A DNA stretch of 64,000 bases, taken from NCBI RefSeq assembly GCF_014279995.1, contig NZ_CP047935.1, forward strand, positions 903,243-967,242. The letters are read 5' to 3'. Shown here piece by piece: positions 1-64,000 of the stretch (the first letter of the stretch is position 1; the number at the start of each line of letters is the position of its first letter). Both the position numbers and the translations under genes were made by a program. The stretch comes from Synechococcus sp. BIOS-E4-1 (GTDB taxonomy: Bacteria; Cyanobacteriota; Cyanobacteriia; PCC-6307; Cyanobiaceae). A model generated the notes under the pieces. It did not search any database. It was given only the letters and a program-made list of their open reading frames with translations, and was not told where the DNA came from.

Positions 1-1138
1 TTTGTGCTCTCTCAAAGCAACGCAGAGCTTGTTCGTGTCTGCCCAGCGATGCATGGCCAATCCCTTCGAGATAAGCCACTTCTCCGGCATGTGGGTGCCC
101 ATGAAGTGAGGCTGCTTGTTCGACGACTTCCTGGGAACGGTTCTGGCTGATCGCCTCGTAGAGATGAGCTAGCCCTGCTTCGGGAGTGTTGTGGTCTGGC
201 CAATGTCCCTGTGGATTCGAGATTGGAGGTAAGGGAGGTTGGGCCAGATCCTGTTGGGCTTTGGCCAGTTGCTGCTGCGTCTCCAGCAGTTGTTGTTGCA
301 GACCTGCAATTTGTTGATGCCGCTCGCGCAGTTGCTGAAGGGGATCCACGAGAGCGTCGTGATCCACAGCCGCCAGAGGCTTCACCTTGTCGGTTCGCCG
401 GCTGGGCAAGCAGTATTCAAAAATGTCTAGATCTTGGCCATAGATTGTTTGCAGAAGTGCAATACCTTCTTTGCTGTAAGCCTCTTCCCAGCGTTTGCTG
501 AGCCGTTGCCGGCAATTGGTGTCGTAGTACTTCAATTCCTGATCCAGCCGCTGCAAACGCTCTCCCGGCAGCAAGGATTTCAGTTGTACTGGCAACTCTT
601 TGACCAGTTGATTTCGATCGAGGCGCAGATTGAACAGATCGATTTGGTCTATATAGCGATGCTGCGGCATCAAGTGGCCGTCGCTCTGCAGCAGTTCCCA
701 GTGATCATTGAGATAACTGAGGAAGTCTGAGAAGCGGCAGGGTTCTGATTCATCTTTGCGACGAGCCGCTTGCACCGAGCTGTTCAGTGGCGCATAGGCA
801 GGATCGGCCAGATGAAGTTTGTCGTGCCAGAACGACAACAAGCGTTCACCTGGATGACGGGTGACCGCGAGGCGCAGCGCATGGGCGTCGTTAAACCAAA
901 GCTCTTGATCGATGACTGACAGCTGGCGAAGCGATGGCAGCCCATGAATCTGCGGCTGATGGATTGCTAAAGCCGGTTTGGTTTCACCAAAAGAAGCCCC
1001 CTCATAAGGTTCCCGTCCTGCTGCAATCACAGCCAGTCGCTTGAGCAGAGTGGAGGCCACCTTGGGTATGGGCAGCAGCATCCAACGAGCTTCTCCCACC
1101 AGAAGCGTGCTGGAAGCAGTTATCGAATTCACTGCCAT
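1..1138 (-). CDS. Sulfotransferase family protein with C-terminal TPR-like region (partial, runs off left edge)
   Basis: An open frame runs from the ATG at 1138 to the window start without a stop, so the 3' end lies outside. The first about 230 residues resemble the carbohydrate sulfotransferase fold: IPKVASTLLK near residue 26 fits the 5'-phosphosulfate-binding loop, and TRHPGERLLSFWHDK near residue 95 fits the 3'-phosphate-binding segment of PAPS-dependent enzymes. A glutamine-rich stretch (about residues 285-315) of coiled-coil character follows. The visible end (GHASLGRHEQALRCFERA) looks like a tetratricopeptide repeat. The likely role is sulfation of a surface glycan. It is divergent from the giant adhesin gene, but a functional link is only inference. 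Start choice: first ATG with conserved sequence soon after it; no strong Shine-Dalgarno is seen. Confidence 0.8.
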   Translation of the reverse strand, partial: MAVNSITASSTLLVGEARWMLLPIPKVASTLLKRLAVIAAGREPYEGASFGETKPALAIHQPQIHGLPSLRQLSVIDQELWFNDAHALRLAVTRHPGERLLSFWHDKLHLADPAYAPLNSSVQAARRKDESEPCRFSDFLSYLNDHWELLQSDGHLMPQHRYIDQIDLFNLRLDRNQLVKELPVQLKSLLPGERLQRLDQELKYYDTNCRQRLSKRWEEAYSKEGIALLQTIYGQDLDIFEYCLPSRRTDKVKPLAAVDHDALVDPLQQLRERHQQIAGLQQQLLETQQQLAKAQQDLAQPPLPPISNPQGHWPDHNTPEAGLAHLYEAISQNRSQEVVEQAASLHGHPHAGEVAYLEGIGHASLGRHEQALRCFERAQ

Positions 1139-1510
1139 TGGAGTTCAGCTGAGCCCTATAGGGAAGCGACTTTAAAGGGAATTCTTTAACCAGGCGTTGT
1201 TTATGAAGCAAATGTGTGCTGATCTGTCTTCGGCATCGCCATAGAGATTGATGCCGATGCGTGCGTGCGTCGATTCGAACACTTTGGCGTCAAGGTTATT
1301 GCGATTTTTCGCTCAAGTGATAGTTGAATCAGCGAATGGTTCGCTCCGCGAGTGTGATGCCGTCGCTGTATCTCGAGGTCCATTGCCTATCAGCGCCTTC
1401 TCGATGCTGAAAAGATCCCATACGGGCAATTTTCGCCTAAAAGCTGTTACAACCCTGAGCGCTTCAACGACGAACTCAGCAAATTCTCATAATTAACCGA
1501 ACTTTGCTCA
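1139..1510. other. Intergenic region upstream of the adhesin gene
   Basis: This 372-bp divergent gap between the sulfotransferase and adhesin genes should hold both promoters. The short frames here have no recognisable protein features. I see no hairpin terminator, tRNA or convincing operator. Confidence 0.5.
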
Positions 1511-4500
1511 GTGGCTGCTTCGAAGGACATCCTTTTCCTTGGAATGCTGCTGAAAGTTGCTGGATTCCGGCGCGGCACTCCCAAACGACGAAGCAGCCGT
1601 AGTAGACGCTGGAGCCGATCGGCGCAGACCCTGTTTGCCAGTTGGGCGGTGCTTGGCCAGCTCGGTGCTATCGGCGTGCTCGTTGGCGAAGCCCTGGAGC
1701 CGCAGCTCGCGAAGGCACAGATCACTGCAATTCCAGGTGACTATGGCAGCGGCAGTCTTACTGCCACTGCCACTGGTGTCGGTGCTTTTGCGATCGGCAG
1801 AGGAGCAGATGCGAATCGCTTGTGCTCGATGGCCATTGGCTCTGGCGCGAATGCCCAGGGAGTGAATGCCACCGCAATTGGCGCTGGGGCGACTGCCTCT
1901 CGCGCCAATCAGATGATGTTGGGCGCAAGCTCAACCGATGTCACAGCGGCAAGTCTTTCTGGAACAGGTAATGAATTAATCCTTGCCAATGAAGACGGCA
2001 CGCTCAAGCGAGCAGAGGGCCTTGTAGCCACTAATAACTCTCTGACTGTTGCCAACAATTTGTCGGCAGGCGGCGATACATCTCTCAAGACGCTGACGAC
2101 ATCTGGAGCCGCCAATCTTCAGAGCACGCTGAATGTTGAGGGGGAGACAACCCTCAAAAACACCACCGTTGCTGGCACTCTCAGCGTGACCGGTGATGAG
2201 TCTGTTGCTGGCAACTCAGCGATCACTGGTAATCAAACTGTTGGGGGTTCGATCAATGTCACAGGTGCTGTAACGCTGAACGGCGCCTCAACCATCAACA
2301 ACAGCCTTGCGGTAACGGGCGCAACCACGCTGAAAAACACCACCGTTGATGGCACTCTCAGCGTGACCGGTGATGAGTCTGTTGCTGGCAACTCAGCGAT
2401 CACTGGTAATCAAACTGTTGGGGGTTCGATCAATGTCACAGGCGCTGCAAATCTGCAGAGCACTCTCGTTGTTGGTTCGCTGGCCAAATCAGACCAAGCA
2501 GCTGATGCCATTGTTGTCGCCGATGCTGATGGAAAGGTTGCAAGAAAGGAGGTTGGGGCAGGTGTACTTGATTCTTTGACGTGTGAAGGGGAAGGCAATA
2601 ATGCTGTCTGTTATGGACCCGGTGCTAACGCCACAGGCATCAATGCCACGGCGATTGGTGCGGGGGCATCAGCAGCAACAGGAAATAGTTCATTTGATCT
2701 TGGAGCGACAGCGATTGGATCTTTTTCCACGGCATCTGCGGAAAAAGCCACATCACTTGGCTTTGATGCCAATGCCTCAAACATCTCAGCATTGGCGTTA
2801 GGAGCTGCCGCTAGCGCATTGGGAGAACGTTCAGTCGCCCTTGGTGGCAGCTCTACGGCGAAACATCGTGGAGCAGTCGCTCTAGGAATGGGGGTCGTAA
2901 CTGATCGTCCAGATCAGGTCAAGTTCAGAGACTCTGCTGAGTTGACAATTCCAAAATTAAAAACGGGGCAGTCTAGTGGCCAACTCTCAGGTAAAACTCA
3001 TGGCCTGATTATCGCCAATAAAGATGGAACTCTTTCCAGGGCGTCTGTGCCTAATAGTTATTTTATTTCCTTGCTATGTAATGCAGACTCTGATTCTTCT
3101 GTTTGTCTTGGTTACGACTCTGATGCATTTGGAAATCAATCTTCGAGTTTTGGAGCTTTAAGTCAATCAGGGAAAGATGGCGACTCCGCGACTGCGATTG
3201 GCTATGCATCGAATGCTGCAAAACTAAACAGCACGGCGATTGGGTCCAGCGCGTTTGCGAACGGCTCTCATTCACTCGCTATTGGCGTTGGCAGTCAAGC
3301 CCTTGGGGCTCAAAGTATTGCTTCCGGTCAAGGGGCAAGAGCTGAAGGAACAGGTTCCACAGCGGTTGGTACTGGATCAAAATCGCGAGGAGTCAATTCC
3401 ATTGCGATTGGAGCAGGCACAAACGCAGTCCAAGTCAATTCGATAGCAATTGGTGGTGGTGCAAAAGCTCAAGGAGTTAATGCCATTGCTGTTGGCCAAT
3501 CAAGCTTGTCGGTCTATGACCAAGCCGCTGTCTTTGGCATAGGAGCAGAAGCTAAGGTCAAAGTTGCAGAGCAAAGCAAAACATCACTAACGCTTGGCCA
3601 AGCTCGAAATTCCCAAACTGGAGCAGGAACAGATTACTTTTTGCCAGGCTTGTCAAATCTTCAATCTGGCGGAACTCGCTACCTAACAGTTGACCAGGAC
3701 GGATTACTACAGGTTCAGCAAAGTGCTGAGATACTTGATCCTGTAACCATTGCATATAGTGGCACTAATTGTGATGTATCAGAAGCTTCGTCGATCTGTC
3801 TTGGTAATGAATCTAAGGCTTCAGGCACCAATGCATCTGCTTATGGTCAAAGTTCTTCGGCTTCCGCGATGGGAGCTACAGCATTGGGAGCTTATGCGAA
3901 AGCAAATCAAGAATATACGACTGCTTTAGGCGCTAATTCCAGTGCGACCAACACCTCTGCTTTAGCTCTAGGACGTGATGCAAAAGCGAGTGGTCGTTTC
4001 ACGATTGCCAAGGGGACCAATGCCTCAGCTTCGGGTAACAATTCCCAGGCGTCTGGAACTAACTCCTTGGCGAATGGGAGTAACTCAATTGCCACAGGAA
4101 CATTATCCATTGCCTCCGGTGGTGGATCAACCGCGATTGGTAAAAGTTCTAGATCATCTGGTAGTTGCTCAATCGCCATAGGGGTCTCTTCCAGATCCAC
4201 AAATATCAGTTCAATAGCGATTGGATCCTGTGCAAACGCTGCTGGTAGTTATGCAATCGCTGGCGGGGACGACTCTCTTGCTAAGGGTGAGCAATCTGTG
4301 GCATTTGGCAAAAACAGCAACTCTGCGGGTAAATCCAGTCTTGCTTTTGGTGCCACGTCTAATGCCTCAGCAGATAACTCTGTTGCAATCGGCCTTTCTA
4401 CTAATGCGAAATCTACAAACTCCATTGCCATCGGTGCAGCAGCGAGCTCCACTGGAACGGAATCACTCTCTGTTGGAGCAGGTTCTCAAGCATCAAAGAC

Positions 4501-7500
4501 AGCCTCAATTGCTTTTGGTAGGCAGGCAAAAGCAACTGGGATTAATTCCATTGCGACGGGTAAGGGTGCGAAGGCTGCCGCCGCCAATAGTTATGCCATC
4601 GGAGCTTTGGCGAATGCGGTTGCTTCAGAAACAATCGCACTAGGAAGCAGCAGTTGTGCTCTCGCGAATGGATCTATTGCGACAGGCTCAGGAGCTAAAG
4701 CTTGCGGGCAAAACTCATCAGCTTATGGCCGTGCATCAATTGCCAATGGATCAGCCAGTATTGCCATCGGCGATAGTGCATCTTCGGGAATTCAGAAGGG
4801 AATTCAGGTTCAAATTGGTACTAACACACAGACTGGAGATCCAATCTATCAATCAGAAAATCGCCAAACAGAAAATACTATCAGTATTGGATATAGGGCT
4901 TCTACTGGTTATTATGATTCGACTAATCAATCAGCAATAGGCAATAATTCGATTGCTGTTGGTACTGAAGCACGAGCGCTGTCTGCTGGCTCAATCGCCT
5001 TTGGCTTACTTTCTAACACCAGTGCAATTGATGCAACTGCTATTGGCTCAAGAGCTAATGCATCTGGAGCATCGTCGACCAGTATTGGACATTCCTCTCG
5101 TGCTCAACGGCAAGGATCAATCGCGATTGGTCATCTAGCGAATGCTGAGAGTGGCAGAACCATTGCAATCGGATCAGGGAGTACTGCTAATGCAGATTGC
5201 GCAATGGCTGTGGGTTGGAATGCTAACGCCACGGCTAGCAATGCAATCGCACTTGGCCATACAGCTAATGCATTGGGAACCAACTCCACTGCAGTTGGTA
5301 CATCTGCTCAGGCAGAAGCGAACTATTCCAGCTCTTTTGGAACATTGGCGAATGCCAGTGGCTTGGCATCGATGGCTTTTGGCGCAGGAGCCAACGCCAG
5401 TGAAACCGGTGCCATTGCCTATGGAGTGAATTCAATAGCGTCTGGAACTAATTCATCAACCTTTGGCACAGAAGCTAATGCCACTGCAGAAGATGCGATC
5501 GCCGTTGGTCATCTCGCTACGGCTTCTGGATTAGATGCCATTGCTATTGGAAAATGCTCAGTTGCTAGCGGAGGTAACTCAACAGCTGTTGGAACAGACT
5601 CGAAGGCCAGTGGTGAGAATTCAACAGCTTCTGGAGATGGCGCAATTGCTAGTGGCACAAACAGTGCAGCATTTGGATATAACGCAACTGCCTCTGCTGG
5701 CGATACAACAAGTATTGGCAAACGTTCCAAGGCAACTCAGCAAGGAGCAACATCGATTGGCCATCTGGCGCACGCAACTGGTTTTCGTTCAACCGCTATT
5801 GGAACAGGTAGCAAAGCCAATCAAAATTGTGCGTTGGCGGTTGGATGGAAAGCCAATGCCACAGCCATTAATGCAATCGCACTGGGCTACACAGCTAATG
5901 CCTTGGCAACCAACTCTACTGCAGTTGGTACATCCGCTAATGCATCTGGATTGGATGCCATTGCGATAGGTCAATCTTCCTTAGCCAGTCAAATTAATAC
6001 ACTCGCTATCGGCACCGAAGCAAAGGCAACAGCAGAAAATTCAATTGCTATAGGCGATTTAGCAAACACATCTGCTGCTAACGCCACTGCTGTTGGAACA
6101 TTGGCTGTCGCTAATCAAACCTCTTCAAGTTCTTACGGAACAGGAGCCGCCGCGACGGGTCAATGCTCCATGGCCTTTGGTGCATTTTCTAGAGCCACAG
6201 AAGTTAATTCAGCAGCAATTGGTACTAATGCTTCGGTGTCTGGCAAAAATAGTGTTGCGATTGGTAGTGAATCTGTTGTCAGTGGTGATGATTCGATCGC
6301 GGTTGGTACACGCTCACAGGCCTCAGCACCAAACACCACCGCTTTAGGGGTGAAGGCGGTTGCCGCCAAAGGGAATTCCACTGCATTAGGCCGTGAGGCC
6401 TTCAGTAATGGGGTCAATTCGACGGCGGTTGGCTCACGGTCTAATGCGAGCGGTTCGACATCCGTCGCTATCGGTCGAGGTTCATTAACCGAAGGCTTCG
6501 GTTCAGTGGCCTTGGGGGCCTGTTCTAATGCAGCAGGAAACCGATCGATTGCTGTTGGTGTGTACTCCAAGGCCACAGAGATTTGCTCGATGGCAATTGG
6601 GTTTAGCGCATCTTCAACAGCTGAGAATTCCATTGCGATTGGCGATTCCGCTGAAACCAGTGCTGCAAATGCAACTGCTGTTGGAACTTTATCCAGAGCC
6701 ACGCAGGTTAATTCAAGTGCCTACGGAACCAATGCTTCAGCCATAGGTAAGAACTCTATGGCATTCGGCTCTAATTCATTAGCTGATAGCCAGAACACCA
6801 CTGCCATGGGGACCTTAGCAAAGGCAACTGGAGACTATTCGAGCTCCTATGGAACCAATGCCATCGCGAATGCACCGGCAGCTATGGCCTTTGGCTCAGG
6901 AGCTAAATCCTCTGATAAAGCATCGATTGTTTTTGGAACGAATTCCACAGCATCTGGTGCGAATGCCGTTGTTATTGGCACAGAAAGCATTGCATCACAG
7001 GAGGATGCTATTGCGATTGGTTATCAAGTTAATGCTACGGCAACTGATGCAATCGCTATCGGTAAATCCGCAGTCGCTAATAAGGCGGATGCAATGGCCA
7101 TCGGTGCCGATGCCAAAGCGATAGAAACGAACGCTATTGCTTTGGGTGATAGCGCAAAAGCTGCTGGCGGTAATTCCTTGGCTTTAGGTTCTTCTGCGAA
7201 TGCAAAAGAGGCCAACTCTTTGGCAGTTGGATATTTTGCTGTAAGTGCTGGGAATAACTCTGCAGCGATTGGACGGAATGCTTCTACCACAGGAAACGAT
7301 GCCATCGCAGTAGGCGCTACTTCTATAGCTGGTGAAAATCGAACATTAGCGCTTGGTGCTCTGAGCACTGCCCTAGGCCCCAATGCGATTGGAATTGGCT
7401 ATTACGCCATTGCACTCGACATGAACTCAATCGCTATTGGTGCATGTTCCAAAGCTGAAGGTTTGGGTGCGCTGGCGATTGGCGCTGACTCCCAAGTTCT

Positions 7501-10500
7501 CGGGCGTGCTGCATTAGCCATTGGAAAAGATGCATATGCGATAGGTAATGAATCCATGGCCATTGGAAAAAATGCCGATGCTGTTGGCGCTCGATCCGTC
7601 GCCATTGGAAAAAATGCAAATGCTGTTGGCGCTGAATCTGCCGCAATTGGAACACATGCTTCCGCAATTGGATTGAATGCCCAGGCTTTCGGCCGTAGGG
7701 CTAATGCGATTGGTCATGATTCATTCGCAGGCGGTGTCAATTCATTAGCCCTGGGAGATCGTGCGTTCGCTTTTGGGCGTAATGCTTATGCCTTCGGAAA
7801 TGATTCATTTGCTTTTGGCGATGGAGCTGTAGCAACCCAATCTGCAAAAAAATCATCAACATTCGGTGTTAATGCCAATGTGAGTGCTCCCTGCAGCATG
7901 GCCTTCGGTGTGGGAGCCAGGGTTCTTGGTGGTTCAAATTCAACAGCTTTTGGTACTAATTCAACGGCAAACCAGCTCAATGCCATCGCAATCGGAACAC
8001 AATCTTTTGCCAATGCTGATAATGCATTTGCGATCGGTAGTGATGCCAACGCTTCTTATCAAAATTCAATCGCGATTGGCACCAGCGCCACAACCACGCG
8101 CAACGATCAATTGATGTTTGGTGAGGCTAACACTCAGGTCACTGTTGCAAATCTCAGTGGTACGGGAAAAGCCATTGTTGTGGCGAACGGAGATGGCACT
8201 CTGTCTCGCTCCAATATCAGCGAGACAGGTCTTGATTCTCTTGATTGTGAGTCTGATGGTTCGAATGCTGTTTGTTATGGGCCAAATGCCAACGCCACTG
8301 GAAAAAACAGTACGGCCTTAGGTGCATTTGCAATCGCAGCAACTGATCAAGGTAGTCGTGAATTTGGCGCTACAGCCGTTGGAGCAGCGGCTAATGCAAG
8401 TGGTGATAATGCATCTGCTTTTGGTCGTTTTGCCAATGCAAATGGCTCCGCTTCAACGGCATTAGGTTATTACTCTAATGCTTCCGGTAATTACTCACTG
8501 GCATCCGGTTATCGATCGAATGCCTCCGGGAAATATGCACAAGCCACAGGTGCTTGCTCGATTGCTTCAGGGCAAAATTCAACAGCAATGGGCTATCAAT
8601 CCACTGCTGCTGGCGAATCGTCTGTGGCTTCTGGATATCAAGCCAATGCAGCAGGTAATAGTGCCTTAGCGCTTGGCCGTAAGGCTACTGCTGAAGGGGA
8701 TTATTCCCAGGCTCTAGGGTACGACGCCAAGTCTTCAGGAAAGTGGTCTCTAGCCTTGGGCACTAATGCTCAAGCGTTGGACACTTATGCACAAGCCTTA
8801 GGTCATTGCGCCATTGCTTCCGGTGGATCTGCCCAAGCATTTGGCTATCAAGCCAATGCTATTGGTCTTTCATCTACGGCTATCGGTAATGCAGCTAGAT
8901 CTGCAGGAGATTATTCACAGGCCTATGGCTATCAATCCAATTCTGCGAGCGAGTTTGCTATTTCCTTGGGTTATCGGGCCAACGCGCTCTCCGGTAACGC
9001 TTTGGCGATTGGTCGTTGTGCAACGGCCAGTGTCACGAATGCCGTGGCAGTGGGAGTGTCTGCTACCGCTGCTGGATTCAATGCTTCGGCGTTTGGCCGA
9101 TCAGCGAATGCTGCTGGATATCAGTCCACCGCCATCGGTAGTGCATCCAATGCGTCAGCATGTCATGCAACTGCGTTGGGATATTTTTCACAAGCCTCGG
9201 GTGATTACTCCACCAGTTTGGGTTATCGCACTCAATCAAGTGGGAACTATTCAACCGCCCTGGGTCGGCAGGCTAATGCGAGTGGAGAGGAATCGACTGC
9301 TCTTGGCCGTTCCGCGATGGCTGGCGGAAACTATTCGCTTGCTGTGGGTTACAGCGCAAAAGCTTCTTCAAGCAGTTCAACGGCTTTTGGGTCGCAAGCC
9401 AATGCTTCGGGCAACTTATCAACTGCTGTAGGCATCAATGCCCGTGCTTCCGGTGACGAGAGTTCCGCTTTTGGTAAATCAGCGAATGCTTCTGGAAAGG
9501 AGTCAACAGCTGTTGGCTATCAAGCCGTCGCGTCTGCAGAAGACAGTTCCGCGTTTGGTAAATCAGCGAATGCTTCAGGAAAGGAGTCAACAGCTGTTGG
9601 TTATGAAGCGAAAGCGACTGCAGACGATAGTTCTGCATTTGGTTACGAGGCGCAGGCGACAGGCGAGCGGGCTACGGCCATGGGGCCCTGTGCAACAGCC
9701 TCTGGTACTAACTCGACTGCTTTAGGCCTTAACACCATTGCATCCAAAGAGAACTCAATGGCGATCGGTTCAGGCGCACGCTCAGATCAAGCTAATGGCA
9801 TTGCAATTGGTGTTGGTTCAGTTGCTACGAAGAAACCGGGTGGTTCTACAACGTCCATCACTCTTGGATTAAAAGGAAATGGAACCACAGATTATTTCCT
9901 GCCTGGCCTCGCCAATAAGCCAGGAGATTCTGAACAGGATGGAGGAACGCAGTACTTAACTGTGGATTCACAAGGGCGAATTATTGCGGCACCTGCCACA
10001 ATAATTCCCCCCAATGTAAATGTGATTCTTCCTAACTTCAACTGCACTGTTGAAGGTGTTGATGCAACTTGTTTTGGTCACAACGCCAGTGCAACTGGTG
10101 ATTACACGTCGAGTTTTGGCGTTAATTCAACAGCGAATGGTTTGGGAGCAACTGCGGTTGGATCGAATGCAACAGCAGCTGATCGAGCCACCGCCCTTGG
10201 CGCCTATTCCACTGCCAGTGGAGATAATTCCATTGCTGTGGGTGGGCTTGCCAATGCCGCTGGAGTCAGCTCACTCGCGATTGGTGAAGAGGCTCAGGCA
10301 TTGGGAGATCGATCGTTCGCCTTTGGCTATCAATCCAGAGCAGCCAAGAACGACACACTGGCTTTAGGAAGTGGAGCATTTGCCAACTATTCAGGCTCAG
10401 CTGCCTTGGGCCAGAACGTTCAAACGACTCGATCCGGTCAGGTTGCACTCGGTTCCAATTCTGCAGAAATAACGATTGCCAACATCCGAGGTGATGGAAG

Positions 10501-13500
10501 CGAAATGGTGTTCGCCAATGAAGATGGCACATTGAAGCGTGCTGTCGGCATTGGCGTTAGCGATGGATCCTTAACAGTTGCCAACAATCAGACGATTGGT
10601 GGTGCTTTGTCAGTCGCTGGTGCAACAACTCTGAACGGAGCAACAACGATCAATAACAGCCTTGTTGTCACTGGTTCAAGCAGCTTCAATACTGTCACTG
10701 CAACAGGATCGACGAACTTCCAGAGCACGCTGGATGTGCAGGGAACAACGACGCTGAATGGAGCAACAACGATCAATAACAGCCTCGCAGTAACTGGGTC
10801 CAGTAGCTTCAACACTGTCACGGCAACAGGAGCTGCGAATTTCCAGAACACGTTGGATGTGCAGGGAGCAACGACGCTGAATGGAGTAACAACGATCAAT
10901 AATTCATTAACGGTTACCGGTGACCAGTCAGTCGGTGGCGATCAGACCGTTTCAGGCAATCAAACGATCACAGGTGATTCGACGATCAAAAAGAACCAGG
11001 TGATTGTCGGAACGTTGGGTGTAACTGGAACAACAACACTGAATGGAGCGACAACGATCAATAATTCATTGTCCATTACTGGTAATCAGTCAGTTGCTGG
11101 TGATCAGACTATTTCAGGTAATCAAACAGTTTCAGGCAATCAGACGGTTTCAGGTAATTCAACGATTACGAAGAACCAGGTGATTGGCGGCACGTTGAAT
11201 GTGAGTCAAGCAGCCAATCTGCAAACCACGCTGACCGTTGGATCACTGGCCAATAGCTCACAGCAACGAGACGCACTTGTGGTTGCCAACGCCACTGGCA
11301 CGGTATCGCGTAAGGAAATCGGCGAGGGCGTTCTTGAATCACTTGATTGCATCGCTAACGGAAATGACGCTGTTTGCTATGGCAATGGAGCCAATGCCAC
11401 TGGTCGGTTTACAACGGCGATTGGTGCTAAAGCCAATGCTTCTGCGGCGAGCAACTTCCTTGAATCAGGTGCCACTGCGATTGGTTACCTGGCAACGGCA
11501 ACGGCCAAAAATGCCGTGGCCATTGGTCGTAGCTCTTTGGCCGCTGCTACTGATGCAACAGCAACGGGTGCATTGGCTAATGCCACGTCCAGGTTCACTA
11601 GTGCTTATGGTTACCAATCAAAAGCCAATTCGAATTATGCGACATCGATTGGTGCTTTAAGCGCAGCTACAGGCCTGTCTGCAGTGGCCATTGGGCGTGA
11701 AGCAAATTCCACGGCAAATAGCTCCATTTCCATCGGTAATCAGGCATCGAGTCTTCAGAAAGCAGCGATTGCGATTGGTTACCAAGCCAATTCCTCAGGA
11801 AATTATTCGCAAAGCATTGGATTCAATGCAAGTGCAATCGCCAATTACGCCATTGCTCAAGGCTTTGCTGCTGCAGCGACAGGTAACAACGCCATCGCCA
11901 CTGGTCTCAATTCTGCAGCTTCTGGCATCAGTGCATTGGCCATCGGTGTCGACACCCGCTCTACTGGAAAATCATCAACAGCGGTTGGTCTTGGCGCACA
12001 AGCAACGGCCGATTACGGAACCTCGTTTGGAGCCAATGCTTCAGCTTCAGCTTCAGCTGCAACGTCGGTGGGCTATTCGTCTCAGGCCACGCAGCAGGAG
12101 AGTTCCGCTTTTGGCTCGCAGGCTCGGGCGACGGCAAGTCAATCGACAGCCATTGGCGTGAGTTCCTCTGCCTCCGCTGATCGAGCAACGTCGGTTGGTG
12201 GGACATCCAACGCGTCAAAGACCGGCGCTTTGGCCATTGGCTTCAATTCCCGGGCGTCGGGGGCATCGTCTACGGCGATGGGTCTGGACTCCAATGCGTC
12301 GGCCTCGCAAGCCATCGCAGTTGGTTATTCATCACTTGCTACCAAGCAAGAGAGTTCCGCTTTCGGTTCAAGAGCTCAGGCCACGGGAGAGCAATCCACC
12401 TCTGTTGGTGTCAATACCTCTGCTTCTGGAAATCAAAGCTCTGCTTTTGGTAAGGGTTCAAAAGCATCAGGCAAGGAGTCAACTGCTGTTGGCTATCAAG
12501 CCATCGCTTCTTGTGAAGACAGCTCCGCGTTTGGTAAAGCAGCAAATGCTTCAGGGAAAGAGTCAACAGCTGTTGGCTATGAAGCGCTCGCCTCTGCAGA
12601 AGACAGCTCCGCGTTTGGTAAATCAGCAAATGCTTCAGGCTTGCAGTCAACGGCAGTTGGCTATGAGGTGATCACGAAAGGTGCGAATAGCGCTGCCTTT
12701 GGATTTAAAGCTAATGCCAGTTTTGATGACTCCACAGCGATCGGATCTGGTGCGGTGACCACTCGGGCTAATCAGATTCAGCTCGGCAGAAGTGGAACAA
12801 CCGGCGAGACAGTCACGATTGGACAGTTCAATGATGGTTCTGTCAATCTGCTTGCAGCCAATGAGGATGGCACCTTGATGGTTGCCACCGCAGGGATCCT
12901 GCCCGATGACACTGTGTTCTGTGTCGGCGGGGACTCCACCTCTGCTTGCTACGGCCCCAATGCTTCAGCTTCCGGTAGTTACAGCACAGCCATCGGTGCC
13001 AACGCAACAGCCAGTGTGCCAAGCACCTCTACCTCATCGAGTTCTTTGTCTTCTGCTGGATTTGGCACTGTTTCTGCACCAGTAGTTGCATCTCCAGTAG
13101 GCACTGATGCCGCAACTGCGGTGGGATCTCAAACCAGTGCAACCGGAAAAGGCTCATCGGCCTTGGGAGTGAATTCCTCTGCGGTTGGTAATGGCTCTCT
13201 TGTTTTAGGCGCAAATGCAGAGGCACAAGGCCTTGCTGCTATTTCAACGGGGTATCAAGCGAATTCGAATGCCACGGGTGGTATTGCGATTGGTTATAAG
13301 ACGGATACTGATGGCTCCAATGCCACAGCTCTTGGCACCGGTGCGGTTGCCAATGGCACTGACGTGATCGCCGTGGGCAACAGTGCCCAGGCCACAGGTG
13401 TGAATGCCACTGCGTTTGGTTCTGGTGCTGTTGCCTCTGGAGATGGTTCCATCGCCAAGGGTGCAGGTGCCTCGGCGACTGGAGAGAGCTCTGTGGCTGT

Positions 13501-15349
13501 CGGTGCCGACTCCGTTGCCTCTGGACATCGCTCCATCGCGAAGGGTGCAGGCGCCTTGGCGACTGGTGACGGCTCTGTGGCAGTCGGCACCAATGCTTTT
13601 GCTTCTGGTAAGGATGCAACAGCGACGGGTAACAGCGCCACCGCGATTGGACACAATTCTGCAGCGTATGGATTTGCAGCGTCTGCGACGACTGAGGCAA
13701 CAGCGCTTGGTTCTGGATCGATTGCCGACGGACAGGGTGCGACAGCAGTAGGCAGGCGCTCTAACGCCTCGGGCAGAGGTGCGTTGGCTTCCGGTTATTT
13801 CGCAAGAGCGACGGGTAGCAATGCCATAGCCGTTGGTGCTGATTCCATCGCTTCGGCGGAATCAACAGCCATCGGTGGTTCTGCCACGGCGAGTGGTGAA
13901 GGAGCTCTTGCCACAGGCCAGCGTTCTTCTGCTTCTGGACGAGGTGCCATTGCATCAGGATTTGCAGCCCGCGCCTCGGGCACGAATGCACTTGCAGTGG
14001 GATCAGATGCCAGTGCCTCCTCGGAAGCGATGGCCGTTGGCAGTTCAGCGAGTGCCACTGGTGAGGGGGCAATCGCAACGGGTCAGAATGCGTCGGCGAC
14101 CGGCGAAGGGGCCTTGGCGTATGGCTCTAACGCCATCGCCACGAACAACAACACTCTGGCCATCGGCAGCTCTGCTTTTGCCAATGGCACCAACTCCTAT
14201 GCCATCGGTGCCGATGCCATTGCCAATGGCCGCCAAGCACTGGCCATTGGTGCAGGCGCTCGCGCTGAAGGTTTCAACACAGACCTTGTCGCCGTCGGCA
14301 CCAAGGCAACTGCGCTCGGCACCAACACCACGGCACTAGGCGCCTATGCCTATGCCGATGGAGTCAATGCTTTAGCGGTCGGTGCCAAGGCGACCGCGAC
14401 GCACGATGATTCAACTGCCGTTGGTGCTGGTGCGTCCACCACGCGCACCAACCAGATCGTTTTGGGCACCTCTAAGACAGATGTCACCGCACCCAATCTT
14501 GCCGGTAATGGCACTGAGCTGATCGCGGCGAATGAAGACGGAACGCTCAAGCGCACCTCGGTGTCGTTCGATCAATTGGATGATGCTGTGAATAAGCACA
14601 TTCCCAAGCTGGAGTCTGCAGCAAGAGGGCTTGGACAGGCCGTTCAATCCAGTGGTGCGATTGCCTCTGCGATGTCGGCGATTCCGGAAGTGACTTTGCA
14701 GGAAGATGAACCGGCGCGTTGCGGTGTGGGCACGGGTGCCTTTGGTTCCCAATACGCCATTTCTGCAGGTTGTGCAGTGAGAGTGGGGGATCGCTTGCAC
14801 CTCAACGGTGCACTGTCTTACACCCCTTCAGTGGATTACGAGTACGGAACAACACCTTCCGTGGCCGGCCGTTTGGGTTTCTCCTTCCCCTTGGGTAAAA
14901 AGAAAGAGTCAAGCAAGCTGAGCTCTTCTGAGATCTCTGAATACCGCACTGAGATGAATGCCAGCTTCGTGAAGCTCAAGGATGATCTTCAGTCTCGTGA
15001 TCAGCAGATTGATGCCTTGAAAGCCAAGCTTGAGGCTTTGCTGGAGCAGCAAAATGATCGTGAAAGCATGAATGCTCCAGGATCCGAATCAACCCGTGAG
15101 TTGGTGGCGTTATTGCGGCAGCGTATTGAACAGCTCGAAGAGGAGAAGCGCCAGTCTATTGCTGAAGATCAGCGTCAAAATCTGGTGATCGAAAAGCTTA
15201 CGGAGCGTGATTCTCAGAGCCAGGAGCAGATCGAGGCCCTCGAACAGAAGCTCGATGAGAGCGACAAGCGGTTCGGCAAGCTGAAGCGTCAATTTGATGC
15301 GATCATGGAGAAGCTTGGAATGAAAAAAAGCGGCAATGCCAGTCTCTAA
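1511..15349 (+). CDS. Giant YadA-like trimeric autotransporter adhesin (4,612 aa)
   Basis: This is a very long surface protein. Residues 1-70 form an extended Arg-rich signal-like segment ending near LAKAQ. Most of the rest is left-handed beta-roll head repeats of the YadA/Hep_Hag type, with many copies of the pattern (S/T)xAIGxxAxAxGxN. At least seven internal modules interrupt the head: a neck-like ANEDGTLKR or similar element, sometimes stalk repeats rich in LNGATTINNSL and SVTGDESVAGN, then a paired-cysteine motif (near residues 356, 522, 754, 2243, 2843, 3279 and 3804). Residues about 4370-4465 look like the YadA membrane anchor, ending GRLGFSFPLG. About 145 residues of charged coiled coil follow, which is unusual because the anchor is normally terminal. 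Known role of the family: trimeric outer-membrane adhesion and autoaggregation. The start is GTG; ATG at 1544 is an alternative. Nothing indicates a break in the frame. Confidence 0.9.
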   Translation: MAASKDILFLGMLLKVAGFRRGTPKRRSSRSRRWSRSAQTLFASWAVLGQLGAIGVLVGEALEPQLAKAQITAIPGDYGSGSLTATATGVGAFAIGRGADANRLCSMAIGSGANAQGVNATAIGAGATASRANQMMLGASSTDVTAASLSGTGNELILANEDGTLKRAEGLVATNNSLTVANNLSAGGDTSLKTLTTSGAANLQSTLNVEGETTLKNTTVAGTLSVTGDESVAGNSAITGNQTVGGSINVTGAVTLNGASTINNSLAVTGATTLKNTTVDGTLSVTGDESVAGNSAITGNQTVGGSINVTGAANLQSTLVVGSLAKSDQAADAIVVADADGKVARKEVGAGVLDSLTCEGEGNNAVCYGPGANATGINATAIGAGASAATGNSSFDLGATAIGSFSTASAEKATSLGFDANASNISALALGAAASALGERSVALGGSSTAKHRGAVALGMGVVTDRPDQVKFRDSAELTIPKLKTGQSSGQLSGKTHGLIIANKDGTLSRASVPNSYFISLLCNADSDSSVCLGYDSDAFGNQSSSFGALSQSGKDGDSATAIGYASNAAKLNSTAIGSSAFANGSHSLAIGVGSQALGAQSIASGQGARAEGTGSTAVGTGSKSRGVNSIAIGAGTNAVQVNSIAIGGGAKAQGVNAIAVGQSSLSVYDQAAVFGIGAEAKVKVAEQSKTSLTLGQARNSQTGAGTDYFLPGLSNLQSGGTRYLTVDQDGLLQVQQSAEILDPVTIAYSGTNCDVSEASSICLGNESKASGTNASAYGQSSSASAMGATALGAYAKANQEYTTALGANSSATNTSALALGRDAKASGRFTIAKGTNASASGNNSQASGTNSLANGSNSIATGTLSIASGGGSTAIGKSSRSSGSCSIAIGVSSRSTNISSIAIGSCANAAGSYAIAGGDDSLAKGEQSVAFGKNSNSAGKSSLAFGATSNASADNSVAIGLSTNAKSTNSIAIGAAASSTGTESLSVGAGSQASKTASIAFGRQAKATGINSIATGKGAKAAAANSYAIGALANAVASETIALGSSSCALANGSIATGSGAKACGQNSSAYGRASIANGSASIAIGDSASSGIQKGIQVQIGTNTQTGDPIYQSENRQTENTISIGYRASTGYYDSTNQSAIGNNSIAVGTEARALSAGSIAFGLLSNTSAIDATAIGSRANASGASSTSIGHSSRAQRQGSIAIGHLANAESGRTIAIGSGSTANADCAMAVGWNANATASNAIALGHTANALGTNSTAVGTSAQAEANYSSSFGTLANASGLASMAFGAGANASETGAIAYGVNSIASGTNSSTFGTEANATAEDAIAVGHLATASGLDAIAIGKCSVASGGNSTAVGTDSKASGENSTASGDGAIASGTNSAAFGYNATASAGDTTSIGKRSKATQQGATSIGHLAHATGFRSTAIGTGSKANQNCALAVGWKANATAINAIALGYTANALATNSTAVGTSANASGLDAIAIGQSSLASQINTLAIGTEAKATAENSIAIGDLANTSAANATAVGTLAVANQTSSSSYGTGAAATGQCSMAFGAFSRATEVNSAAIGTNASVSGKNSVAIGSESVVSGDDSIAVGTRSQASAPNTTALGVKAVAAKGNSTALGREAFSNGVNSTAVGSRSNASGSTSVAIGRGSLTEGFGSVALGACSNAAGNRSIAVGVYSKATEICSMAIGFSASSTAENSIAIGDSAETSAANATAVGTLSRATQVNSSAYGTNASAIGKNSMAFGSNSLADSQNTTAMGTLAKATGDYSSSYGTNAIANAPAAMAFGSGAKSSDKASIVFGTNSTASGANAVVIGTESIASQEDAIAIGYQVNATATDAIAIGKSAVANKADAMAIGADAKAIETNAIALGDSAKAAGGNSLALGSSANAKEANSLAVGYFAVSAGNNSAAIGRNASTTGNDAIAVGATSIAGENRTLALGALSTALGPNAIGIGYYAIALDMNSIAIGACSKAEGLGALAIGADSQVLGRAALAIGKDAYAIGNESMAIGKNADAVGARSVAIGKNANAVGAESAAIGTHASAIGLNAQAFGRRANAIGHDSFAGGVNSLALGDRAFAFGRNAYAFGNDSFAFGDGAVATQSAKKSSTFGVNANVSAPCSMAFGVGARVLGGSNSTAFGTNSTANQLNAIAIGTQSFANADNAFAIGSDANASYQNSIAIGTSATTTRNDQLMFGEANTQVTVANLSGTGKAIVVANGDGTLSRSNISETGLDSLDCESDGSNAVCYGPNANATGKNSTALGAFAIAATDQGSREFGATAVGAAANASGDNASAFGRFANANGSASTALGYYSNASGNYSLASGYRSNASGKYAQATGACSIASGQNSTAMGYQSTAAGESSVASGYQANAAGNSALALGRKATAEGDYSQALGYDAKSSGKWSLALGTNAQALDTYAQALGHCAIASGGSAQAFGYQANAIGLSSTAIGNAARSAGDYSQAYGYQSNSASEFAISLGYRANALSGNALAIGRCATASVTNAVAVGVSATAAGFNASAFGRSANAAGYQSTAIGSASNASACHATALGYFSQASGDYSTSLGYRTQSSGNYSTALGRQANASGEESTALGRSAMAGGNYSLAVGYSAKASSSSSTAFGSQANASGNLSTAVGINARASGDESSAFGKSANASGKESTAVGYQAVASAEDSSAFGKSANASGKESTAVGYEAKATADDSSAFGYEAQATGERATAMGPCATASGTNSTALGLNTIASKENSMAIGSGARSDQANGIAIGVGSVATKKPGGSTTSITLGLKGNGTTDYFLPGLANKPGDSEQDGGTQYLTVDSQGRIIAAPATIIPPNVNVILPNFNCTVEGVDATCFGHNASATGDYTSSFGVNSTANGLGATAVGSNATAADRATALGAYSTASGDNSIAVGGLANAAGVSSLAIGEEAQALGDRSFAFGYQSRAAKNDTLALGSGAFANYSGSAALGQNVQTTRSGQVALGSNSAEITIANIRGDGSEMVFANEDGTLKRAVGIGVSDGSLTVANNQTIGGALSVAGATTLNGATTINNSLVVTGSSSFNTVTATGSTNFQSTLDVQGTTTLNGATTINNSLAVTGSSSFNTVTATGAANFQNTLDVQGATTLNGVTTINNSLTVTGDQSVGGDQTVSGNQTITGDSTIKKNQVIVGTLGVTGTTTLNGATTINNSLSITGNQSVAGDQTISGNQTVSGNQTVSGNSTITKNQVIGGTLNVSQAANLQTTLTVGSLANSSQQRDALVVANATGTVSRKEIGEGVLESLDCIANGNDAVCYGNGANATGRFTTAIGAKANASAASNFLESGATAIGYLATATAKNAVAIGRSSLAAATDATATGALANATSRFTSAYGYQSKANSNYATSIGALSAATGLSAVAIGREANSTANSSISIGNQASSLQKAAIAIGYQANSSGNYSQSIGFNASAIANYAIAQGFAAAATGNNAIATGLNSAASGISALAIGVDTRSTGKSSTAVGLGAQATADYGTSFGANASASASAATSVGYSSQATQQESSAFGSQARATASQSTAIGVSSSASADRATSVGGTSNASKTGALAIGFNSRASGASSTAMGLDSNASASQAIAVGYSSLATKQESSAFGSRAQATGEQSTSVGVNTSASGNQSSAFGKGSKASGKESTAVGYQAIASCEDSSAFGKAANASGKESTAVGYEALASAEDSSAFGKSANASGLQSTAVGYEVITKGANSAAFGFKANASFDDSTAIGSGAVTTRANQIQLGRSGTTGETVTIGQFNDGSVNLLAANEDGTLMVATAGILPDDTVFCVGGDSTSACYGPNASASGSYSTAIGANATASVPSTSTSSSSLSSAGFGTVSAPVVASPVGTDAATAVGSQTSATGKGSSALGVNSSAVGNGSLVLGANAEAQGLAAISTGYQANSNATGGIAIGYKTDTDGSNATALGTGAVANGTDVIAVGNSAQATGVNATAFGSGAVASGDGSIAKGAGASATGESSVAVGADSVASGHRSIAKGAGALATGDGSVAVGTNAFASGKDATATGNSATAIGHNSAAYGFAASATTEATALGSGSIADGQGATAVGRRSNASGRGALASGYFARATGSNAIAVGADSIASAESTAIGGSATASGEGALATGQRSSASGRGAIASGFAARASGTNALAVGSDASASSEAMAVGSSASATGEGAIATGQNASATGEGALAYGSNAIATNNNTLAIGSSAFANGTNSYAIGADAIANGRQALAIGAGARAEGFNTDLVAVGTKATALGTNTTALGAYAYADGVNALAVGAKATATHDDSTAVGAGASTTRTNQIVLGTSKTDVTAPNLAGNGTELIAANEDGTLKRTSVSFDQLDDAVNKHIPKLESAARGLGQAVQSSGAIASAMSAIPEVTLQEDEPARCGVGTGAFGSQYAISAGCAVRVGDRLHLNGALSYTPSVDYEYGTTPSVAGRLGFSFPLGKKKESSKLSSSEISEYRTEMNASFVKLKDDLQSRDQQIDALKAKLEALLEQQNDRESMNAPGSESTRELVALLRQRIEQLEEEKRQSIAEDQRQNLVIEKLTERDSQSQEQIEALEQKLDESDKRFGKLKRQFDAIMEKLGMKKSGNASL
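2155..2447 (+). repeat. 177-bp near-identical tandem repeat inside the adhesin gene
   Basis: The block starting near 2155 recurs near 2332, offset 177 bp (59 codons), with only scattered differences such as gctggc versus gatggc near the start. It encodes the stalk unit NTTVxGTLSVTGDESVAGN and what follows. A length-changing hot spot by recombination is expected. Confidence 0.85.
10610..11200 (+). repeat. Degenerate stalk repeats in the adhesin gene (LNGATTINNSL units)
   Basis: The segment acgctgaatggagcaaca followed by acgatcaataa recurs at about 10,630, 10,750, 10,870 and 11,040, with near-identical flanks. It is followed by short TVSGNQ repeats (about 10,935-11,160). Protein units resemble a beta-helical stalk. 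The same unit occurs near 2280, so the module is dispersed as well as tandem. Confidence 0.8.
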
Positions 15350-15426
15350 ATGTCAATAAACATAATTTTTGAAAGATTGTGCTTGGGCAATTTTTCTTTA
15401 TAGTGGCTGCAATTCTGGGGCTTCTC

Positions 15427-15759
15427 ATGCGATTCACTTCTCTGGCTTCTTGTCTTTTGGCAACCATCTTGATCCCACAGGTAGCGGTAGCGCAGTCATC
15501 ACAGAGGCAGCCCTCTAGTGCTCAACTAACGCGTCAATTCAATGATGGCTTTCTGAAAGGATGTGTCTCTGGTAAGACCGAAGGCGTTTCTAATCAGCGG
15601 GGTTATTGCAACTGCATGGTGAGCAGTTACAACAGCCGTTACGACGGCAAAACGTTGTCGGCAATCTCTCAAATTGCCAATGCTTCCGGCCAGGGAGGCC
15701 CTGCACTGGTCAATTTGATGATGCAGCCAGAGGCGAAAAAATGTGTGGCTCGATTTTGA
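15427..15759 (+). CDS. Small secreted cysteine-containing protein, unknown function
   Basis: The protein is about 110 residues. A typical Sec signal peptide (MRFTSLASCLLATILIP, cleavage near AVAQS) leads a mature part with a C-x-C pair (YCNCM) and two further cysteines (KGC and KKC). The ATG at 15427 was chosen because it directly starts the signal peptide and has gggg 7 bases upstream; a GTG at 15379 would add 16 residues. It follows the adhesin gene by 77 bp on the same strand. I do not recognise the family. Confidence 0.7.
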   Translation: MRFTSLASCLLATILIPQVAVAQSSQRQPSSAQLTRQFNDGFLKGCVSGKTEGVSNQRGYCNCMVSSYNSRYDGKTLSAISQIANASGQGGPALVNLMMQPEAKKCVARF

Positions 15760-15807
15760 TCAATAGCGTGAGCAGGCTTTTTCTGAGAGCGGTTTTCATG
15801 GCTGTTC

Positions 15808-16287
15808 TCAATCCAGCTCCACATTCACTGAGCGACTGAGCGGCTGTGTTTCTTCATCGCGCTGGTTGGTGTCAGCAAGCTCAAGGTTGAAAAACGATGC
15901 CGACGCTGCTTCAAACAGCGGCCCTGCGTGCCAGGTGCCCAGATGCAACTTGATGCCTTCACCGGGGTTCAGCTTCAGCAGCTATTCGGCTGAAGCATCC
16001 AGCACCGGGCCCTGGGTCTCCCGCGCTGCCAACAGCATCCAGAAGGGTCGGCCTTCGACAGAGCTCAGCCATTGGTTCGCCTGCAGATGGCGTTTGATCG
16101 CTGTAAGCGGTTGCGGGGGATTCGGGATGCGCTTCACGTCGTAGCCCAACTGGCCTGGGCCGAATCTCAGCTCGGCATCATGGTTCCCAGCTGGTGTCAT
16201 CTCATCGACTTCACGCAGTCCAGTGCTGCAGGAGTCGAGACGTGGATTCAGCAAGGACGCCGCTTTCAGTGATTCATGACTAATCAT
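15808..16287 (-). pseudogene. Ureidoglycolate lyase-like gene interrupted by an in-frame TAG
   Basis: The frame of 160 codons is broken once, by TAG at 15984-15982 (codon 102). Both sides match the AllA-like ureidoglycolate lyase/cupin family. Upstream are PNPPQPLTAIKRH and VEGRPFWMLLAAR. Downstream in the same frame are LNPGEGIKLHLGTWHAGPLF and NLELADTN. Retention of frame and conserved sequence on both sides points to a recent nonsense mutation or a sequencing error rather than long decay. In purine catabolism the enzyme releases glyoxylate and urea from ureidoglycolate. The 5' end abuts or overlaps the divergent DUF3122 gene, depending on which start is used. Confidence 0.75.
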
Positions 16288-16311
16288 GGTCACACCTTCC
16301 ACGCTCTGTTC

Positions 16312-16809
16312 ATGCTCGCGCTGCGTCGTTTGTTCTGCACATTGCTGGTTGCTGTTGTGTTGCTGCTGCTCACCCCAGCAGCGGCAAGCGCCCAGGTGCA
16401 TGAGCATCAGGATGAAAATGGCGCGCCGATGCTGCGCAGCCTGGAGAGCTTGCGCGATCTCGATTACCAGAGCTGGCAGGCGGTGGCCTATCGCGTTGGC
16501 GAGCCGGGGAATCCGGTGGTTCTGCGCATCGTTGGCTACCCCGGCAAGATGCGTCTTGAGCACCCCACTTCCCTCTTGGTGCAGGCTGGTGTGAAGGAAT
16601 GGCAGCTCGAAGACATCACCCTCGAGAATGCATTGCTGGCTACGGATGGCCGTGAAGCTGCAGCTGAATTTGCCCTCGATCCGCTGCTCAATGATCTCTC
16701 CAACAAGCGTCCGTTGCGCCTCTTCCTGCCCGGTGTTTTCAATGAAATGCCCGTGCCTCCCTACGTGGTGGCTGAATGGCGTGATGTGCAGACCGAGCCG
16801 CTGAGCTGA
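16312..16809 (+). CDS. DUF3122-like secreted protein
   Basis: The protein has about 165 residues. It has a strong signal peptide (MLALRRLFCTLLVAVVLLLL, cleavage near AAASAQ). The mature domain contains RSLESLRDLDYQSWQAVAYR, GYPGKMRLEHPTSL and RPLRLFLPG, which I recognise from memory as the cyanobacterial DUF3122 family of unknown function. An upstream ATG at 16276 would add 12 residues but would overlap the divergent gene, so the start that begins the signal peptide is preferred. The stop overlaps the ribD start (TGATG), which suggests translational coupling. Confidence 0.75.
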   Translation: MLALRRLFCTLLVAVVLLLLTPAAASAQVHEHQDENGAPMLRSLESLRDLDYQSWQAVAYRVGEPGNPVVLRIVGYPGKMRLEHPTSLLVQAGVKEWQLEDITLENALLATDGREAAAEFALDPLLNDLSNKRPLRLFLPGVFNEMPVPPYVVAEWRDVQTEPLS

Positions 16810-17945
16810 TGGCGGGTCTGGCCACACCGGAGCAGCGCTGGATTCCCTGGATGCGCCGTGCGCTCCAGCTGGCTGCCCTGGCGGAAGGACGCACCAGTCC
16901 CAACCCGTTGGTTGGAGCGGTTGTGCTCGATTCAGAGGGCTGCTTGGTGGGAGAGGGTTTCCACGCCCGAGCGGGACTGCCCCATGCCGAACCTGGGGCC
17001 CTCAAGCAAGCTGGCAAAGCCGCACGTGGCGGCACGATCGTGGTCACCCTGGAGCCCTGCTGCCATCAGGGCAGGACACCTCCCTGCACCGAAGCGATTC
17101 TTGCTGCTGGTATCGAGCGGGTCGTGGTCGCCCTGACTGATCCTGATCCGCGCGTTGCCGGTGGTGGTTTGCAGCGTCTGCGCGATGCCGGTTTGGAGGT
17201 GATCAGCGGAATCCTGGCGTCAGAGGCCGCCTATCAGAACCGGGCCTTTGTGCATCGCGTGCGCACTGGTCGTCCCTGGGGGGTGCTCAAGTGGGCGATG
17301 AGCCTGGATGGGCGCACGGCGCTGCCGAATGGCGCCAGCCAGTGGATCAGTGGTCCGTCTGCGCGTGCCTGGGTGCATCAACTCAGGGCTCGTTGTGATG
17401 CAGTGATCGTGGGTGGTGGCACCGTTCGGGCCGACGATCCGCTGCTCACCAGCCGTGGTCATCGCTCGCCAGAACCGCTGAGAGTCGTGCTCAGCCGCAG
17501 CCTTGACCTGCCCTTGTCAGCTCAGCTTTGGCAGCAGGCCACAGCTCCCACCCTGGTGGCCCATGCAGCCCCTGAAGACAGGGAAATGGACACCCAGGCC
17601 AACAATCTGGCTGCCTTGCAGGCCAAGGGGGTTGAACTTCAGAAGCTCGATCCCTGTGAGCCTGAACACCTATTGCGGGAACTTGCTCGCCGTGGTTGTA
17701 ATCGGGTGCTGTGGGAATGCGGCCCGGGTCTGGCCTCAGCGGCTTTGCAGCAGGGTTGTGTTCAGGAGATCGCTGCTGTGATTGCGCCGAAGCTCCTGGG
17801 AGGGGCGCTGGCTCGAACGCCACTCGGTGACCTGGGCTTAACGGCGATGGATCAGGTGTTGAGCTTGAACTGTGAGCCATGCCTGAGCCTTGGTCAGGAC
17901 CTGTTGATGCAGGGGCTGGTCAGCCCTTTTTCAGCCTCGAACTGA
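16809..17945 (+). CDS. ribD: Bifunctional riboflavin biosynthesis protein RibD
   Basis: The 378-residue protein has the two RibD domains. An N-terminal cytidine-deaminase-like zinc domain carries HAE near residue 59 and PCCHQGRTPPC near 84. A C-terminal pyrimidine reductase domain follows from about 150 (KWAMSLDGRTA, GGGTVRADDPLLT). The enzyme deaminates the GTP-derived pyrimidinone and then reduces the ribosyl side chain in riboflavin synthesis. The deaminase signature reads HAEPGAL instead of the common HAEVxAL, a minor variant outside the zinc ligands. The start overlaps the preceding stop by one base. The 3' end overlaps the convergent channel gene by 26 bp. Confidence 0.95.
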   Translation: MAGLATPEQRWIPWMRRALQLAALAEGRTSPNPLVGAVVLDSEGCLVGEGFHARAGLPHAEPGALKQAGKAARGGTIVVTLEPCCHQGRTPPCTEAILAAGIERVVVALTDPDPRVAGGGLQRLRDAGLEVISGILASEAAYQNRAFVHRVRTGRPWGVLKWAMSLDGRTALPNGASQWISGPSARAWVHQLRARCDAVIVGGGTVRADDPLLTSRGHRSPEPLRVVLSRSLDLPLSAQLWQQATAPTLVAHAAPEDREMDTQANNLAALQAKGVELQKLDPCEPEHLLRELARRGCNRVLWECGPGLASAALQQGCVQEIAAVIAPKLLGGALARTPLGDLGLTAMDQVLSLNCEPCLSLGQDLLMQGLVSPFSASN

Positions 17946-18642
17946 AACGGCCGATCAGGATCCCCATCACCACCGCCAGATACAACTGACCGGCCACGCC
18001 AGTGCTCACCGACAGCATGCGTGCCATCGGATGCACCGGCGTGATGTCACCGAAGCCCACGGTGGTGAGGCAGATGAACGCGAAATAGTTGATCTGTGCA
18101 AACAAGGGAGTGAACTCCAGCACATTGGAGTTGCCCACTACTTCGACCCCTGGCAGGGGGACTGGTTCAAAGCTGCCAGGCTGGATTGTTTCGATGCCGA
18201 TCATCACCAAGCCGGAGGTCAGCCCAAGCAGGAGGTAGCCAGCGGCGGCTCCCATCAGCACCTTGGAGTTCACGCGATGTTCGCTGGCAAGTCGCGTCAC
18301 CAGGCGCACCAGGCTCCAGCCCACCAGCAGGCTCCAGCTCAGAACCAGAGGGACGGCGCTGAAATACCACTTCACGGGCGTGCACAACCACAAAAGCTGG
18401 GTCAGAAGGGCAACAATCCCCAGAACCTGATACATCCGGTCGTGCAAGCTCAGCTTTGTCCTGCGCAGCATCACAAGCTGGGTGAGCAGCAGGGCGATCA
18501 AGGCATAACCAAAGTTGCCCAACCAGCTGATGCGAGGGAAGGCAAAGCTCGCCATCACCAGCAGGCAGAGCCCCAACAGCAGCTCGTAGATCTTGTCCTT
18601 CCAAGGGGTGAGCCCTGATTCCAATTGCATCGTGTTCGCCAC
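17920..18642 (-). CDS. Two-pore-loop-type potassium channel (Ion_trans_2)
   Basis: The 240-residue membrane protein has several hydrophobic segments in its first 130 residues. A pore region then carries the K+ selectivity filter TTVGFGD near residues 193-199, followed by a final transmembrane helix (GQLYLAVVMGILIG). No RCK/TrkA nucleotide-binding domain follows, so it is a minimal channel with extra N-terminal helices. The likely role is potassium flux across the plasma or thylakoid membrane. It is convergent with ribD and overlaps its 3' end. Confidence 0.85.
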   Translation of the reverse strand: MANTMQLESGLTPWKDKIYELLLGLCLLVMASFAFPRISWLGNFGYALIALLLTQLVMLRRTKLSLHDRMYQVLGIVALLTQLLWLCTPVKWYFSAVPLVLSWSLLVGWSLVRLVTRLASEHRVNSKVLMGAAAGYLLLGLTSGLVMIGIETIQPGSFEPVPLPGVEVVGNSNVLEFTPLFAQINYFAFICLTTVGFGDITPVHPMARMLSVSTGVAGQLYLAVVMGILIGRFSSRLKKG

Positions 18643-18779
18643 GCTCAGTTTGAGAATGGCCAGGTTTGCCAGTGCTGGCGAGCATCAAGAACATGATGTG
18701 TCGTTCGGTTCTCCGCCATCGCGCTCTGACCAGGCTTGGAATCCCGGCTCTAACCTTTCACCAGCACAGGACGTGATTT

Positions 18780-20657
18780 ATGCCGATCCGCGAGGACGAC
18801 AACCGCCCCAACCGCCGCTTTGGAATCCTCAACCTGGTGCTAATCGGATTTGGTGTGTTGCTGCTGATCAGCAGCTTCATACCTAACCAAGGCATGCAGC
18901 AGGTTCCGCGTGTGCCTTACTCCCTGTTTATTGATCAGGTGAATGACGGTGCCGTTAAGCGCGCCTACATCACCCAGGATCAGATTCGTTACGAGCTCTC
19001 CGAAGCCGAAGAGGGAGCGCCATCGGTGCTTGCCACCACACCGATCTTTGATATGGATTTACCTCAGCGCCTGGAGACCAAGGGCGTTGAGTTCGCTGCT
19101 GCACCACCGAAGAAGCCCAATATTTTCACCACCATTCTCAGCTGGGTCGTTCCCCCGCTGATTTTCATCCTGGTGCTCCAGTTCTTTGCGCGCCGCTCCA
19201 TGGGAGCTGGCGGAGCCCAGGGGGCTTTGAACTTCACCAAGAGCAAGGCCAAGGTCTACGTGCCCGATGAGCAGTCGCGTGTCACTTTTGCGGATGTAGC
19301 CGGCGTTGACGAGGCCAAGGATGAGCTGGCCGAAATCGTTGATTTCCTCAAGTCGTCTGATCGCTATACCGAAATCGGTGCCCGCATTCCCAAAGGTGTG
19401 TTGCTGGTGGGCCCTCCCGGCACCGGTAAAACGCTCCTCTCCAAAGCCGTCGCTGGAGAGGCGGGCGTGCCCTTCTTCATCATCAGCGGATCGGAATTCG
19501 TGGAGCTGTTCGTTGGCGCTGGCGCTGCGCGCGTTCGCGATCTGTTTGAGCAGGCCAAGAAGAATGCTCCTTGCATCATCTTCATCGATGAATTGGATGC
19601 CATCGGCAAGAGTCGTTCGGGCTCGATGGGTGTTGTGGGCGGCAACGATGAGCGTGAGCAGACCCTCAACCAGCTGCTCACCGAGATGGATGGTTTTGCT
19701 TCCAAAGACAAGCCAGTGATTGTGCTCGCAGCCACCAACCAGCCAGAAGTGCTGGATGCGGCCCTGCTGCGTCCCGGTCGCTTTGATCGCCAGGTGCTTG
19801 TGGATCGCCCTGATCTCTCTGGTCGTAAGACGATTTTGGAGATTTACGCCAAAAAGGTGAAGTTGGCAGAAGGAGTCGACCTCGACCGCATCGCTCAGGC
19901 CACCAGCGGGTTCGCAGGTGCTGACCTGGCCAACCTCGTGAATGAGGCAGCACTGCTGGCGGCCCGTGCCAAGCGCACCAAAGTTGAGCAACAAGATCTC
20001 GGTGAAGCGATCGAGCGGGTTGTCGCTGGTCTGGAGAAGAAAAGCCGTGTACTCCAGGAAGACGAAAAGAAGGTGGTGGCTTATCACGAAGTGGGCCACG
20101 CCATCGTCGGTCACCTGATGCCTGGTGGCAGCAAGGTGGCCAAGATCTCGATTGTGCCCCGGGGCATGAGCGCGCTCGGCTACACCTTGCAGCTCCCCAC
20201 CGAGGAGCGGTTCCTCAACTCCAGGGAAGAACTGCAGGGTCAGATCGCAACGCTGTTGGGTGGACGATCTGCGGAGGAAGTGGTGTTCGGCAAGGTCACC
20301 ACTGGTGCATCCAACGATCTGCAGCGAGCCACGGATATTGCTGAGCAGATGGTGGGGACCTACGGCATGAGTGAGACCCTCGGACCACTGGCCTACGACA
20401 AACAGGGCGGAGGTCGCTTCCTCGGCGGCGGCAACAACCCTCGCCGCACCGTCAGTGATGCCACGGCTCAGGCCATCGACAAGGAGGTGCGTGCTCTTGT
20501 CGACACTGCCCATGACCAGGCCCTCACGATCCTGCGTCAAAACATGGCTCTGCTGGAAACCATCTCTCAGAAGATTCTGGAGAAGGAAGTGATTGAAGGC
20601 GATGAGCTCAAAGAGATGCTCGATGCCAGCGTCATGCCTGAGGCAATTGCTGCCTGA
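18780..20657 (+). CDS. ftsH: ATP-dependent zinc metalloprotease FtsH
   Basis: The 625-residue protein shows the full FtsH layout. There is an N-terminal transmembrane helix (about 15-35), a lumenal/periplasmic loop, and a second helix (about 120-138). The AAA+ domain has Walker A GPPGTGKT (about 211-218), Walker [11 protein letters not shown] and an SRH region ([10 protein letters not shown]). The zinc protease motif is HEVGH (436-440). It degrades damaged membrane proteins; in cyanobacteria FtsH heterohexamers drive photosystem II D1 turnover. Which of the usual four cyanobacterial paralogs this is cannot be settled here. It is followed 52 bp later by argF. Confidence 0.95.
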
Positions 20658-20709
20658 GGCTTGACGGATTCACTGTTTGTCCCCGATAACACTCCTTTGA
20701 ACTCAGTCC

Positions 20710-21666
20710 ATGACGTCCGCCACCACCAGCGTTGCTGCCGTCCTCTCGGCACTGAGCGGCAAAGATTTCCTCTCTTCGGCGGATACAACAGCTGAGCAGA
20801 CAGCGGCACTGCTTGAGTTGGCTTGCCAGCTCAAGAGTGGTGACCGCCGGATTGATCTCGGCAACCGCGTGCTGGGCCTGATTTTCACCAAAGCCTCCAC
20901 ACGCACCCGCGTCAGCTTCCAGGTGGCGATGGCCAGGCTGGGCGGACAGACCGTGGACCTCAACCCCCAGGTCACCCAGTTGGGACGAGGGGAGCCCCTG
21001 GAGGACACCGCCAGAGTGTTGAGTCGCTTCTGTGATGTGCTGGCAGTTCGTACCTTCGCCCAGCAGGAGCTTGCCGATTACGCCTACTGGGCCTCGATTC
21101 CGGTGATCAATGCTCTCACCGATCTGGAGCATCCCTGCCAGGCTCTGGCCGACTTTCTCACCATGCAGGAAGCCTTCGGTGAGCTCCAAGGTCAGACGCT
21201 GACCTACGTAGGCGATGGCAACAACGTGGCGCACTCCTTGATGCTCTGTGGCGCTTTGTTGGGCGTCAACGTGCGCATCGCCTGTCCTGATGGATTTGAG
21301 CCACTACCAGCCGTGCTTGACCAGGCCCGCTCCCTTGCGATTGGCGGTGCTGAGATCAGCGTCAGCAGTGATCCATCAGCTGCTGTTGCGGGTGCGCAGG
21401 CGCTCTACACAGATGTCTGGGCCTCGATGGGGCAGGAACAGGAGCAGCTGGAGCGGGAAAAGGCCTTCCAGGGGTTCTGCGTGAATGAAGAACTGTTGGC
21501 CAAAGCCGACTCGCGCGCCATCGTGTTGCACTGCCTTCCTGCCCATCGCGGTGAAGAGATCAGTGCGGGGGTGATGGAGGGCTCCGCCAGTCGGATCTTC
21601 GATCAGGCAGAAAATCGCTTGCATGCGCAACAAGCTTTGTTAGCGGCCTTGCTTGGTGGACTTTAG
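20710..21666 (+). CDS. argF: Ornithine carbamoyltransferase
   Basis: The 318-residue protein has the signature motifs of the family: STRTR near residue 62 (carbamoyl phosphate), HPCQ near 141, and HCLPAHRG near 274 (ornithine side). It condenses carbamoyl phosphate with ornithine to citrulline in arginine biosynthesis. Length and motifs are normal. It lies downstream of ftsH on the same strand. The 240 bases after its stop show no clear terminator hairpin. Confidence 0.95.
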   Translation: MTSATTSVAAVLSALSGKDFLSSADTTAEQTAALLELACQLKSGDRRIDLGNRVLGLIFTKASTRTRVSFQVAMARLGGQTVDLNPQVTQLGRGEPLEDTARVLSRFCDVLAVRTFAQQELADYAYWASIPVINALTDLEHPCQALADFLTMQEAFGELQGQTLTYVGDGNNVAHSLMLCGALLGVNVRIACPDGFEPLPAVLDQARSLAIGGAEISVSSDPSAAVAGAQALYTDVWASMGQEQEQLEREKAFQGFCVNEELLAKADSRAIVLHCLPAHRGEEISAGVMEGSASRIFDQAENRLHAQQALLAALLGGL

Positions 21667-21904
21667 GCAATGATGCAAAATTCTTCGGTCATTTTAGAAA
21701 GCTAAATCCTGAACTTGAATCCGTTGATTCGTTATCGTTATATTGAGTGTTTAATGCTTGCCCCTTGATTGTAAATGATTCGCAAATTTGTTTCGTGTTT
21801 CAGAAGCTGATTTGTGGCCTTTTTGGACTGGTCGAATTAAGATAAAATCGCGATTATTTGAAGTGGCTTACGCGATAAAGTCAGAGTATTTGGATCCATA
21901 GCAA

Positions 21905-22159
21905 TTACGGCATGAGTTCGCCCCTGCTCGCAACCCATTGATTTGAGTCGTGACAATTAATGCAGCCCGCCACGCCACCAGCTACGTGTTCAAGCTCTTT
22001 TTCGCTCAGCAGGCTTATTTTATCAGCAGTGAATTCATGACCATGTTCTTTAGCGATGTTTATTACTTCATGAGGTGATTGAGCGGCTTTGAGCTTCTCT
22101 TGAAGATTGGAATTGCCTTTGGCTTTGGCGAGGAAGGCCCTGAGTTGTTCTAGGGACAT
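21905..22159 (-). CDS. Nif11-leader peptide precursor (prochlorosin-like)
   Basis: The precursor has 84 residues. The leader begins MSLEQLRAFLAKAKG, contains NLQEKLKAAQSPHEVINIAK, and ends at the double-glycine site LEHVAGG. These are Nif11-type leader features shared with the array at 42.7-46.4 kb. The predicted core is VAGCINCHDSNQWVASRGEL plus MP, with two Cys and two Ser. An upstream in-frame ATG at 22204 would add 15 residues; the internal start matches the family better. The likely fate is leader cleavage after Gly-Gly and export, possibly by the NHLM transporter at 56-62 kb. Confidence 0.8.
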   Translation of the reverse strand: MSLEQLRAFLAKAKGNSNLQEKLKAAQSPHEVINIAKEHGHEFTADKISLLSEKELEHVAGGVAGCINCHDSNQWVASRGELMP

Positions 22160-22211
22160 TAGTGATTGCGCGATGGTGAAGTTATCGATTTTATTTGGAG
22201 GCATTCGTTGA

Positions 22212-22364
22212 TTATTTTTTCATAATCGACTCTTTGACTTGCATCATTCTTGCGGCACCACCGCCACTGATCCCTTTCAGTTCTTCATCAGACAGCTTAA
22301 CGATGCCTCTGAGTTCTTCCTTTGACAGCTTTTTGCTGTCCTTGTTGGCTTGTTCTTCAGTCAT
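22212..22364 (-). CDS. Short double-glycine leader peptide (50 aa)
   Basis: The 50-residue frame begins MTEEQANKDSKKLSKEELRG and carries a second copy of the motif as KLSDEELKGISGG. It then has a short basic tail ending SIMKK. The double LS-x-EELKG motif before Gly-Gly resembles bacteriocin-type leaders but is much shorter than Nif11 leaders. It lies 7 bases upstream of the longest version of the next Nif11 precursor on the same strand, so they may share a transcript. Related decayed copies lie at 52.4-52.8 kb. Confidence 0.6.
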   Translation of the reverse strand: MTEEQANKDSKKLSKEELRGIVKLSDEELKGISGGGAARMMQVKESIMKK

Positions 22365-22778
22365 TAGGATCCTGTGCTGTGTTCAGTGGTCATAGCAACG
22401 GTCTGCAGGTCGCACAGAATCAACTTAGACTGTATGAGTAAACTCAGTGCTTGTCGGAGTTGGACACTGGTTTTAAAACTTTGAAAATCAACCATGTGCG
22501 TGATACTTTCTTCTTAACTCTGCTTGCTGCGATATAGATTCACGTGTTAGAACTTGATCCAAGTAATGGCAGTCGACTCTTTTGTTTAATATTTAGGATG
22601 ATTTGACTCGATCACTTGGTAAGAAACTTTGAGCAAGCTTTTCAACCAGTGCTATATGCAGGCACTGGTGAGGTGTGTGGATCAATGACACATGAAAACT
22701 GCCGCTCTTGAGCGGGCTGATCATGATTCGTCGATAGATACTGGTTTTTATAAAGATCCTTGTTTTCTCTCTTCGCCG
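22365..22778. other. Intergenic region, no gene seen
   Basis: This is 414 bp of AT-rich sequence between minus-strand small genes. No frame with recognisable features and no strong terminator was found. It presumably contains the promoter of the peptide genes at 21.9-22.4 kb. Confidence 0.4.
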
Positions 22779-22934
22779 TTATGAAAAACTCTCTACGACA
22801 GATCCTATTGTCGATGCAAGAATGAAAAAGGTGCTTACAGCAATAAAAATTCCAATCAGAACTGTTGGATTTACGTCGTTTGCGGCCTCGTTGTCTAATG
22901 CTTGAACAGTGTTATCGGTAACTTTGTTTTCCAT
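22779..22934 (-). CDS. Small single-pass membrane protein, unknown
   Basis: The protein has 51 residues: an acidic N-terminal half (MENKVTDNTVQALDNEA), then one transmembrane helix (VLIGIFIAVSTFFILAS). The ATG at 22934 was chosen; a longer frame to 23090 adds a sequence without protein-like character. The family is not recognised. It sits among stress-related small genes. Confidence 0.45.
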   Translation of the reverse strand: MENKVTDNTVQALDNEAANDVNPTVLIGIFIAVSTFFILASTIGSVVESFS

Positions 22935-23245
22935 GGAATTAATTTGCAGTCCTCTCAGTTTATTGGATAAAAGCCTTGGTGATTTCGGGAGGCAGCAAAA
23001 GCCATTAGAAAATAGACCCCTTGTTAAAATTAATAGCACCAAAAGAAGCATTTGCGCTGAATTGATGTTCAATCTTGCGCAACGCTTCATAAATCAACAA
23101 TAAGCCAGCTTATTAAATGTTTAGCGTTCTTTGTCACGGAAGAAATCGTTGCCAGAGGGGTATTGGTTTCTGCAGGCAATGGCTTTGTGAAGAGTGCTGG
23201 TAACGAATGAGCCAATCCGTCTCTTTTAGTTCGTGTCTTCTATGG

Positions 23246-23521
23246 CTAGCAGCCTTCCTGATACGCAGTGGCGACAGCTGTGTCCATCAGCGCACCGTTA
23301 CGCATGAACCGCGAAGTGTTTTCTTGCATATGTCTTGAAATCACACCCGTCTCGGCTTGGACGATGATCACAACTTTGGAAGGATTTTCCCTGCAGACAC
23401 CGCGATAAAGCACTTTGATGCCTTTTGCCTCTCGCCCAGCTGCTTCCTCGTGATCGAATCTGTCGGCAAACTCCGTAAAAGAGTTGCTGATGTCGAGTGT
23501 GCAGACGACGGTTTCGATCAT
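23246..23521 (-). CDS. DUF3764-like small protein
   Basis: The 91-residue protein has a stress-response A/B-barrel look: an opening strand (MIETVVCTLDISNSF), a middle strand pair (GIKVLYRGVCRENPSKVVII), and a helix at the end. I recognise it from memory as DUF3764, common in marine Synechococcus; the function is unknown. It ends with a Cys. Confidence 0.7.
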   Translation of the reverse strand: MIETVVCTLDISNSFTEFADRFDHEEAAGREAKGIKVLYRGVCRENPSKVVIIVQAETGVISRHMQENTSRFMRNGALMDTAVATAYQEGC

Positions 23522-23660
23522 TTGATTGTGTTGGATTAGCAGAATTCAATTTTTACCTTGATCGAAGTAAAACCCAAGGCATCTTCATGAAGACTTGCCG
23601 AATTAGAACCGCCAACTTCTCGCACGCTATGCACTAAAATTGGTTTCAGCGAGCCAGAAT

Positions 23661-23691
23661 AAATAAAAAAGAGGCTGGTTGCTCCAGCCTC
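23661..23691 (-). terminator. Rho-independent terminator for the HLIP gene
   Basis: On the minus strand, an 8-bp perfect stem GAGGCTGG/CCAGCCTC with a 5-base loop is followed directly by a T-rich run. It lies about 80 bp after the HLIP stop. Confidence 0.85.
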
Positions 23692-23772
23692 AGGGTAAGT
23701 TTGGTTTGGAGTTGTCGTGCCCGATGGAATTGGCCAATCGAAGCCGTGTTGAGGCCTGCGTTGCTGAACCAG

Positions 23773-23973
23773 TCAGCTGAAGAAGCTGAGAAGACCAGAG
23801 AAATCGATTCCTTTGGTTGATTCGTTGAAACCCCAGACCTGTTGAATGATTCCTTTGCCTGTTACGGCTTCAACGGCCAGGCCAATCATGAGGCCAAGCA
23901 TGGCAGCTCGCCCGTTGAGCTTTTCGCTGAAAACCTTTTGTGGATCAGGGGTGTTGGAGGATGAAGAAGTCAT
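23773..23973 (-). CDS. hli: High-light-inducible protein (HLIP)
   Basis: The 66-residue protein has the chlorophyll-binding helix signature EKLNGRAAMLGLMIGLAVEA, the single-helix LHC-like fold of cyanobacterial HLIPs/SCPs. Known role: pigment binding and photoprotection near photosystem II. The C-terminal tail after the helix is longer than in the two HLIPs at 51.5-51.9 kb. A strong terminator follows at 23661-23691. Confidence 0.85.
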   Translation of the reverse strand: MTSSSSNTPDPQKVFSEKLNGRAAMLGLMIGLAVEAVTGKGIIQQVWGFNESTKGIDFSGLLSFFS

Positions 23974-24055
23974 GGAACTACCTGTTGTTTTTCAAATATT
24001 AACGAACGTAACGATCGGTTGACGCCTGTTTGGCGATTGTCCGGCTTTGCCAATG

Positions 24056-24129
24056 TTTCAGCCCTTTCAGCCCTTTCAGCCCTTTCAGCCCTTTCAGCCC
24101 TTTCAGCCCTTTCAGCCCTTTCAGCCCTT
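24056..24129 (+). repeat. 9-bp minisatellite (GCCCTTTCA, about 8 copies)
   Basis: Seven perfect head-to-tail copies occupy 24061-24123, with partial copies on both sides. The minus strand would encode GLK repeats in a small frame, but I do not take that as a gene. Copy number is likely to vary between isolates. Confidence 0.95.
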
Positions 24130-24551
24130 GCCGCTGAGATCGCTCAGGCGTCTGAGAGTGCTGGCAGGTGCCAGTGCTCGTCAAGGATCAGATTTCAAGG
24201 CGACTCTTCTTGTGCTGTAGCTGAGTGGTGATCACGACTGTCCGAGTCTCTCCTGTCGATTCATGCTCTCGCGTGATGGAAAGCACAAATGAGAGCTGAC
24301 ATGCCCGCCGTTCGTGGGTATTAACCGAGTGTCGCGACACATCTTTGACTGTGATCTGCATGGCTTCGGCCCAGTCAATCGGCACAGAAATGACCGACGG
24401 CAAACGTCAGCCCTATCGAGCACCGGCTTGTTCCTTGAGGGCCATTGACTACGACGAGTCTCAAATGAAGGAAAGCGACGGAACCAGGCGTGAACAGCAG
24501 TCGGAGCTGATTTACGACTGTTAGTCAAGCCAGTTCAGGATCCGTAGCGAC
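24130..24551. other. Intergenic region beside the minisatellite
   Basis: About 420 bp downstream of the 9-bp repeat hold only short overlapping frames on both strands without recognisable features. No RNA gene is seen. Confidence 0.4.
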
Positions 24552-24713
24552 TTAGAGCAACCACCATCCAAGCAGTAAGCCAAGGATCAGGCCTTTGAGC
24601 CAAACAAGTGCTGCCATCTGATAGTTCGATAGCCCCAGTTTTTTCTGAATCCAGTTGAACGCCTGCTCATCAGCGAAGAAGACGGCACGGATAGGGCGGA
24701 TAATCCATTCCAT
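24552..24713 (-). CDS. Small membrane-anchored protein, unknown
   Basis: The 53-residue protein begins MEWIIRPIRAVFFADEQAFN and ends in a hydrophobic helix (LKGLILGLLLGWWLL). The amphipathic start and C-terminal anchor look like conserved picocyanobacterial small proteins, but I cannot name it. A longer start at 24767 adds 18 polar residues and is less likely. Confidence 0.5.
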   Translation of the reverse strand: MEWIIRPIRAVFFADEQAFNWIQKKLGLSNYQMAALVWLKGLILGLLLGWWLL

Positions 24714-24805
24714 AGTGAGTGATGCACGGTCGATCTCATCTTCATTGCTGGAATCACTGTGAAGCAAGAGATGGTGGTCAGCCGTGATGCCTCAACTGAT
24801 TTCAG

Positions 24806-25015
24806 CTAGGTCTGTTGATGACCATGACCATGACCATGACCATGACCATGACCATGACCATGGCCATGGCCATGGCCATGGCCATGGTTCATGGTGAAGA
24901 GCAGAGTTGAGCACCAATCGGGATGATGCAGCTTTCGACAATTTGCAAGTTCATCCTCAGTGAAAACCTCTAAGCCAAATCGATATTCTCCAATCCGCGA
25001 TGAAATGTATTGCAC
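24806..25015 (-). CDS. Small protein with a (His-Gly)11 tail
   Basis: A 43-residue head (MQYISSRIGEYRFGLEVFTE, later KLHHPDWCSTLLFT) is followed by eleven His-Gly dipeptides plus one more His, and ends QQT. His-Gly runs bind Ni, Zn or Cu in metallochaperones, so a metal-binding role is possible, but no domain is recognised. The tail is encoded by a hexanucleotide repeat (24818-24887), so it could also be a chance translation of a microsatellite. Confidence 0.45.
   Translation of the reverse strand: MQYISSRIGEYRFGLEVFTEDELANCRKLHHPDWCSTLLFTMNHGHGHGHGHGHGHGHGHGHGHGHQQT
24818..24887 (+). repeat. Hexanucleotide repeat (ATGACC then ATGGCC)
   Basis: Roughly seven ATGACC units are followed by about four ATGGCC units. 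On the minus strand they read as alternating His and Gly codons in the frame described for 24806-25015. Confidence 0.95.
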
Positions 25016-25216
25016 TACACGCTTGAAGTTCTTTTTAAGGACTCACGACTTTCAACGCCATCACTGGAGTATTGAATTCAAAGCAGCTGGTGTTGGATTG
25101 CTTAATGTCCAGAGCAATGGAAAGTTGATAGTCGAAGGTTTCTGGATGGCTCTTGCTGCTGGCCACTGCCTGCTAGCTCTCACTGATCCATTTGCGATCA
25201 GTTTTCGACTCAGCCG

Positions 25217-25843
25217 TTAAGTATTGTCTGGGTAGGAATCTGAGGTGTGTCTCACCACTTCAGGTTGCACTGCTTGAATCTTTTCTGCCAGTTGTTGCAG
25301 AAGATCTGCACTGCCTGAAAGGGATTGTCCGTAGTCCTTGTCAAGCTCTTCACAGCACCGCTTCAAGGTTGAATGATCTTGTGTGTTCAGTGCATCAAGG
25401 GATTCAAGGATCAGGGCAAGATGGCGGCTGGTTTCCCTGCAGCGGTGACTGCTCAGAGCGAGGAGTTCAATGATCAGGTCGCTGTCGTAGACCGCCGCTT
25501 GCAGCAGGTCATCTGCTTTTACCTCCAATAGCTCAGCAGGCCCACGGCTCACCGTGACCGTGGCGCTGTGAGTTTGGTCGCCCATCAAGGCCATCTCTCC
25601 AGCCATTTCGCCGGGACCAACCGTGGCGATGAGCCGCGGTTGGCCTCCGGCTTCCGTTCGCTGAACGCTTAGTTCTCCTGCCCGGACCACCAAGACGCGT
25701 TCCGCAAGAGTGCCTTGTTGCATGACGACTTCTCCGATGGATGGGCGAAGTGTTCTGTGATTGATCGCAGCGAGATGGGTGCTCACCAACATCGGTAAAC
25801 GAACGCGCATCTTGCGGAGTTCTCCAATCTTGCTCTCATCCAC
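25217..25843 (-). CDS. Cyclic-nucleotide-binding domain protein
   Basis: The 208-residue protein has a CNB beta-roll in residues about 20-125 (GEVVMQQGTLAERVLVVRAG, then GPGEMAGEMALMGDQTHSAT, the phosphate-binding cassette with Glu but no Arg at the usual place). A helical C-terminal part follows. There is no helix-turn-helix, so it is not a Crp-type activator. The missing PBC arginine suggests a ligand other than cAMP, or none. Confidence 0.75.
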   Translation of the reverse strand: MDESKIGELRKMRVRLPMLVSTHLAAINHRTLRPSIGEVVMQQGTLAERVLVVRAGELSVQRTEAGGQPRLIATVGPGEMAGEMALMGDQTHSATVTVSRGPAELLEVKADDLLQAAVYDSDLIIELLALSSHRCRETSRHLALILESLDALNTQDHSTLKRCCEELDKDYGQSLSGSADLLQQLAEKIQAVQPEVVRHTSDSYPDNT

Positions 25844-27190
25844 CGACTGTTAGCGGTTGGAGGCATGCTGACTTGCCCAGCCGCGAGAGGCATCACACCC
25901 TTGCTTAGCGTCATGTTCTGATGTGGACCTTCATTGCATGTGCCTAGGGGCTTGCGGAGCTTGGACTTCGGTCTGATTGAAGTGGCCATCACCCCTGTGA
26001 GCAGGATTGCAGTTGCCCTTGATCTGGGTGATGAGGTCTCCTGTCGGTGGAGAGATGTTGGATGCCTCTGAGGGAATTACTCTCCACAGCCTTTCAGTAC
26101 CGATTCTCTATTCCGCGTCTGCCGACAATGCTGGCATTGCGCAGTCAATCAATGCAAATAGGACTCAATGACAGCGTCCAAACTTGATGGAATGTTTCAT
26201 TGGCTTTAATTCTACGAATCAGGGAATTGGTTCAACAGGTGGTCAGAAGTTGGGGCAACTAGTTGGAGCAACTCTTCCTTGCCAATCCTTCTCTGGCGAA
26301 TCCATTGAGTATGTTTAATGGCATGGGCGAGGTTTTGATTCATGCTATCGCTGTTGATTCTCTGCTCGGGCTAATGTTGGAGTCAGTGTCTGTTCAAGTG
26401 TTGTACTCCTGAAAAAAATCAGGTGTGTGCTGTCGTCTGTGAAGGGATGAATGGTTGTTTTGATCGGCGCTGATGGTCAGGATTGGTTTCATGGGCAAGT
26501 GATTAATGAGTTGATGTCTGTGTCTGTATTCTTGCGGTCTTAGAATCAGTTTGTTGCTGTTACTTGTCTCTTTTTATTAGTTCTGATCGTTATGCCCACT
26601 CTGGTTGGCTGGATTTTTGCTGGTTTGGCCAAAGATGTACCGCTTCGGGTTGACTTAATGGCATTGGGGGGTGACAGGTGCTTCTTGAGCTTCACCGCTG
26701 CAAGGCCACTTCCTTTCCTCGGTTGCTCAGCCCGCGCTGTCTCCTCGCTCGGTCTTTGCCGTGTCGATATTATTCATCGCTCTCCCGTAGGTGAACAGTT
26801 GATGCATTGAGCTTGCTGGTTTTGTGCTGCTTCGCCATTGATCCTGCTGCCGCCGATCAGGCCCTTGCCTTGCAGCTTGGCCGTGGTGGTAGGTCCATGT
26901 CTTCTCAAGCCGACCGATCACGCCGGTGCTGCCATAAACCGGGTGTCAGTTCGTCGTGAAATGGTCCTATTCGGGCGTGTTTTCCGGCAGTTGCGGTGGC
27001 ATCTTTGGCTTATGGTTGCTGTGAGAAGACGCTATTGCTGGAATTGTCGAGCCGTAAGCACTCGTTTTCTCCCACATATGGTGTTTTGGAAGAATTTGTA
27101 AAGAGCCGCTGGAAGTCATTCCTGCAGTTATAAATTCAAGCGGTCGCCCTTCGTACTCGTTAAAACCCGTTTCCGCTGAATAATCAACTG
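25844..27190. other. Long intergenic region without a supported gene
   Basis: About 1.35 kb. Frames over 60 codons exist on both strands (for example 26592-26810 plus, 26967-27335 minus) but have no domain, signal peptide or good ribosome site. No tRNA, hairpin array or clear mobile element was found. It may hold decayed genes. Confidence 0.4.
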
Positions 27191-27421
27191 ATGACGGACG
27201 GTTGGCTAAAGGATCCACAAAAATACTGGGCAGTGCGCTTTCACAGGGAGCCACAGAGTGGGCATAAGGATGTGCGGGTTCTCGTTGACCACGGCCGGAG
27301 GTTGTCTCGAGACCAGCCTGCAATGTTGAAGTCACGCAGAAATATGCGCTACGAAGACGCCATCTCGTTATACAAAGAGCTTCAGCACATTGGCTGGACC
27401 CATTGTGAAGCGGTTTGGTGA
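27191..27421 (+). CDS. DUF1651-like small protein
   Basis: The 76-residue protein begins MTDGWLKDPQKYWAVRFHRE and has the pattern LKSRRNMRYEDAISLYKEL followed by GWTHCEAVW. This matches, from memory, the picocyanobacterial DUF1651 family (N-terminal GWL, central LKSRR, C-terminal GW). Function unknown; members occur in many copies in marine Synechococcus islands. Confidence 0.65.
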   Translation: MTDGWLKDPQKYWAVRFHREPQSGHKDVRVLVDHGRRLSRDQPAMLKSRRNMRYEDAISLYKELQHIGWTHCEAVW

Positions 27422-27485
27422 TTGCTCTTCTGGATTGATTCCTGCCAGGTGTTGCGATCCGTCATGAACGAACCTGGAGCTGGTA

Positions 27486-27749
27486 TCACTCTTTGCGGCG
27501 GTGCTGAACAGTTGAATAATCAAGTGACTGTAATGATCCCTTCAGGAATTTTGTGATCTTCCAGTTCAGGCTGCTTGCCGCAATGTTGAACCGTTTATTG
27601 TACTTCGTGCAACGGCAGTCGATAATCAAATGGCCCATCTGAGACCCGTCTTTAATGACTGAAAAGTCTTTTGCTTCGATGTTGCCAATGATTTCACCTG
27701 TTTGTATTTTGCTGAACTGTAGTAAGTAATCGAGTCCAGAATTTGCCAT
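27486..27749 (-). CDS. Hypothetical protein (about 87 aa)
   Basis: From ATG at 27749 the frame reads MANSGLDYLLQFSKIQTGEI and ends with a basic tail. It is lysine-rich and more AT-rich than its neighbours. A longer version to 27974 would overlap the RlpA-like gene by about 80 bp and looks artificial. No family is recognised. Confidence 0.35.
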   Translation of the reverse strand: MANSGLDYLLQFSKIQTGEIIGNIEAKDFSVIKDGSQMGHLIIDCRCTKYNKRFNIAASSLNWKITKFLKGSLQSLDYSTVQHRRKE

Positions 27750-27891
27750 CGCAAGCTCCAGTTTTTTAAACCTTAGCTTCGACAGTTTGTTTTTGCGCAG
27801 GTTGTCCTGGTGTTTGATGCTTGAGCGATCTGAGTTACCACTCCGATATCCATGGATCGATTGAGCTTGCTTTCTTGGCTTCTGCTTCCTT

Positions 27892-28398
27892 TCAATCAAG
27901 CACTTCGATCTCAACGGATGTCTTGCCGTCGTCGTCAACGTCGAGGGCTGTGGCTGAGCCATGGGCAAGATCAATCACGGTGCCTTGTTTGAACGGTTTG
28001 CGGTCATTGATCACCACAGTCACGCTTTTGTTGTTATACAGACGTGTCACTCTCACTTTGGTTCCCATCGGCAGGCTGCTGTGCGCGGCAGTCATCGTTC
28101 CTTTTTTGAGAATTTCACCGCTTGCTGTCTTGTTTCCATAGTGACCAGGGCCATACCAGGAGGCCTGGCCATGCACGGGCTGGGATGCTTGCTTGTTTTC
28201 TGACCGCGCATCGTCTGAATCGATCGCTTTGCTGGTGACAGGGTTTTCTGCGACGTTCTTTTCAGTGACTGCCTGGGTGCTGACGGCCTTTTCTGTGGCG
28301 CCTTTTTCTGTCGCAGCGTTGCCGGTGACGGCTTCCTTCCCGCATCCAATGGCGCTGAAGATCAGCAGGATTAATGCGAGCTTGGTGAGTCGTTGCAT
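27892..28398 (-). CDS. RlpA-like double-psi beta-barrel lipoprotein
   Basis: The protein has about 168 residues. A signal peptide ends in a lipobox-like SAIGC. A Thr/Val/Lys-rich spacer with EKxVxxxAVTEK repeats follows, then the RlpA domain (QASWYGPGHYGNKTASGE, TAAHSSLPMGTKVRVT, VVINDRKP). RlpA proteins bind or cleave denuded peptidoglycan at the septum. There is no SPOR domain, as is common in shorter cyanobacterial members. The start at 28398 gives the cleanest signal peptide; ATG at 28407 is equally possible. Confidence 0.85.
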   Translation of the reverse strand: MQRLTKLALILLIFSAIGCGKEAVTGNAATEKGATEKAVSTQAVTEKNVAENPVTSKAIDSDDARSENKQASQPVHGQASWYGPGHYGNKTASGEILKKGTMTAAHSSLPMGTKVRVTRLYNNKSVTVVINDRKPFKQGTVIDLAHGSATALDVDDDGKTSVEIEVLD

Positions 28399-28465
28399 GG
28401 ATGGCATCTGCAGCTGAAAACCCTTTGTTGGACATAGCAAGAGTGGTGGCTCCTGTCATGGCGGC

Positions 28466-29291
28466 TTGGACCTCAGTCGCAACGTTGTCTTCCCCGCTGA
28501 TGGAGGCTCATGGCTTCGCCAGAATCCCAGCACCGCATTGTTCGCTGAGGTGATGGCCGCTTCTCCTGAACCGTTCTCGATGCTGGGTGGGCCAATCACT
28601 GTTGTGTTGCTGCACGGCTACACCGGAGCACCGGCGGAACTTTCTCTGCTGGCTGAGGCGCTGCATGAGCAGGGTTTTGGTGTGGAAGCGCCCCTGCTTG
28701 CCGGCCATGGAACTTGCCTTGAGGATCTGATGCCTGTGCAGCCCAGCCAGTGGTTGGAGCAGGTCGATGGCGTCGTTGACCGGCTTCTCGATCACGGCAA
28801 GCGCGTGGTGGTCGCCGGCTTGTCGTTGGGTTCGATCCTTGCGATTCAGGCCGGCATACGGCGTCCGGGCGTTGAAGCAGTGATTGCTTACTCACCACCG
28901 ATTGTGAGTGGCGATCCTCGAGCGCTGATTGCCCCGCTGTTGTCCCTGCTTCTGCCTTCGGTGCCTCGTCCTGCCGACGATTTCGTGGATCCCGCAACAG
29001 CTGAGCGTCTCTGGAAGTATCCACGTTGGCCGAGTCCGTTGCTGCGTGCGTGTGCTGGCTCTCATCGCCTCCACTCGCAGGCATCTCGGCAATCTGCATC
29101 AACCCTTGTTGGTGATGGCCAGCACGCGCGACAAGGTGATCACGCGCCGAGGCGTGGAGTTACTCCTGCATCGAACCGGCTCCGAGCATGTGCAAGTGCA
29201 TTGGTTGGAGGGCAGTGGTCACGTGATCACCGCCGATGCTGAGTGGAAAACAGTGGCTGATCAGACCCTGTTTTTTTTGAAAGACCTTTAG
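28466..29291 (+). pseudogene. Alpha/beta hydrolase (carboxylesterase-like) with a frameshift
   Basis: The first part (to about 29045) has the oxyanion segment VVLLHGYTGAPAELSLLAEA and nucleophile elbow GLSLGS. The second part, in the next frame, has the acid (MASTRDKVITRRG) and catalytic His (LEGSGHVIT) and stops at 29291. The frames join around 29044-29056, in a GTGCGTGCGTGTG-like run, which is a natural slippage site. The family is the monoacylglycerol lipase/Est30 type. It may be a true pseudogene or a one-base sequencing error. The start is uncertain: TTG at 28466, or ATG at 28550. Confidence 0.8.
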
Positions 29292-29316
29292 GGTCACCGC
29301 ATTCCAGATATGACCA

Positions 29317-29463
29317 ATGGATCAGCAGGAACGACACAACTGGCAAAAGGTTCTCGACTCGCTTGAAGCTGCCGGCGACACTGAAAGTGCTTTCTACGTT
29401 CGTGCGCGTGCCATCTGTGATGGTGACCCCGATCCCATGCTGACTTGGGAGGCTGGATCTTGA
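29317..29463 (+). CDS. Small conserved-looking protein (48 aa)
   Basis: The 48-residue frame begins MDQQERHNWQKVLDSLEAAG and ends DPMLTWEAGS. Its stop TGA overlaps the TTG start of the next gene (CTTGAG), the sign of a translationally coupled pair. Charged helix composition; no known domain. Confidence 0.55.
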   Translation: MDQQERHNWQKVLDSLEAAGDTESAFYVRARAICDGDPDPMLTWEAGS

Positions 29464-29717
29464 GCATCGATCCTCTTCAGCAAGGGCTTGAACAGTCGTT
29501 TGAAACAGAACGATGGGGACGGCTCATCCGCGAATGCGATGACATCGAAACCCTCAGGCAAACAGCACTTTCCTTGCTGCAACAGGTCACGCAAATGAAA
29601 GTTGCCAGTACCTGGATGGCGTCGAGAGCTTCGGAGTCTGAAAATGCCAAATTGGAGATATTGGCGAAACTGATCAAAGAACGTTCCGAGCGTCCACAGG
29701 AGCAGACTGAGCAGTAG
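29460..29717 (+). CDS. Conserved picocyanobacterial small helical protein
   Basis: From TTG at 29460 the 85-residue protein reads MSIDPLQQGLEQSFETERWG and then RLIRECDDIETLRQTALSLL, an all-helical pattern I have seen in other marine Synechococcus genomes without an assigned function. The start overlaps the upstream stop. The ribosome probably re-initiates. Confidence 0.65.
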   Translation: MSIDPLQQGLEQSFETERWGRLIRECDDIETLRQTALSLLQQVTQMKVASTWMASRASESENAKLEILAKLIKERSERPQEQTEQ

Positions 29718-29731
29718 GTGCAGACTGAGCA

Positions 29732-30166
29732 GTGAGCAACCTGGTTCGATTCGGCGCTCTCGCGCTGACCTTCACCATTGGCAGTGCTGCTGCGTATGCG
29801 GAAAGTTGGTCACCGTCTCCGGAACCGCCGTTCTGGTCGCAGACTCGGCAGTCTCTTCAGGCCTCGGGCAAGTTGTCTGAGCGCACCTGGTTGTTCATGG
29901 AGGCGATGGATTCGCCAAGCCTGAAAGCCGGGGAATATCTCAGTAATCCTGCCCGGACATCAAGCGGTGTGGAATTTGATGCTGCGCTGTTGATGCGCCG
30001 TCAGGGTCAGGATGTTTGGAAGGTGCGTGAACTGCGCATGCGTGCACTCTGTAATCAGCAAAGGCTGCAGCGCAGCAGTGCTCAGGGGCAATGGCTTGAT
30101 TACGTGGGGCGTGAGGACACTTCGGACAAGGTTCGTTGGATCTGCGCTTTGCCAGCGCCCGACTGA
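29732..30166 (+). CDS. Secreted hypothetical protein
   Basis: The protein has 144 residues. It has a signal peptide (VRFGALALTFTIGSAAAYAE) with cleavage near AYAES. The mature part holds SERTWLFMEAMDSPSLKAGE and two cysteines (ALCNQQ and WICALP) likely to form a disulfide. The start is GTG, 14 bp after the preceding stop, in the same orientation as lexA. Confidence 0.65.
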   Translation: MSNLVRFGALALTFTIGSAAAYAESWSPSPEPPFWSQTRQSLQASGKLSERTWLFMEAMDSPSLKAGEYLSNPARTSSGVEFDAALLMRRQGQDVWKVRELRMRALCNQQRLQRSSAQGQWLDYVGREDTSDKVRWICALPAPD

Positions 30167-30191
30167 GCCCTTGCCATCTTGGGTGATGACC

Positions 30192-30205
30192 GGTACACAT
30201 GTATT
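30192..30205 (+). promoter_or_regulatory. Putative LexA operator
   Basis: GGTACACATGTATT matches the cyanobacterial LexA box RGTACNNNDGTWCB at all but one core position (GTAT for GTWC). It lies 15 bp upstream of the lexA start, which fits autorepression. Confidence 0.6.
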
Positions 30206-30219
30206 GACGAACAAATGAA

Positions 30220-30843
30220 TTGCCGGTGTCTGCTGGAACTCCCGAGCCGCTAACGACTGCTCAGCAAGAGCTTTATGAGTGGCTTGCTGACTACATCGGT
30301 TGCCATCATCACAGTCCGTCCATTCGTCAGATGATGCAGGCCATGGGTCTGCGTTCACCTGCTCCTGTTCAGAGTCGTTTACGGCACCTACAGCAGAAAG
30401 GCTGGATCACTTGGCAGGAAGGTCAGGCTCGCACCCTTCAGCTGCTTGGAGGGATTGCCTCCGGAATTCCGGTGCTCGGTGCTGTTGCGGCTGGTGGCCT
30501 GGTTGAGACTTTTGACGACATCCAAGATCGATTGGATCTTGCTCCTGTTCTTGAAACCCGTGGTCTGTTCGCGCTCACGGTGAATGGTGACTCCATGGTG
30601 GATGCCCATATCGCCGACGGTGATGTGGTTCTGATGGAACCGGTCGTTGATGCGGCTCGTCTGCGTCAAGGCACGATCGTGAGTGCGTTGGTTCCTGGCA
30701 GTGGAACCACGCTGAAGCATTTTCACTGCGATGGCCTCATGGTGCGGTTGGAAGCAGCGAATCCTGCCTACGAGCCGATCGAGTTGCCAGCCGATCAGGT
30801 GCAGGTTCAGGGCAAACTCGCTGCCGTATGGCGACAGATGTGA
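30220..30843 (+). CDS. lexA: LexA repressor
   Basis: The protein has 207 residues. The N-terminal winged helix-turn-helix (SPSIRQMMQAMGL, PVQSRLRHLQQKGWI) binds DNA. The C-terminal S24 peptidase domain has the Ala-Gly cleavage site in AVAAGGLVE (near 91-92), the serine in GDSMVD (near 124) and the lysine in TTLKHF (near 165). It represses DNA-damage genes and self-cleaves with RecA. The start TTG (or nearby) is set by family length. An operator-like box lies just upstream. Confidence 0.9.
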   Translation: MPVSAGTPEPLTTAQQELYEWLADYIGCHHHSPSIRQMMQAMGLRSPAPVQSRLRHLQQKGWITWQEGQARTLQLLGGIASGIPVLGAVAAGGLVETFDDIQDRLDLAPVLETRGLFALTVNGDSMVDAHIADGDVVLMEPVVDAARLRQGTIVSALVPGSGTTLKHFHCDGLMVRLEAANPAYEPIELPADQVQVQGKLAAVWRQM

Positions 30844-30920
30844 TTGATGGTTAGCGGGGCCCGCCGTCGTTGTAAGCTGCTTAACGACAAAGGCCGGTTT
30901 CAATCCCTGTCTGCGTTATT

Positions 30921-30993
30921 GGGGCCATAGCTCAGCTGGTAGAGCACCTGCATGGCATGCAGGGGGTCAGGAGTTCGAGTCTCCTTGGCTCCA
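30921..30993 (+). tRNA. tRNA-Ala (GGC)
   Basis: A 73-nt cloverleaf: acceptor GGGGCCA pairs with TGGCTCC (one G-T), D-arm with AGCTCAGCTGGTAGAGC, anticodon stem CCTGC/GCAGG around loop ATGGCAT giving GGC, and TTCGAGT T-loop; A73 follows and CCA is not encoded. It is the integration site of the element that follows. Confidence 0.95.
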
Positions 30994-30996
30994 CTG
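30948..30996 (+). repeat. attL: 49-bp direct repeat in the tRNA-Ala 3' half
   Basis: These 49 bases, from the anticodon stem through the 3' end of tRNA-Ala plus CTG, recur without mismatch at 49095-49143. The recombination leaves the tRNA gene intact. Confidence 0.95.
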
Positions 30997-31076
30997 GATT
31001 TTCCAAGACGCCTACTGGCTTATGAGCTGGTGGGCATTCTTTTTGCTCAGGCTTGCTACGGCATGCCATTGCCAAA

Positions 31077-31144
31077 TAGAGCAGTTTTGCTCTACCTTTT
31101 GCTCTATGAATGACCCCCTGCATAGCGCAGGGCATTAGAGCAAA
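31077..31144 (+). promoter_or_regulatory. Cluster of TAGAGCAAA-type sites between attL and the integrase
   Basis: Sites at 31077-31083 (partial), 31086-31094, 31098-31106 (both reverse orientation) and 31136-31144. The same 9-mer recurs at 40676-40696 and near the right end (48977-48985, 49005-49013, 49017-49025). Their position suggests integrase arm-type or excisionase binding sites. Confidence 0.5.
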
Positions 31145-32451
31145 TGCCAAAGACGTTCAGTAAGCAAGGCACCTGGGATCACGATCTGCGACGCCAGATC
31201 AAGCGGGAGCATGGCACCGGCTGGACGCTTTATCCGCAGAGCAGCGGCACCAAGCTCACCCGTAGATATGAGGACGGAAAGAAGTCCAGCGTGATGCTGG
31301 AAATTGAATGGGCTCCGAGCTCTGCCACCGCGATCGCTAATGCCGTTGGCGTCCTGGCCGCACGGATGAATGAACACGACATCAGCCTGCGTGAAGCGCA
31401 CCGCCGATCGCAGCAAGTTGCTGGTGTGGTGACTGGCAAGGGTGTGGTGGCAGGTGCCATCGATTGGAGTGCTGCTGCCGATGCATTTCTGGAGACTCGC
31501 AGCGATCGCCGTGGCACGACCATGGCCGACACCAGCAAGCGCGTCAGAAATGCTGTTTCTCTCTTCGAAGCATCCCCACGCCCGACAGATGGCTCATCTC
31601 TGATGCGGGCGTACGCCCGCAACTTCTTTGATGGTTGTGCTCCAGGCGGTTCAGGCCGCAAGCGTCATCTCGGGGATGTTGCTGCATTTCTGAATTACGC
31701 GATCGACAAGTGTGGTGCGCCTGCTCGGTGGAAACCTCTGGAGGGGGAGGATCGAGACGTGCTGATCGGCACTTCAGATGAAGCTGACGACAATCTGACT
31801 CCCCCGATCAAGCCAGAGCAATTAGCGGCATTGCTTGATGCATTGATTGCTGATGAAAAGCATGAGCTCTGGATGGCGGTGGCTCTGGTCGGATGCTTTG
31901 GATTAAGACCAGCAGAACTTGCAGCTTTAGATGTTGAAGACGGCGAACTGATGGTGCGCAGCAACGTCAAATGCAATAAAAGCAGCATGAAAAAACAGAA
32001 GCTGCCGCGATTGGTGATTGCACTGGAGCTCGACGGTCGTGATGACGGAGCTCGGGCATTGGCGCAATATCAGCTGGGTCAGCTCAAGCTGCCGCGTGCA
32101 GTCCGTACGGCAATCGACAGCGGCGAATTTAAGAAGGTTGGAGATGCATTCAGACAGCTGTTGGATCGATACCCGTATTGGCAATCGTTAGTTGCAACGA
32201 CTCCTGATCTGACGCCCTACAGCCTGCGGCATGGATGGGCATGGAGAGCTCACAAGGGATACGCCACACCCCTGTCAGTCCGTGATGCAGCTGCGTTGCT
32301 GGGCCATACGCCTAACACTCACCATCGCCATTACGGACGCTGGACTGATCAACAGGGTCTGCGTGATGCAGTGAAGAAGATCACCCGTACGGCACCCCTT
32401 AGTGATCAATCAGGGCGCCAGAAAGCTCCACCACGCGCAGAAATAGTGTGA
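31144..32451 (+). CDS. int: Tyrosine recombinase/integrase
   Basis: The 435-residue protein has the C-terminal catalytic domain of site-specific tyrosine recombinases. Visible residues are R255 (GLRPAEL), Y359-S-L-R362-H363 (HxxR box with Tyr in place of the first His), LLGHTPNTHHRHYGRW with His/Trp, and the nucleophile Y397. The N-terminal about 45 residues are basic, as for arm-site binding. It starts 150 bp downstream of tRNA-Ala and reads away from it. A homologous N-terminal fragment lies outside attR at 49292-49417. It should catalyse integration and excision at the 49-bp att core. Confidence 0.95.
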   Translation: MPKTFSKQGTWDHDLRRQIKREHGTGWTLYPQSSGTKLTRRYEDGKKSSVMLEIEWAPSSATAIANAVGVLAARMNEHDISLREAHRRSQQVAGVVTGKGVVAGAIDWSAAADAFLETRSDRRGTTMADTSKRVRNAVSLFEASPRPTDGSSLMRAYARNFFDGCAPGGSGRKRHLGDVAAFLNYAIDKCGAPARWKPLEGEDRDVLIGTSDEADDNLTPPIKPEQLAALLDALIADEKHELWMAVALVGCFGLRPAELAALDVEDGELMVRSNVKCNKSSMKKQKLPRLVIALELDGRDDGARALAQYQLGQLKLPRAVRTAIDSGEFKKVGDAFRQLLDRYPYWQSLVATTPDLTPYSLRHGWAWRAHKGYATPLSVRDAAALLGHTPNTHHRHYGRWTDQQGLRDAVKKITRTAPLSDQSGRQKAPPRAEIV

Positions 32452-32464
32452 CACCAGCAATGGT

Positions 32465-33061
32465 GTGAGGGGTCTTGCATCCGCAAGCCATAGCGTGCTT
32501 ATACTTCTGGCAACGAGATTGCGCTTCTCAGAGCCCCTGACCCGCGATTCCGTCGAAAACCTTCCATCAGAACAACAGTTGTCTGAATTGCAGCTGCTGA
32601 CATCACTTGATCGGCCGAGGCGTGATCCACCTTTGGAGGAATGGCTCGCACAGCCAATTCGCACGCCAAAGGGCCAGCGCCCTGTTCGATTTTCAAGTGA
32701 TGCAGAAAAGGCAGCTGCTCATTGCAGGGTTCGGCGATATAACGCTCAGGGCGTCATCTTCGAATACACCGAGGGGCAACCTCGAAGCGGCGAGCTCCTA
32801 AGCCACAAGCTTGGAAATTGTTACCACCGCCTGCAGCAGCAACTGATTGCAACTGAGGGAACACCCTCCGCTGCATTGCAGCAGGAAGCCCGTGATGCCT
32901 ACCGCGCATCCGCGACACCAGCAGAAAACTCCCCAGAAATCAGCGCCTACTTCGAGCGGATCTGGGGACCACTCAAAAACCCCGACGTCACAGCTGTCGC
33001 TTGGCAGCCAGTCGAAAACAAAACGGTCAACCTCGGAGAACTTTTCTCAGAGCCGACCTAA
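32465..33061 (+). CDS. Element protein, unknown (198 aa)
   Basis: The protein has a polar helical middle (LGNCYHRLQQQLIATEG) and a Trp/Pro-rich end (YFERIWGPLKNPDVTAVAW). The start (GTG) is uncertain. Its 3' third overlaps the next gene in a different frame. I do not recognise a family; gene order suggests an early or regulatory function in the element. Confidence 0.55.
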   Translation: MRGLASASHSVLILLATRLRFSEPLTRDSVENLPSEQQLSELQLLTSLDRPRRDPPLEEWLAQPIRTPKGQRPVRFSSDAEKAAAHCRVRRYNAQGVIFEYTEGQPRSGELLSHKLGNCYHRLQQQLIATEGTPSAALQQEARDAYRASATPAENSPEISAYFERIWGPLKNPDVTAVAWQPVENKTVNLGELFSEPT

Positions 33062-33572
33062 TACGCCTACGCAGGGTGAACATCCTTCATCCGTAGAGCT
33101 CTCGTTTCCATTTGAAGCCGATGTCACGGTCTTCAAGGTTCACGATCACAAGGACAATCTGCGGTCCTTCAACGCTCGATCAGAAGGCGGCAAGAGCCTT
33201 GTGCTCTTCGCTGCTGACAGTGGCGATTTCAGCCATCTGCCGCTGATTCAAGAAGGCGACACCGTCAAGGTGAAAGTCCTGCAGCACGCCAAGAAAGAAG
33301 GCTGGCTGAAAGCTCATCTGCTGCCTCGCAGTGAGCAGAGCAATGGATTCCAGACCGAGCTCCGCCGCCGTGAGCAAGGAGTGCAGGGCAAGCTCACACA
33401 CGTAGAAGCTGAGATTTCTCCAGCCGATCACGCGTGTCTCCAGTACGCCCACAAGCTGGAGAAAAGAGTCCGCCCGTCACTGACTCAGGCGGAGTATGTG
33501 CGTGAGTTGCTGATGGGATCACTGCATCCCGTACGGGCGCTGTGGCTTGCTCAGCAGGAGGGCCAGAAATGA
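32895..33572 (+). CDS. Element protein, unknown (about 225 aa, start uncertain)
   Basis: The well-formed part begins near 33065 (VELSFPFEADVTVFKVHDHK), with a beta-rich KVKVLQHAKKEGWLKAHLLP segment and a helical end (AEYVRELLMGSLHPVRALWL). No start codon exists in this frame after the previous gene's stop. Translation must therefore begin inside that gene, for example at ATG 32895, giving a low-complexity Ser/Thr/Pro/Gln leader, or by frameshifting from it. The stop overlaps the next ATG (AATGA). Confidence 0.55.
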   Translation: MPTAHPRHQQKTPQKSAPTSSGSGDHSKTPTSQLSLGSQSKTKRSTSENFSQSRPNTPTQGEHPSSVELSFPFEADVTVFKVHDHKDNLRSFNARSEGGKSLVLFAADSGDFSHLPLIQEGDTVKVKVLQHAKKEGWLKAHLLPRSEQSNGFQTELRRREQGVQGKLTHVEAEISPADHACLQYAHKLEKRVRPSLTQAEYVRELLMGSLHPVRALWLAQQEGQK

Positions 33573-33901
33573 GCATCTCCAAAATCGGGCTGAAACCGTT
33601 GCCCAAGCCAATCCCCAGCGGATTGATGACGGCTTACACCGATGTCATCAACCACCGGGAGGAGTCCGATTTCCTGCCAACTGATCCCAATGATTATTTG
33701 GTGTGGGCTCACTTCCATTCGTTGGATAGAGCCTGTCGAAACGACATCGAATTTCTGTCGTGCATGCTTCCAGCCGTGGAAGAAGAAGAGGAGGATCCCA
33801 GCGCCGCGCAATTTATGCGCCAGTGCTTAAGGGACGCCAAGCGTCTTCGCAGGTGGAACGTCGAAGCCTTCAACGCAGATAGGGAGGTGAACAATGCCTA
33901 G
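33569..33901 (+). CDS. Element protein, unknown (110 aa)
   Basis: Begins MSISKIGLKPLPKPIPSGLM and has a run of glutamates (VEEEEEDPS) then a basic helix (DAKRLRRWNVEAF). Starts by ATGA overlap with the preceding stop; SD AGGAGGG lies upstream. Unrecognised, but well embedded in the overlapping gene run. Confidence 0.6.
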   Translation: MSISKIGLKPLPKPIPSGLMTAYTDVINHREESDFLPTDPNDYLVWAHFHSLDRACRNDIEFLSCMLPAVEEEEEDPSAAQFMRQCLRDAKRLRRWNVEAFNADREVNNA

Positions 33902-34070
33902 ACGCACATTGAGCAGAGATGAGCTCACGTACGCCTGCATCTGGGAGGCATTGAGAGCGGACTGGTTCCAGAACCTTGGATCGCACTACCGCGAGCAAGT
34001 GAAGGAGTGTCGGCAACTGTCCGCGCATTACACGCAACGCCTCGAATCCCTTGATCAGGAGGCTGAATGA
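33894..34070 (+). CDS. Element small protein (58 aa)
   Basis: MPRRTLSRDELTYACIWEAL, helical and basic at the start, ends LESLDQEAE. Strong SD (GGGAGGT) upstream, overlapped by the end of the previous gene; its stop overlaps the next ATG (ATGA). Unrecognised, and good coupling signals support it. Confidence 0.65.
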   Translation: MPRRTLSRDELTYACIWEALRADWFQNLGSHYREQVKECRQLSAHYTQRLESLDQEAE

Positions 34071-34537
34071 CTGATCTCAGCAACTTGATTGCTCAGCTCA
34101 TCACCAAGGGTTGGCCACGGGATTACTCCAACGTCATCGCACCGTGTTGGTACGTCTTCCCTTGTGATCGTCGTGATGAACCGCTCGAAGATCCCAATTT
34201 CTCGCCCGATCTAACTGGAAGAGAAGGCTGCTTGGTGATCCATCCAGAGCCGGGGCGGTATTTCATTCGCGTCGAGGTCCGTCCGAGCGGAAGCCTTGGC
34301 TACGGCGCAGTTGATGTTCACGACGGTCAGGTTCACTGCGCTGATGGCTTTGCCGGATGCGTGGAAAAGCTCTACCGACCAAAGCTGCAGCATCTGCTGG
34401 ATAACGCTCACCGCCTCTATCTGGAGTGGGAGTTAGCGCAGTTCAAGAAAGAAAAGACCTTGCCCGAGCTGGAGCAGCAGCTGAAGCAAGAGCTCTTTCT
34501 TCAATCCATCAAACAACCGTCTGGAGGGCATCAATGA
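34067..34537 (+). CDS. Element protein, unknown (156 aa)
   Basis: Mixed alpha/beta protein with GYGAVDVHDGQVHCADGFAG in the middle and a long charged C-terminal helix (KEKTLPELEQQLKQELF). ATGA overlaps link it to the genes on both sides. No family recognised. Confidence 0.6.
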   Translation: MTDLSNLIAQLITKGWPRDYSNVIAPCWYVFPCDRRDEPLEDPNFSPDLTGREGCLVIHPEPGRYFIRVEVRPSGSLGYGAVDVHDGQVHCADGFAGCVEKLYRPKLQHLLDNAHRLYLEWELAQFKKEKTLPELEQQLKQELFLQSIKQPSGGHQ

Positions 34538-34800
34538 CTGATTCATCGTGGCTTGAAACCACACAGGCGGCCCGTTCATTAGGGATCGCCCCCTGCACGT
34601 TGAAGCGCAAACGCGACATCAACGGCGGGTTTCTTGAAGGTGGCAAGCACTATCGCTTCAAGACCGACACGGCTAACAGTCCCGTCCTCTGGGATGTGGA
34701 AACAATCCGATCAATGCTTCATGAACGGGGGATGAAAGCCCGTCAAGAAGCAAGAGCTGATCAGGTGATCCGTGAGCTCCAGCGGGAGGGCAATGCATGA
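34534..34800 (+). CDS. Helix-turn-helix (excisionase/MerR-like) protein
   Basis: The 88-residue protein begins MTDSSWLETTQAARSLGIAP, with TLKRKRD and then LWDVETIRSML. This is the layout of winged-helix excisionase or MerR-type DNA-binding proteins, in which a helix-turn-helix is followed by a short wing. It may act as excision factor or repressor of the element. Both ends overlap neighbours by ATGA. Confidence 0.65.
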   Translation: MTDSSWLETTQAARSLGIAPCTLKRKRDINGGFLEGGKHYRFKTDTANSPVLWDVETIRSMLHERGMKARQEARADQVIRELQREGNA

Positions 34801-35945
34801 CAACCCTCGCCAGAAAGATCGCTCACAGTGTTTCCTTTCAGGAATCACCAGCGTTAGCGACTGCCAGACGACTGCAAGCAGCAGCTGATCTGTTTAACCG
34901 TGAGCTCTTCAATAACCAGCTGCCGAGCACCATGCTCAGGCTGCAGAACAAGAAGGGCTGCAACGGGTTCTATAGCCCTAACAAGTTCATTGATGCCGAT
35001 GGCCGCCAGCTGGACTGCATCACCCTGAACTCCACCACTGCGATCGATCGCCCATTGATCGAACTGCTGTCAACGCTCGTTCATGAGCAGTGCCATCAGT
35101 ACGTCTGTGAGGTGGTGAATCACAAAGCTGCCACGGGGGGCCACGGTCCTGAATGGCGCAACGTGATGAACAATCTCGGGCTTTCACCGATCAGGGTTGG
35201 AGTGACGTGGCGCGGGCCAGCAACACACTCCATCGACCCAGATGGTTTGTTTGCTCGATGCTTCCGTACGCATGCCTCTGAATTAGAGGCGATGCCGTGG
35301 CAAGAGCTCGCGATGGATGCAGCCAGGGGTCGTGCCAAGGGTCTCGACAAAGTCCGCTTCGAATGCCCCAGCTGCGGTCAGAAGGCATGGGCCAGGGCTG
35401 CAGCAGAACTTGTCTGCGGCACCTGCACAACAGCTGATCGCCTGGTGGTGATGATCCCTGAATTCAGAGCCACTGGTGGTTCTGGAGCTGGTGGAAAGGG
35501 TCGAGCCACAGCATCAAGGGATCACTATCCCGAGCCAACACAGATACCACCGCTGCCCGTCTGGACTGATGAGCTCGGACGTCAAATGCGACTGTATACG
35601 GGCCTCGATCACCCGCCACAGGACCATCTCGAAGCACTGGTGGTGATGCTGTTTGGTGTGTCGCAACGACGGCCTGAGCTGCTGGATGAGCTCTGCGCTG
35701 CTGCCTCACGCGCCAATCTCCCGACACCAGAGCGCGACAGCTGGGAGCGTGCATTGAAAGAGGTGTGGAAGCACCGTGCATCAATGCTGCATCCCGATGC
35801 TCACCCTGACGCTGATGAAAACCAAAAGCGTTATCTGGGCGAGGCATTCAAGTGCCTGCAGATTGCCAAGCGGATGCTTGATCAGCACAGCGCCAACACC
35901 TCAGCTGAAGACGTCCGTACGGCTGCGGCGGAGGGTGATGGTTGA
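34797..35945 (+). CDS. SprT-like metallopeptidase with zinc ribbon and J-like C-terminus
   Basis: The 382-residue protein has three parts. The SprT-like peptidase has HEQCH (H96, E97, H100) with a third ligand likely in GGHGPEW near 116. A zinc ribbon follows (CPSC near 194, CGTC near 212). The C-terminal segment around residue 332 (LHPDAHPD, then YLGEAFKCLQIAKRMLD) resembles a J-domain HPD loop and helix III. SprT-type proteases act on DNA-protein crosslinks (Spartan family). A fusion to a J-like part would be unusual, and the J match is inference. It ends the overlapping gene run; the next gene is convergent. Confidence 0.8.
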   Translation: MTTLARKIAHSVSFQESPALATARRLQAAADLFNRELFNNQLPSTMLRLQNKKGCNGFYSPNKFIDADGRQLDCITLNSTTAIDRPLIELLSTLVHEQCHQYVCEVVNHKAATGGHGPEWRNVMNNLGLSPIRVGVTWRGPATHSIDPDGLFARCFRTHASELEAMPWQELAMDAARGRAKGLDKVRFECPSCGQKAWARAAAELVCGTCTTADRLVVMIPEFRATGGSGAGGKGRATASRDHYPEPTQIPPLPVWTDELGRQMRLYTGLDHPPQDHLEALVVMLFGVSQRRPELLDELCAAASRANLPTPERDSWERALKEVWKHRASMLHPDAHPDADENQKRYLGEAFKCLQIAKRMLDQHSANTSAEDVRTAAAEGDG

Positions 35946-35974
35946 TGAATGATCAGGGGGGGCTGCCCCCCTTT

Positions 35975-36883
35975 TCACACCAATCCTTCAAGCACCTGCA
36001 CAATCCGATCGCGATGCTCCTGCTGCAGCTGCACCTCAGCTTCGAGATCACCGCTGAACATCCCCATCACTGCCGCCTCGATCCGATCACGAGCCACTGC
36101 AGGAGACATTGCATCCATCTCCACGCAGACCTCTTGATCAGGCGTGAAGCCATGACGCTCTAAGAATCGCTTAGTGCGGCTGTCGTTCTTGTTGGCACCA
36201 CGCAACGCAACCTGAGCGCCAAAGTCATCAAGGTCATCACGGGTCACCAGCACCCGCTGCATCGTGATCAGATCAGGGTTGCTCACATGAGATTGAATCT
36301 CCTCCAGTGCTGCTCGTGGCCAATCATCACCACTGGGGTCGAAGTCAGCACAGACCAGCAGGTGAATGGCTTGCCCTTCGCAGATGTGCTCGTTCACGCT
36401 GAGAGCAACCGACCGCAAGTAACTGGCGGAGCCGTATCCCTTGCAGGCCGCTACATCAACACCAAGCCCGCGAGCATGTTGCATATAGACAGGAATCTGA
36501 CCCGCCTTCTCGACTAACACCAGTGGCCGTTGATTCTGCTCACGCCAGAAATCAAGCCTGTAAAACCATGGTGCAGTCTCAGCGAAGCCAGCAGGGTTGT
36601 TCCAACGACTGACGCCATAACTGGCGCGGGATTCATCAACGATGTAATTCCAAGGCAGCTCGGCTGATTTACGCAGGTCCAGAACGCGACGCTGGACTAG
36701 GTCGTAATTAACGGTGCTGCCCATGCTGTCCTTGCTGATGTAATCCAGCAATGCGGAGACCACCGCCTGGTAGTAGAGACCACGGACGGTGAGGGGCTGG
36801 AGCTAAGCAGCTAGTCGCAGCAACTCTGTCCTCAGGAGTGCATCCTGATCACGAGAGAGCAGCTTTGGCGATTTGCGGACCAT
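35975..36883 (-). pseudogene. Toprim/topoisomerase VI-A-like protein interrupted by an in-frame TAG
   Basis: From ATG 36883 the frame reads MVRKSPKLLSRDQDAL, then ELLRLAA, TAG (36805-36803, codon 27), then LQPLTVRGLYYQAVVSALL. The TVRxLYYQAV segment is the usual N-terminus of this family. The rest is intact: LVLVEKAGQI, GYGSAS and a metal-binding CADFDPSGDDW of Toprim type near residues 180-190 of the full frame. Without readthrough, translation could start at GTG 36763, losing the conserved N-terminal motif. It probably acts on DNA in element replication or regulation; the function is unproven. Confidence 0.75.
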
Positions 36884-37139
36884 GGGGGTGCAAGGTGACT
36901 GTGAAGGGCTTGCCCTTCCTTAGCAGCATACACAACTCCTAGCGTGTAAACACGCAGCAACCGTACGCGTGCATCATTAGCTGGGCTTATTGCAGGCGCA
37001 CTCTCTCATCACAAGTCTGAGAATTTGTTATTGCTTGCTATGGCAAGACTTGGCAATTTCTCCGTTCCGCCTGCGGAGGGGTTTTAACTCACTTTTACCT
37101 CCCTAATTTGAATGAGTAACACGTGCTCCCCAGCTGTAA

Positions 37140-37361
37140 ATGAACTGCATCTCTCCTGCTGAATACAAGCAGCATGAAAAGCAATTTGCTCCACTAGTCC
37201 GCGTCAGCAATACCTTCAAGTTGCAGATCGAGACTGATCACGCTCTGCGCGATTTCTCCAAAGCAAGCAAGCAAGATCTCTCGGTCGTGATCAGACACGC
37301 TCTTCATGAGTATCTGGAACGTCGTGGCATTAGCCCCACGCAACCTCTCGGCGTTCACTAA
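37140..37361 (+). CDS. Ribbon-helix-helix (CopG-like) DNA-binding protein
   Basis: The 73-residue protein has a beta strand (TFKLQIETDHALRDF) followed by two helices (SKQDLSVVIRHALHEYLERR). This is the ribbon-helix-helix fold of Arc/CopG repressors and antitoxins. It is probably a transcriptional regulator of the replication genes just downstream. No toxin gene is next to it. Confidence 0.65.
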   Translation: MNCISPAEYKQHEKQFAPLVRVSNTFKLQIETDHALRDFSKASKQDLSVVIRHALHEYLERRGISPTQPLGVH

Positions 37362-37444
37362 TCCAAAAGGAAGCCTGCGGTCATAGCTCCCCAGCCATAC
37401 CCCGCAGACCACCAGCAGAACAGCAGCCAGCACTTAGGCCACTC

Positions 37445-37609
37445 ATGAGAAATCGTACAAGGCAACTCCCGATAACGCACCTGCTGCGCGAATCAATCGC
37501 AGATCAGGTGGAGTCGTTAATCCTTTCAAGTCCTGAATGCAGCCGTACGGCTTCATATCAAGTGGATCGATTTGTCCTGGTCGCTGAACGTATTGGATCC
37601 GATTACTGA
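37445..37609 (+). CDS. Small protein coupled to the primase-helicase gene (54 aa)
   Basis: MRNRTRQLPITHLLRESIAD, then a helical middle and AERIGSDY. Its TGA overlaps the ATG of the primase-helicase (TACTGATG). Coupling and basic N-terminus support a real gene; no family known. Confidence 0.55.
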   Translation: MRNRTRQLPITHLLRESIADQVESLILSSPECSRTASYQVDRFVLVAERIGSDY

Positions 37610-39789
37610 TGTCTGAGCTCAAACCTGATCTAAACGCAGCTAAGACATTTCTCGACTTGCTCGGCAAGAACGGTGATGCTCGCTTCCGTGCATTCCCCCA
37701 TAAGCACACGCCACCAGAAATCAAGAGGCAGCTAAGAGCTCGCAAGATTAACGGTGATAGATCCAGTGATCGTGTCCTGAAAGCTCAGAACGATGGCTTA
37801 GGCATTTATCTCGTCATCAATCGCGGTGGCGATGACAAAGCATCCATCACTGAATGCATCGCCTACTTCGCGGAATTCGATGGCACTGCAGAAGCCGATC
37901 AGCTCCAGCGTGTAAACGACTCAGGATTGCCAGAACCATCGATCATCAATCGCACTGGTGGTGGCTCCCTCCACTTCTATTGGCTGCTTGATACGCCGAT
38001 CGCCAATAAAGCTCTCTGGCAGTCCGACATGAAGCGGCTCGCTGGTTATCTCGGCAGCGATAAGTCAGTGAATGACCCATCACGCGTGATGCGGCTGCCT
38101 GGATCCCTCTACATGGGACCTGATCAACAACCGATCGCTCTGGTGGAAACCATTCACGTCGGCGATGGCAGGTACACCCGTGAAGACATCATCAATGCGC
38201 TGCCAGCTGATCCGACGCCTCTGCTGGAGCAACCATCACCACAACCCGCTAGCGATCGCACTGCTGAACGAGCTCTAGATCAGCTCTATCGCATCCCTTC
38301 ACGCACTCCTGGCTCCAACACCAGAAATGCATATCTCCGTTTGCTCTGGGGGTTGGCTCACATCCTTGGCCCTGATCGTGCAGGTGCTGCCATGGCTGTT
38401 CACTCCCCTGCCTGGGCAGCTGAAGAGGACTTAGTCGAGAAAGCCCGTGAAGCTAACGGCGCCATCACTGACGGCACGTTCTTTGAGGTCGCCAAGAATG
38501 ATTTCAACGTCACTGATTCAACTGCTGATCAGACCTCAGCCAGAAATGGCAAGTCCTCACAACAGAGCAGCCACGTTGATGACGATGAACCCCTCGAAGA
38601 GCTCATTGCTCGCAAGGTCGGTGAACTGCTCGATCTCCGCCTGCTGACGCAAGACACCTGGGCCAAAGAAATGGCACTGATCGCTGAGCTCGGATGGCGT
38701 GGCTTGAAGCGACACGACATTGAAGAACGGATGTACGCCGCTCTGGCTAATCGCTGGAAACTAGCCATCAGCCAATCCCATAACAAGAAACGTCGCGGTC
38801 GATCACCAAACCAGACCCGTGAAGGAGAACAGCAACAAATGCTCGTTCACGGTTTTCTCCCCTGGAAACGTGATGCAGTTCTCTTCGGTGCTGGTGGTGT
38901 CGGCAAGACCACTGCAGCCGTACGGATCGCATGGTCTGCCATTACAGGTGAACCGCTCCTTGATTTCGAAATCCCTGGAGACATCACAGGCAAGGTCCTA
39001 TTCATTGGCTCTGATGGCGGCACAGGTGCCTACGACATGTGGCAGAACGCCGCTGAAGATCTCGGCATTGCCAACGATCCACGCTGGATTAATGGCTGCA
39101 CTCATTGGGGTGCTGATGAACACGACGGCATCGGTGCATGGTCTGTCACGCCAGCAGGTCTCCAAGAGCTCAAGACCGAGCTTGAAGAGAACAACTACGC
39201 ACTGGTCATCATCGATAGCTGGAAAGCTGTCCTGAGCCTTGCTGGCGTTGATTTCGGTATCGGACCTGTCGACACCATCGTTCGATTGATTCAAGCCCTG
39301 ATCGCTAAACACTGCAGCGGTCTTTATCTCCATCACCCCTCAGGCAATACAAAGGGCAAGGGCATCAGCGGGGCAGGCGGCAACCAGAACATCAATCAGA
39401 TTCCTTACGCCGTTCATGAGCTCCGCGTTGAACCTGTCTCTGATGACAGAGCCAAATGCGTTCGCTGGATTGCTCACAAGCTTCGTGGATACGTCTCCAG
39501 AGAGTTTCTTTATCGACTTGCACCCGATGGCTTTCAGATTGTCGAGGGTGAACTGGTCCGTAACTGCCGCGACGACATCCTGATCACCGTCTCTGACCTT
39601 GAGCAGATGGGGACCGCAACCACCAGTTACGCCATTCATAACCTGCTCTCTACGCGTAATGAATCCACTATCAGCAACAACCTCACCAAGCTCCGTCAAG
39701 ACGGTTTCCTTAAAAAGACAGGCTCTAGCTGGCATCTCACAGCCAAAGGCAAGCGCACTGTTACCGAGCTCACCAAGACACACGTATAG
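37609..39789 (+). CDS. Primase-helicase (RepB-type primase plus RepA-like AAA ATPase)
   Basis: The 726-residue protein joins two replication activities. Residues about 70-200 resemble an archaeo-eukaryotic-type primase of the RepB family (AYFAEFDG, INRTGGGSLHFYWLL, DPSRVMRLPGS). Residues about 410-600 are a RecA-fold RepA/DnaB-like ATPase with Walker A GAGGVGKT (427-434), Walker B LVIIDSWK (near 536) and YLHHPSG. A winged-helix end (ESTISNNLTKLRQDGFL) follows. It likely starts replication of the excised element at a nearby origin, possibly the intergenic 39790-40073. No stop or truncation is seen. Confidence 0.85.
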   Translation: MSELKPDLNAAKTFLDLLGKNGDARFRAFPHKHTPPEIKRQLRARKINGDRSSDRVLKAQNDGLGIYLVINRGGDDKASITECIAYFAEFDGTAEADQLQRVNDSGLPEPSIINRTGGGSLHFYWLLDTPIANKALWQSDMKRLAGYLGSDKSVNDPSRVMRLPGSLYMGPDQQPIALVETIHVGDGRYTREDIINALPADPTPLLEQPSPQPASDRTAERALDQLYRIPSRTPGSNTRNAYLRLLWGLAHILGPDRAGAAMAVHSPAWAAEEDLVEKAREANGAITDGTFFEVAKNDFNVTDSTADQTSARNGKSSQQSSHVDDDEPLEELIARKVGELLDLRLLTQDTWAKEMALIAELGWRGLKRHDIEERMYAALANRWKLAISQSHNKKRRGRSPNQTREGEQQQMLVHGFLPWKRDAVLFGAGGVGKTTAAVRIAWSAITGEPLLDFEIPGDITGKVLFIGSDGGTGAYDMWQNAAEDLGIANDPRWINGCTHWGADEHDGIGAWSVTPAGLQELKTELEENNYALVIIDSWKAVLSLAGVDFGIGPVDTIVRLIQALIAKHCSGLYLHHPSGNTKGKGISGAGGNQNINQIPYAVHELRVEPVSDDRAKCVRWIAHKLRGYVSREFLYRLAPDGFQIVEGELVRNCRDDILITVSDLEQMGTATTSYAIHNLLSTRNESTISNNLTKLRQDGFLKKTGSSWHLTAKGKRTVTELTKTHV

Positions 39790-40073
39790 GGGTATATATA
39801 AAAAGGAATTAGGAAAATATCTTTATAAAGCATTGCTATTACTAGCTTTCTCTTGTCTCCATCATCGGGAATATCTAGGGATTACGCAGGATTTGTCGGG
39901 ATTACCTCTGCTTTTTTGGTCACCATTAAGCGCTGCCAATGGTTCTCAGCCGTTTTTTCCCGCATCCCCGCATATACATAGGTATATACCTCCCCCCTAC
40001 TGAGGCGGATAGAATTCACGCAACGGCTTACAACGTCTTAAATTTTTGAGTAGTACATCAGTTCTTATCAGCA
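39790..40073. other. Intergenic region after the primase-helicase, possible origin
   Basis: Contains an inverted repeat (GGGGTATATATA near 39789, TATATACCTCCCC near 39985), short GGGATTAC direct repeats (39877-39903) and AT-rich tracts. This is compatible with an origin next to its initiator, but no regular iteron array is seen. Confidence 0.35.
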
Positions 40074-40610
40074 ATGCCAGCATCAAGAGCAATACAAAAA
40101 GAGACTGAAGCCAAGAGAAATAGGGCCTGGGAGATGCACATAAGCGGGCTACCGCATTACACAATCGCCGCCGAGCTTGGAGTTACATCAGCGAGGGTGA
40201 CGCAGATGATCCAACAGGCAGCCAAAGCTCATCCAGTGAACAAGCTGAGCATCGAAGAGCGGATGGCGGTCAGCGAGGGTCGATGGCAGTTGGCTGAGGA
40301 TGCAATCAGAGCGGAGATCCGGAAACAGACGGGCGAGGGCTTTAAGACCACAAGACGGATCACTGACCCTGTTGGCCGTGTTCAGATCGAAGAGACGGTG
40401 GAGCACCGTGTTGATCCAGCCCTCCTGCGCGCCTGGAGCACGCACACCGATCGGAGAGCTCGACAGCTTCAGAATCAGTTGTCACCCGATACGAGCGTTC
40501 AGGCGGTCAACGTCAACTTGATCAAGGATTTTCTGGGCCAGGGCGATGCACAAGGCAAACTCTCTGCTCAGCAGTGGAACGAGACCCTCGACATCACTCC
40601 TGCTGGTTAA
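40074..40610 (+). CDS. terS: Putative terminase small subunit
   Basis: The 178-residue protein has an N-terminal helix-turn-helix (HYTIAAELGVTSARVTQMIQ), a long helical middle (RMAVSEGRWQLAEDAIRAEI) and a tail. Such a helix-turn-helix plus coiled region fits small terminase subunits that pick the packaging site. Position 5' of the large subunit supports this. It could also be another DNA-binding regulator. Confidence 0.6.
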   Translation: MPASRAIQKETEAKRNRAWEMHISGLPHYTIAAELGVTSARVTQMIQQAAKAHPVNKLSIEERMAVSEGRWQLAEDAIRAEIRKQTGEGFKTTRRITDPVGRVQIEETVEHRVDPALLRAWSTHTDRRARQLQNQLSPDTSVQAVNVNLIKDFLGQGDAQGKLSAQQWNETLDITPAG

Positions 40611-40748
40611 GCAGGGGGTCAGTCGCGTCATATAGCTGTCCCAGCTTGTAGTCGTACGGATACAGGGCAGCTAAATAGAGCAAGACCTAGAGCAAAGCTC
40701 CGATTTCGCCTGAGCTCACCGCTGCCATTTTGGAAGCCTCAGTGTTAC

Positions 40749-40970
40749 CTACCTCTTACGAGCGGCATGCCCTTCACGCTGTCGATCTAGTTTTTCTCTG
40801 ACAGCATCACGGATAAATTCAGCCATTTGTTTGCCTAACGGGCGGAGCTCATCATCATCACTCTGATACAGCCGTACGGAAGCAGGTTTACTTGATAAGG
40901 GCTCATCTCCCTTTACGGTGAAGTTGAATTCACGTAATTGTTCTGGCTGGCGTTCAGGATCACGACTCAT
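40749..40970 (-). CDS. Small putative DNA-binding protein (73 aa)
   Basis: From ATG 40970: MSRDPERQPEQLREFNFTVK, then SVRLYQSDDDELRPLGKQMA and a basic end. It may be a ribbon-helix-helix regulator (beta strand SVRLYQ then helix). It divides the two terminase genes on the opposite strand. Weak support. Confidence 0.45.
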   Translation of the reverse strand: MSRDPERQPEQLREFNFTVKGDEPLSSKPASVRLYQSDDDELRPLGKQMAEFIRDAVREKLDRQREGHAARKR

Positions 40971-41034
40971 GCGATCAGCGTGTGTACGTGGAACAGTAGC
41001 GCCCAATTAACATTAAACAAAGAGAGAGCTCAAG

Positions 41035-42594
41035 GTGGATAACGGGATACAGCTAAGCCCATGGCAGAGAAAAGTTGCTGGATTACTGCAGAGCGTTGAT
41101 GAGCTCAACACGCTCGTATTGGCAGGCGGTCGAGGTGGTGGCAAGTCGATCCTGCTTGTGTGGATCATTGTTTATTACATGTTGCTGTATGGAGAGAAGT
41201 TCAACGGCGTATTGATCAGGGCTGATCTAGCTGGCTTACAGAAGCTGGAGACACTGCTGATAGAGCAGATCATGCGGATGATGCCTGGCAGCAGGTATCT
41301 GAAGGCCAAGAGGCGTTGGACAGCGAGCAATGGAGCGACGTTGCAGCTGATCCATATGGACGGCAACGACGGCTTCAACAAGATCCAGGGTGAGGACTTG
41401 AATTTCTGCGGCTGGGACGAGCTGGGGCAGGAAGCGGATCCACATGTGGTGCTGAGGGTGAGATCAAGCATGAGGAGCACAGATCCAACATGTCCGCCGA
41501 AGTTCATCGCTACCGCTAACCCGTTGGGTCCTGGATCTTGGTGGATCAGGGATTACATCGTTACCAAGGCAATGCCGAACAGGATCTTCACTTGTGAGTT
41601 CTTTGGTGCTCAGCCTGCGGTCTGGATCAAGTCCACTCTCAGGGATAACCCCTATCTCTCCAACCCAGATCAATACGAGAAGGAGTTGAGGGCGAGTTGC
41701 TTTGGCGATGAATCCAAGATTGCCGCTGAGGTGCTGGGCGAATGGGGGCAGGTCACTGCTGGCTTCTTTGGCTCTTGCCTGAGCATTGAAAGGTCAATGC
41801 TGCCCCGTGATTTTCAGATTCCTTGGTATCCCGACAAGAGCGGATCGTTTACTGAAAAGACCAAGGCACATTGGTGCTGGATTGGTGGTGACTGGGGCAC
41901 GGCCAGCCCTGCATGCGTCGTGCTGATGTGTCAGATCCAAGAGCCAATAATGGTCGGAGAGCGTCATATCGCCAGAGGTAGTTGGGTCTGCGTGGATGAG
42001 GAATACGTCTGTTCGATTCAGCCAGACGGATCAAAGGAATGGAATAGGGGTGATCGCTCATTAACTGCACCGCAGTTTGTGGAGCGAGTGAAAAAGCTCT
42101 ACATCCGCAATGGATTCACTGATTGGGTGATTCCGCCCCGCAGAGTGATCATGGATTCAGCAGTTACTGCACAGCTGGGTTTCGGCGGTCATAGCGATCC
42201 AGTGACACTGAGCACTGAATTTAAGAAGTACGGATGGTAAGTCACAGGCAGCCCTAAGAGTTCAAGGGCTGTGGGGTGGCAGCTGATGAAATTGTTGCTG
42301 TATCAGGCAGGCAGTGAAGAGCCTGGTTTGTATATCTCAGAGCGATGCGAGAGCCTCTGGGCGACGTTGCCTTATTGCATCAGTGATGATCGCAATCCTG
42401 AGGATATGGAGAAGGCTGCGCCTGATCACTCTGCTGATGCTGTGAGGTATGTATTGACTGCTGCTAATCAAGGCCAGCACAGCTATCGGCAATCACAGCG
42501 AAGTGGAGCGCACCCGCTGATGTGGGGCAATGAAGAGAAGCGGAGACGATATGTAGGAGGCGTACGGACGTACAAGCCAATGCCGATTCGTTGA
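41035..42594 (+). pseudogene. terL: Terminase large subunit interrupted by an in-frame TAA
   Basis: The protein is 401 residues to the TAA at 42238-42240 and continues in the same frame to 42594 (519 codons in all). The ATPase domain is intact: Walker A GGRGGGKS (31-38) and Walker B FCGWDELGQ (D128, E129). The nuclease domain starts at GGDWGTASP. The last nuclease motif, DHSADAVRYVL near codon 464, lies beyond the stop. Terminases pump DNA into capsids and cut it. Loss of this motif should abolish cutting unless the stop is suppressed. The start is GTG. Confidence 0.85.
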
Positions 42595-42704
42595 GGGGTC
42601 AAAGCAGAGGGCTACCCAAACGGGGGAGACAGGTGGCTGGAAGCGTTGCCCGCCTATGTGGTGATTCAGATCAGTGCTATGACTGCTGAACAGACCTGCT
42701 ACCC

Positions 42705-42986
42705 ATGTCCCCAGAAGAACTCAAAGACTTCCTCGCCAAAGTCGAAGGCGACACCAGTCTTCAGGAGAAACTAAAAACAGCAAAGTCACCTGTTGAAGTG
42801 TCCGGTATTGCGAGAGATCATGGTCATGAATTTGACGGCAAAATTAACGATATAAAAATCACCGAACTCTCTGATGAAGAACTTGAGTCATTTGCTGGAG
42901 GATTAAATCCTAGTGATTTATGCATTATTTCCGTTGTGACAGTCGCTGCGACAATGAAAAAGTGCTTGTGTCCATTCGATAGGTGA
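42705..42986 (+). CDS. Nif11-leader peptide precursor 1 of the array
   Basis: The precursor has 93 residues. The leader MSPEELKDFLAKVEGDTSLQ leads to the cleavage site LESFAGG. The core is about 27 residues with Cys in SDLCII and KKCLCPF, plus several Ser/Thr. This matches prochlorosin-type precursors, whose Ser/Thr are dehydrated and joined to Cys by a LanM enzyme in trans. Upstream CTATGA-like -10 and ACAGACCTG leader sequence resemble the array consensus. No terminator hairpin is evident before the next copy. Confidence 0.8.
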   Translation: MSPEELKDFLAKVEGDTSLQEKLKTAKSPVEVSGIARDHGHEFDGKINDIKITELSDEELESFAGGLNPSDLCIISVVTVAATMKKCLCPFDR

Positions 42987-43062
42987 TAAGTGCAAAATTG
43001 CATTCTAGACCCGCAACAGTTAAAGGCAGTAACTATCAGATATACATAATTCTGAACATCGT

Positions 43063-43071
43063 TGCTATAAT
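43063..43071 (+). promoter_or_regulatory. Extended -10 promoter element of precursor 2
   Basis: TTGCTATAAT (TGN-TATAAT) lies 22 bp before the start codon; the same TTGCTATAA core precedes most array members. Confidence 0.6.
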
Positions 43072-43092
43072 TGCGAAACAATTCTGATACTC

Positions 43093-43338
43093 ATGTCCGA
43101 AGAACAACTAAAGGCATTTCTCTCCAAAGCCAAGGACGACCAGTCCATTCAAGACAAACTAAAAGCAGCAAAGTCACCTGAAGACGTTGTGGGTATTGCT
43201 AAAGATCACGGCTTCGAATTCACTGCTGATAAGATTACTGATCTCAGTGAAGAGGAACTAGAAGGCGTGGCTGGAGGGTGTGGGGGAGGTGCAAGCCATT
43301 GTTGGAATCAAACTGAACATTGTATAAATACTGGCTGA
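43093..43338 (+). CDS. Nif11-leader peptide precursor 2
   Basis: The precursor has 81 residues. The leader MSEEQLKAFLSKAKDDQSIQ leads to LEGVAGG. The core after Gly-Gly is CGGGASHCWNQTEHCINTG: three Cys, Ser and Thr residues in 19 positions, enough for two or more thioether rings if modified. The TATAAT promoter lies just upstream and a hairpin terminator follows at 43395-43424. Confidence 0.85.
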   Translation: MSEEQLKAFLSKAKDDQSIQDKLKAAKSPEDVVGIAKDHGFEFTADKITDLSEEELEGVAGGCGGGASHCWNQTEHCINTG

Positions 43339-43394
43339 TTTCTGGAGGTATTTGAATAGTCTGATTTCCCCTCGGCTTCAAAATTTACACACTC

Positions 43395-43424
43395 AAACCC
43401 CCTGCTGCCGTAGGGGGTTTTTAT
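43395..43424 (+). terminator. Rho-independent terminator after precursor 2
   Basis: Stem CCCCCTGC/GTAGGGGG-type around a short loop followed by TTTTTATT. The same design recurs after other array members. Confidence 0.8.
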
Positions 43425-43463
43425 TACTTCAACAGTCTGACTAACACCGTAAATCAGCCTTCA

Positions 43464-43528
43464 ATACCTGGCGCGATTGAGTGCTTTAAGTATTAGCTAA
43501 AGACACTGCAGCAGACCATTGCTATAAA
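43464..43528 (+). promoter_or_regulatory. Conserved array promoter upstream of precursor 3
   Basis: Block ATACCTGGCGCGATTGAG (43464-43481), -35-like AAGACA (43500-43505), 17-bp spacer with CTGCAGCAGACC, and extended -10 TGCTATAAA (TATAAA at 43523-43528). The layout is repeated at four array members with the same 17-bp spacer. Confidence 0.7.
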
Positions 43529-43549
43529 TGCTGAACAGACCTGATATCC

Positions 43550-43849
43550 ATGTCCGAAGAACAACTCAAAGCGTTCCTAGAAAAGGTCAAAGCAGACACC
43601 AGCCTTCAGGAGAAACTCAAAGCTGCTGCTGATTCAGACGCAGTTCTTGCGATTGCAAAAGAGGCTGGATTTAATGTTTCTGCTGATGACTTGAAGAACG
43701 CTCAATCAGAGATTTACTTGAAGAACGCTCAATCAGAGATTTTTGGACTGACTGAGGAGGAGTTAGAAGGCGCGGCTGGAGGGGCCTGTAGGTACTGCAC
43801 CGACCGATGCCTCCGCCAGACCCGAGTTGTGGACTGCCTGAGCCTTTGA
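43550..43849 (+). CDS. Nif11-leader peptide precursor 3 (leader with internal duplication)
   Basis: The precursor has 99 residues. The leader MSEEQLKAFLEKVKADTSLQ continues into ADDLKNAQSEIYLKNAQSEI, where a 27-bp stretch is duplicated in tandem, before LEGAAGG. The core is ACRYCTDRCLRQTRVVDCLS plus a final Leu, with four Cys. The duplication lies in the leader helix just before the cleavage site and may alter recognition. A weak hairpin with a T-tract follows at about 43904-43934. Confidence 0.85.
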   Translation: MSEEQLKAFLEKVKADTSLQEKLKAAADSDAVLAIAKEAGFNVSADDLKNAQSEIYLKNAQSEIFGLTEEELEGAAGGACRYCTDRCLRQTRVVDCLSL

Positions 43850-43903
43850 TCATACCCCGAGTTGTGCCTGACAGACCCGAGTTGTTAAAAGCCTACTCAT
43901 TGC

Positions 43904-43934
43904 AAAGCCCCTGCCGCCGCATAGGTTTTTATTT
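43904..43934 (+). terminator. Weak terminator after precursor 3
   Basis: AAAGCCCCTGCCGCCGCATAGG followed by TTTTTATTT. It resembles the array terminator, but its stem has lost part of its pairing. Confidence 0.45.
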
Positions 43935-44212
43935 CTTCAATCACCCCATACCCACCATCAATCAGACCCAAATAGCATCCGATACCTGGCACCACTGACA
44001 ACAAAACAGTCAGCGCTTTCACCCGCCCAGTCGCCTAATCCATCCACAAAAAATACAAGGCAGAGCAAATAAAGCCTCAGCATTCTTTAGCCCTACATCT
44101 ATTCATATCCCCTCAACGCAGCTGCCAAATACTTCGCTCCATGTCGCCATCACGGATGTCATTCGCTCGTCTAAATCTCACCGCCACCTGATGCCACTCC
44201 TCTGGAATTTGA

Positions 44213-44503
44213 TTGAGACGCACATCAAAAGAGCAACTCAAAGCCTTCTTAGAAAAGGTCAAAGGCGACACCAGCCTGCAGGAGAAGCTCAAAGCAGCTG
44301 CTGATTCAGACGCAGTTCTTGCGATTGCGAAAGAGGCTGGGTTTAAGATTTCTGTTGAAGACTTGAAGAACGCTCAAGTCACAGAGCTTTCAGACGAGGA
44401 ATTGGAGGGCGCAGCTGGAGGGGATTCTGGAGGGGATTACCTGTCTTATGCAGGCTGCGACACTGGGAGATGTGGCGCCTGTAGCTGGGGCTGCCCAGGG
44501 TAA
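44213..44503 (+). CDS. Nif11-leader peptide precursor 4 (start codon apparently lost)
   Basis: The leader reads SKEQLKAFLEKVKGDTSLQ and ends LEGAAGG; the core includes DSGGDYLSYAGCDTGRCGAC followed by SWGCPG, with four Cys. Where other copies have ATG-TCC/TCA, this copy has ACA-TCA, so the usual start is gone and only a TTG at 44213 is available. The usual promoter block is not visible upstream. It may be silent or weakly translated. A terminator follows at 44541-44562. Confidence 0.7.
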   Translation: MRRTSKEQLKAFLEKVKGDTSLQEKLKAAADSDAVLAIAKEAGFKISVEDLKNAQVTELSDEELEGAAGGDSGGDYLSYAGCDTGRCGACSWGCPG

Positions 44504-44540
44504 TAGGTGGGGGCATCTGCGGATAGCCTACACACCCGCG

Positions 44541-44562
44541 AAAGCCCCAAGGGGTTTTTATT
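44541..44562 (+). terminator. Terminator after precursor 4
   Basis: AAAGCCCCAAGGGGTTTTTA: a short 4-5 bp stem with a T-run. Confidence 0.65.
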
Positions 44563-44610
44563 GGTTCAATCATCCCCAAAAAGTCCATCAATCAGACCCA
44601 AATAGCAATC

Positions 44611-44677
44611 GATACCTGGCACGATTGAGCGAAGTAAGTATTAGCCAAAGACACTGCAGTAGACCGTTGCTATAACC
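44611..44677 (+). promoter_or_regulatory. Conserved array promoter upstream of precursor 5
   Basis: GATACCTGGCACGATTGAG, AAGACA at 44649-44654, 17-bp spacer, TATAAC at 44672-44677 with TGC before it. Confidence 0.7.
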
Positions 44678-44699
44678 ATTAAAGACTCCCGATACTCAT

Positions 44700-45006
44700 G
44701 TCCGAATAACAACTGAAGGCATTCATTGCCAAAGTTCAAGCCGATACTTCACTGCAGGAACAGCTCAAAGCAGAAGGAGTTGATATTGTTGCTATTGCAA
44801 AGGCTGCAGGCTTCTGCATTACCGCAGATGACTTAAACATTCATCGCCAAAACCTGTCTAATGCAGAGCTTGAGGTTTTAGCTGGGGGACAACCACAAAC
44901 GGTAACTTACAATTGTGGGCGCTGCGCTTATACGCTAAACACCATTGGCTGCAACCCGGCGTGCGGCGCTAATCCTACGCTTGGCTGTGCTGAACGAACT
45001 GAATAG
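44700..45006 (+). pseudogene. Nif11-leader peptide precursor 5, nonsense at codon 4
   Basis: The frame starts ATG-TCC-GAA-TAA where paralogs have ATG-TCC-GAA-GAA, a single G-to-T change. The rest is intact: QLKAFIAKVQADTSLQ, ending AELEVLAGG, then a cysteine-rich core (QPQTVTYNCGRCAYTLNTIG and CNPACGANPTLGCAERTE) with five Cys. The core shares TLNTIGC with precursor 7, which suggests shared ancestry or exchange. Promoter and terminator are both kept. Confidence 0.8.
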
Positions 45007-45040
45007 CAGTCTACTTAACACCCTTTAAGCTAATCCCTCA

Positions 45041-45070
45041 AAAGCTCCTGCAGCGGCAGGTGCTTTTTAT
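45041..45070 (+). terminator. Terminator after precursor 5
   Basis: CTCCTGC-type stem (AAAGCTCCTGCAGCGGCAGG) followed by TGCTTTTTAT. Confidence 0.6.
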
Positions 45071-45107
45071 CTCTTCAATTACCCAAACAGCCAACAAATT
45101 AGCCTTC

Positions 45108-45173
45108 GATACCTGGCACGATTGAGCCCAGTAAGTATTAGCCAAAGACGCTGCAGCAGACCATTGCTTTAAT
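45108..45173 (+). promoter_or_regulatory. Conserved array promoter upstream of precursor 6
   Basis: CGATACCTGGCACGATTGAG, AAGACG at 45145-45150, 17-bp spacer, TTTAAT at 45168-45173. Confidence 0.65.
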
Positions 45174-45194
45174 TATTCAACGGACTTGATACCC

Positions 45195-45419
45195 ATGTCA
45201 GAAGAACAGCTCAAGGCTTTCCTTGCCAAAGCCAAGGATGACCAGTCCATTCAAGACAAACTAAAGGCAGCGAAGACTCCTGAAGACGTCGTAAGCATCG
45301 CTAAAGAACACGGCCACGAATTCACTGCTGATAAGATCACGGGGTTGACTGAACTCAGTGAAGAGGAGCTGGGAGGCGTGGCTGGTGGACTGGGAGTCAT
45401 GGGTCATAATCCACTTTGA
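45195..45419 (+). CDS. Nif11-leader peptide precursor 6 (cysteine-less core)
   Basis: The leader MSEEQLKAFLAKAKDDQSIQ ends LGGVAGG. The remaining core is only LGVMGHNPL, without Cys, Ser or Thr, so it cannot form lanthionine rings. The core may be eroded by a premature stop or frameshift, since the following 150 bp holds repeated TAGAGGGGGA. The first start TTG at 45186 is less likely than ATG 45195. Confidence 0.75.
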   Translation: MSEEQLKAFLAKAKDDQSIQDKLKAAKTPEDVVSIAKEHGHEFTADKITGLTELSEEELGGVAGGLGVMGHNPL

Positions 45420-45587
45420 GGGACCAAATTTCCTGATCGATTTCTATGTAGAAGTGAAGGTAGAGGGGGATTTGCTAATTGGTAGAGGGGGATTATACGG
45501 ACCGAGGTCGTCTAACAAGGGATTAAATTCACTGCTGTGGGTTGGGATGATTCTGTTATTTGGTGATGGATTCTGAGCCTACTCATC

Positions 45588-45617
45588 AAACCCCCTGCTG
45601 CCGTAGGGGCTTTTTAT
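45588..45617 (+). terminator. Terminator after precursor 6
   Basis: AAACCCCCTGCTGCCGTAGG then GGCTTTTTAT, nearly identical to the terminator at 43395-43424. Confidence 0.8.
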
Positions 45618-45652
45618 AACTTCAACAGTCTGACTAATCCCACAAGTCAGCC

Positions 45653-45721
45653 TTCATTGCCTGGCACGATTGAGCGCAGTAATTGTTAGCCAAAGACGCT
45701 GCAGCAGACCTTTGCTATGAT
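45653..45721 (+). promoter_or_regulatory. Conserved array promoter upstream of precursor 7
   Basis: TTGCCTGGCACGATTGAGCG, AAGACG at 45693-45698, 17-bp spacer, TATGAT at 45716-45721. Confidence 0.65.
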
Positions 45722-45749
45722 TCTTAAGTAACCAACACAAGATCATGCA

Positions 45750-46040
45750 ATGTCTGCTTTAGAGGATCTTTTGAATGCCATAACGACGAATCCTGAACTC
45801 AGGAACTCGATTACGGCCGCTACCTCTACGGAGGAAGCTGTGAGAATTGCTGCAGACGCCGGCATTCAAATCAGTGCTGATGACCTTCTCTCAGCATTCC
45901 AATCCAAAATGTCTGAACTTTCAGCTGAAGAACTCGAGGCAGTGTCTGGGGGTAAAGTTAATCCAGTGAATTCGCTTAACACAATTGGTTGCGGTATGAA
46001 GGGAAACACACAATTGGTTGCCTGTAGCGGAAGGAACTAA
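45750..46040 (+). CDS. Nif11-leader peptide precursor 7 (divergent leader)
   Basis: The precursor has 96 residues. The leader MSALEDLLNAITTNPELRNS is more diverged than the others but keeps ADAGIQISADDLLSAFQ and ends LEAVSGG. The core KVNPVNSLNTIGCGMKGNTQ then LVACSGRN has two Cys and several Ser/Thr. It has the array promoter. An upstream ATG lies out of frame, so 45750 is the likely start. Confidence 0.75.
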   Translation: MSALEDLLNAITTNPELRNSITAATSTEEAVRIAADAGIQISADDLLSAFQSKMSELSAEELEAVSGGKVNPVNSLNTIGCGMKGNTQLVACSGRN

Positions 46041-46206
46041 ACCCCGATTCTTGGAGACTAATTGCGTAGAAGGAAGCTGTGCCAATTCTCGATTCTGAAA
46101 TTGAACTAAGAACATTAGCTATAATATCCGTAAAATAAAATCTATTGAATGCGTTGCAACAACCAAGGGGTTTTAGAGATCCAATACTATTAATCGTTGG
46201 AAGTAC

Positions 46207-46362
46207 CGTAAGATTGCCGCTGGTAACGACATTCAAATAAGTGCTGATAATCTACTCATGGCATTGAGTTGAAATAGCAAAACAAAGAACAAGAAACTAA
46301 AGGAAGTTTCTGGTGGCGTGAATTCGACTAGTAAAAGCCTGAAACAACGTATTAATCAATAA
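46207..46362 (+). pseudogene. Remnant of a Nif11-leader peptide gene
   Basis: The frame reads KIAAGNDIQISADNLLMALS, an in-frame TGA, then NSKTKNKKLKEVSGG and a short Ser/Lys-rich core. It is closest to precursor 7 and lacks the N-terminal leader half. It decays through loss of the start and one stop. Confidence 0.65.
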
Positions 46363-46577
46363 ACCCTACAAGCTAATAATATACACTAATAACCACGACT
46401 GCTGACTAACAACATATTTACCAAAAGCCAATGGTTGTAGAGGCTTTTCATTGCATCAATAGCCTGACTAATCTCACAAATCAGCCTTCAATATCTGGCA
46501 CGATTGAGCGCAGTTGAGCAGAGATAGATAAAACCGACTTTTTAGAATGGGGTTGTAAATGGGACATTGCAGCCCAC

Positions 46578-47054
46578 ATGAAATTCACACCAAAGCAGAT
46601 TCAATTGTTGAATCGCGCTTGCAAGATGGCAGGCATTGATTCAAGCAAGATCAGCCCGACTAATCCATTCGAGAAGAGTGGATCTACTGCGGGAATGTTG
46701 CAGGCAGCGATTGCAGAATTAGATCCAGCGCAGGCTGCTAGGTGGCGCGTTGCTACTGGTGGATCGCTGAGTGTGGCGACGATGGCGGAGCTGCAGGGTG
46801 GTGAGGAGCTAAGTGCTGCGGCGCAGGCTGATCTGTGGGCGCATGATCCTGAATTTGTTGCTGAGTTTCAGCAGCAGTGAGAGAAGGGGCTTGAGGCACA
46901 GATGAAGGCATTGGAGCGCGGTGCTGAAGAGAAGCGTTTTCAGAACACGCTTCTGCAGGCCGGTGGTGATGAGCGCCAGGCGAAGCGAATGATTGCAGCG
47001 CAGGACGCAGAGCAAGCCGCTCGTGAACAGCAACGTCAGGGAGTGATGAGCTGA
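46578..47054 (+). pseudogene. Element gene with in-frame TGA (phage structural-like)
   Basis: The frame begins MKFTPKQIQLLNRACKMAGI and is interrupted by TGA at 46878-46880 (codon 101), but continues in the same frame with a coiled-coil sequence (KGLEAQMKALERGAEEKRF) to TGA at 47052-47054, which overlaps the next start (TGATG). The coupling to the next gene suggests that the full 158-residue frame was the ancestral gene. Function unknown. Confidence 0.65.
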
Positions 47055-48139
47055 TGTTGGAAGAACTGCAAGCAAAGCCCCAGCGTCCACAGGTTGAGGA
47101 GCAGGTGAAGCAGGCGGAGCAACGGAGCTTCGATCGTGCTTACAAGCAGACGAGAAAGGAGATTGCGGCGGCTGAAGGTGCTGCTGCCGGTGCTGCTGCT
47201 GCATCGTCAGGGCAACCACCTGCAGGAGCGGTGGAGAGAGCTAGAGCAAGGGCGTTGGGACAGGAGGAGGCACCTGCTGAACCTGCGGTGCTCGGCACTC
47301 CAGCTGCTGCTGCACCAGCTGCCCCTAGCGGTCGGTTTATTCAGGGTGCTGATGGTCAGCGTTATCCCGAGGAGTTCTTCGATCTCACTCCAGCGGATCA
47401 GCGCCGATTTAAGGAGTTGATGGCTGAGAAGGAGCAGGGCATCAGCGATCAAAACACCATCGCGACGATTGCTAATGGCCTGTTGGATCAGCACGAGGTG
47501 TTGATGAAACGGGTGCTGCTGCTGGAGAAAGGCGCTGCTGAGAAGGATTCATTGATCGTCGGGCTGACGCGCCTGGTTGAGCAGCAGAACAACGCGATTG
47601 AGGTTGCCAAGAGCCAGGCGTTACTGGAGCAGGAGGCGGGGATCTCGCAGCAGGTGATGAACCTGTCAGCGATCAGGGCAGAGGCTGGTCAGGAGGCTGA
47701 GCAACATCAGCGAGAGCGTGAGCAGGCTGCAGCGCAGCATCGTGAGCAGCTCGAAGCACAAGCGACCGCGATTGATGCGCTGTCGGGTTCAGTGACGAGC
47801 ACCACGTTCTCGATGGAGGAACGGGGCAACGCAGTTGAGGCGCAGCTGGTGGCAGGTGAAACCCGTCAGCAGAAGCTCGACGTGGCCATTCAGGAGCTGG
47901 AGGGCAAAACCGACGCTTGGACCGATCCGATCACCAGAGCAGAGGTCAACACCATGGCCACTGATGCGGTGGCAGAGCAGTGGAGGGCACAGCTGCCAGC
48001 GCTGGTGGATGCGGTTGCTGAAGAGCTAATGATCCAGTTCCCTGATGGCGTTCACGGCCAGCGGCGAGACAGTGAATACGTGCGCAGTCAGAAGCGTGAC
48101 GCAGCACGGCTAGCTGATCAGCAGCAGGGGATCAGCTGA
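47054..48139 (+). CDS. Coiled-coil element protein (361 aa)
   Basis: The N-terminal 100 residues are rich in Ala, Pro and Gln (AAAEGAAAGAAAASS-type). A long heptad-like middle (DSLIVGLTRLVEQQNNAIEV) and a polar end follow. It overlaps its neighbours at both ends by TGATG. Composition resembles phage structural or tail-related proteins, but I recognise no family. It could organise packaging in a satellite life cycle (inference). Confidence 0.6.
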   Translation: MLEELQAKPQRPQVEEQVKQAEQRSFDRAYKQTRKEIAAAEGAAAGAAAASSGQPPAGAVERARARALGQEEAPAEPAVLGTPAAAAPAAPSGRFIQGADGQRYPEEFFDLTPADQRRFKELMAEKEQGISDQNTIATIANGLLDQHEVLMKRVLLLEKGAAEKDSLIVGLTRLVEQQNNAIEVAKSQALLEQEAGISQQVMNLSAIRAEAGQEAEQHQREREQAAAQHREQLEAQATAIDALSGSVTSTTFSMEERGNAVEAQLVAGETRQQKLDVAIQELEGKTDAWTDPITRAEVNTMATDAVAEQWRAQLPALVDAVAEELMIQFPDGVHGQRRDSEYVRSQKRDAARLADQQQGIS

Positions 48140-48549
48140 TGGCTGATCACGAGGCAAGGTGTCGTTCGGCCTGCTGCGCTGCACCTGAACCCGTCTTGGA
48201 CGTGGTGGATCCACCTGAAGTTGTCGTCATGCCTGGGGGCGGTGATGACATGAGGTCGCCCGTCGACACTGCTGCTGGTGGGGGCACCAGCGGCTTAATT
48301 CGTCCGTCTCTCTGGGAGCTGCTGACCGACACCGCCGATGAAGTTGCGATGCGAACCCAGATGACGCTGCTGATGGATCAGCTGGAAGAAAGCGCGCCAT
48401 ATCGCCGAGGGCAGGTGGCTGCATCACTCGAAGCGCTGCGCAATGCCTTGGAAAAGGCATCACACACAGCCGATGGAGACGAGGAAGTGTCCATGCCGGT
48501 CGGGACAGTCGTGATCATTGCTCACTGTCTCCTCAGGCATCAGCCGTAA
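48139..48549 (+). CDS. Element protein, unknown (136 aa)
   Basis: Coupled by TGATG to the coiled-coil gene. A Pro/Gly-rich first 50 residues with CC motif is followed by helices (SLWELLTDTADEVAMRTQMT, YRRGQVAASLEALRNALEKA). No recognised family. Confidence 0.55.
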   Translation: MADHEARCRSACCAAPEPVLDVVDPPEVVVMPGGGDDMRSPVDTAAGGGTSGLIRPSLWELLTDTADEVAMRTQMTLLMDQLEESAPYRRGQVAASLEALRNALEKASHTADGDEEVSMPVGTVVIIAHCLLRHQP

Positions 48550-48566
48550 ACAGAAGGCTCGTTATG

Positions 48567-48914
48567 TCAACGACAAAACGGACCGATTGGCAAGAGCCTC
48601 TCCGATCCCACTTGGATTGCAGCGAAAACTTCTCCCGTTCGACGATCAAGGCTGATGTCGATAGCCCTGTCGGACTCTCGGGCTCTCCAGCCCACCCATC
48701 TCCAGACCCCGTTTTTAAATGTGGCCGGGCTGGTGTCCTTGTAACCGTCGGCATCCCAAATTTGAGTGATTCGACCATTCACTTCATCGATATACAAAGT
48801 CGAACTGGCGTACTCGACTTGAGGGTTTTCGCAGCGGAGCTTCAACTTCTCGGCGTTGGCGGGACTAACAACAGTTGCAAACACCGCAGCTGTAAGAACA
48901 GCAATGGACCTCAT
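48567..48914 (-). CDS. Secreted small protein, element cargo
   Basis: From ATG 48914 a signal peptide (MRSIAVLTAAVFATVVSPAN, cleavage near NAEKL) leads a beta-rich mature part (LKLRCENPQVEYASSTLYID, FKNGVWRWVGWRARESDRAI) with two Cys (one near the end). It lies at the right end of the element, opposite to the other genes, as cargo genes often do. Family not recognised. Confidence 0.6.
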   Translation of the reverse strand: MRSIAVLTAAVFATVVSPANAEKLKLRCENPQVEYASSTLYIDEVNGRITQIWDADGYKDTSPATFKNGVWRWVGWRARESDRAIDISLDRRTGEVFAAIQVGSERLLPIGPFCR

Positions 48915-48976
48915 AGCTCGGGGACGGATGTGCAATGAGTCAACTCCATCTGACGTGGAAGCCGTACGGGTGGAGT

Positions 48977-49025
48977 TAGAGCAAACCCCCAGAGAGCCCG
49001 CAAATTTGCTCTAAATCTTGCTCTA
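48977..49025 (+). promoter_or_regulatory. TAGAGCAAA-type sites near attR
   Basis: Three copies or reverse copies: 48977-48985, 49005-49013 and 49017-49025, mirroring the cluster beside attL. Confidence 0.5.
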
Positions 49026-49094
49026 AGTGGTTTTTATGTCTTTTCAAAAAGCTTCGCTGTGACTGCTATTTAGCCTGAATGCATTGCTGCATTG

Positions 49095-49143
49095 CTGCAT
49101 GGCATGCAGGGGGTCAGGAGTTCGAGTCTCCTTGGCTCCACTG
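49095..49143 (+). repeat. attR: 49-bp direct repeat of tRNA-Ala 3' half
   Basis: Identical over 49 bp to 30948-30996. No full tRNA is rebuilt here, only the 3' half. Confidence 0.95.
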
Positions 49144-49291
49144 AATTTTCTAAGTTTATAACTGGCTTCTTTGTTGGCATGAGTTTTTATTCACCTGTTC
49201 TGATATATCCGGATCTAGCCAGATAGTGTAATTTTGCACATGTGTTTGCACTACCAATGCTCCCCTGCATGGCGCAGGGATTGAATGCAAA

Positions 49292-49417
49292 GTGCCCAAG
49301 ACCAACGCCAAAGCGAACGCCTGGGTTTTTGACCTGCGCCGTCAAATCAAGCGCGAACACGGTGCGGACTGGAAGGTCCAAGAGCAAAGTGGCAGGGCCA
49401 GTTCTTGTTCGGCATGA
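49292..49417 (+). pseudogene. Integrase N-terminal remnant outside attR
   Basis: GTG-started 41-residue frame: PKTNAKANAWVFDL then RRQIKREHGADW, matching the resident integrase start (PKTFSKQGTWDHDL, RRQIKREHGTGW) before diverging at SGRASSCSA and a stop. The DNA before it (CCCCTGCATGGCGCAGGG) also matches the sequence before the resident integrase. It marks the left end of a second related element. Confidence 0.85.
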
Positions 49418-49563
49418 CGCCACGATGGCGAAACAGCAGTAGCTACTTCTGCTCATGGGGCGTCAGAGGTTCAGCACCACAGACCACATGAGAACGAGAT
49501 CGCTCGTCTTCATTGCTGCGATTTGGTTGATGGTGGTTCCGATCCGATCAAGCGGTTGCTGAA

Positions 49564-49770
49564 CTAATCGGTAGCCGCAAAAAGCAGCTCCAACTCTCCA
49601 ATTCCGCAGTTACAGCCGTTCCGCTCGCCATCACATGGCTCCATGTTGGGATGCCCCTTGGCACAGGACTTAGAGCAGAAATGCTGCCCGCCAACCCTGA
49701 TTGATCGCGATTCTTCAACGCTGCGCTTGCAAAGTGAGCAGTCGCATAAAAGTAAAACTGCAGTCATCAC
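49564..49770 (-). CDS. smtA: Bacterial metallothionein (SmtA/BmtA family)
   Basis: The 68-residue protein has a Cys/His arrangement of bacterial metallothioneins: LLCDCSLCKRSV, then GGQHFCSKSCAKGH, then EPCDGERNGCNCGIGE. The order C-x-C-x2-C, a central H-x-C-x3-C and the C-terminal C-x-C match the SmtA fold binding four zinc ions. It buffers Zn/Cd. No adjacent SmtB repressor gene is visible. It lies in the mobile border region, just outside attR. Confidence 0.8.
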   Translation of the reverse strand: MMTAVLLLCDCSLCKRSVEESRSIRVGGQHFCSKSCAKGHPNMEPCDGERNGCNCGIGELELLFAATD

Positions 49771-49856
49771 ACAATTCTCGGTAACAACTCATCCTGTCTA
49801 TTGCATTCAGGGCGTCATTTCTTTGGCGGCTAACCGAACACTCAATATCGATCTAT

Positions 49857-50472
49857 CGAAACTGATTCTCAGCAGCAGACCCGCGCTCTTGAATGTGATT
49901 CTCAAAAGCATATCTGGGGCTCCTGAATGTGATTCTAAAAAGCATATTTTGATCGCTTAATGTTCGGTTTTTACGCATATCTTTCGCTGTTTTGTGATGT
50001 AGAACTGATGCATCCCTCCCAGAGGAAAGCAAAATGACAGCTTCACAAATCCAAGCCCCCATCAATGTCCCCACCGGTCCTGCAGGCCGTGCCATGGCCG
50101 AGCCCATGTCGGCTGAAATGCTCGATCTGATGGAAGCCCATCTCAACCTTGAGCGTCAGTCAGCTGCTGATTACTTGGCTGCTGCGATCTGGTTTGCTGA
50201 GCGTGAGCTGACCGGCTTTGCCGAACATCTGCGTGATGAAGCCAAGCAAGAAGAGCAGCATGCTGCCAAGTTTGCTGACTATCTGATCAGCAGAGGCCAG
50301 CGCCCTGTGCTCGACACGATCGAACCACCTCGTCAGCAGTGGACTGGCGTGGAGCAGGTGATCGCCAATGTCTTCCGCATGGAGTCTGATGTGACCGCCT
50401 CGGTGCTGCAGCTTTACGGCACCGCAGAAAAGGACATTGACCGCCGCAGCCCCGCCAAGTGCGGGGCTTTTT
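49857..50472 (+). repeat. Direct repeat, ferritin copy 1 with upstream region
   Basis: Upstream region plus coding part match the segment at 53184 and following with an offset of 3,327 bp. Includes two GAATGTGATTCT-type motifs upstream of the gene. Confidence 0.85.
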
Positions 50473-50594
50473 ATTGCACTGGAGTCATGGCGTCACCAGA
50501 TCCTGAACGAGCTAAACCCAGTCAAGAACTATGTTCTGAGCCATTCACAAGATGCTCACCAGAACCTATTGGGGTCTGCACCAGAGCTGTGTAG
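50034..50594 (+). pseudogene. Ferritin copy 1, C-terminally truncated
   Basis: Residues 1-139 match the intact ferritin at 53361 almost completely (GPAGRAMAEPMS, YLAAAIWFAERELTGFAEHL, FADYLISRGQRPVLDTIEPP). After EKDIDRR the frame enters SPAKCGAFYC, which is the translated terminator hairpin of the ancestral gene. A 219-bp deletion between GCA triplets joined the two. The last ferritin helices are lost, so ferroxidase and cage assembly are doubtful. The downstream about 45 residues are not ferritin. Confidence 0.85.
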
Positions 50595-50668
50595 TGGGGT
50601 TCACCAGAAGGACTGTGATCTTGAAGGAGTCGAGGGCGCAACACCCCTAAACATGCACTCCTAAAACC

Positions 50669-50917
50669 ATGACGACTTCAGCACCCCGCCTCGATCGCTT
50701 CCTTTCGGTCTACAAAATGTCGATGAAGTCAAAGCTGTCGATCATTGCCTCAGTGGCAACTGTCATCACTTTTTCGGGATTAGCGGTCTATTCAAGCCCA
50801 GATCGATTTGAACCAGCAACAGAGCTTGCAAACAAGCAACGGGGGATGGAGTTTCAATCAGCTGGACATTGCAATGACTTGAAAAACCCTGTTGTATGCC
50901 CTTGGATCATGAAATGA
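50669..50917 (+). CDS. Small secreted or membrane protein, unknown
   Basis: The 82-residue frame has a hydrophobic segment (SKLSIIASVATVITFSGLAV) after a basic stretch, then a mature part with two Cys (GHCNDL and VVCPWI). The true start may be the ATG at residue 17 or 19, which would give a typical signal peptide. Unrecognised. Confidence 0.5.
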   Translation: MTTSAPRLDRFLSVYKMSMKSKLSIIASVATVITFSGLAVYSSPDRFEPATELANKQRGMEFQSAGHCNDLKNPVVCPWIMK

Positions 50918-51509
50918 AAGGCTTATTCAAGAACTTACAACAAAGTTCCCGCAATTAAATGGGCTTTTTATTTCTTGAACTACGACCTAAATCCCATAAA
51001 TAAGCCTCCAATAGGTGACGACTTCGTTGTCATGCCTGGCACAATTGATCACAACGATTTTTAGCCAAATGCGTCGCAGAGCTGAATTCCTAGCGCATAG
51101 CGAGTCACGTTCTCGACCAGCAACAGGATGATGTTGGCGTGAGCAGCCAGACGCTGAAATCTGGGATGAGTTTTGCCAGGGGTGCTTCAGGTCGTCGGCC
51201 GAATGGGTGCAGCATGTACGCGAAGGCCTGCTGCTCCTGAAGAGCAAGACACCTTCAGCTTCCATAGCAGCCGTGGCTGACCGACTGGAGGATCTTGAGC
51301 AGTGGCTGGAACTGCTCGAGGGCAGGCAGAAATCGACGGCCTAGGAAGCACCTGATTCTGCTCTGGGCATCCGGGGCAAAAAACCGGTGAATTTGCTCCC
51401 GTAGAACCCGTCCGAAAAGGTCCTGAAACCGAACCTCAGAGGACGGTTGGCCCACTTCCATGTGTGATCGAGCGGGCATAGACCGAGCAGGTCCCACTCG
51501 GAGACACTC
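50918..51509. other. Intergenic region with decayed sequence
   Basis: Holds a further copy of the array promoter block (ATGCCTGGCACAATTGATC near 51029) and a truncated coding-like stretch ending TAG at 51342-51344 (HVREGLLLLKSKTPSASIAA, VADRLEDLEQWLELLEGRQK) with no good start. It looks like gene remnants. Confidence 0.4.
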
Positions 51510-51743
51510 ATGACAGCAACCACATTTCAAGCACCCACCGGTCTGGTGACACACGATCTGGAAGGACACGACAACGTCTATGCCATGGAGACCCCGATGG
51601 AAATCGCCGGACCTGATGCCGGCTGGGGATTCCATGAACGCGCCGAGAAGCTGAACGGTCGGCTGGCCATGCTCGGCTTCGTTGCAGCGATTGCAACGGA
51701 GCTGATCAGCGGCGAAGGCTTGCTTCACACCATTGGCCTTTAA
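51510..51743 (+). CDS. hli: High-light-inducible protein
   Basis: The 77-residue protein has an N-terminal extension and the LHC-like helix HERAEKLNGRLAMLGFVAAI followed by ATELISGEGLLH. It is a single-helix chlorophyll-binding stress protein. It forms a pair with the next HLIP 12 bp downstream, likely one transcript. Confidence 0.9.
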   Translation: MTATTFQAPTGLVTHDLEGHDNVYAMETPMEIAGPDAGWGFHERAEKLNGRLAMLGFVAAIATELISGEGLLHTIGL

Positions 51744-51755
51744 CCGGAGACATCC

Positions 51756-51947
51756 ATGACAACTGCAACCCTTCTGGCTGATGAGCGTTATTGGCAGGAC
51801 CTTGCCGCCGCTCAGATGCGCCGCGAGCGCATGGCGAAAGCTGAATTACTGAATGGAAGGCTGGCGATGCTTGGCTTTTTTGCCCTTATCGGCACCGAAG
51901 CACTGCTGCATCAAGGACTGCTAACAGCACTTGGCATTTGCCTTTGA
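51756..51947 (+). CDS. hli: High-light-inducible protein
   Basis: The 63-residue protein has the motif MAKAELLNGRLAMLGFFALI and TEALLHQGLLTALGI. Pairs with the HLIP upstream. Both lie between the two ferritin copies, so recombination across those repeats would remove them. Confidence 0.9.
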   Translation: MTTATLLADERYWQDLAAAQMRRERMAKAELLNGRLAMLGFFALIGTEALLHQGLLTALGICL

Positions 51948-52160
51948 GCGGAGACACCCATGCCATCAGCTGGAGGCTGAGGCTGCCGCAACCAAGCCAG
52001 TTCCAGCTGATGGCGTGTCATCTCCACTGAATCATTCGGTTCTCCCCTCTGGCGACTACTTCGCCACCGACTTTTGATGAATACAGAACAACTTTGAGGC
52101 AGAGCTATGTGGTGGGACAGCGATTGGGCTCATGTCATTGAACTGTTAACGGTCATCAGT

Positions 52161-52547
52161 TCACTTGCGCTTGCGGCTTATCAAAACAAGGATCGAAGTC
52201 ATCATGGAGATGAGCTTTGACATCTCTGGGATCAACAGGGGGCAGCGTGGGGCTGTTGGCACGTCAGAGGAGGTGATTTCGTCGTCTTGCAATTCAGAGA
52301 TAAGAACCGTCTTCCCTGACTTCATCCCCTTTGCCAACGAATCCGGGTCTGAATCAAGACTGCTATGGCCTTCTGGTAAGCCATCCCATTCACGCTGAGC
52401 GGTCGACATCTCCACTGGAACAGCAGCTGGTCCACCCGCTATAAGGTCAATGACTGGACGATCTCTACGATCACCATCGACACCCTTCAGCTCTTCCTCG
52501 CTGAGTTCTTGCTTGCTGGACGTTTACTTTTCCTGCTTCTCAGTCAT
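52161..52547 (-). pseudogene. Double-motif leader peptide gene with in-frame TAA
   Basis: The frame reads MTEKQEK, TAA (52526-52524), then TSSKQELSEEELKGVDGD, a leader-type motif like the LS-x-EELKG segments of the 22,212 gene. About 100 polar residues follow (LPEGHSSLDSDPDSLAKG and so on). It is broken at codon 8. It belongs to the small double-glycine peptide family, though the GG is replaced by VDGD. Confidence 0.55.
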
Positions 52548-52581
52548 CAGCTTCTCCGGTGAGTAACAGCTTCAAGGGTTA

Positions 52582-52765
52582 GGAGATTCCTCGTCATACA
52601 TCGGTATGGCCACGGCTGCTAAGTCCACCCCACCACTCACATTCTTTAGTTCTGATTCGCTGAGTTCTGGCACATCTTCACATCCACAACCGGCACCTTC
52701 GACACCCTTTAACGCTTCCTTGCTGAGCTCCGCTTACGTTCTTTCTTTTTGTCTTGGTCTTCGAT
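52582..52765 (-). pseudogene. Frameshifted double-glycine leader peptide gene
   Basis: One frame starts MIEDQDKKKE. After a shift near 52735 another frame reads ELSKEALKGVEGAGCGCEDV and then PELSESELKNVSGG, followed by a short core VDLAAVAIPMYDEESPNP. Two leader motifs in tandem mirror the intact 50-residue gene at 22,212. Confidence 0.55.
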
Positions 52766-53183
52766 CATCAGCCTCTCCAGGACTTCCCCAGTGGTAGCAG
52801 TTATCTCGGGTCTGTTGGCACCAGCTTCCACTGAGCGCCATCAGAGATCTCTGGGCCAATCTTCATGTTCGCCGGCTCTGAAAACACCACTCGCCAATCG
52901 GCCACGTGACAGGCGCCCTAATCAGCTTTTCGACCCGGGCCCTACCGGGCAGTAACCGGCTTCCGTACCCACAAGAGCTCCAGTGAACGCCTTCATTGAT
53001 GCATCTCTGAACCATACCCAGCAGCGTGCAATGGGTTGGGTGGTGGACTGCTGAGCAGGCATCGGGCGTCAACCTATGGGTACGGACGTTCAGTGCGTTT
53101 TAGCGAGAGGTCTTGATCTTGCAGCCGACTCGGTCTCAAGCGATTAAGCGCCGCGGGGCGCTGGTCCATCAAGCATGCGCAAA
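52766..53183. other. Decayed intergenic region
   Basis: About 420 bp upstream of ferritin copy 2 contain only short unsupported frames, possibly remnants of more leader peptide genes. Confidence 0.35.
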
Positions 53184-53217
53184 CGAAACTGATTCTCAGC
53201 AGCAGATTTGCACTGCT

Positions 53218-53274
53218 GAATGTGATTCTCAAAAGCATATTTGGGGTTCTTGAATGTGATTCTCAAAAGCATAT
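53218..53274 (+). promoter_or_regulatory. Duplicated 23-bp motif upstream of ferritin
   Basis: GAATGTGATTCTCAAAAGC plus ATAT occurs twice with 34-bp period, about 90-140 bp before the start, and again before copy 1. It could be an iron- or stress-responsive operator. Confidence 0.45.
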
Positions 53275-53360
53275 TTTGATCCACTAATGTTCGGTTTTTA
53301 CGCATATCTTTCGCTGTTTTGTGATGTAGAACTGATGCATCCCTCCCAGAGGACAACGCA

Positions 53361-53942
53361 ATGACAAATTCCGCCACCCAGGCCACCATCACCATTCCCG
53401 TCGGCCCTGCAGGCCGTGCCATGGCCGAACCCATGTCCAGCGAACTGCTCGACCTGATGGAAGCCCATCTCAACCTTGAGCGTCAGTCAGCTGCTGATTA
53501 CTTGGCTGCTGCGATCTGGTTTGCTGAACGTGAACTGACCGGCTTTGCCGAGCATCTCCGCGATGAGGCCAAGCAGGAGCAGGAGCACGCCGCCAAGTTT
53601 GCTGACTATCTGATCTCCAGAGGTCAGCGCCCTGTGCTCGACACGATCGAACCACCCCGCCAGCAATGGCCTGATGTGGAGCAGGTGATCGCCAATGTCT
53701 TCCGTATGGAAGCTGATGTGACCGCCTCGGTGCTGCAGCTTTACGGCACTGCTGAAAAGGACATTGACCGCCGCACAACCGTGTTCCTCGATCCCATCGT
53801 TGACGGCCAGCGTCTCTCTGAGCACGAGGCCGCTTACCTGCTGGGCCGCGTCAAGTTCGCTGCCGGCAACCCTGCTGCTGTGATGATCATCGACGCCGAA
53901 CTGAGGGAAGGCGAAGCCGAGCCTGCCAAACTCGAAGGCTGA
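53361..53942 (+). CDS. ftn: Ferritin (SynFtn-like)
   Basis: The 193-residue protein is a four-helix ferritin-like protein. Helix A includes NLERQSAADYLAAAIWFAER, helix B RDEAKQEQEHAAKFADYLIS, and the D/E region TVFLDPIVDGQRLSEHEAAY and LLGRVKFAAGNP. Acidic and His residues of the ferroxidase site (E in NLERQ, E and H in EQEHA, and later E) are present. It stores iron in 24-mers; the marine Synechococcus CC9311 protein of this type is known. A terminator hairpin follows immediately. Confidence 0.9.
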   Translation: MTNSATQATITIPVGPAGRAMAEPMSSELLDLMEAHLNLERQSAADYLAAAIWFAERELTGFAEHLRDEAKQEQEHAAKFADYLISRGQRPVLDTIEPPRQQWPDVEQVIANVFRMEADVTASVLQLYGTAEKDIDRRTTVFLDPIVDGQRLSEHEAAYLLGRVKFAAGNPAAVMIIDAELREGEAEPAKLEG

Positions 53943-53993
53943 TCAATCGTTCAGCTCAAAGCCCAACCTGCCAATCCAGTGCACCATCCCTGC

Positions 53994-54017
53994 AGCCCCG
54001 CCAAGTGCGGGGCTTTT
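53994..54017 (+). terminator. Terminator after ferritin
   Basis: AGCCCCGCCAAGTGCGGGGC followed by TTTT, a 6-7 bp GC stem. The same hairpin follows the truncated copy at 50448-50472. Confidence 0.85.
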
Positions 54018-54565
54018 GATGACTTGGGAACGTCGATATGACCGGTGCACTGCTTGAAAGAATTTGAGATGCATGTCGTTGCCATCAGCTGTGTCGCGGT
54101 GTGTTCGACAGATGATCAAGCCATTACAGCAAAGCATGACTTCCAACGATGGCTTTGATTGCTCGCTAACGCAGCGTCATTCCGAACAACGGCCGAGCAC
54201 TCGTCGATCACAATGTCCTGATGCACGGCGAGGTTGATTTCACACGAGTAATCGTTTTCATACCATCAACCGCTTATGAAAACTCGCCCAGCCTTGAACA
54301 GCAGAATGACTTCAAAATAATTGTGTCAATGAATCGAAGCATCATAATCGTCGAAGAAGACGTGCATAATTTCGAATGCGATCAATTCCTGAGTTGCCAT
54401 AGACCCAACTCCCGCATGTGCATTGAATCGTTGTATTGGACGGTCAGTGACAAGCGTGGAAAACTAATTATGAGATATTGATCAGGTCGCAATAGCTAAT
54501 CAGAAAATAATCTAAACTTAGATTTAATGATTCAATTGAGATGAATCCAAATAATCGTCAGATTT
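54018..54565. other. Intergenic region between ferritin and the exporter operon
   Basis: About 550 bp. A plus-strand frame (54221-54481, MHGEVDFTRVIVFIPSTAYE) has weak support. No RNA gene or repeat seen. Confidence 0.4.
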
Positions 54566-56233
54566 TCAGCGGGGTAAGCCTGTTGCCTTGAGCAATTCAA
54601 GCGCAAGGCCTTCTGCCTCCTTCGGCCAAATGGCGGTATCAAAATATAGCCTGGCAAGTTGGATGTTGTAATTTTGAATGGCGTTGATTTCTACCTGAAT
54701 TGCTCTTTGATACAATCCAACTAACTGGTTGATGGTAGTTACATCCGAAACACCTGCGTTTAATCGTGCCATTGAAGCGATATAGCTTATTCTTGCTGAC
54801 TGAGCCGCCGCATCAGAAGAAATGTATTTTAGTCGATTAGACTTCAGAGCATTGATGCTTGTTCTGACACTTGCAATCAGTTCATCACGAATATCTTTGG
54901 CCTTAAATTCTGCGGATTTTGATTGGGCGAAATCACTGCTTGCCAGGGCATCATTGACGCCTCCCTGATAAAAACGCCAATTGAAAAAAATGCCTGCAGA
55001 GATGTCATATGAAGCATTATTATTAAACGTGAAATTTCGTCTTGTCTCAGATGAATTGCTGCTTGCATTGGAAGATCCTGAGGCGAAAGTCTTTTTATAA
55101 GAATCTGATGAGTTGTTCTCTAGACTAGCTCTAGACTTTAGAGAGAAACTAGGCAGTGTTTGGTTGATTTGAGCAATGCCTCGAGAATTGAATTCTTTGG
55201 CGTTCTCTAAAGCTTCTAGTATTCGATCATTATTCAATTGAGCTAAGTCAATCGATTCTTTTAATCCAAAGATCCATTCACCAGCAAATTGATTTTCTCC
55301 TTCTGTCAGTATGAGAGGTTCACCAGGCAAAGAAACAAGTTTCGCAAGTTTGTTTGATAACGCATAGTAACGTTCTATATATTGCGTTAAATCTGACAGG
55401 GTACTGAAAAATTGAGCATGGGCTTGGCCTACCTCTCCTAGATGTGTTAGACCAGCACCAAAGCGAGAATCGTTTAACAGGACTATATTTTTATAAGATT
55501 CAGCGATGATTTCATAAGAATTTATCAGTTCTTGTGTAGCGAGAAGTTGATAGTAGATATCCTGAATATCAAAAATAAGTCGTCGTGAAGCTAAGTAAAA
55601 ACCATATCTCTGCTTACTGTAATTAGAAGTTGCTGCATTGATCTTGGGTTGCCGACTAAAATCAAGAAATGTCCAACTTAGTTCTCCTATTAAGCTTTGA
55701 GGATATGAGGATGTGCTGCCCGAGGTTCTTGTATAGCCTCGTTTGCTTGGCGATAAATTAAGCTGCTTTACACGTGTAATTTCATTTGTAGTTCTATTCT
55801 TTACACTCGAATCACCTGTTATGCCAGCAGTCGGATTCCAAGAGCGAGATTCAGCAATTAATCTATCCCGACTTGCTTTTAATAATTCAATTTCAGATTT
55901 TAAACTTGGATTGTTAGCAAAGGCAACTGATATACATTCATCTAGACTAAGGGTTGTTGATTGATTGGGATCAATAGATGTAGCCTTAAAATCTTCGATA
56001 ATACTCAGGAGTCCCTGATCGTCAAGAGCTTTCAGCTCTTTTATATAGTGACCTACCGGCATTTCAATGGGATTAAGATCATCTTGTGTGATTTTTTGAG
56101 CTTTTGCAGGATAACAAGTTGTCGGGAGGAGCAATAGAGTCAGCAAAGTCACTCTTACATAAGAGGCTCTTCTTTTCAACATAGTGAAGAAAAAGATCTT
56201 CATTTGAACCATACTTTGAGTGAATTTAATCAT
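54566..56233 (-). CDS. tolC: TolC-family outer membrane efflux protein
   Basis: The 555-residue protein has a signal peptide (LLTLLLLPTTCYPAKAQ), then two OEP-type repeats of long helices (LKSEIELLKASRDRLIAESR, and KAKDIRDELIASVRTSINAL) with strand segments that would form the barrel. It is the last gene of the four-gene export operon and would give the channel across the outer membrane. Its start lies 3 bp after the ABC2 stop. Confidence 0.85.
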   Translation of the reverse strand: MIKFTQSMVQMKIFFFTMLKRRASYVRVTLLTLLLLPTTCYPAKAQKITQDDLNPIEMPVGHYIKELKALDDQGLLSIIEDFKATSIDPNQSTTLSLDECISVAFANNPSLKSEIELLKASRDRLIAESRSWNPTAGITGDSSVKNRTTNEITRVKQLNLSPSKRGYTRTSGSTSSYPQSLIGELSWTFLDFSRQPKINAATSNYSKQRYGFYLASRRLIFDIQDIYYQLLATQELINSYEIIAESYKNIVLLNDSRFGAGLTHLGEVGQAHAQFFSTLSDLTQYIERYYALSNKLAKLVSLPGEPLILTEGENQFAGEWIFGLKESIDLAQLNNDRILEALENAKEFNSRGIAQINQTLPSFSLKSRASLENNSSDSYKKTFASGSSNASSNSSETRRNFTFNNNASYDISAGIFFNWRFYQGGVNDALASSDFAQSKSAEFKAKDIRDELIASVRTSINALKSNRLKYISSDAAAQSARISYIASMARLNAGVSDVTTINQLVGLYQRAIQVEINAIQNYNIQLARLYFDTAIWPKEAEGLALELLKATGLPR

Positions 56234-56236
56234 CTT

Positions 56237-58423
56237 TTAACCGCCCTCATTGTCATGCATGATTTTCGAAAAATATGAAGAGTTTTCCAAACATTCTTCA
56301 AATGAACCAGAATATTCGACGCTCCCTCCATTGAGAATGATCATGTGATCACAATCACGAATGGCGGTTAGTCGATGGGCGATGACAATGCGCGTAATGC
56401 CGATCTCTTTGAGATTCCCAATGATGACTTTTTGTGAATAATTATCCAATGCAGATGTTGATTCGTCTTCAATCAACATTGATGGCCGCCTCAAAAGAGC
56501 ACGCGCAATACTAAGTCGTTGTCTTTGCCCCCCGGAGATATTTGTAGCACCTTCGGATAAAATTGTTTCTAGCTTCATTGGTAATGATTGAATTTCTTCT
56601 TCAAGATTAACCATTTTAAGTGTCTCCCATATTTGCTCATCTGGTGTCAATAATCCAGAAGTCAAAGCATCCCTAATTGAGGACACCGATAGAGCTGTAG
56701 ATTGCAGGACTGTGCCTATTTGAGACCTTAGGTTTTTAATATCCAGTTCATTGATCTCACGACCATCAATAAAAATACTACCACTTTGAATGGGATAAAA
56801 TCCTAAAATTATTGAAACAACAGTCGATTTCCCGCAACCACTAGCCCCAAAGATGACATTAAATTTGCCGGGATAAAGTTTAAATGATGCATCTGAAAGC
56901 ACGTATCGGTCTGAATCTGGATAGGCAAAATAAACATTTTTGAATTCAATTAAGCCTTTAAGCTCAATACGCTCCAATTGGGAATTCAACCCTGGCTCAG
57001 GACCTTGACGAATCAAAGGAATAGACCGTTCAAAATCAACCAGGGACCTACCTAGAATATTATTAAATAGCTCTACAAGTTCAATAAATTTGGCCGCAAA
57101 ATTAGAAAATGCGTTTTGGAAGACGATAAAAGTTGATGTACTTAGTACGACTTCGTCAATATTTTTTGCATTGAGCAAACGGTAAATGAGTACACCGTAG
57201 ATCAACGACAGCCCAAAATTATCTAAAAATTTTGAAATGATCCGATTGTAATCAGAAAATATGCTAACTTTAAAGCTTAACGATGAGACAGAGAAAATAT
57301 ACTGTGACCACCTATTTAAAATGGTTTTCTCTTTCCCATTGGTTCGAATTTGTGCAATGTTATTGATAGATTGAAGTGACTCATCAAAAAAGTCGGCCTT
57401 GCGTTCTACAAGTTTACGCTCATACATAAGCCGCCTTCGAAATAGTATTGTTTGTACAATTGCCGCTATTAATATGAATAATAGGGCTGGAATACTTAAA
57501 TAAAGATCATAATAAAGCATCATGCCGATAAATCCAATGAGAGATATCAGGCCGATCACAGATGAAAGAGCTGATGACGAGAGTGACCTAAGAATATTAT
57601 TAACTGACATCGCTCTTGACGAGAGATCTCCTGTTTTATATTGATCAAGAAAATAAACTGGATATGAGAGGATTCTGTGGTAAAGGGGGATTTGAATCCT
57701 GAGATTTAATTTTTGATTGAATCTGAGTAAATAGAATGACTGGATCCATCTAAGTGCGGTTGAGTATAATGCAATCAGTATCGAAATAATAAAAGTTGAG
57801 ATAATCCACTTGAGATTACCGCTCGGGACAACATCACCAACGACACGAGCCGTGATAATCGGCCCCAATAATGCGAATGCTGTGACCAGAATTGATAGTA
57901 ATAATGCTCTGGTTAAGTCTGGGCGAATTGCAGGGAATGAAAATTTAATTAACTTCCAAAATGTATCTAGTGATTCTGGAAATACAGGGTAGATTTCATA
58001 GACAGAGTTAGAGAAACTATTTGCCGATAAATTAATTGCAATGCTGGTATTATCTTGTGCACTATATGCATATACTTTGGATCCTCTAGAATAAATAATC
58101 AGGGCAGTCGAATCATGCTCGCGAATACAAACGATAGGTATTTGTTCGTATTTTGACCTGTCTTGATTCATTGAAGACAGCCTGAAATAAAATCCATTTG
58201 AAGTCAATAAGTCTTCAAGACTGCCTCTCAATTGAACAGGTGTTTTAGAATCTAATCCACTAATGTCGCGCAATTTATTGATTAAATTTTCGCTTTCATA
58301 ATTAGCACTTTGCCCATCAGTGATTGTCGCTCCGATTGATGTTGCGATATCAAGTGTTAGAAGAGAGCGTATTGCTCCTGAAGTATGTTGCAAGCTTGTT
58401 TTTGATGGTTTTGAATTTTTCAC
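56237..58423 (-). CDS. NHLM-type ABC transporter, second ATP-binding/permease subunit
   Basis: The 728-residue protein has a roughly 150-residue N-terminal domain without the catalytic Cys of a C39 peptidase, about six transmembrane segments (FALLGPIITARVVGDVVP and so on), then a nucleotide-binding domain with Walker A GASGCGKST near 524, signature NISGGQRQRLSIARALL and the H-loop AHRLTAI. Such peptidase-less partners pair with C39 ABC proteins in the NHLM (Nif11/nitrile-hydratase leader) system. Its start overlaps the ABC1 stop by 4 bp. Confidence 0.85.
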   Translation of the reverse strand: MKNSKPSKTSLQHTSGAIRSLLTLDIATSIGATITDGQSANYESENLINKLRDISGLDSKTPVQLRGSLEDLLTSNGFYFRLSSMNQDRSKYEQIPIVCIREHDSTALIIYSRGSKVYAYSAQDNTSIAINLSANSFSNSVYEIYPVFPESLDTFWKLIKFSFPAIRPDLTRALLLSILVTAFALLGPIITARVVGDVVPSGNLKWIISTFIISILIALYSTALRWIQSFYLLRFNQKLNLRIQIPLYHRILSYPVYFLDQYKTGDLSSRAMSVNNILRSLSSSALSSVIGLISLIGFIGMMLYYDLYLSIPALLFILIAAIVQTILFRRRLMYERKLVERKADFFDESLQSINNIAQIRTNGKEKTILNRWSQYIFSVSSLSFKVSIFSDYNRIISKFLDNFGLSLIYGVLIYRLLNAKNIDEVVLSTSTFIVFQNAFSNFAAKFIELVELFNNILGRSLVDFERSIPLIRQGPEPGLNSQLERIELKGLIEFKNVYFAYPDSDRYVLSDASFKLYPGKFNVIFGASGCGKSTVVSIILGFYPIQSGSIFIDGREINELDIKNLRSQIGTVLQSTALSVSSIRDALTSGLLTPDEQIWETLKMVNLEEEIQSLPMKLETILSEGATNISGGQRQRLSIARALLRRPSMLIEDESTSALDNYSQKVIIGNLKEIGITRIVIAHRLTAIRDCDHMIILNGGSVEYSGSFEECLENSSYFSKIMHDNEGG

Positions 58424-60663
58424 GATTCTTCAGCATCTACAAGAGACTTGAACAAGGAATGATCTTTTGACATTAAATCAGTAGGTCTTCCCGACTCAAT
58501 TATTTCTCCTTCATCGAGCACAATCACTTGATCGCTTAGCTTTGCGATTAATAACCTGTGCGCAACTGAAATAATTGTCTTATCAAGCGCTTTGATGTTA
58601 GTGATGACACGCTTCTCAGTAGATATATCAAGAGCACTTGTTGCTTCGTCGAGGAAGAGTATCTGGGGATCTTTTAGCAGTGCTCTCGTAATCTCAAGAC
58701 GTTGTAATTCTCCTCCGCTAAGACCAATTCCCTGGTTTCCCAGCATTGTGGAATATCCCTGGGGTAACTCCATTGCAACTTCATCAAAACATGCTAATTT
58801 TGCAATTTCACGAACCTTCTCGAGCTTATGCTGATCATCATAAAGCGTTAGATTATCATAGATTGTTCCACTAAAGATGCTTTGCTCTTGAGAAACATAA
58901 GCAAATGATTGGCGGATTGATTTATCTTCAATTGACAACCAATCAGAGCCGTCATAAAGGATTTGTCCTTCTGTAGGAGTGTAGAGACCAACCAGATTTT
59001 TGATTAATGTTGACTTACCAGATCCGCTCGGTCCGACAATACTGAAAAGCTCTCCAGCATCAATTTCAAAACTTAGATCTTTCAATACGTTTTGCGAGAG
59101 CGGTGAAAAGCTCTGGGTCAGATGGCTGACGCTGATACGTTTAGGGAAAGTCTTGATTAACGAATCAACATTATTGCTCGATTCGTTTTTGGATATTTCA
59201 TTAATAACGGAAGGTCCAAAATATACTTTTTCATCATCAAGAGATCTCACTTTTTTGTCATTACTAACCAGACGTAAATCCTGAAGCCTACCAAGTTCGG
59301 CTTCAGCCCTCTGCAATTGATCAATGATTGTTGAAACACCCAGCAAAGGTCCTGTGATTTCCGATCGGAGAACCTGAAAGGCCATGAAACCGGCCAGGTT
59401 CATTGAACCTTTCATGACTAAATAGCCTGAGAATGCAATAGTTCCATAGTTGTAGAGAGAATCAAGTAGGTTTGATAAAAAGCTAAATCCATTCATTTTT
59501 TCTTGCACTTCTTGTGACTTTCTTAGAATAGGTGTGTAATATTTCTGGTATAGGGATAGATAATTTTGCTCTAGTCCAGATGCTTTGATCGTACGAGTAT
59601 CGTTCAGCATTCTCACTGTGACACCACTGACCTTACCGGTTTCTATTTGAATTGAGCGATTTGAATCGATCATTATTTGCGACGCAATACCTGCTATTAC
59701 AATACTTATTCCGATGTAAAATAGAGACACTAATGTTAACTGCCAGGAAATTAAAGCCAAAAATGGGATTAGCAAGACTGCACCACCAACACCAAGCAGG
59801 AACACTAAAAATTGGTTGATTATAGTGTTTGAAATGCTTTCGGATAGATTGAGTCTGCTAGCAACATCTCCGATAAACCGACTCGTAAAAAAATTGTAGT
59901 CAACTGAAAGAATTTTAAATGATATCTCTACTGCAAAGCGTCTTTGAATGGCCAGTGCTATTCGCCTCACAATTGTCAGCTCTACTGCTGTTAGGCATCC
60001 AGCTAGAAGTACAATAAATATTGAAAGCCAGAGAATAGGTAATCCAATTTCATAGCGCTGATCGCCTAAAAATGTCTGTACGAATGCTCCAGATAAGCCA
60101 GGTGAAGCCAACGTGGTTACCAGCAATGCTGTTGCAATGAGCAGTAACAGAAAGATGGCAGTCTTATATTTAGAAAGAACAGCGATAAATCTGACGATCT
60201 CACGTTCAGGCTGTCCAGATCTTTTAAAGCTAGTTGTTTTGTTAAATTGAAGAAGTATGCCTGAGAAACTTTCTTCAAGTTGTGAGAGTCTAACCCTATA
60301 TTTACCACCTGCAGGGTCGGCAATATGAACAACGTTTCCATTGGCCGATTCAAAGACCAAAAAATGATTGTAGTTCCACCATGCTAAACAGGGAAACTGT
60401 ATTTTTCCTTCAACGATATCTTTGACTGTTGGTTTTTGAGCTTTCACCTCCAATCCATAATGCATCGCTGCTTTTTTTATATTGAGCATGTTGCTTCCAT
60501 CTCGACTTACTCCGCACTGATAGCGCAGCTCTGATAGCGATACATACTTTCTAAAGTATCTAAGTATCATCGATAGTGATGCTGCTCCGCATTCCACCAT
60601 TTCATATTGAAGTACTAACGGAACCCGAGGTCTTCTAAATTTATTGATGATCATATTATTCAT
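58420..60663 (-). CDS. NHLM-type ABC transporter with C39 peptidase domain
   Basis: The 747-residue protein has an N-terminal C39 double-glycine peptidase (C25 in YEMVECGAASLSMIL, His in WNYNHFLVFE near 98, Asp in IADPAGG near 114). It then has transmembrane segments and a nucleotide-binding domain with Walker A GPSGSGKST near 540, signature LSGGELQRLEITRALL and Walker B ILFLDEATSALD. It cuts leader peptides after Gly-Gly and exports the core. It overlaps its neighbours by ATGA at both ends. Confidence 0.9.
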   Translation of the reverse strand: MNNMIINKFRRPRVPLVLQYEMVECGAASLSMILRYFRKYVSLSELRYQCGVSRDGSNMLNIKKAAMHYGLEVKAQKPTVKDIVEGKIQFPCLAWWNYNHFLVFESANGNVVHIADPAGGKYRVRLSQLEESFSGILLQFNKTTSFKRSGQPEREIVRFIAVLSKYKTAIFLLLLIATALLVTTLASPGLSGAFVQTFLGDQRYEIGLPILWLSIFIVLLAGCLTAVELTIVRRIALAIQRRFAVEISFKILSVDYNFFTSRFIGDVASRLNLSESISNTIINQFLVFLLGVGGAVLLIPFLALISWQLTLVSLFYIGISIVIAGIASQIMIDSNRSIQIETGKVSGVTVRMLNDTRTIKASGLEQNYLSLYQKYYTPILRKSQEVQEKMNGFSFLSNLLDSLYNYGTIAFSGYLVMKGSMNLAGFMAFQVLRSEITGPLLGVSTIIDQLQRAEAELGRLQDLRLVSNDKKVRSLDDEKVYFGPSVINEISKNESSNNVDSLIKTFPKRISVSHLTQSFSPLSQNVLKDLSFEIDAGELFSIVGPSGSGKSTLIKNLVGLYTPTEGQILYDGSDWLSIEDKSIRQSFAYVSQEQSIFSGTIYDNLTLYDDQHKLEKVREIAKLACFDEVAMELPQGYSTMLGNQGIGLSGGELQRLEITRALLKDPQILFLDEATSALDISTEKRVITNIKALDKTIISVAHRLLIAKLSDQVIVLDEGEIIESGRPTDLMSKDHSLFKSLVDAEES

Positions 60664-62093
60664 TCTTGATTCAGGTTAAAGCGGATCAATTTGTTTGGAG
60701 CTGCAAGACCTGTAAACTCTTTGACAGCTGGTATCAGCATCTCGATAGGTGTTCTCATGCGTGTTGTTATTTGACTCGCCAGTAAAAACCCTTCTCTTGG
60801 AGCGATTGGAGGATTACTTCTATTGTTCCAAACATATCCTCCTGTATTATCCTTAGATGAACCTAAGAGTTTCTTGTAGTTGGGTTCTTTGCTTGATGCT
60901 TTAATGCGAAGGTCATCAAGATCTCGTTTTAATAATTTTACATTGACTTGATAGGCGCTTCCGCGTGGACTGACGATTGCTGCAAGACCTTGTGAATTAA
61001 GGCGAGTCGATAAAGTTGCAGTTGTGAATGGAATAGGTTCAAGTGAGGCGATCTGCCCCTTGATCCCTCCCACTTCAGATGCACTGAAGCCAAGTGGTGT
61101 CAGGATGACTTCCTGCCCAATTTCGACTTCTGTAGCAGCCTTCTGATCAACAAAAACTGGAACGATGCTTGGTTCTGCAACTTTGGACCAACTGACCGTC
61201 ATGATTTCTGCCCCTGCATTCACAAAGTCCCATTGTGAAGTCGCGAATGACTGCACATAAGCCTCGTCGAATGCAAAAATCACTGAATCCCTTATAAATT
61301 CAGACAAAGCATCAATAAGACTGGCTTGATTCTTTTTGATATCAAGCTGCACGTCTTGAAGTTTAGATGTGTAGTCGGTTACGCCGATCCGCGAGCGTGT
61401 TGCTTCCGCCAGTGCGTTATTGAACTCGACCCGTGAGGCAAAACCTTCTTCGACAAGATTGTTTAACGGATCGATTAAGCCTTTTTTGGCTGTTTCAACA
61501 TTCCGGCTTAACTCTAGTGATTCTTTGTGGATTGCTATAAGATTTTTATAATTACTGATCGATTGTTGAAGCTTCATCAGATTATTTCTAAGAGCTTGCC
61601 GGGCCGCTGGTTTGTCAATAATCGCAATTACATCGCCGTCTTCCATCTTGACGGTATAGTCCCCACCGCTTTCCACGCCACCACTGAATTGACTGGCTGG
61701 CATTCGCGTTGTTTGCAAGACTTTTAGGTAGTCAAGGATTTGTTGAGTTAGATCGACAGAATCTTCGTAACTATTGCCTTTTCCCTCGCTGATGAATTGA
61801 TATGCTTTTTTAGACCATTCGGGTACCGAATACTTGATTTGGGCAGATTTTTCATTGTAGACAAATGGTAATAGGATCCTGCCAGACGATGGGGATTTAT
61901 ACGTGAATAAACCGTCAACTGGGGCTAAAATTCCCAGTCCAGACACTTTGACCGGAATCGGTGCCAGAAATGCCCATGCAGCTGTAAATCCCGCCAGCCC
62001 AATAAAGATCAAGCTTGCGATTTTTGTGGGAGAATTGAGAATCGATACATTAACAATACCTTTGGCCTTAGATTGTTCTAGTTCATTTTTCAT
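60660..62093 (-). CDS. NHLM-type HlyD-like membrane fusion protein
   Basis: The 477-residue protein has an N-terminal transmembrane helix (SLIFIGLAGFTAAWAFLAP) then a lipoyl-like segment (VSGLGILAPVDGLFTYKSPS), a long coiled-coil hairpin (SISNYKNLIAIHKESLELSR, SKLQDVQLDIKKNQASLIDA) and a beta-barrel part. It is the first gene of the operon and bridges the ABC pump to TolC in the periplasm. The family is the NHLM secretion protein type. Confidence 0.85.
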   Translation of the reverse strand: MKNELEQSKAKGIVNVSILNSPTKIASLIFIGLAGFTAAWAFLAPIPVKVSGLGILAPVDGLFTYKSPSSGRILLPFVYNEKSAQIKYSVPEWSKKAYQFISEGKGNSYEDSVDLTQQILDYLKVLQTTRMPASQFSGGVESGGDYTVKMEDGDVIAIIDKPAARQALRNNLMKLQQSISNYKNLIAIHKESLELSRNVETAKKGLIDPLNNLVEEGFASRVEFNNALAEATRSRIGVTDYTSKLQDVQLDIKKNQASLIDALSEFIRDSVIFAFDEAYVQSFATSQWDFVNAGAEIMTVSWSKVAEPSIVPVFVDQKAATEVEIGQEVILTPLGFSASEVGGIKGQIASLEPIPFTTATLSTRLNSQGLAAIVSPRGSAYQVNVKLLKRDLDDLRIKASSKEPNYKKLLGSSKDNTGGYVWNNRSNPPIAPREGFLLASQITTRMRTPIEMLIPAVKEFTGLAAPNKLIRFNLNQE

Positions 62094-63381
62094 CTGATTT
62101 CGGCTGCTTCTCTAGGGGATAGCTCTTTTCCTTTCGTGCGCTTTATCGCAGGAACAATCTCTACGCCTACAAGCCTGATCTGTTCTCCAAGCTTCAAGCT
62201 GAGCATTTATAAAGAATAGATTTGCATGATGCTACCGAGCTGATTAGCCCAAGTCAACCAATTGTTTTGGATCTTGCACCTCCCTCCGTGTGCATGATTT
62301 GCTATTGGTTAACGATTTGATTGCTTTTGCCGTGAGGCCAGTTTTCATGATTGATGGCCTCTCTTTGAACCGTTTGATGCCTGGAGTCCCTGTCCTTTTG
62401 TCCTTCATCCTGCCAGCCTTGATGTATTCTTTCTTTGCTGTCGCTTGGCACGGGTTTATCAGTTGCTGATCAATGGTCTTGAGTTCATTGAAAACACAAT
62501 TGAGTGCCCACCGTCACACCAATCAATGTCATCATACTGGCACTGAATGATTCATCACTGAAGCATTGATTTGCTGTATGTTGTCTCAAGTGAGGCCTTG
62601 AAGATCTCCGTTTTGTGATTCCCTACCTCTGGTCATGAGGAATTAGTTTGATGTTCCTTCTGCTGCAAGCTGGACCTTCAATCGCATCAGTCTTGCATCA
62701 CGACTAGCAAAGGTTTGAACCTTAGCCTCACTTTTTTGATTATCGAACATAGACTTTTATGGAATTTCATACTTTTTTCGTGCCTTCACCATCGATTGAT
62801 TCGCCTGATTGAATGCCAAAACAACTGGGTTGCTATTCACATTATCCGAACACTACAACGTGAATCCTTTCTGCTCCGCCGCGCTGAGATAGGAGAGTGT
62901 ATTTCTTCTGATGATCAGCACCCGAATGAATCACGATGTCTTGAACCAATGGGTGGAAGGTTCATTGCGTTCATCTTTATCTGATTTGGAGTTCTAGCTA
63001 CGCCTGGCCTCATTGCATGCCAATCCCACGTGATCGGGATGCAGTGCGCTGGTGGTCTGAACTCAATCGGATTATCAGGCCTGTTGGGCACCTTACGGAC
63101 TCCATCGACAAGCTTTGGACTGAAGGATCGTGCAGCATCATGCGAATCGCCGTGATGACTTGAAGGCCTTGAGCCCAGAATCATTGACGCGCACTTTCCT
63201 GGGCTTGCTTCACTTCAGCTTTGCTTTCAAAGTGGCTGAACGCAGTGGAGACGTGTTGCCAACTCGTTTGAACACTGTCTTTGGCGGTGCGGAACCCCTT
63301 GAAGCCGTACGTCCTCAAGGAGCTAGAGCAATTCTCCAGATATCCCGATCGCATTCAGGCCATTGGCAACCAGCCCAGCGA
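62094..63381. other. Intergenic region between exporter operon and clpB
   Basis: About 1.29 kb. Contains the operon promoter. Frames seen (for example 62715-62984 plus, a 40-residue hydrophobic frame from 62347) have no clear support. A short frame near 63017 (MPIPRDRDAVRWWSEL) may be real. No precursor gene directly upstream of the operon was recognised. Confidence 0.4.
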
Positions 63382-64000
63382 TCATCGCAGTATGAGTTTC
63401 AATTGCTGTTCGCTGCCGCCGGTCTGCTGCACATCCACACTGACGTCATCACCGTCGCCGAATCGTCCGGACAAAATGGCCTTGGCGATCGGTGTTTCCA
63501 GTTCGCGCTGGATGGCACGCTTGAGAGGACGGGCTCCGTAGACCGGGTCATACCCTGCATCAGCAAGCCAGTCGGTGGCGTTGTCGCTGATGGTCAGACC
63601 GAGCTTGCGCTCCATGAGACGTTTGCGTAGACGTTCCACCTGTAGATTCACGATCTGGCGCAGTTCGTTTCTGCGCAGACTGTGGAAGATGATCTGATCA
63701 TCAAGTCGATTGAGGAATTCGGGACGGAAATGGCCGCGAAGGGCTTCATTCACTCGGCGTTCCATTTCCTCGTGCTGCCCATCATCGCCGCCGAGATCCA
63801 GGATCGACTGGCTGCCGATGTTGCTGGTCAGGATCAGAACGGCATTGGTGAAGTCAACGGTTCTGCCCTGCCCATCGGTGACTCGACCATCGTCGAGGAT
63901 CTGCAGCATCACATTGAATACGTCGGGGTGCGCTTTCTCGACTTCGTCGAAAAGGATCACGGCATAGGGGCGACGGCGCACCGCTTCAGTGAGCTGACCG
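63382..64000 (-). CDS. clpB: ClpB disaggregase, C-terminal part (runs off right edge)
   Basis: The second AAA+ domain of Clp[21 protein letters not shown] (Walker B), [10 protein letters not shown], arginine-finger region [19 protein letters not shown], and sensor-2 [19 protein letters not shown]. The start is outside the window. It reads toward the window interior and ends at 63382 with ELKxLI-like LKLILR. Known role: protein disaggregation with DnaK. Confidence 0.95.

What the first reader, a model, noticed from the sequence alone, without database searches (positions are those of the whole stretch)
42705..46362. Mobile array of eight Nif11-leader peptide cassettes with shared promoter and terminator
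Eight related precursor genes lie in 3.7 kb inside an integrated element. Most of them have a conserved block (TACCTGGCACGATTGAG), an AAGACA -35, a 17-bp spacer, an extended -10 and a hairpin with T-run. Cores range from Cys-rich (five Cys) to none. This looks like a cassette system that duplicates whole transcription units while diversifying cores.
Basis: partly seen in the sequence, partly recalled or inferred. Interest (0 to 1): 0.88.

Follow-up and report, generated by a model that had tools for sequence, protein, structure and literature searches.

The report
Shuffled peptide-gene cassettes inside satellite element
A marine cyanobacterium carries about two hundred small peptide genes built from interchangeable parts, and the array in this window sits inside a phage-like integrated element; the parts look as if they have been recombined with one another across the genome rather than simply copied next door, which could help explain how such peptides become so diverse.

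Summary
The array is real: five intact and three damaged Nif11-leader (prochlorosin/SyncA-type) precursor genes in an 18.1-kb element bounded by a 49-bp repeat of a tRNA-Ala 3' end. The genome holds at least 184 complete leaders; in 75 the conserved block lies exactly 83 nt before the ATG. In the window it precedes four of eight genes. Genome-wide it behaves as the 3' end of the preceding cassette: 4 of 51 array-first genes have it upstream, 88 of 133 others. Block, promoter and leader stay 63-72% identical; cores match no better than shuffled DNA, yet 93% of 181 carry Cys. Duplication of whole transcription units is not the main mode: the nearest relative lies in the same array in about 4% of cases, near chance, linkage between segments decays within about 100 nt, and identical cores occur with different leaders and promoters. 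Best reading: short-tract recombination between dispersed cassettes, with conserved stretches as homology arms, carried by satellites with a conserved cargo slot. The peptide family is known; the modular anatomy and mosaic evolution look new, but two key papers could not be read.

The parts
30948..30996 (+). left attachment repeat (3' part of the tRNA-Ala gene 30921-30994)
   Evidence: 49-bp exact direct repeat with 49095-49143
31144..32451 (+). tyrosine integrase next to the tRNA
   Evidence: phrog_1 integrase 8.4e-16; 98% identical copy at the same tRNA in relative G016
37609..39789 (+). primase/helicase-like replication protein of the element
   Evidence: phrog_36873 1.7e-20, Pfam AAA_25
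41035..42594 (+). terminase large subunit, interrupted by an in-frame stop (pieces 41035-42240 and 42271-42594); left border of the cargo slot
   Evidence: phrog_2 1.2e-20; in-frame stop; same order in G028 and G012
42705..42986 (+). cassette 1: leader plus core LNPSDLC..., 3 Cys; no block upstream
43093..43338 (+). cassette 2: core CGGGASHCWNQTEHCINTG, identical over 60 nt to a core in relative G028 under another promoter
43395..43420 (+). terminator hairpin with T-run after cassette 2
43467..43549 (+). block (43467-43480) plus promoter A and 5' UTR, ATG at +83
43550..43849 (+). cassette 3: 4-Cys core; 27-nt tandem duplication in the leader
44213..44503 (+). cassette 4: no ATG, upstream region unlike promoter A; 4-Cys core
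44615..44697 (+). block plus promoter A of cassette 5
44698..45007 (+). cassette 5: stop at codon 4; 5-Cys core
45112..45194 (+). block plus promoter A of cassette 6
45195..45419 (+). cassette 6: short core without Cys
45660..45749 (+). block plus promoter A of cassette 7 (90 nt)
45750..46040 (+). cassette 7: divergent Nif11 leader, 2-Cys core
   Evidence: Pfam Nif11 2.1e-08
46142..46362 (+). cassette 8: degenerate remnant of a leader like cassette 7
46494..46514 (+). orphan block closing the array, followed by TTGAGCAGAGAT... instead of a promoter
   Evidence: the same junction at 3 other places of the genome, 94, 90 and 80% identical
46578..46880 (+). p46578, right border of the cargo slot
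   Evidence: 8 of 8 in-genus homologs found by the search have a Nif11 leader stretch directly upstream
49095..49143 (+). right attachment repeat
54566..62093 (-). export genes outside the element: TolC/HlyD-like ORFs, ABC transporter, ABC transporter with C39 peptidase (58420-60663)
   Evidence: Pfam for the two ABC proteins; the TolC and HlyD names are read by eye from the ORFs, not tested

Best explanation
The array is cargo of a phage-satellite-like element integrated in tRNA-Ala. Each cassette is [promoter - Nif11 leader - core - terminator - block] and encodes a prochlorosin (SyncA)-type precursor. By inference it is modified in trans by the genome's ProcM-like LanM enzymes and exported by a C39 ABC transporter. 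New peptides arise mainly by short-tract homologous recombination (gene conversion or ectopic crossover, probably RecA-dependent) between about 200 dispersed cassettes. The leader on one side and the terminator/block/promoter stretch on the other act as homology arms, so cores are moved into other leader and promoter contexts and each segment gets its own history; point changes and indels alter the core further, under selection to keep Cys. Elements with a conserved cargo slot (terminase - cassettes - p46578) spread arrays between places and strains. Shown: anatomy, fixed spacing, mosaic pairs, linkage decay, slot conservation. Inferred: the recombination enzyme, transcription, modification, export, mobility.
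For: Segment identities among 92 block-type cassettes (1500 sampled pairs): block 72%, promoter 67%, leader 71 and 63%, core 42.6% against 41.7% shuffled. All 181 cores of at least 8 aa differ; 93% have Cys, Cys frequency 11.6% against 3.5% in shuffled DNA. Leader pS 0.63 against pN 0.24. Linkage in 71 cassettes: correlation of 28-nt distance matrices 0.35, 0.10, 0.07, 0.04, -0.01 with distance and r2 from 0.161 to 0.014 (= 1/n), where a clonal simulation of matched identity is flat (0.07-0.09; 0.018); r2 also declines in relative G028, n = 30. Five of 10 near-identical-core pairs have more mismatches in the 5' leader than in leader end plus core (p 4.9e-5 to 3.5e-11; two of the five share one gene), e.g. 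20/124 against 0/120 for window cassette 2, where 12 of 20 differing 5' leader codons are synonymous. In 6 of 11 such pairs (three of the six being one triangle) the upstream regions are no more alike than shuffled sequence (shuffled maximum 59%). Two LanM with CCG motif. Slot: 8 of 8 in-genus p46578 homologs found, and a truncated one in G028, have cassettes upstream; a distant homolog in G090 has none.
Against: The enzyme is not identified. Five of 10 pairs are not significant (p 0.066 to 1), and two pairs are copies of the whole unit. At matched identity the clonal simulation also gives low long-range linkage (0.07-0.09), so the short-range excess carries the inference; misalignment or multi-base mutation could add to it. 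In G028 the window correlations (0.21, 0.08, 0.08, 0.01, 0.12) are close to the simulated 0.07-0.12 except at the shortest distance. Adjacent cassettes are the best upstream match more often than expected (7 of 184 against 1.5), so local duplication also occurs. Three of eight window cassettes are broken and the terminase has an in-frame stop, so this copy may be decaying and may not move. No transcript or peptide data.
Confidence: 0.62

Rival explanations
1. Tandem duplication of whole transcription units followed by fast divergence of cores.
For: Units are tandem and alike; 2 of 10 near-identical-core pairs are alike across upstream, leader and core (1346257/G028, 1958113/2490227); adjacent cassettes are the best match by upstream region in 7 of 184 against 1.5 expected, by leader in 3 against 1.4, by 3' flank in 4 against 1.4.
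Against: Best match in the same array in 7, 7 and 8 of 184 (chance 4.7-4.9); nearest neighbours by upstream region and by 5' leader agree in 3 of 75 (chance 1.8), though those of leader start and leader end agree in 8 of 75 (chance 1.7); linkage decays; identical cores under diverged leaders.
Confidence: 0.15
2. A site-specific or transposase-driven cassette system: the block is a recombination end, as in integrons or TnpAREP/REP elements, and units are inserted and lost at it.
For: Array-first genes mostly lack the block (4 of 51 have it); 36 of 137 blocks are orphans, and after GCGCAGT the sequence switches between a promoter and TGAGCAG or other flanks. Published association of prochlorosin genes with TnpAREP, seen only as a citation and a reference entry in PMC10783134.
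Against: One Y1 transposase match in the whole genome, at 2.096 Mb, in none of the arrays; no inverted repeat at the block by eye; identity islands around transferred cores end inside leader and 3' flank, not at the block; the few flank types may reflect few events inherited many times.
Confidence: 0.15
3. A relic: cassettes carried and decaying in a defective prophage or satellite, without present function.
For: Three of eight cassettes and the terminase are damaged; the genome list also has leaders with internal stops, and 28 of 212 leader stretches are partial.
Against: Leader pS well above pN, Cys kept in cores, fixed promoter geometry also in relatives, two LanM of about 1100 aa with the CCG motif and a C39 transporter.
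Confidence: 0.08

Closest known systems
Prochlorosins / synechococsins (ProcA/SyncA with ProcM/SyncM)
   Same: Nif11 leader ending in GG, hypervariable Cys-rich core, many precursors scattered over the genome, CCG-type LanM acting in trans, C39 export genes. PMC10783134 (outline and abstract, first of three parts of the Results, and found passages seen) reports up to 83 precursors in one strain.
   Different: At least 184 complete Nif11 leaders here, though a leader count is not the same measure as that paper's prochlorosin count. The terminator-block-promoter module with fixed geometry and the mosaic linkage pattern are not described in the parts I saw (its main text has no occurrence of 'promoter' or 'terminator'). 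It names horizontal transfer and core indels as the mechanisms.
TnpAREP-associated lanthipeptide genes (Laurenceau et al., preprint, not held; only its reference entry seen)
   Same: Idea that a mobile-DNA mechanism spreads prochlorosin genes.
   Different: This genome has a single Y1 transposase match, away from the arrays.
Tycheposons and other phage satellites (features recalled; only listings seen)
   Same: Integration at a tRNA by a tyrosine integrase, replication gene, terminase, cargo.
   Different: Cargo is a peptide cassette array of varying length in a fixed slot; no capsid gene was recognised among the ten proteins scanned; mobility untested.
Integron cassette arrays and antigenic-variation cassettes (recalled)
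   Same: Arrays of variable units between conserved sequence; reassortment of variable segments.
   Different: Many cassettes have their own promoter; no attC-like site seen by eye; no single expression locus.

Membership tests
Prochlorosin/SyncA precursors | Nif11-type leader (TIGR03798) over cut-off, ending in a double-Gly motif | tested here: met
   Five of the window's eight are among the 150 scored genome matches, all over the cut-off, one with an internal stop; cassettes 1, 7 and 8 are not in that capped list; cassette 7 matches Pfam Nif11; GG visible in all eight, in the eighth only in a broken frame
Prochlorosin/SyncA precursors | hypervariable core with Cys and Ser/Thr for thioether rings | tested here: met
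   181 of 181 cores distinct, 93% with Cys plus Ser/Thr; window cassette 6 has no Cys
Prochlorosin/SyncA precursors | ProcM-like LanM with CCG motif in the genome | tested here: met
   Of three DUF4135 matches, two proteins of 1106 and 1119 aa have CHG and CCG; the third (832 aa) lacks them
Prochlorosin/SyncA precursors | lanthionine-bearing secreted product | not testable with these tools
   needs mass spectrometry
TnpAREP/REP mobile elements | Y1 transposase gene associated with the repeats | tested here: not met
   one PF01797 match in the genome, at 2096494, in none of the arrays
Integron cassettes | IntI integrase and folded attC sites | not tested
   block shows no inverted repeat by eye; no IntI or attC search was run
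tRNA-integrated satellite/tycheposon-like element | tyrosine integrase at a tRNA and direct att repeats | tested here: met
   second att copy (at least 40 of 49 bases) at the same tRNA in 4 of 8 relatives, and a weaker one in G005
tRNA-integrated satellite/tycheposon-like element | packaging in helper phage particles and transfer | not testable with these tools
   terminase present but with an in-frame stop; no relatives of p46578 or of cassette 3 confirmed in viral contigs

The most novel reading that the evidence does not exclude
The genome runs a dedicated, genome-wide diversity generator: about 200 peptide cassettes behave as one freely recombining pool, and the block is the recognition end of a specific, not yet known cassette-exchange activity, supplied by the satellites that carry the slot, that fits new cores to ready-made promoters and leaders.
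Probability: 0.12. Interest if true: 0.9.

Novelty: new variant of a known kind. Interest (0 to 1): 0.62.

Why it matters
How prochlorosins become so diverse while one enzyme type processes them all is an open question; the mechanisms named in PMC10783134 are horizontal transfer and core indels. If cores are exchanged through conserved arms, diversity arises by recombination in a pool of paralogs, which is testable by strain comparison and with a recA mutant, and the arms would be natural sites for building peptide libraries. A conserved cargo slot in tRNA-integrated elements would also give these genes a route between strains.

Tried and rejected
Block as an operator of the promoter it precedes: rejected, because array-first genes use other 5' regions without it and many orphan copies score as high as the others. 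TnpAREP as the mover in this genome: not supported. Translational bypass in the terminase: considered and rejected, since the two pieces are in one frame with a single in-frame stop; a homolog in another genus is intact, and the copy at 2.255 Mb has a stop at nearly the same place. Known RNA family for the alternative 5' module B1: no Rfam match at gathering score in six sources, none credible at E up to 10 for one copy. Phage or viral-contig carriers: p47054 in genome contigs, p46578 and cassette 3 in viral contigs gave no confirmed relative (the tool may leave out records of this or very near genomes); seven exact 16-mer block matches in viral contigs were not examined. Terminase relatives among phage records (327) are all below 60% identity, the best listed about 26%. 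Syntenic comparison of the array at 1.34 Mb: the flank is found in six relatives; the stretches fetched beyond it in four (L152-L155, about 4 to 12 kb each) hold no leader or block by my scan, so that array looks absent there; exact ends were not worked out. Strain name: size and richness suit Synechococcus BIOS-E4-1 (CRD1), from recall plus passages of PMC7522525 (most genes in its set); not proven. Dropped before counts: locus L035 (overlaps the window), stretches under 25 bits, for 'complete' counts 28 of 212 stretches with a partial leader, and three cores under 8 aa. One search tested 10 of the 11 pairs with core identity of 94% or more; the third side of one triangle was left out. One search used 184 genes in 56 arrays. 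One search covered 849 of 3,314 kb. One search gave pS and pN, its dN/dS came out undefined.
Full report
What is there. The window is bases 903243-967242 of a 3,314,220-base genome held as one contig. Between a tRNA-Ala gene (30921-30994) and an exact 49-bp copy of its 3' part at 49095-49143 lies an 18.1-kb element with a tyrosine integrase, a primase/helicase-like protein, a SprT-like protein and a terminase large subunit. The array lies between the terminase and a small gene, p46578. Of its eight Nif11-leader stretches five are intact; the fourth lacks an ATG, the fifth has a stop at codon 4, the eighth is a remnant. Cores have 3, 3, 4, 4, 5, 0 and 2 Cys in cassettes 1 to 7 (cassette 2 recounted by eye from the GG of the leader).

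Genome-wide anatomy. TIGR03798 gives 150 scored matches in this genome, all over the cut-off, out of 276 first-look candidates (capped). In the clusters fetched around them and the window my own HMM finds 212 leader stretches above 25 bits, 184 of them complete. In 65 cassettes with up to 2 mismatches in the block and the block at -83, about 110 nt upstream are conserved...AATCAGCCTTCAATACCTGGCACGATTGAGCGCAGTAATTATTAGCCAAAGACACTGCAG...TTGCTATAAC...ACCTGATACCC-ATG. Aligned on the block, 129 3' flanks show a terminator at a fixed place; 63 of 120 stop-to-block spacers have a hairpin with T-run against 0 of 120 after one letter shuffle each, with the stem ending a median 44 nt before the block. 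So about 100 nt of terminator and block, 83 nt of block-to-start and about 190 nt of leader repeat, with the core and the start of the 3' flank variable between them.

What the block is. 137 blocks were found; 92 precede promoter and gene, 36 are orphans, 9 are partial cases. Array-first genes have it upstream in 4 of 51 cases, other genes in 88 of 133; last genes have it downstream in 16 of 48, others in 100 of 136. After GCGCAGT comes either promoter A or, in 26 of the 36 orphans counted by eye, TGAGCAG or a close variant leading to one of several flanks: an alternative 210-nt 5' region (B1), a stretch that at 1181.6 kb ends at a tyrosine integrase and at 2807.5 kb at a serine-recombinase-like ORF, the latter named by eye (B2), or the gene p46578 (B3). 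It therefore seems to belong to the end of the preceding cassette rather than to the regulation of the next.

Relatives. With a 16-base block pattern at up to 2 mismatches, 31 genomes of the genus give 132 hits in the window's genome, 77 in G028, 31 in G025, 27 in G016 and 11 or fewer in the others (the reversed control gives 0-2 per genome). Nif11 leader matches in these four are at least 135, 117, 46 and 43 (at most 135 candidates scored per genome). G012 (53 leaders) and G018 (38) have only 6 and 3 pattern hits, like genomes with few leaders, so arrays exist mostly without this exact block; G012 does hold at least one close copy followed by promoter A (L163). In fetched loci the block lies at -83 in 30 of 51 G028, 10 of 23 G025 and 3 of 3 G016 complete genes; G012, G005 and G022 have a variant at -92 to -97 in 5 of 18, 4 of 10 and 1 of 6, and G018 none in 8.

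Slot and element. The window's right flank recurs at three other places of the genome (94, 90 and 80%), each with a Nif11 leader stretch just upstream, at 1564 kb only a fragment next to it. In 151 genomes of the family p46578 has matches in 4: all 4 places in the window's genome and all 4 in G012 have a leader stretch directly upstream; G090, in another genus (35% identity), has the terminase followed by the p46578 homolog without cassettes; the G074 match has neither in the 3.3 kb held. G028, not among the matches listed there, has one cassette between the same borders, its p46578 matching over residues 1-53 only. At the tRNA-Ala site all 8 relatives searched have the tRNA; 4 of 8 have a second att copy in the stretch fetched, G005 a weaker one, and G016 a 98% identical integrase; cassettes lie in the stretches of G025, G009, G028 and G012 and not in those of G016, G018, G005 or G022.

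Divergence. Among 92 block-type cassettes (1500 random pairs) median identity is 72% (block), 67% (promoter), 71% (first 100 nt of leader), 63% (last 60 nt), 42.6% (core) against 41.7% for shuffled cores. Yet 93% of 181 cores have Cys, at 11.6% of residues against 3.5% in shuffled DNA and 3.8% in the other frames, and over the first 28 leader codons of 150 genes pS is 0.63 against pN 0.24 (3000 pairs). Cores are thus little constrained in order but selected for composition.

How it changes. (a) Nearest relatives by upstream region, leader and 3' flank lie in the same array for 7, 7 and 8 of 184 genes, against 4.9, 4.7 and 4.9 by permutation; directly adjacent ones are in excess for the upstream region (7 against 1.5) and slightly for leader (3 against 1.4) and 3' flank (4 against 1.4). 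(b) For 71 cassettes the correlation between 28-nt windows falls 0.35, 0.10, 0.07, 0.04, -0.01 and r2 falls from 0.161 within 3 nt to 0.014 beyond 100 nt, the value 1/n; simulations on the FastTree tree scaled fourfold to reach the observed identity are flat at 0.07-0.09 and 0.018 (unscaled: 0.20-0.26 and about 0.03). In G028 (n = 30) the correlations are 0.21, 0.08, 0.08, 0.01, 0.12 and r2 falls from 0.169 to 0.040, against flat 0.07-0.12 and 0.037-0.040; there only the short range stands out. Low long-range values are partly expected at this divergence, so the short-range excess is the informative part. (c) All-against-all core BLAST over the window's genome and the fetched loci of seven relatives gives 34 pairs; 11 have core identity of 94% or more, and in 6 of these (three of them one triangle) the upstream regions are at the level of shuffled sequence. 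Of 10 tested, five have significantly more changes in the 5' leader than in leader end plus core (p 5.8e-7, 9.4e-6, 3.2e-5, 4.9e-5, 3.5e-11; the second and third share one gene), two are near 0.07 and three are not significant, two of these being whole-unit copies or orthologs. Identity profiles of the five show islands of about 150-300 nt around the core. In four of the five the core has no difference at all while the 5' leader has 7 to 15 synonymous codon differences, which argues for transfer rather than selection on the peptide.

Reading. The peptides belong to the prochlorosin/SyncA kind: leader, core type, two CCG-type LanM and a C39 transporter were tested; the product was not. The mechanism best supported is recombination through the conserved arms in a dispersed pool, with satellites as vehicles. 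In the listings of the open-library searches I saw no paper whose title or abstract start describes this for prochlorosins, but I read only parts of one paper on them, and the 2017 evolution paper and the TnpAREP preprint are not held, so priority cannot be claimed.

Side result. The alternative 5' module B1, with repeated CACCAG (30 copies aligned), also precedes genes that are not Nif11: short double-glycine peptides (such as ...LTDDQLEAAQGG...) and small proteins with a signal-peptide-like start, including one in this window at 50669 (named by eye). It may mark a shared control of secreted peptides.

Noticed in passing
window 50533-50673 and other places of the genome (30 copies aligned): A conserved 5' module (B1, about 110-210 nt with repeated CACCAG ending near the ATG) precedes Nif11 precursors, other double-glycine peptides and small signal-peptide-like proteins; no Rfam match.
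   Followed up: partly
window 41035-42594: Terminase large subunit carries an in-frame stop; the copy at 2.255 Mb has one at nearly the same place, and an intact homolog exists in another genus (G090).
   Followed up: partly
window 49292-49390: Piece similar to the first 33 residues of the integrase just beyond the right att repeat, suggesting remains of a second element at the same tRNA; G016 also has an integrase piece beyond its second att copy.
   Followed up: no
L039 about 2105-2240, L061, L105, L054 and others: A shared stretch (B2) after orphan blocks ends in ...CAACTCCGACTCCCTGGC, after which a tyrosine integrase, a serine-recombinase-like ORF, another promoter class or, at 2502.6 kb, the block itself follows.
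   Followed up: partly
window about 21905-22159, minus strand: A lone Nif11-leader gene (genome 925147) outside the element, with a short double-glycine peptide ORF just upstream (by eye).
   Followed up: no
window 1511-15349: One ORF of 4612 aa made of trimeric-autotransporter (YadA-head)-like repeats, by eye.
   Followed up: no
window 50034-50594 and 53361-53942: Two very similar ferritin-like ORFs a few kb apart (by eye); the first loses the similarity part way.
   Followed up: no
window 43689-43742: Exact 27-nt tandem duplication inside the leader of cassette 3.
   Followed up: no
genome 1342.5-1349 kb (L043): The flank of this array is found in six relatives, and in the four whose next stretch was fetched no cassette follows, so this is a candidate empty site for mapping the ends of an array.
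   Followed up: partly
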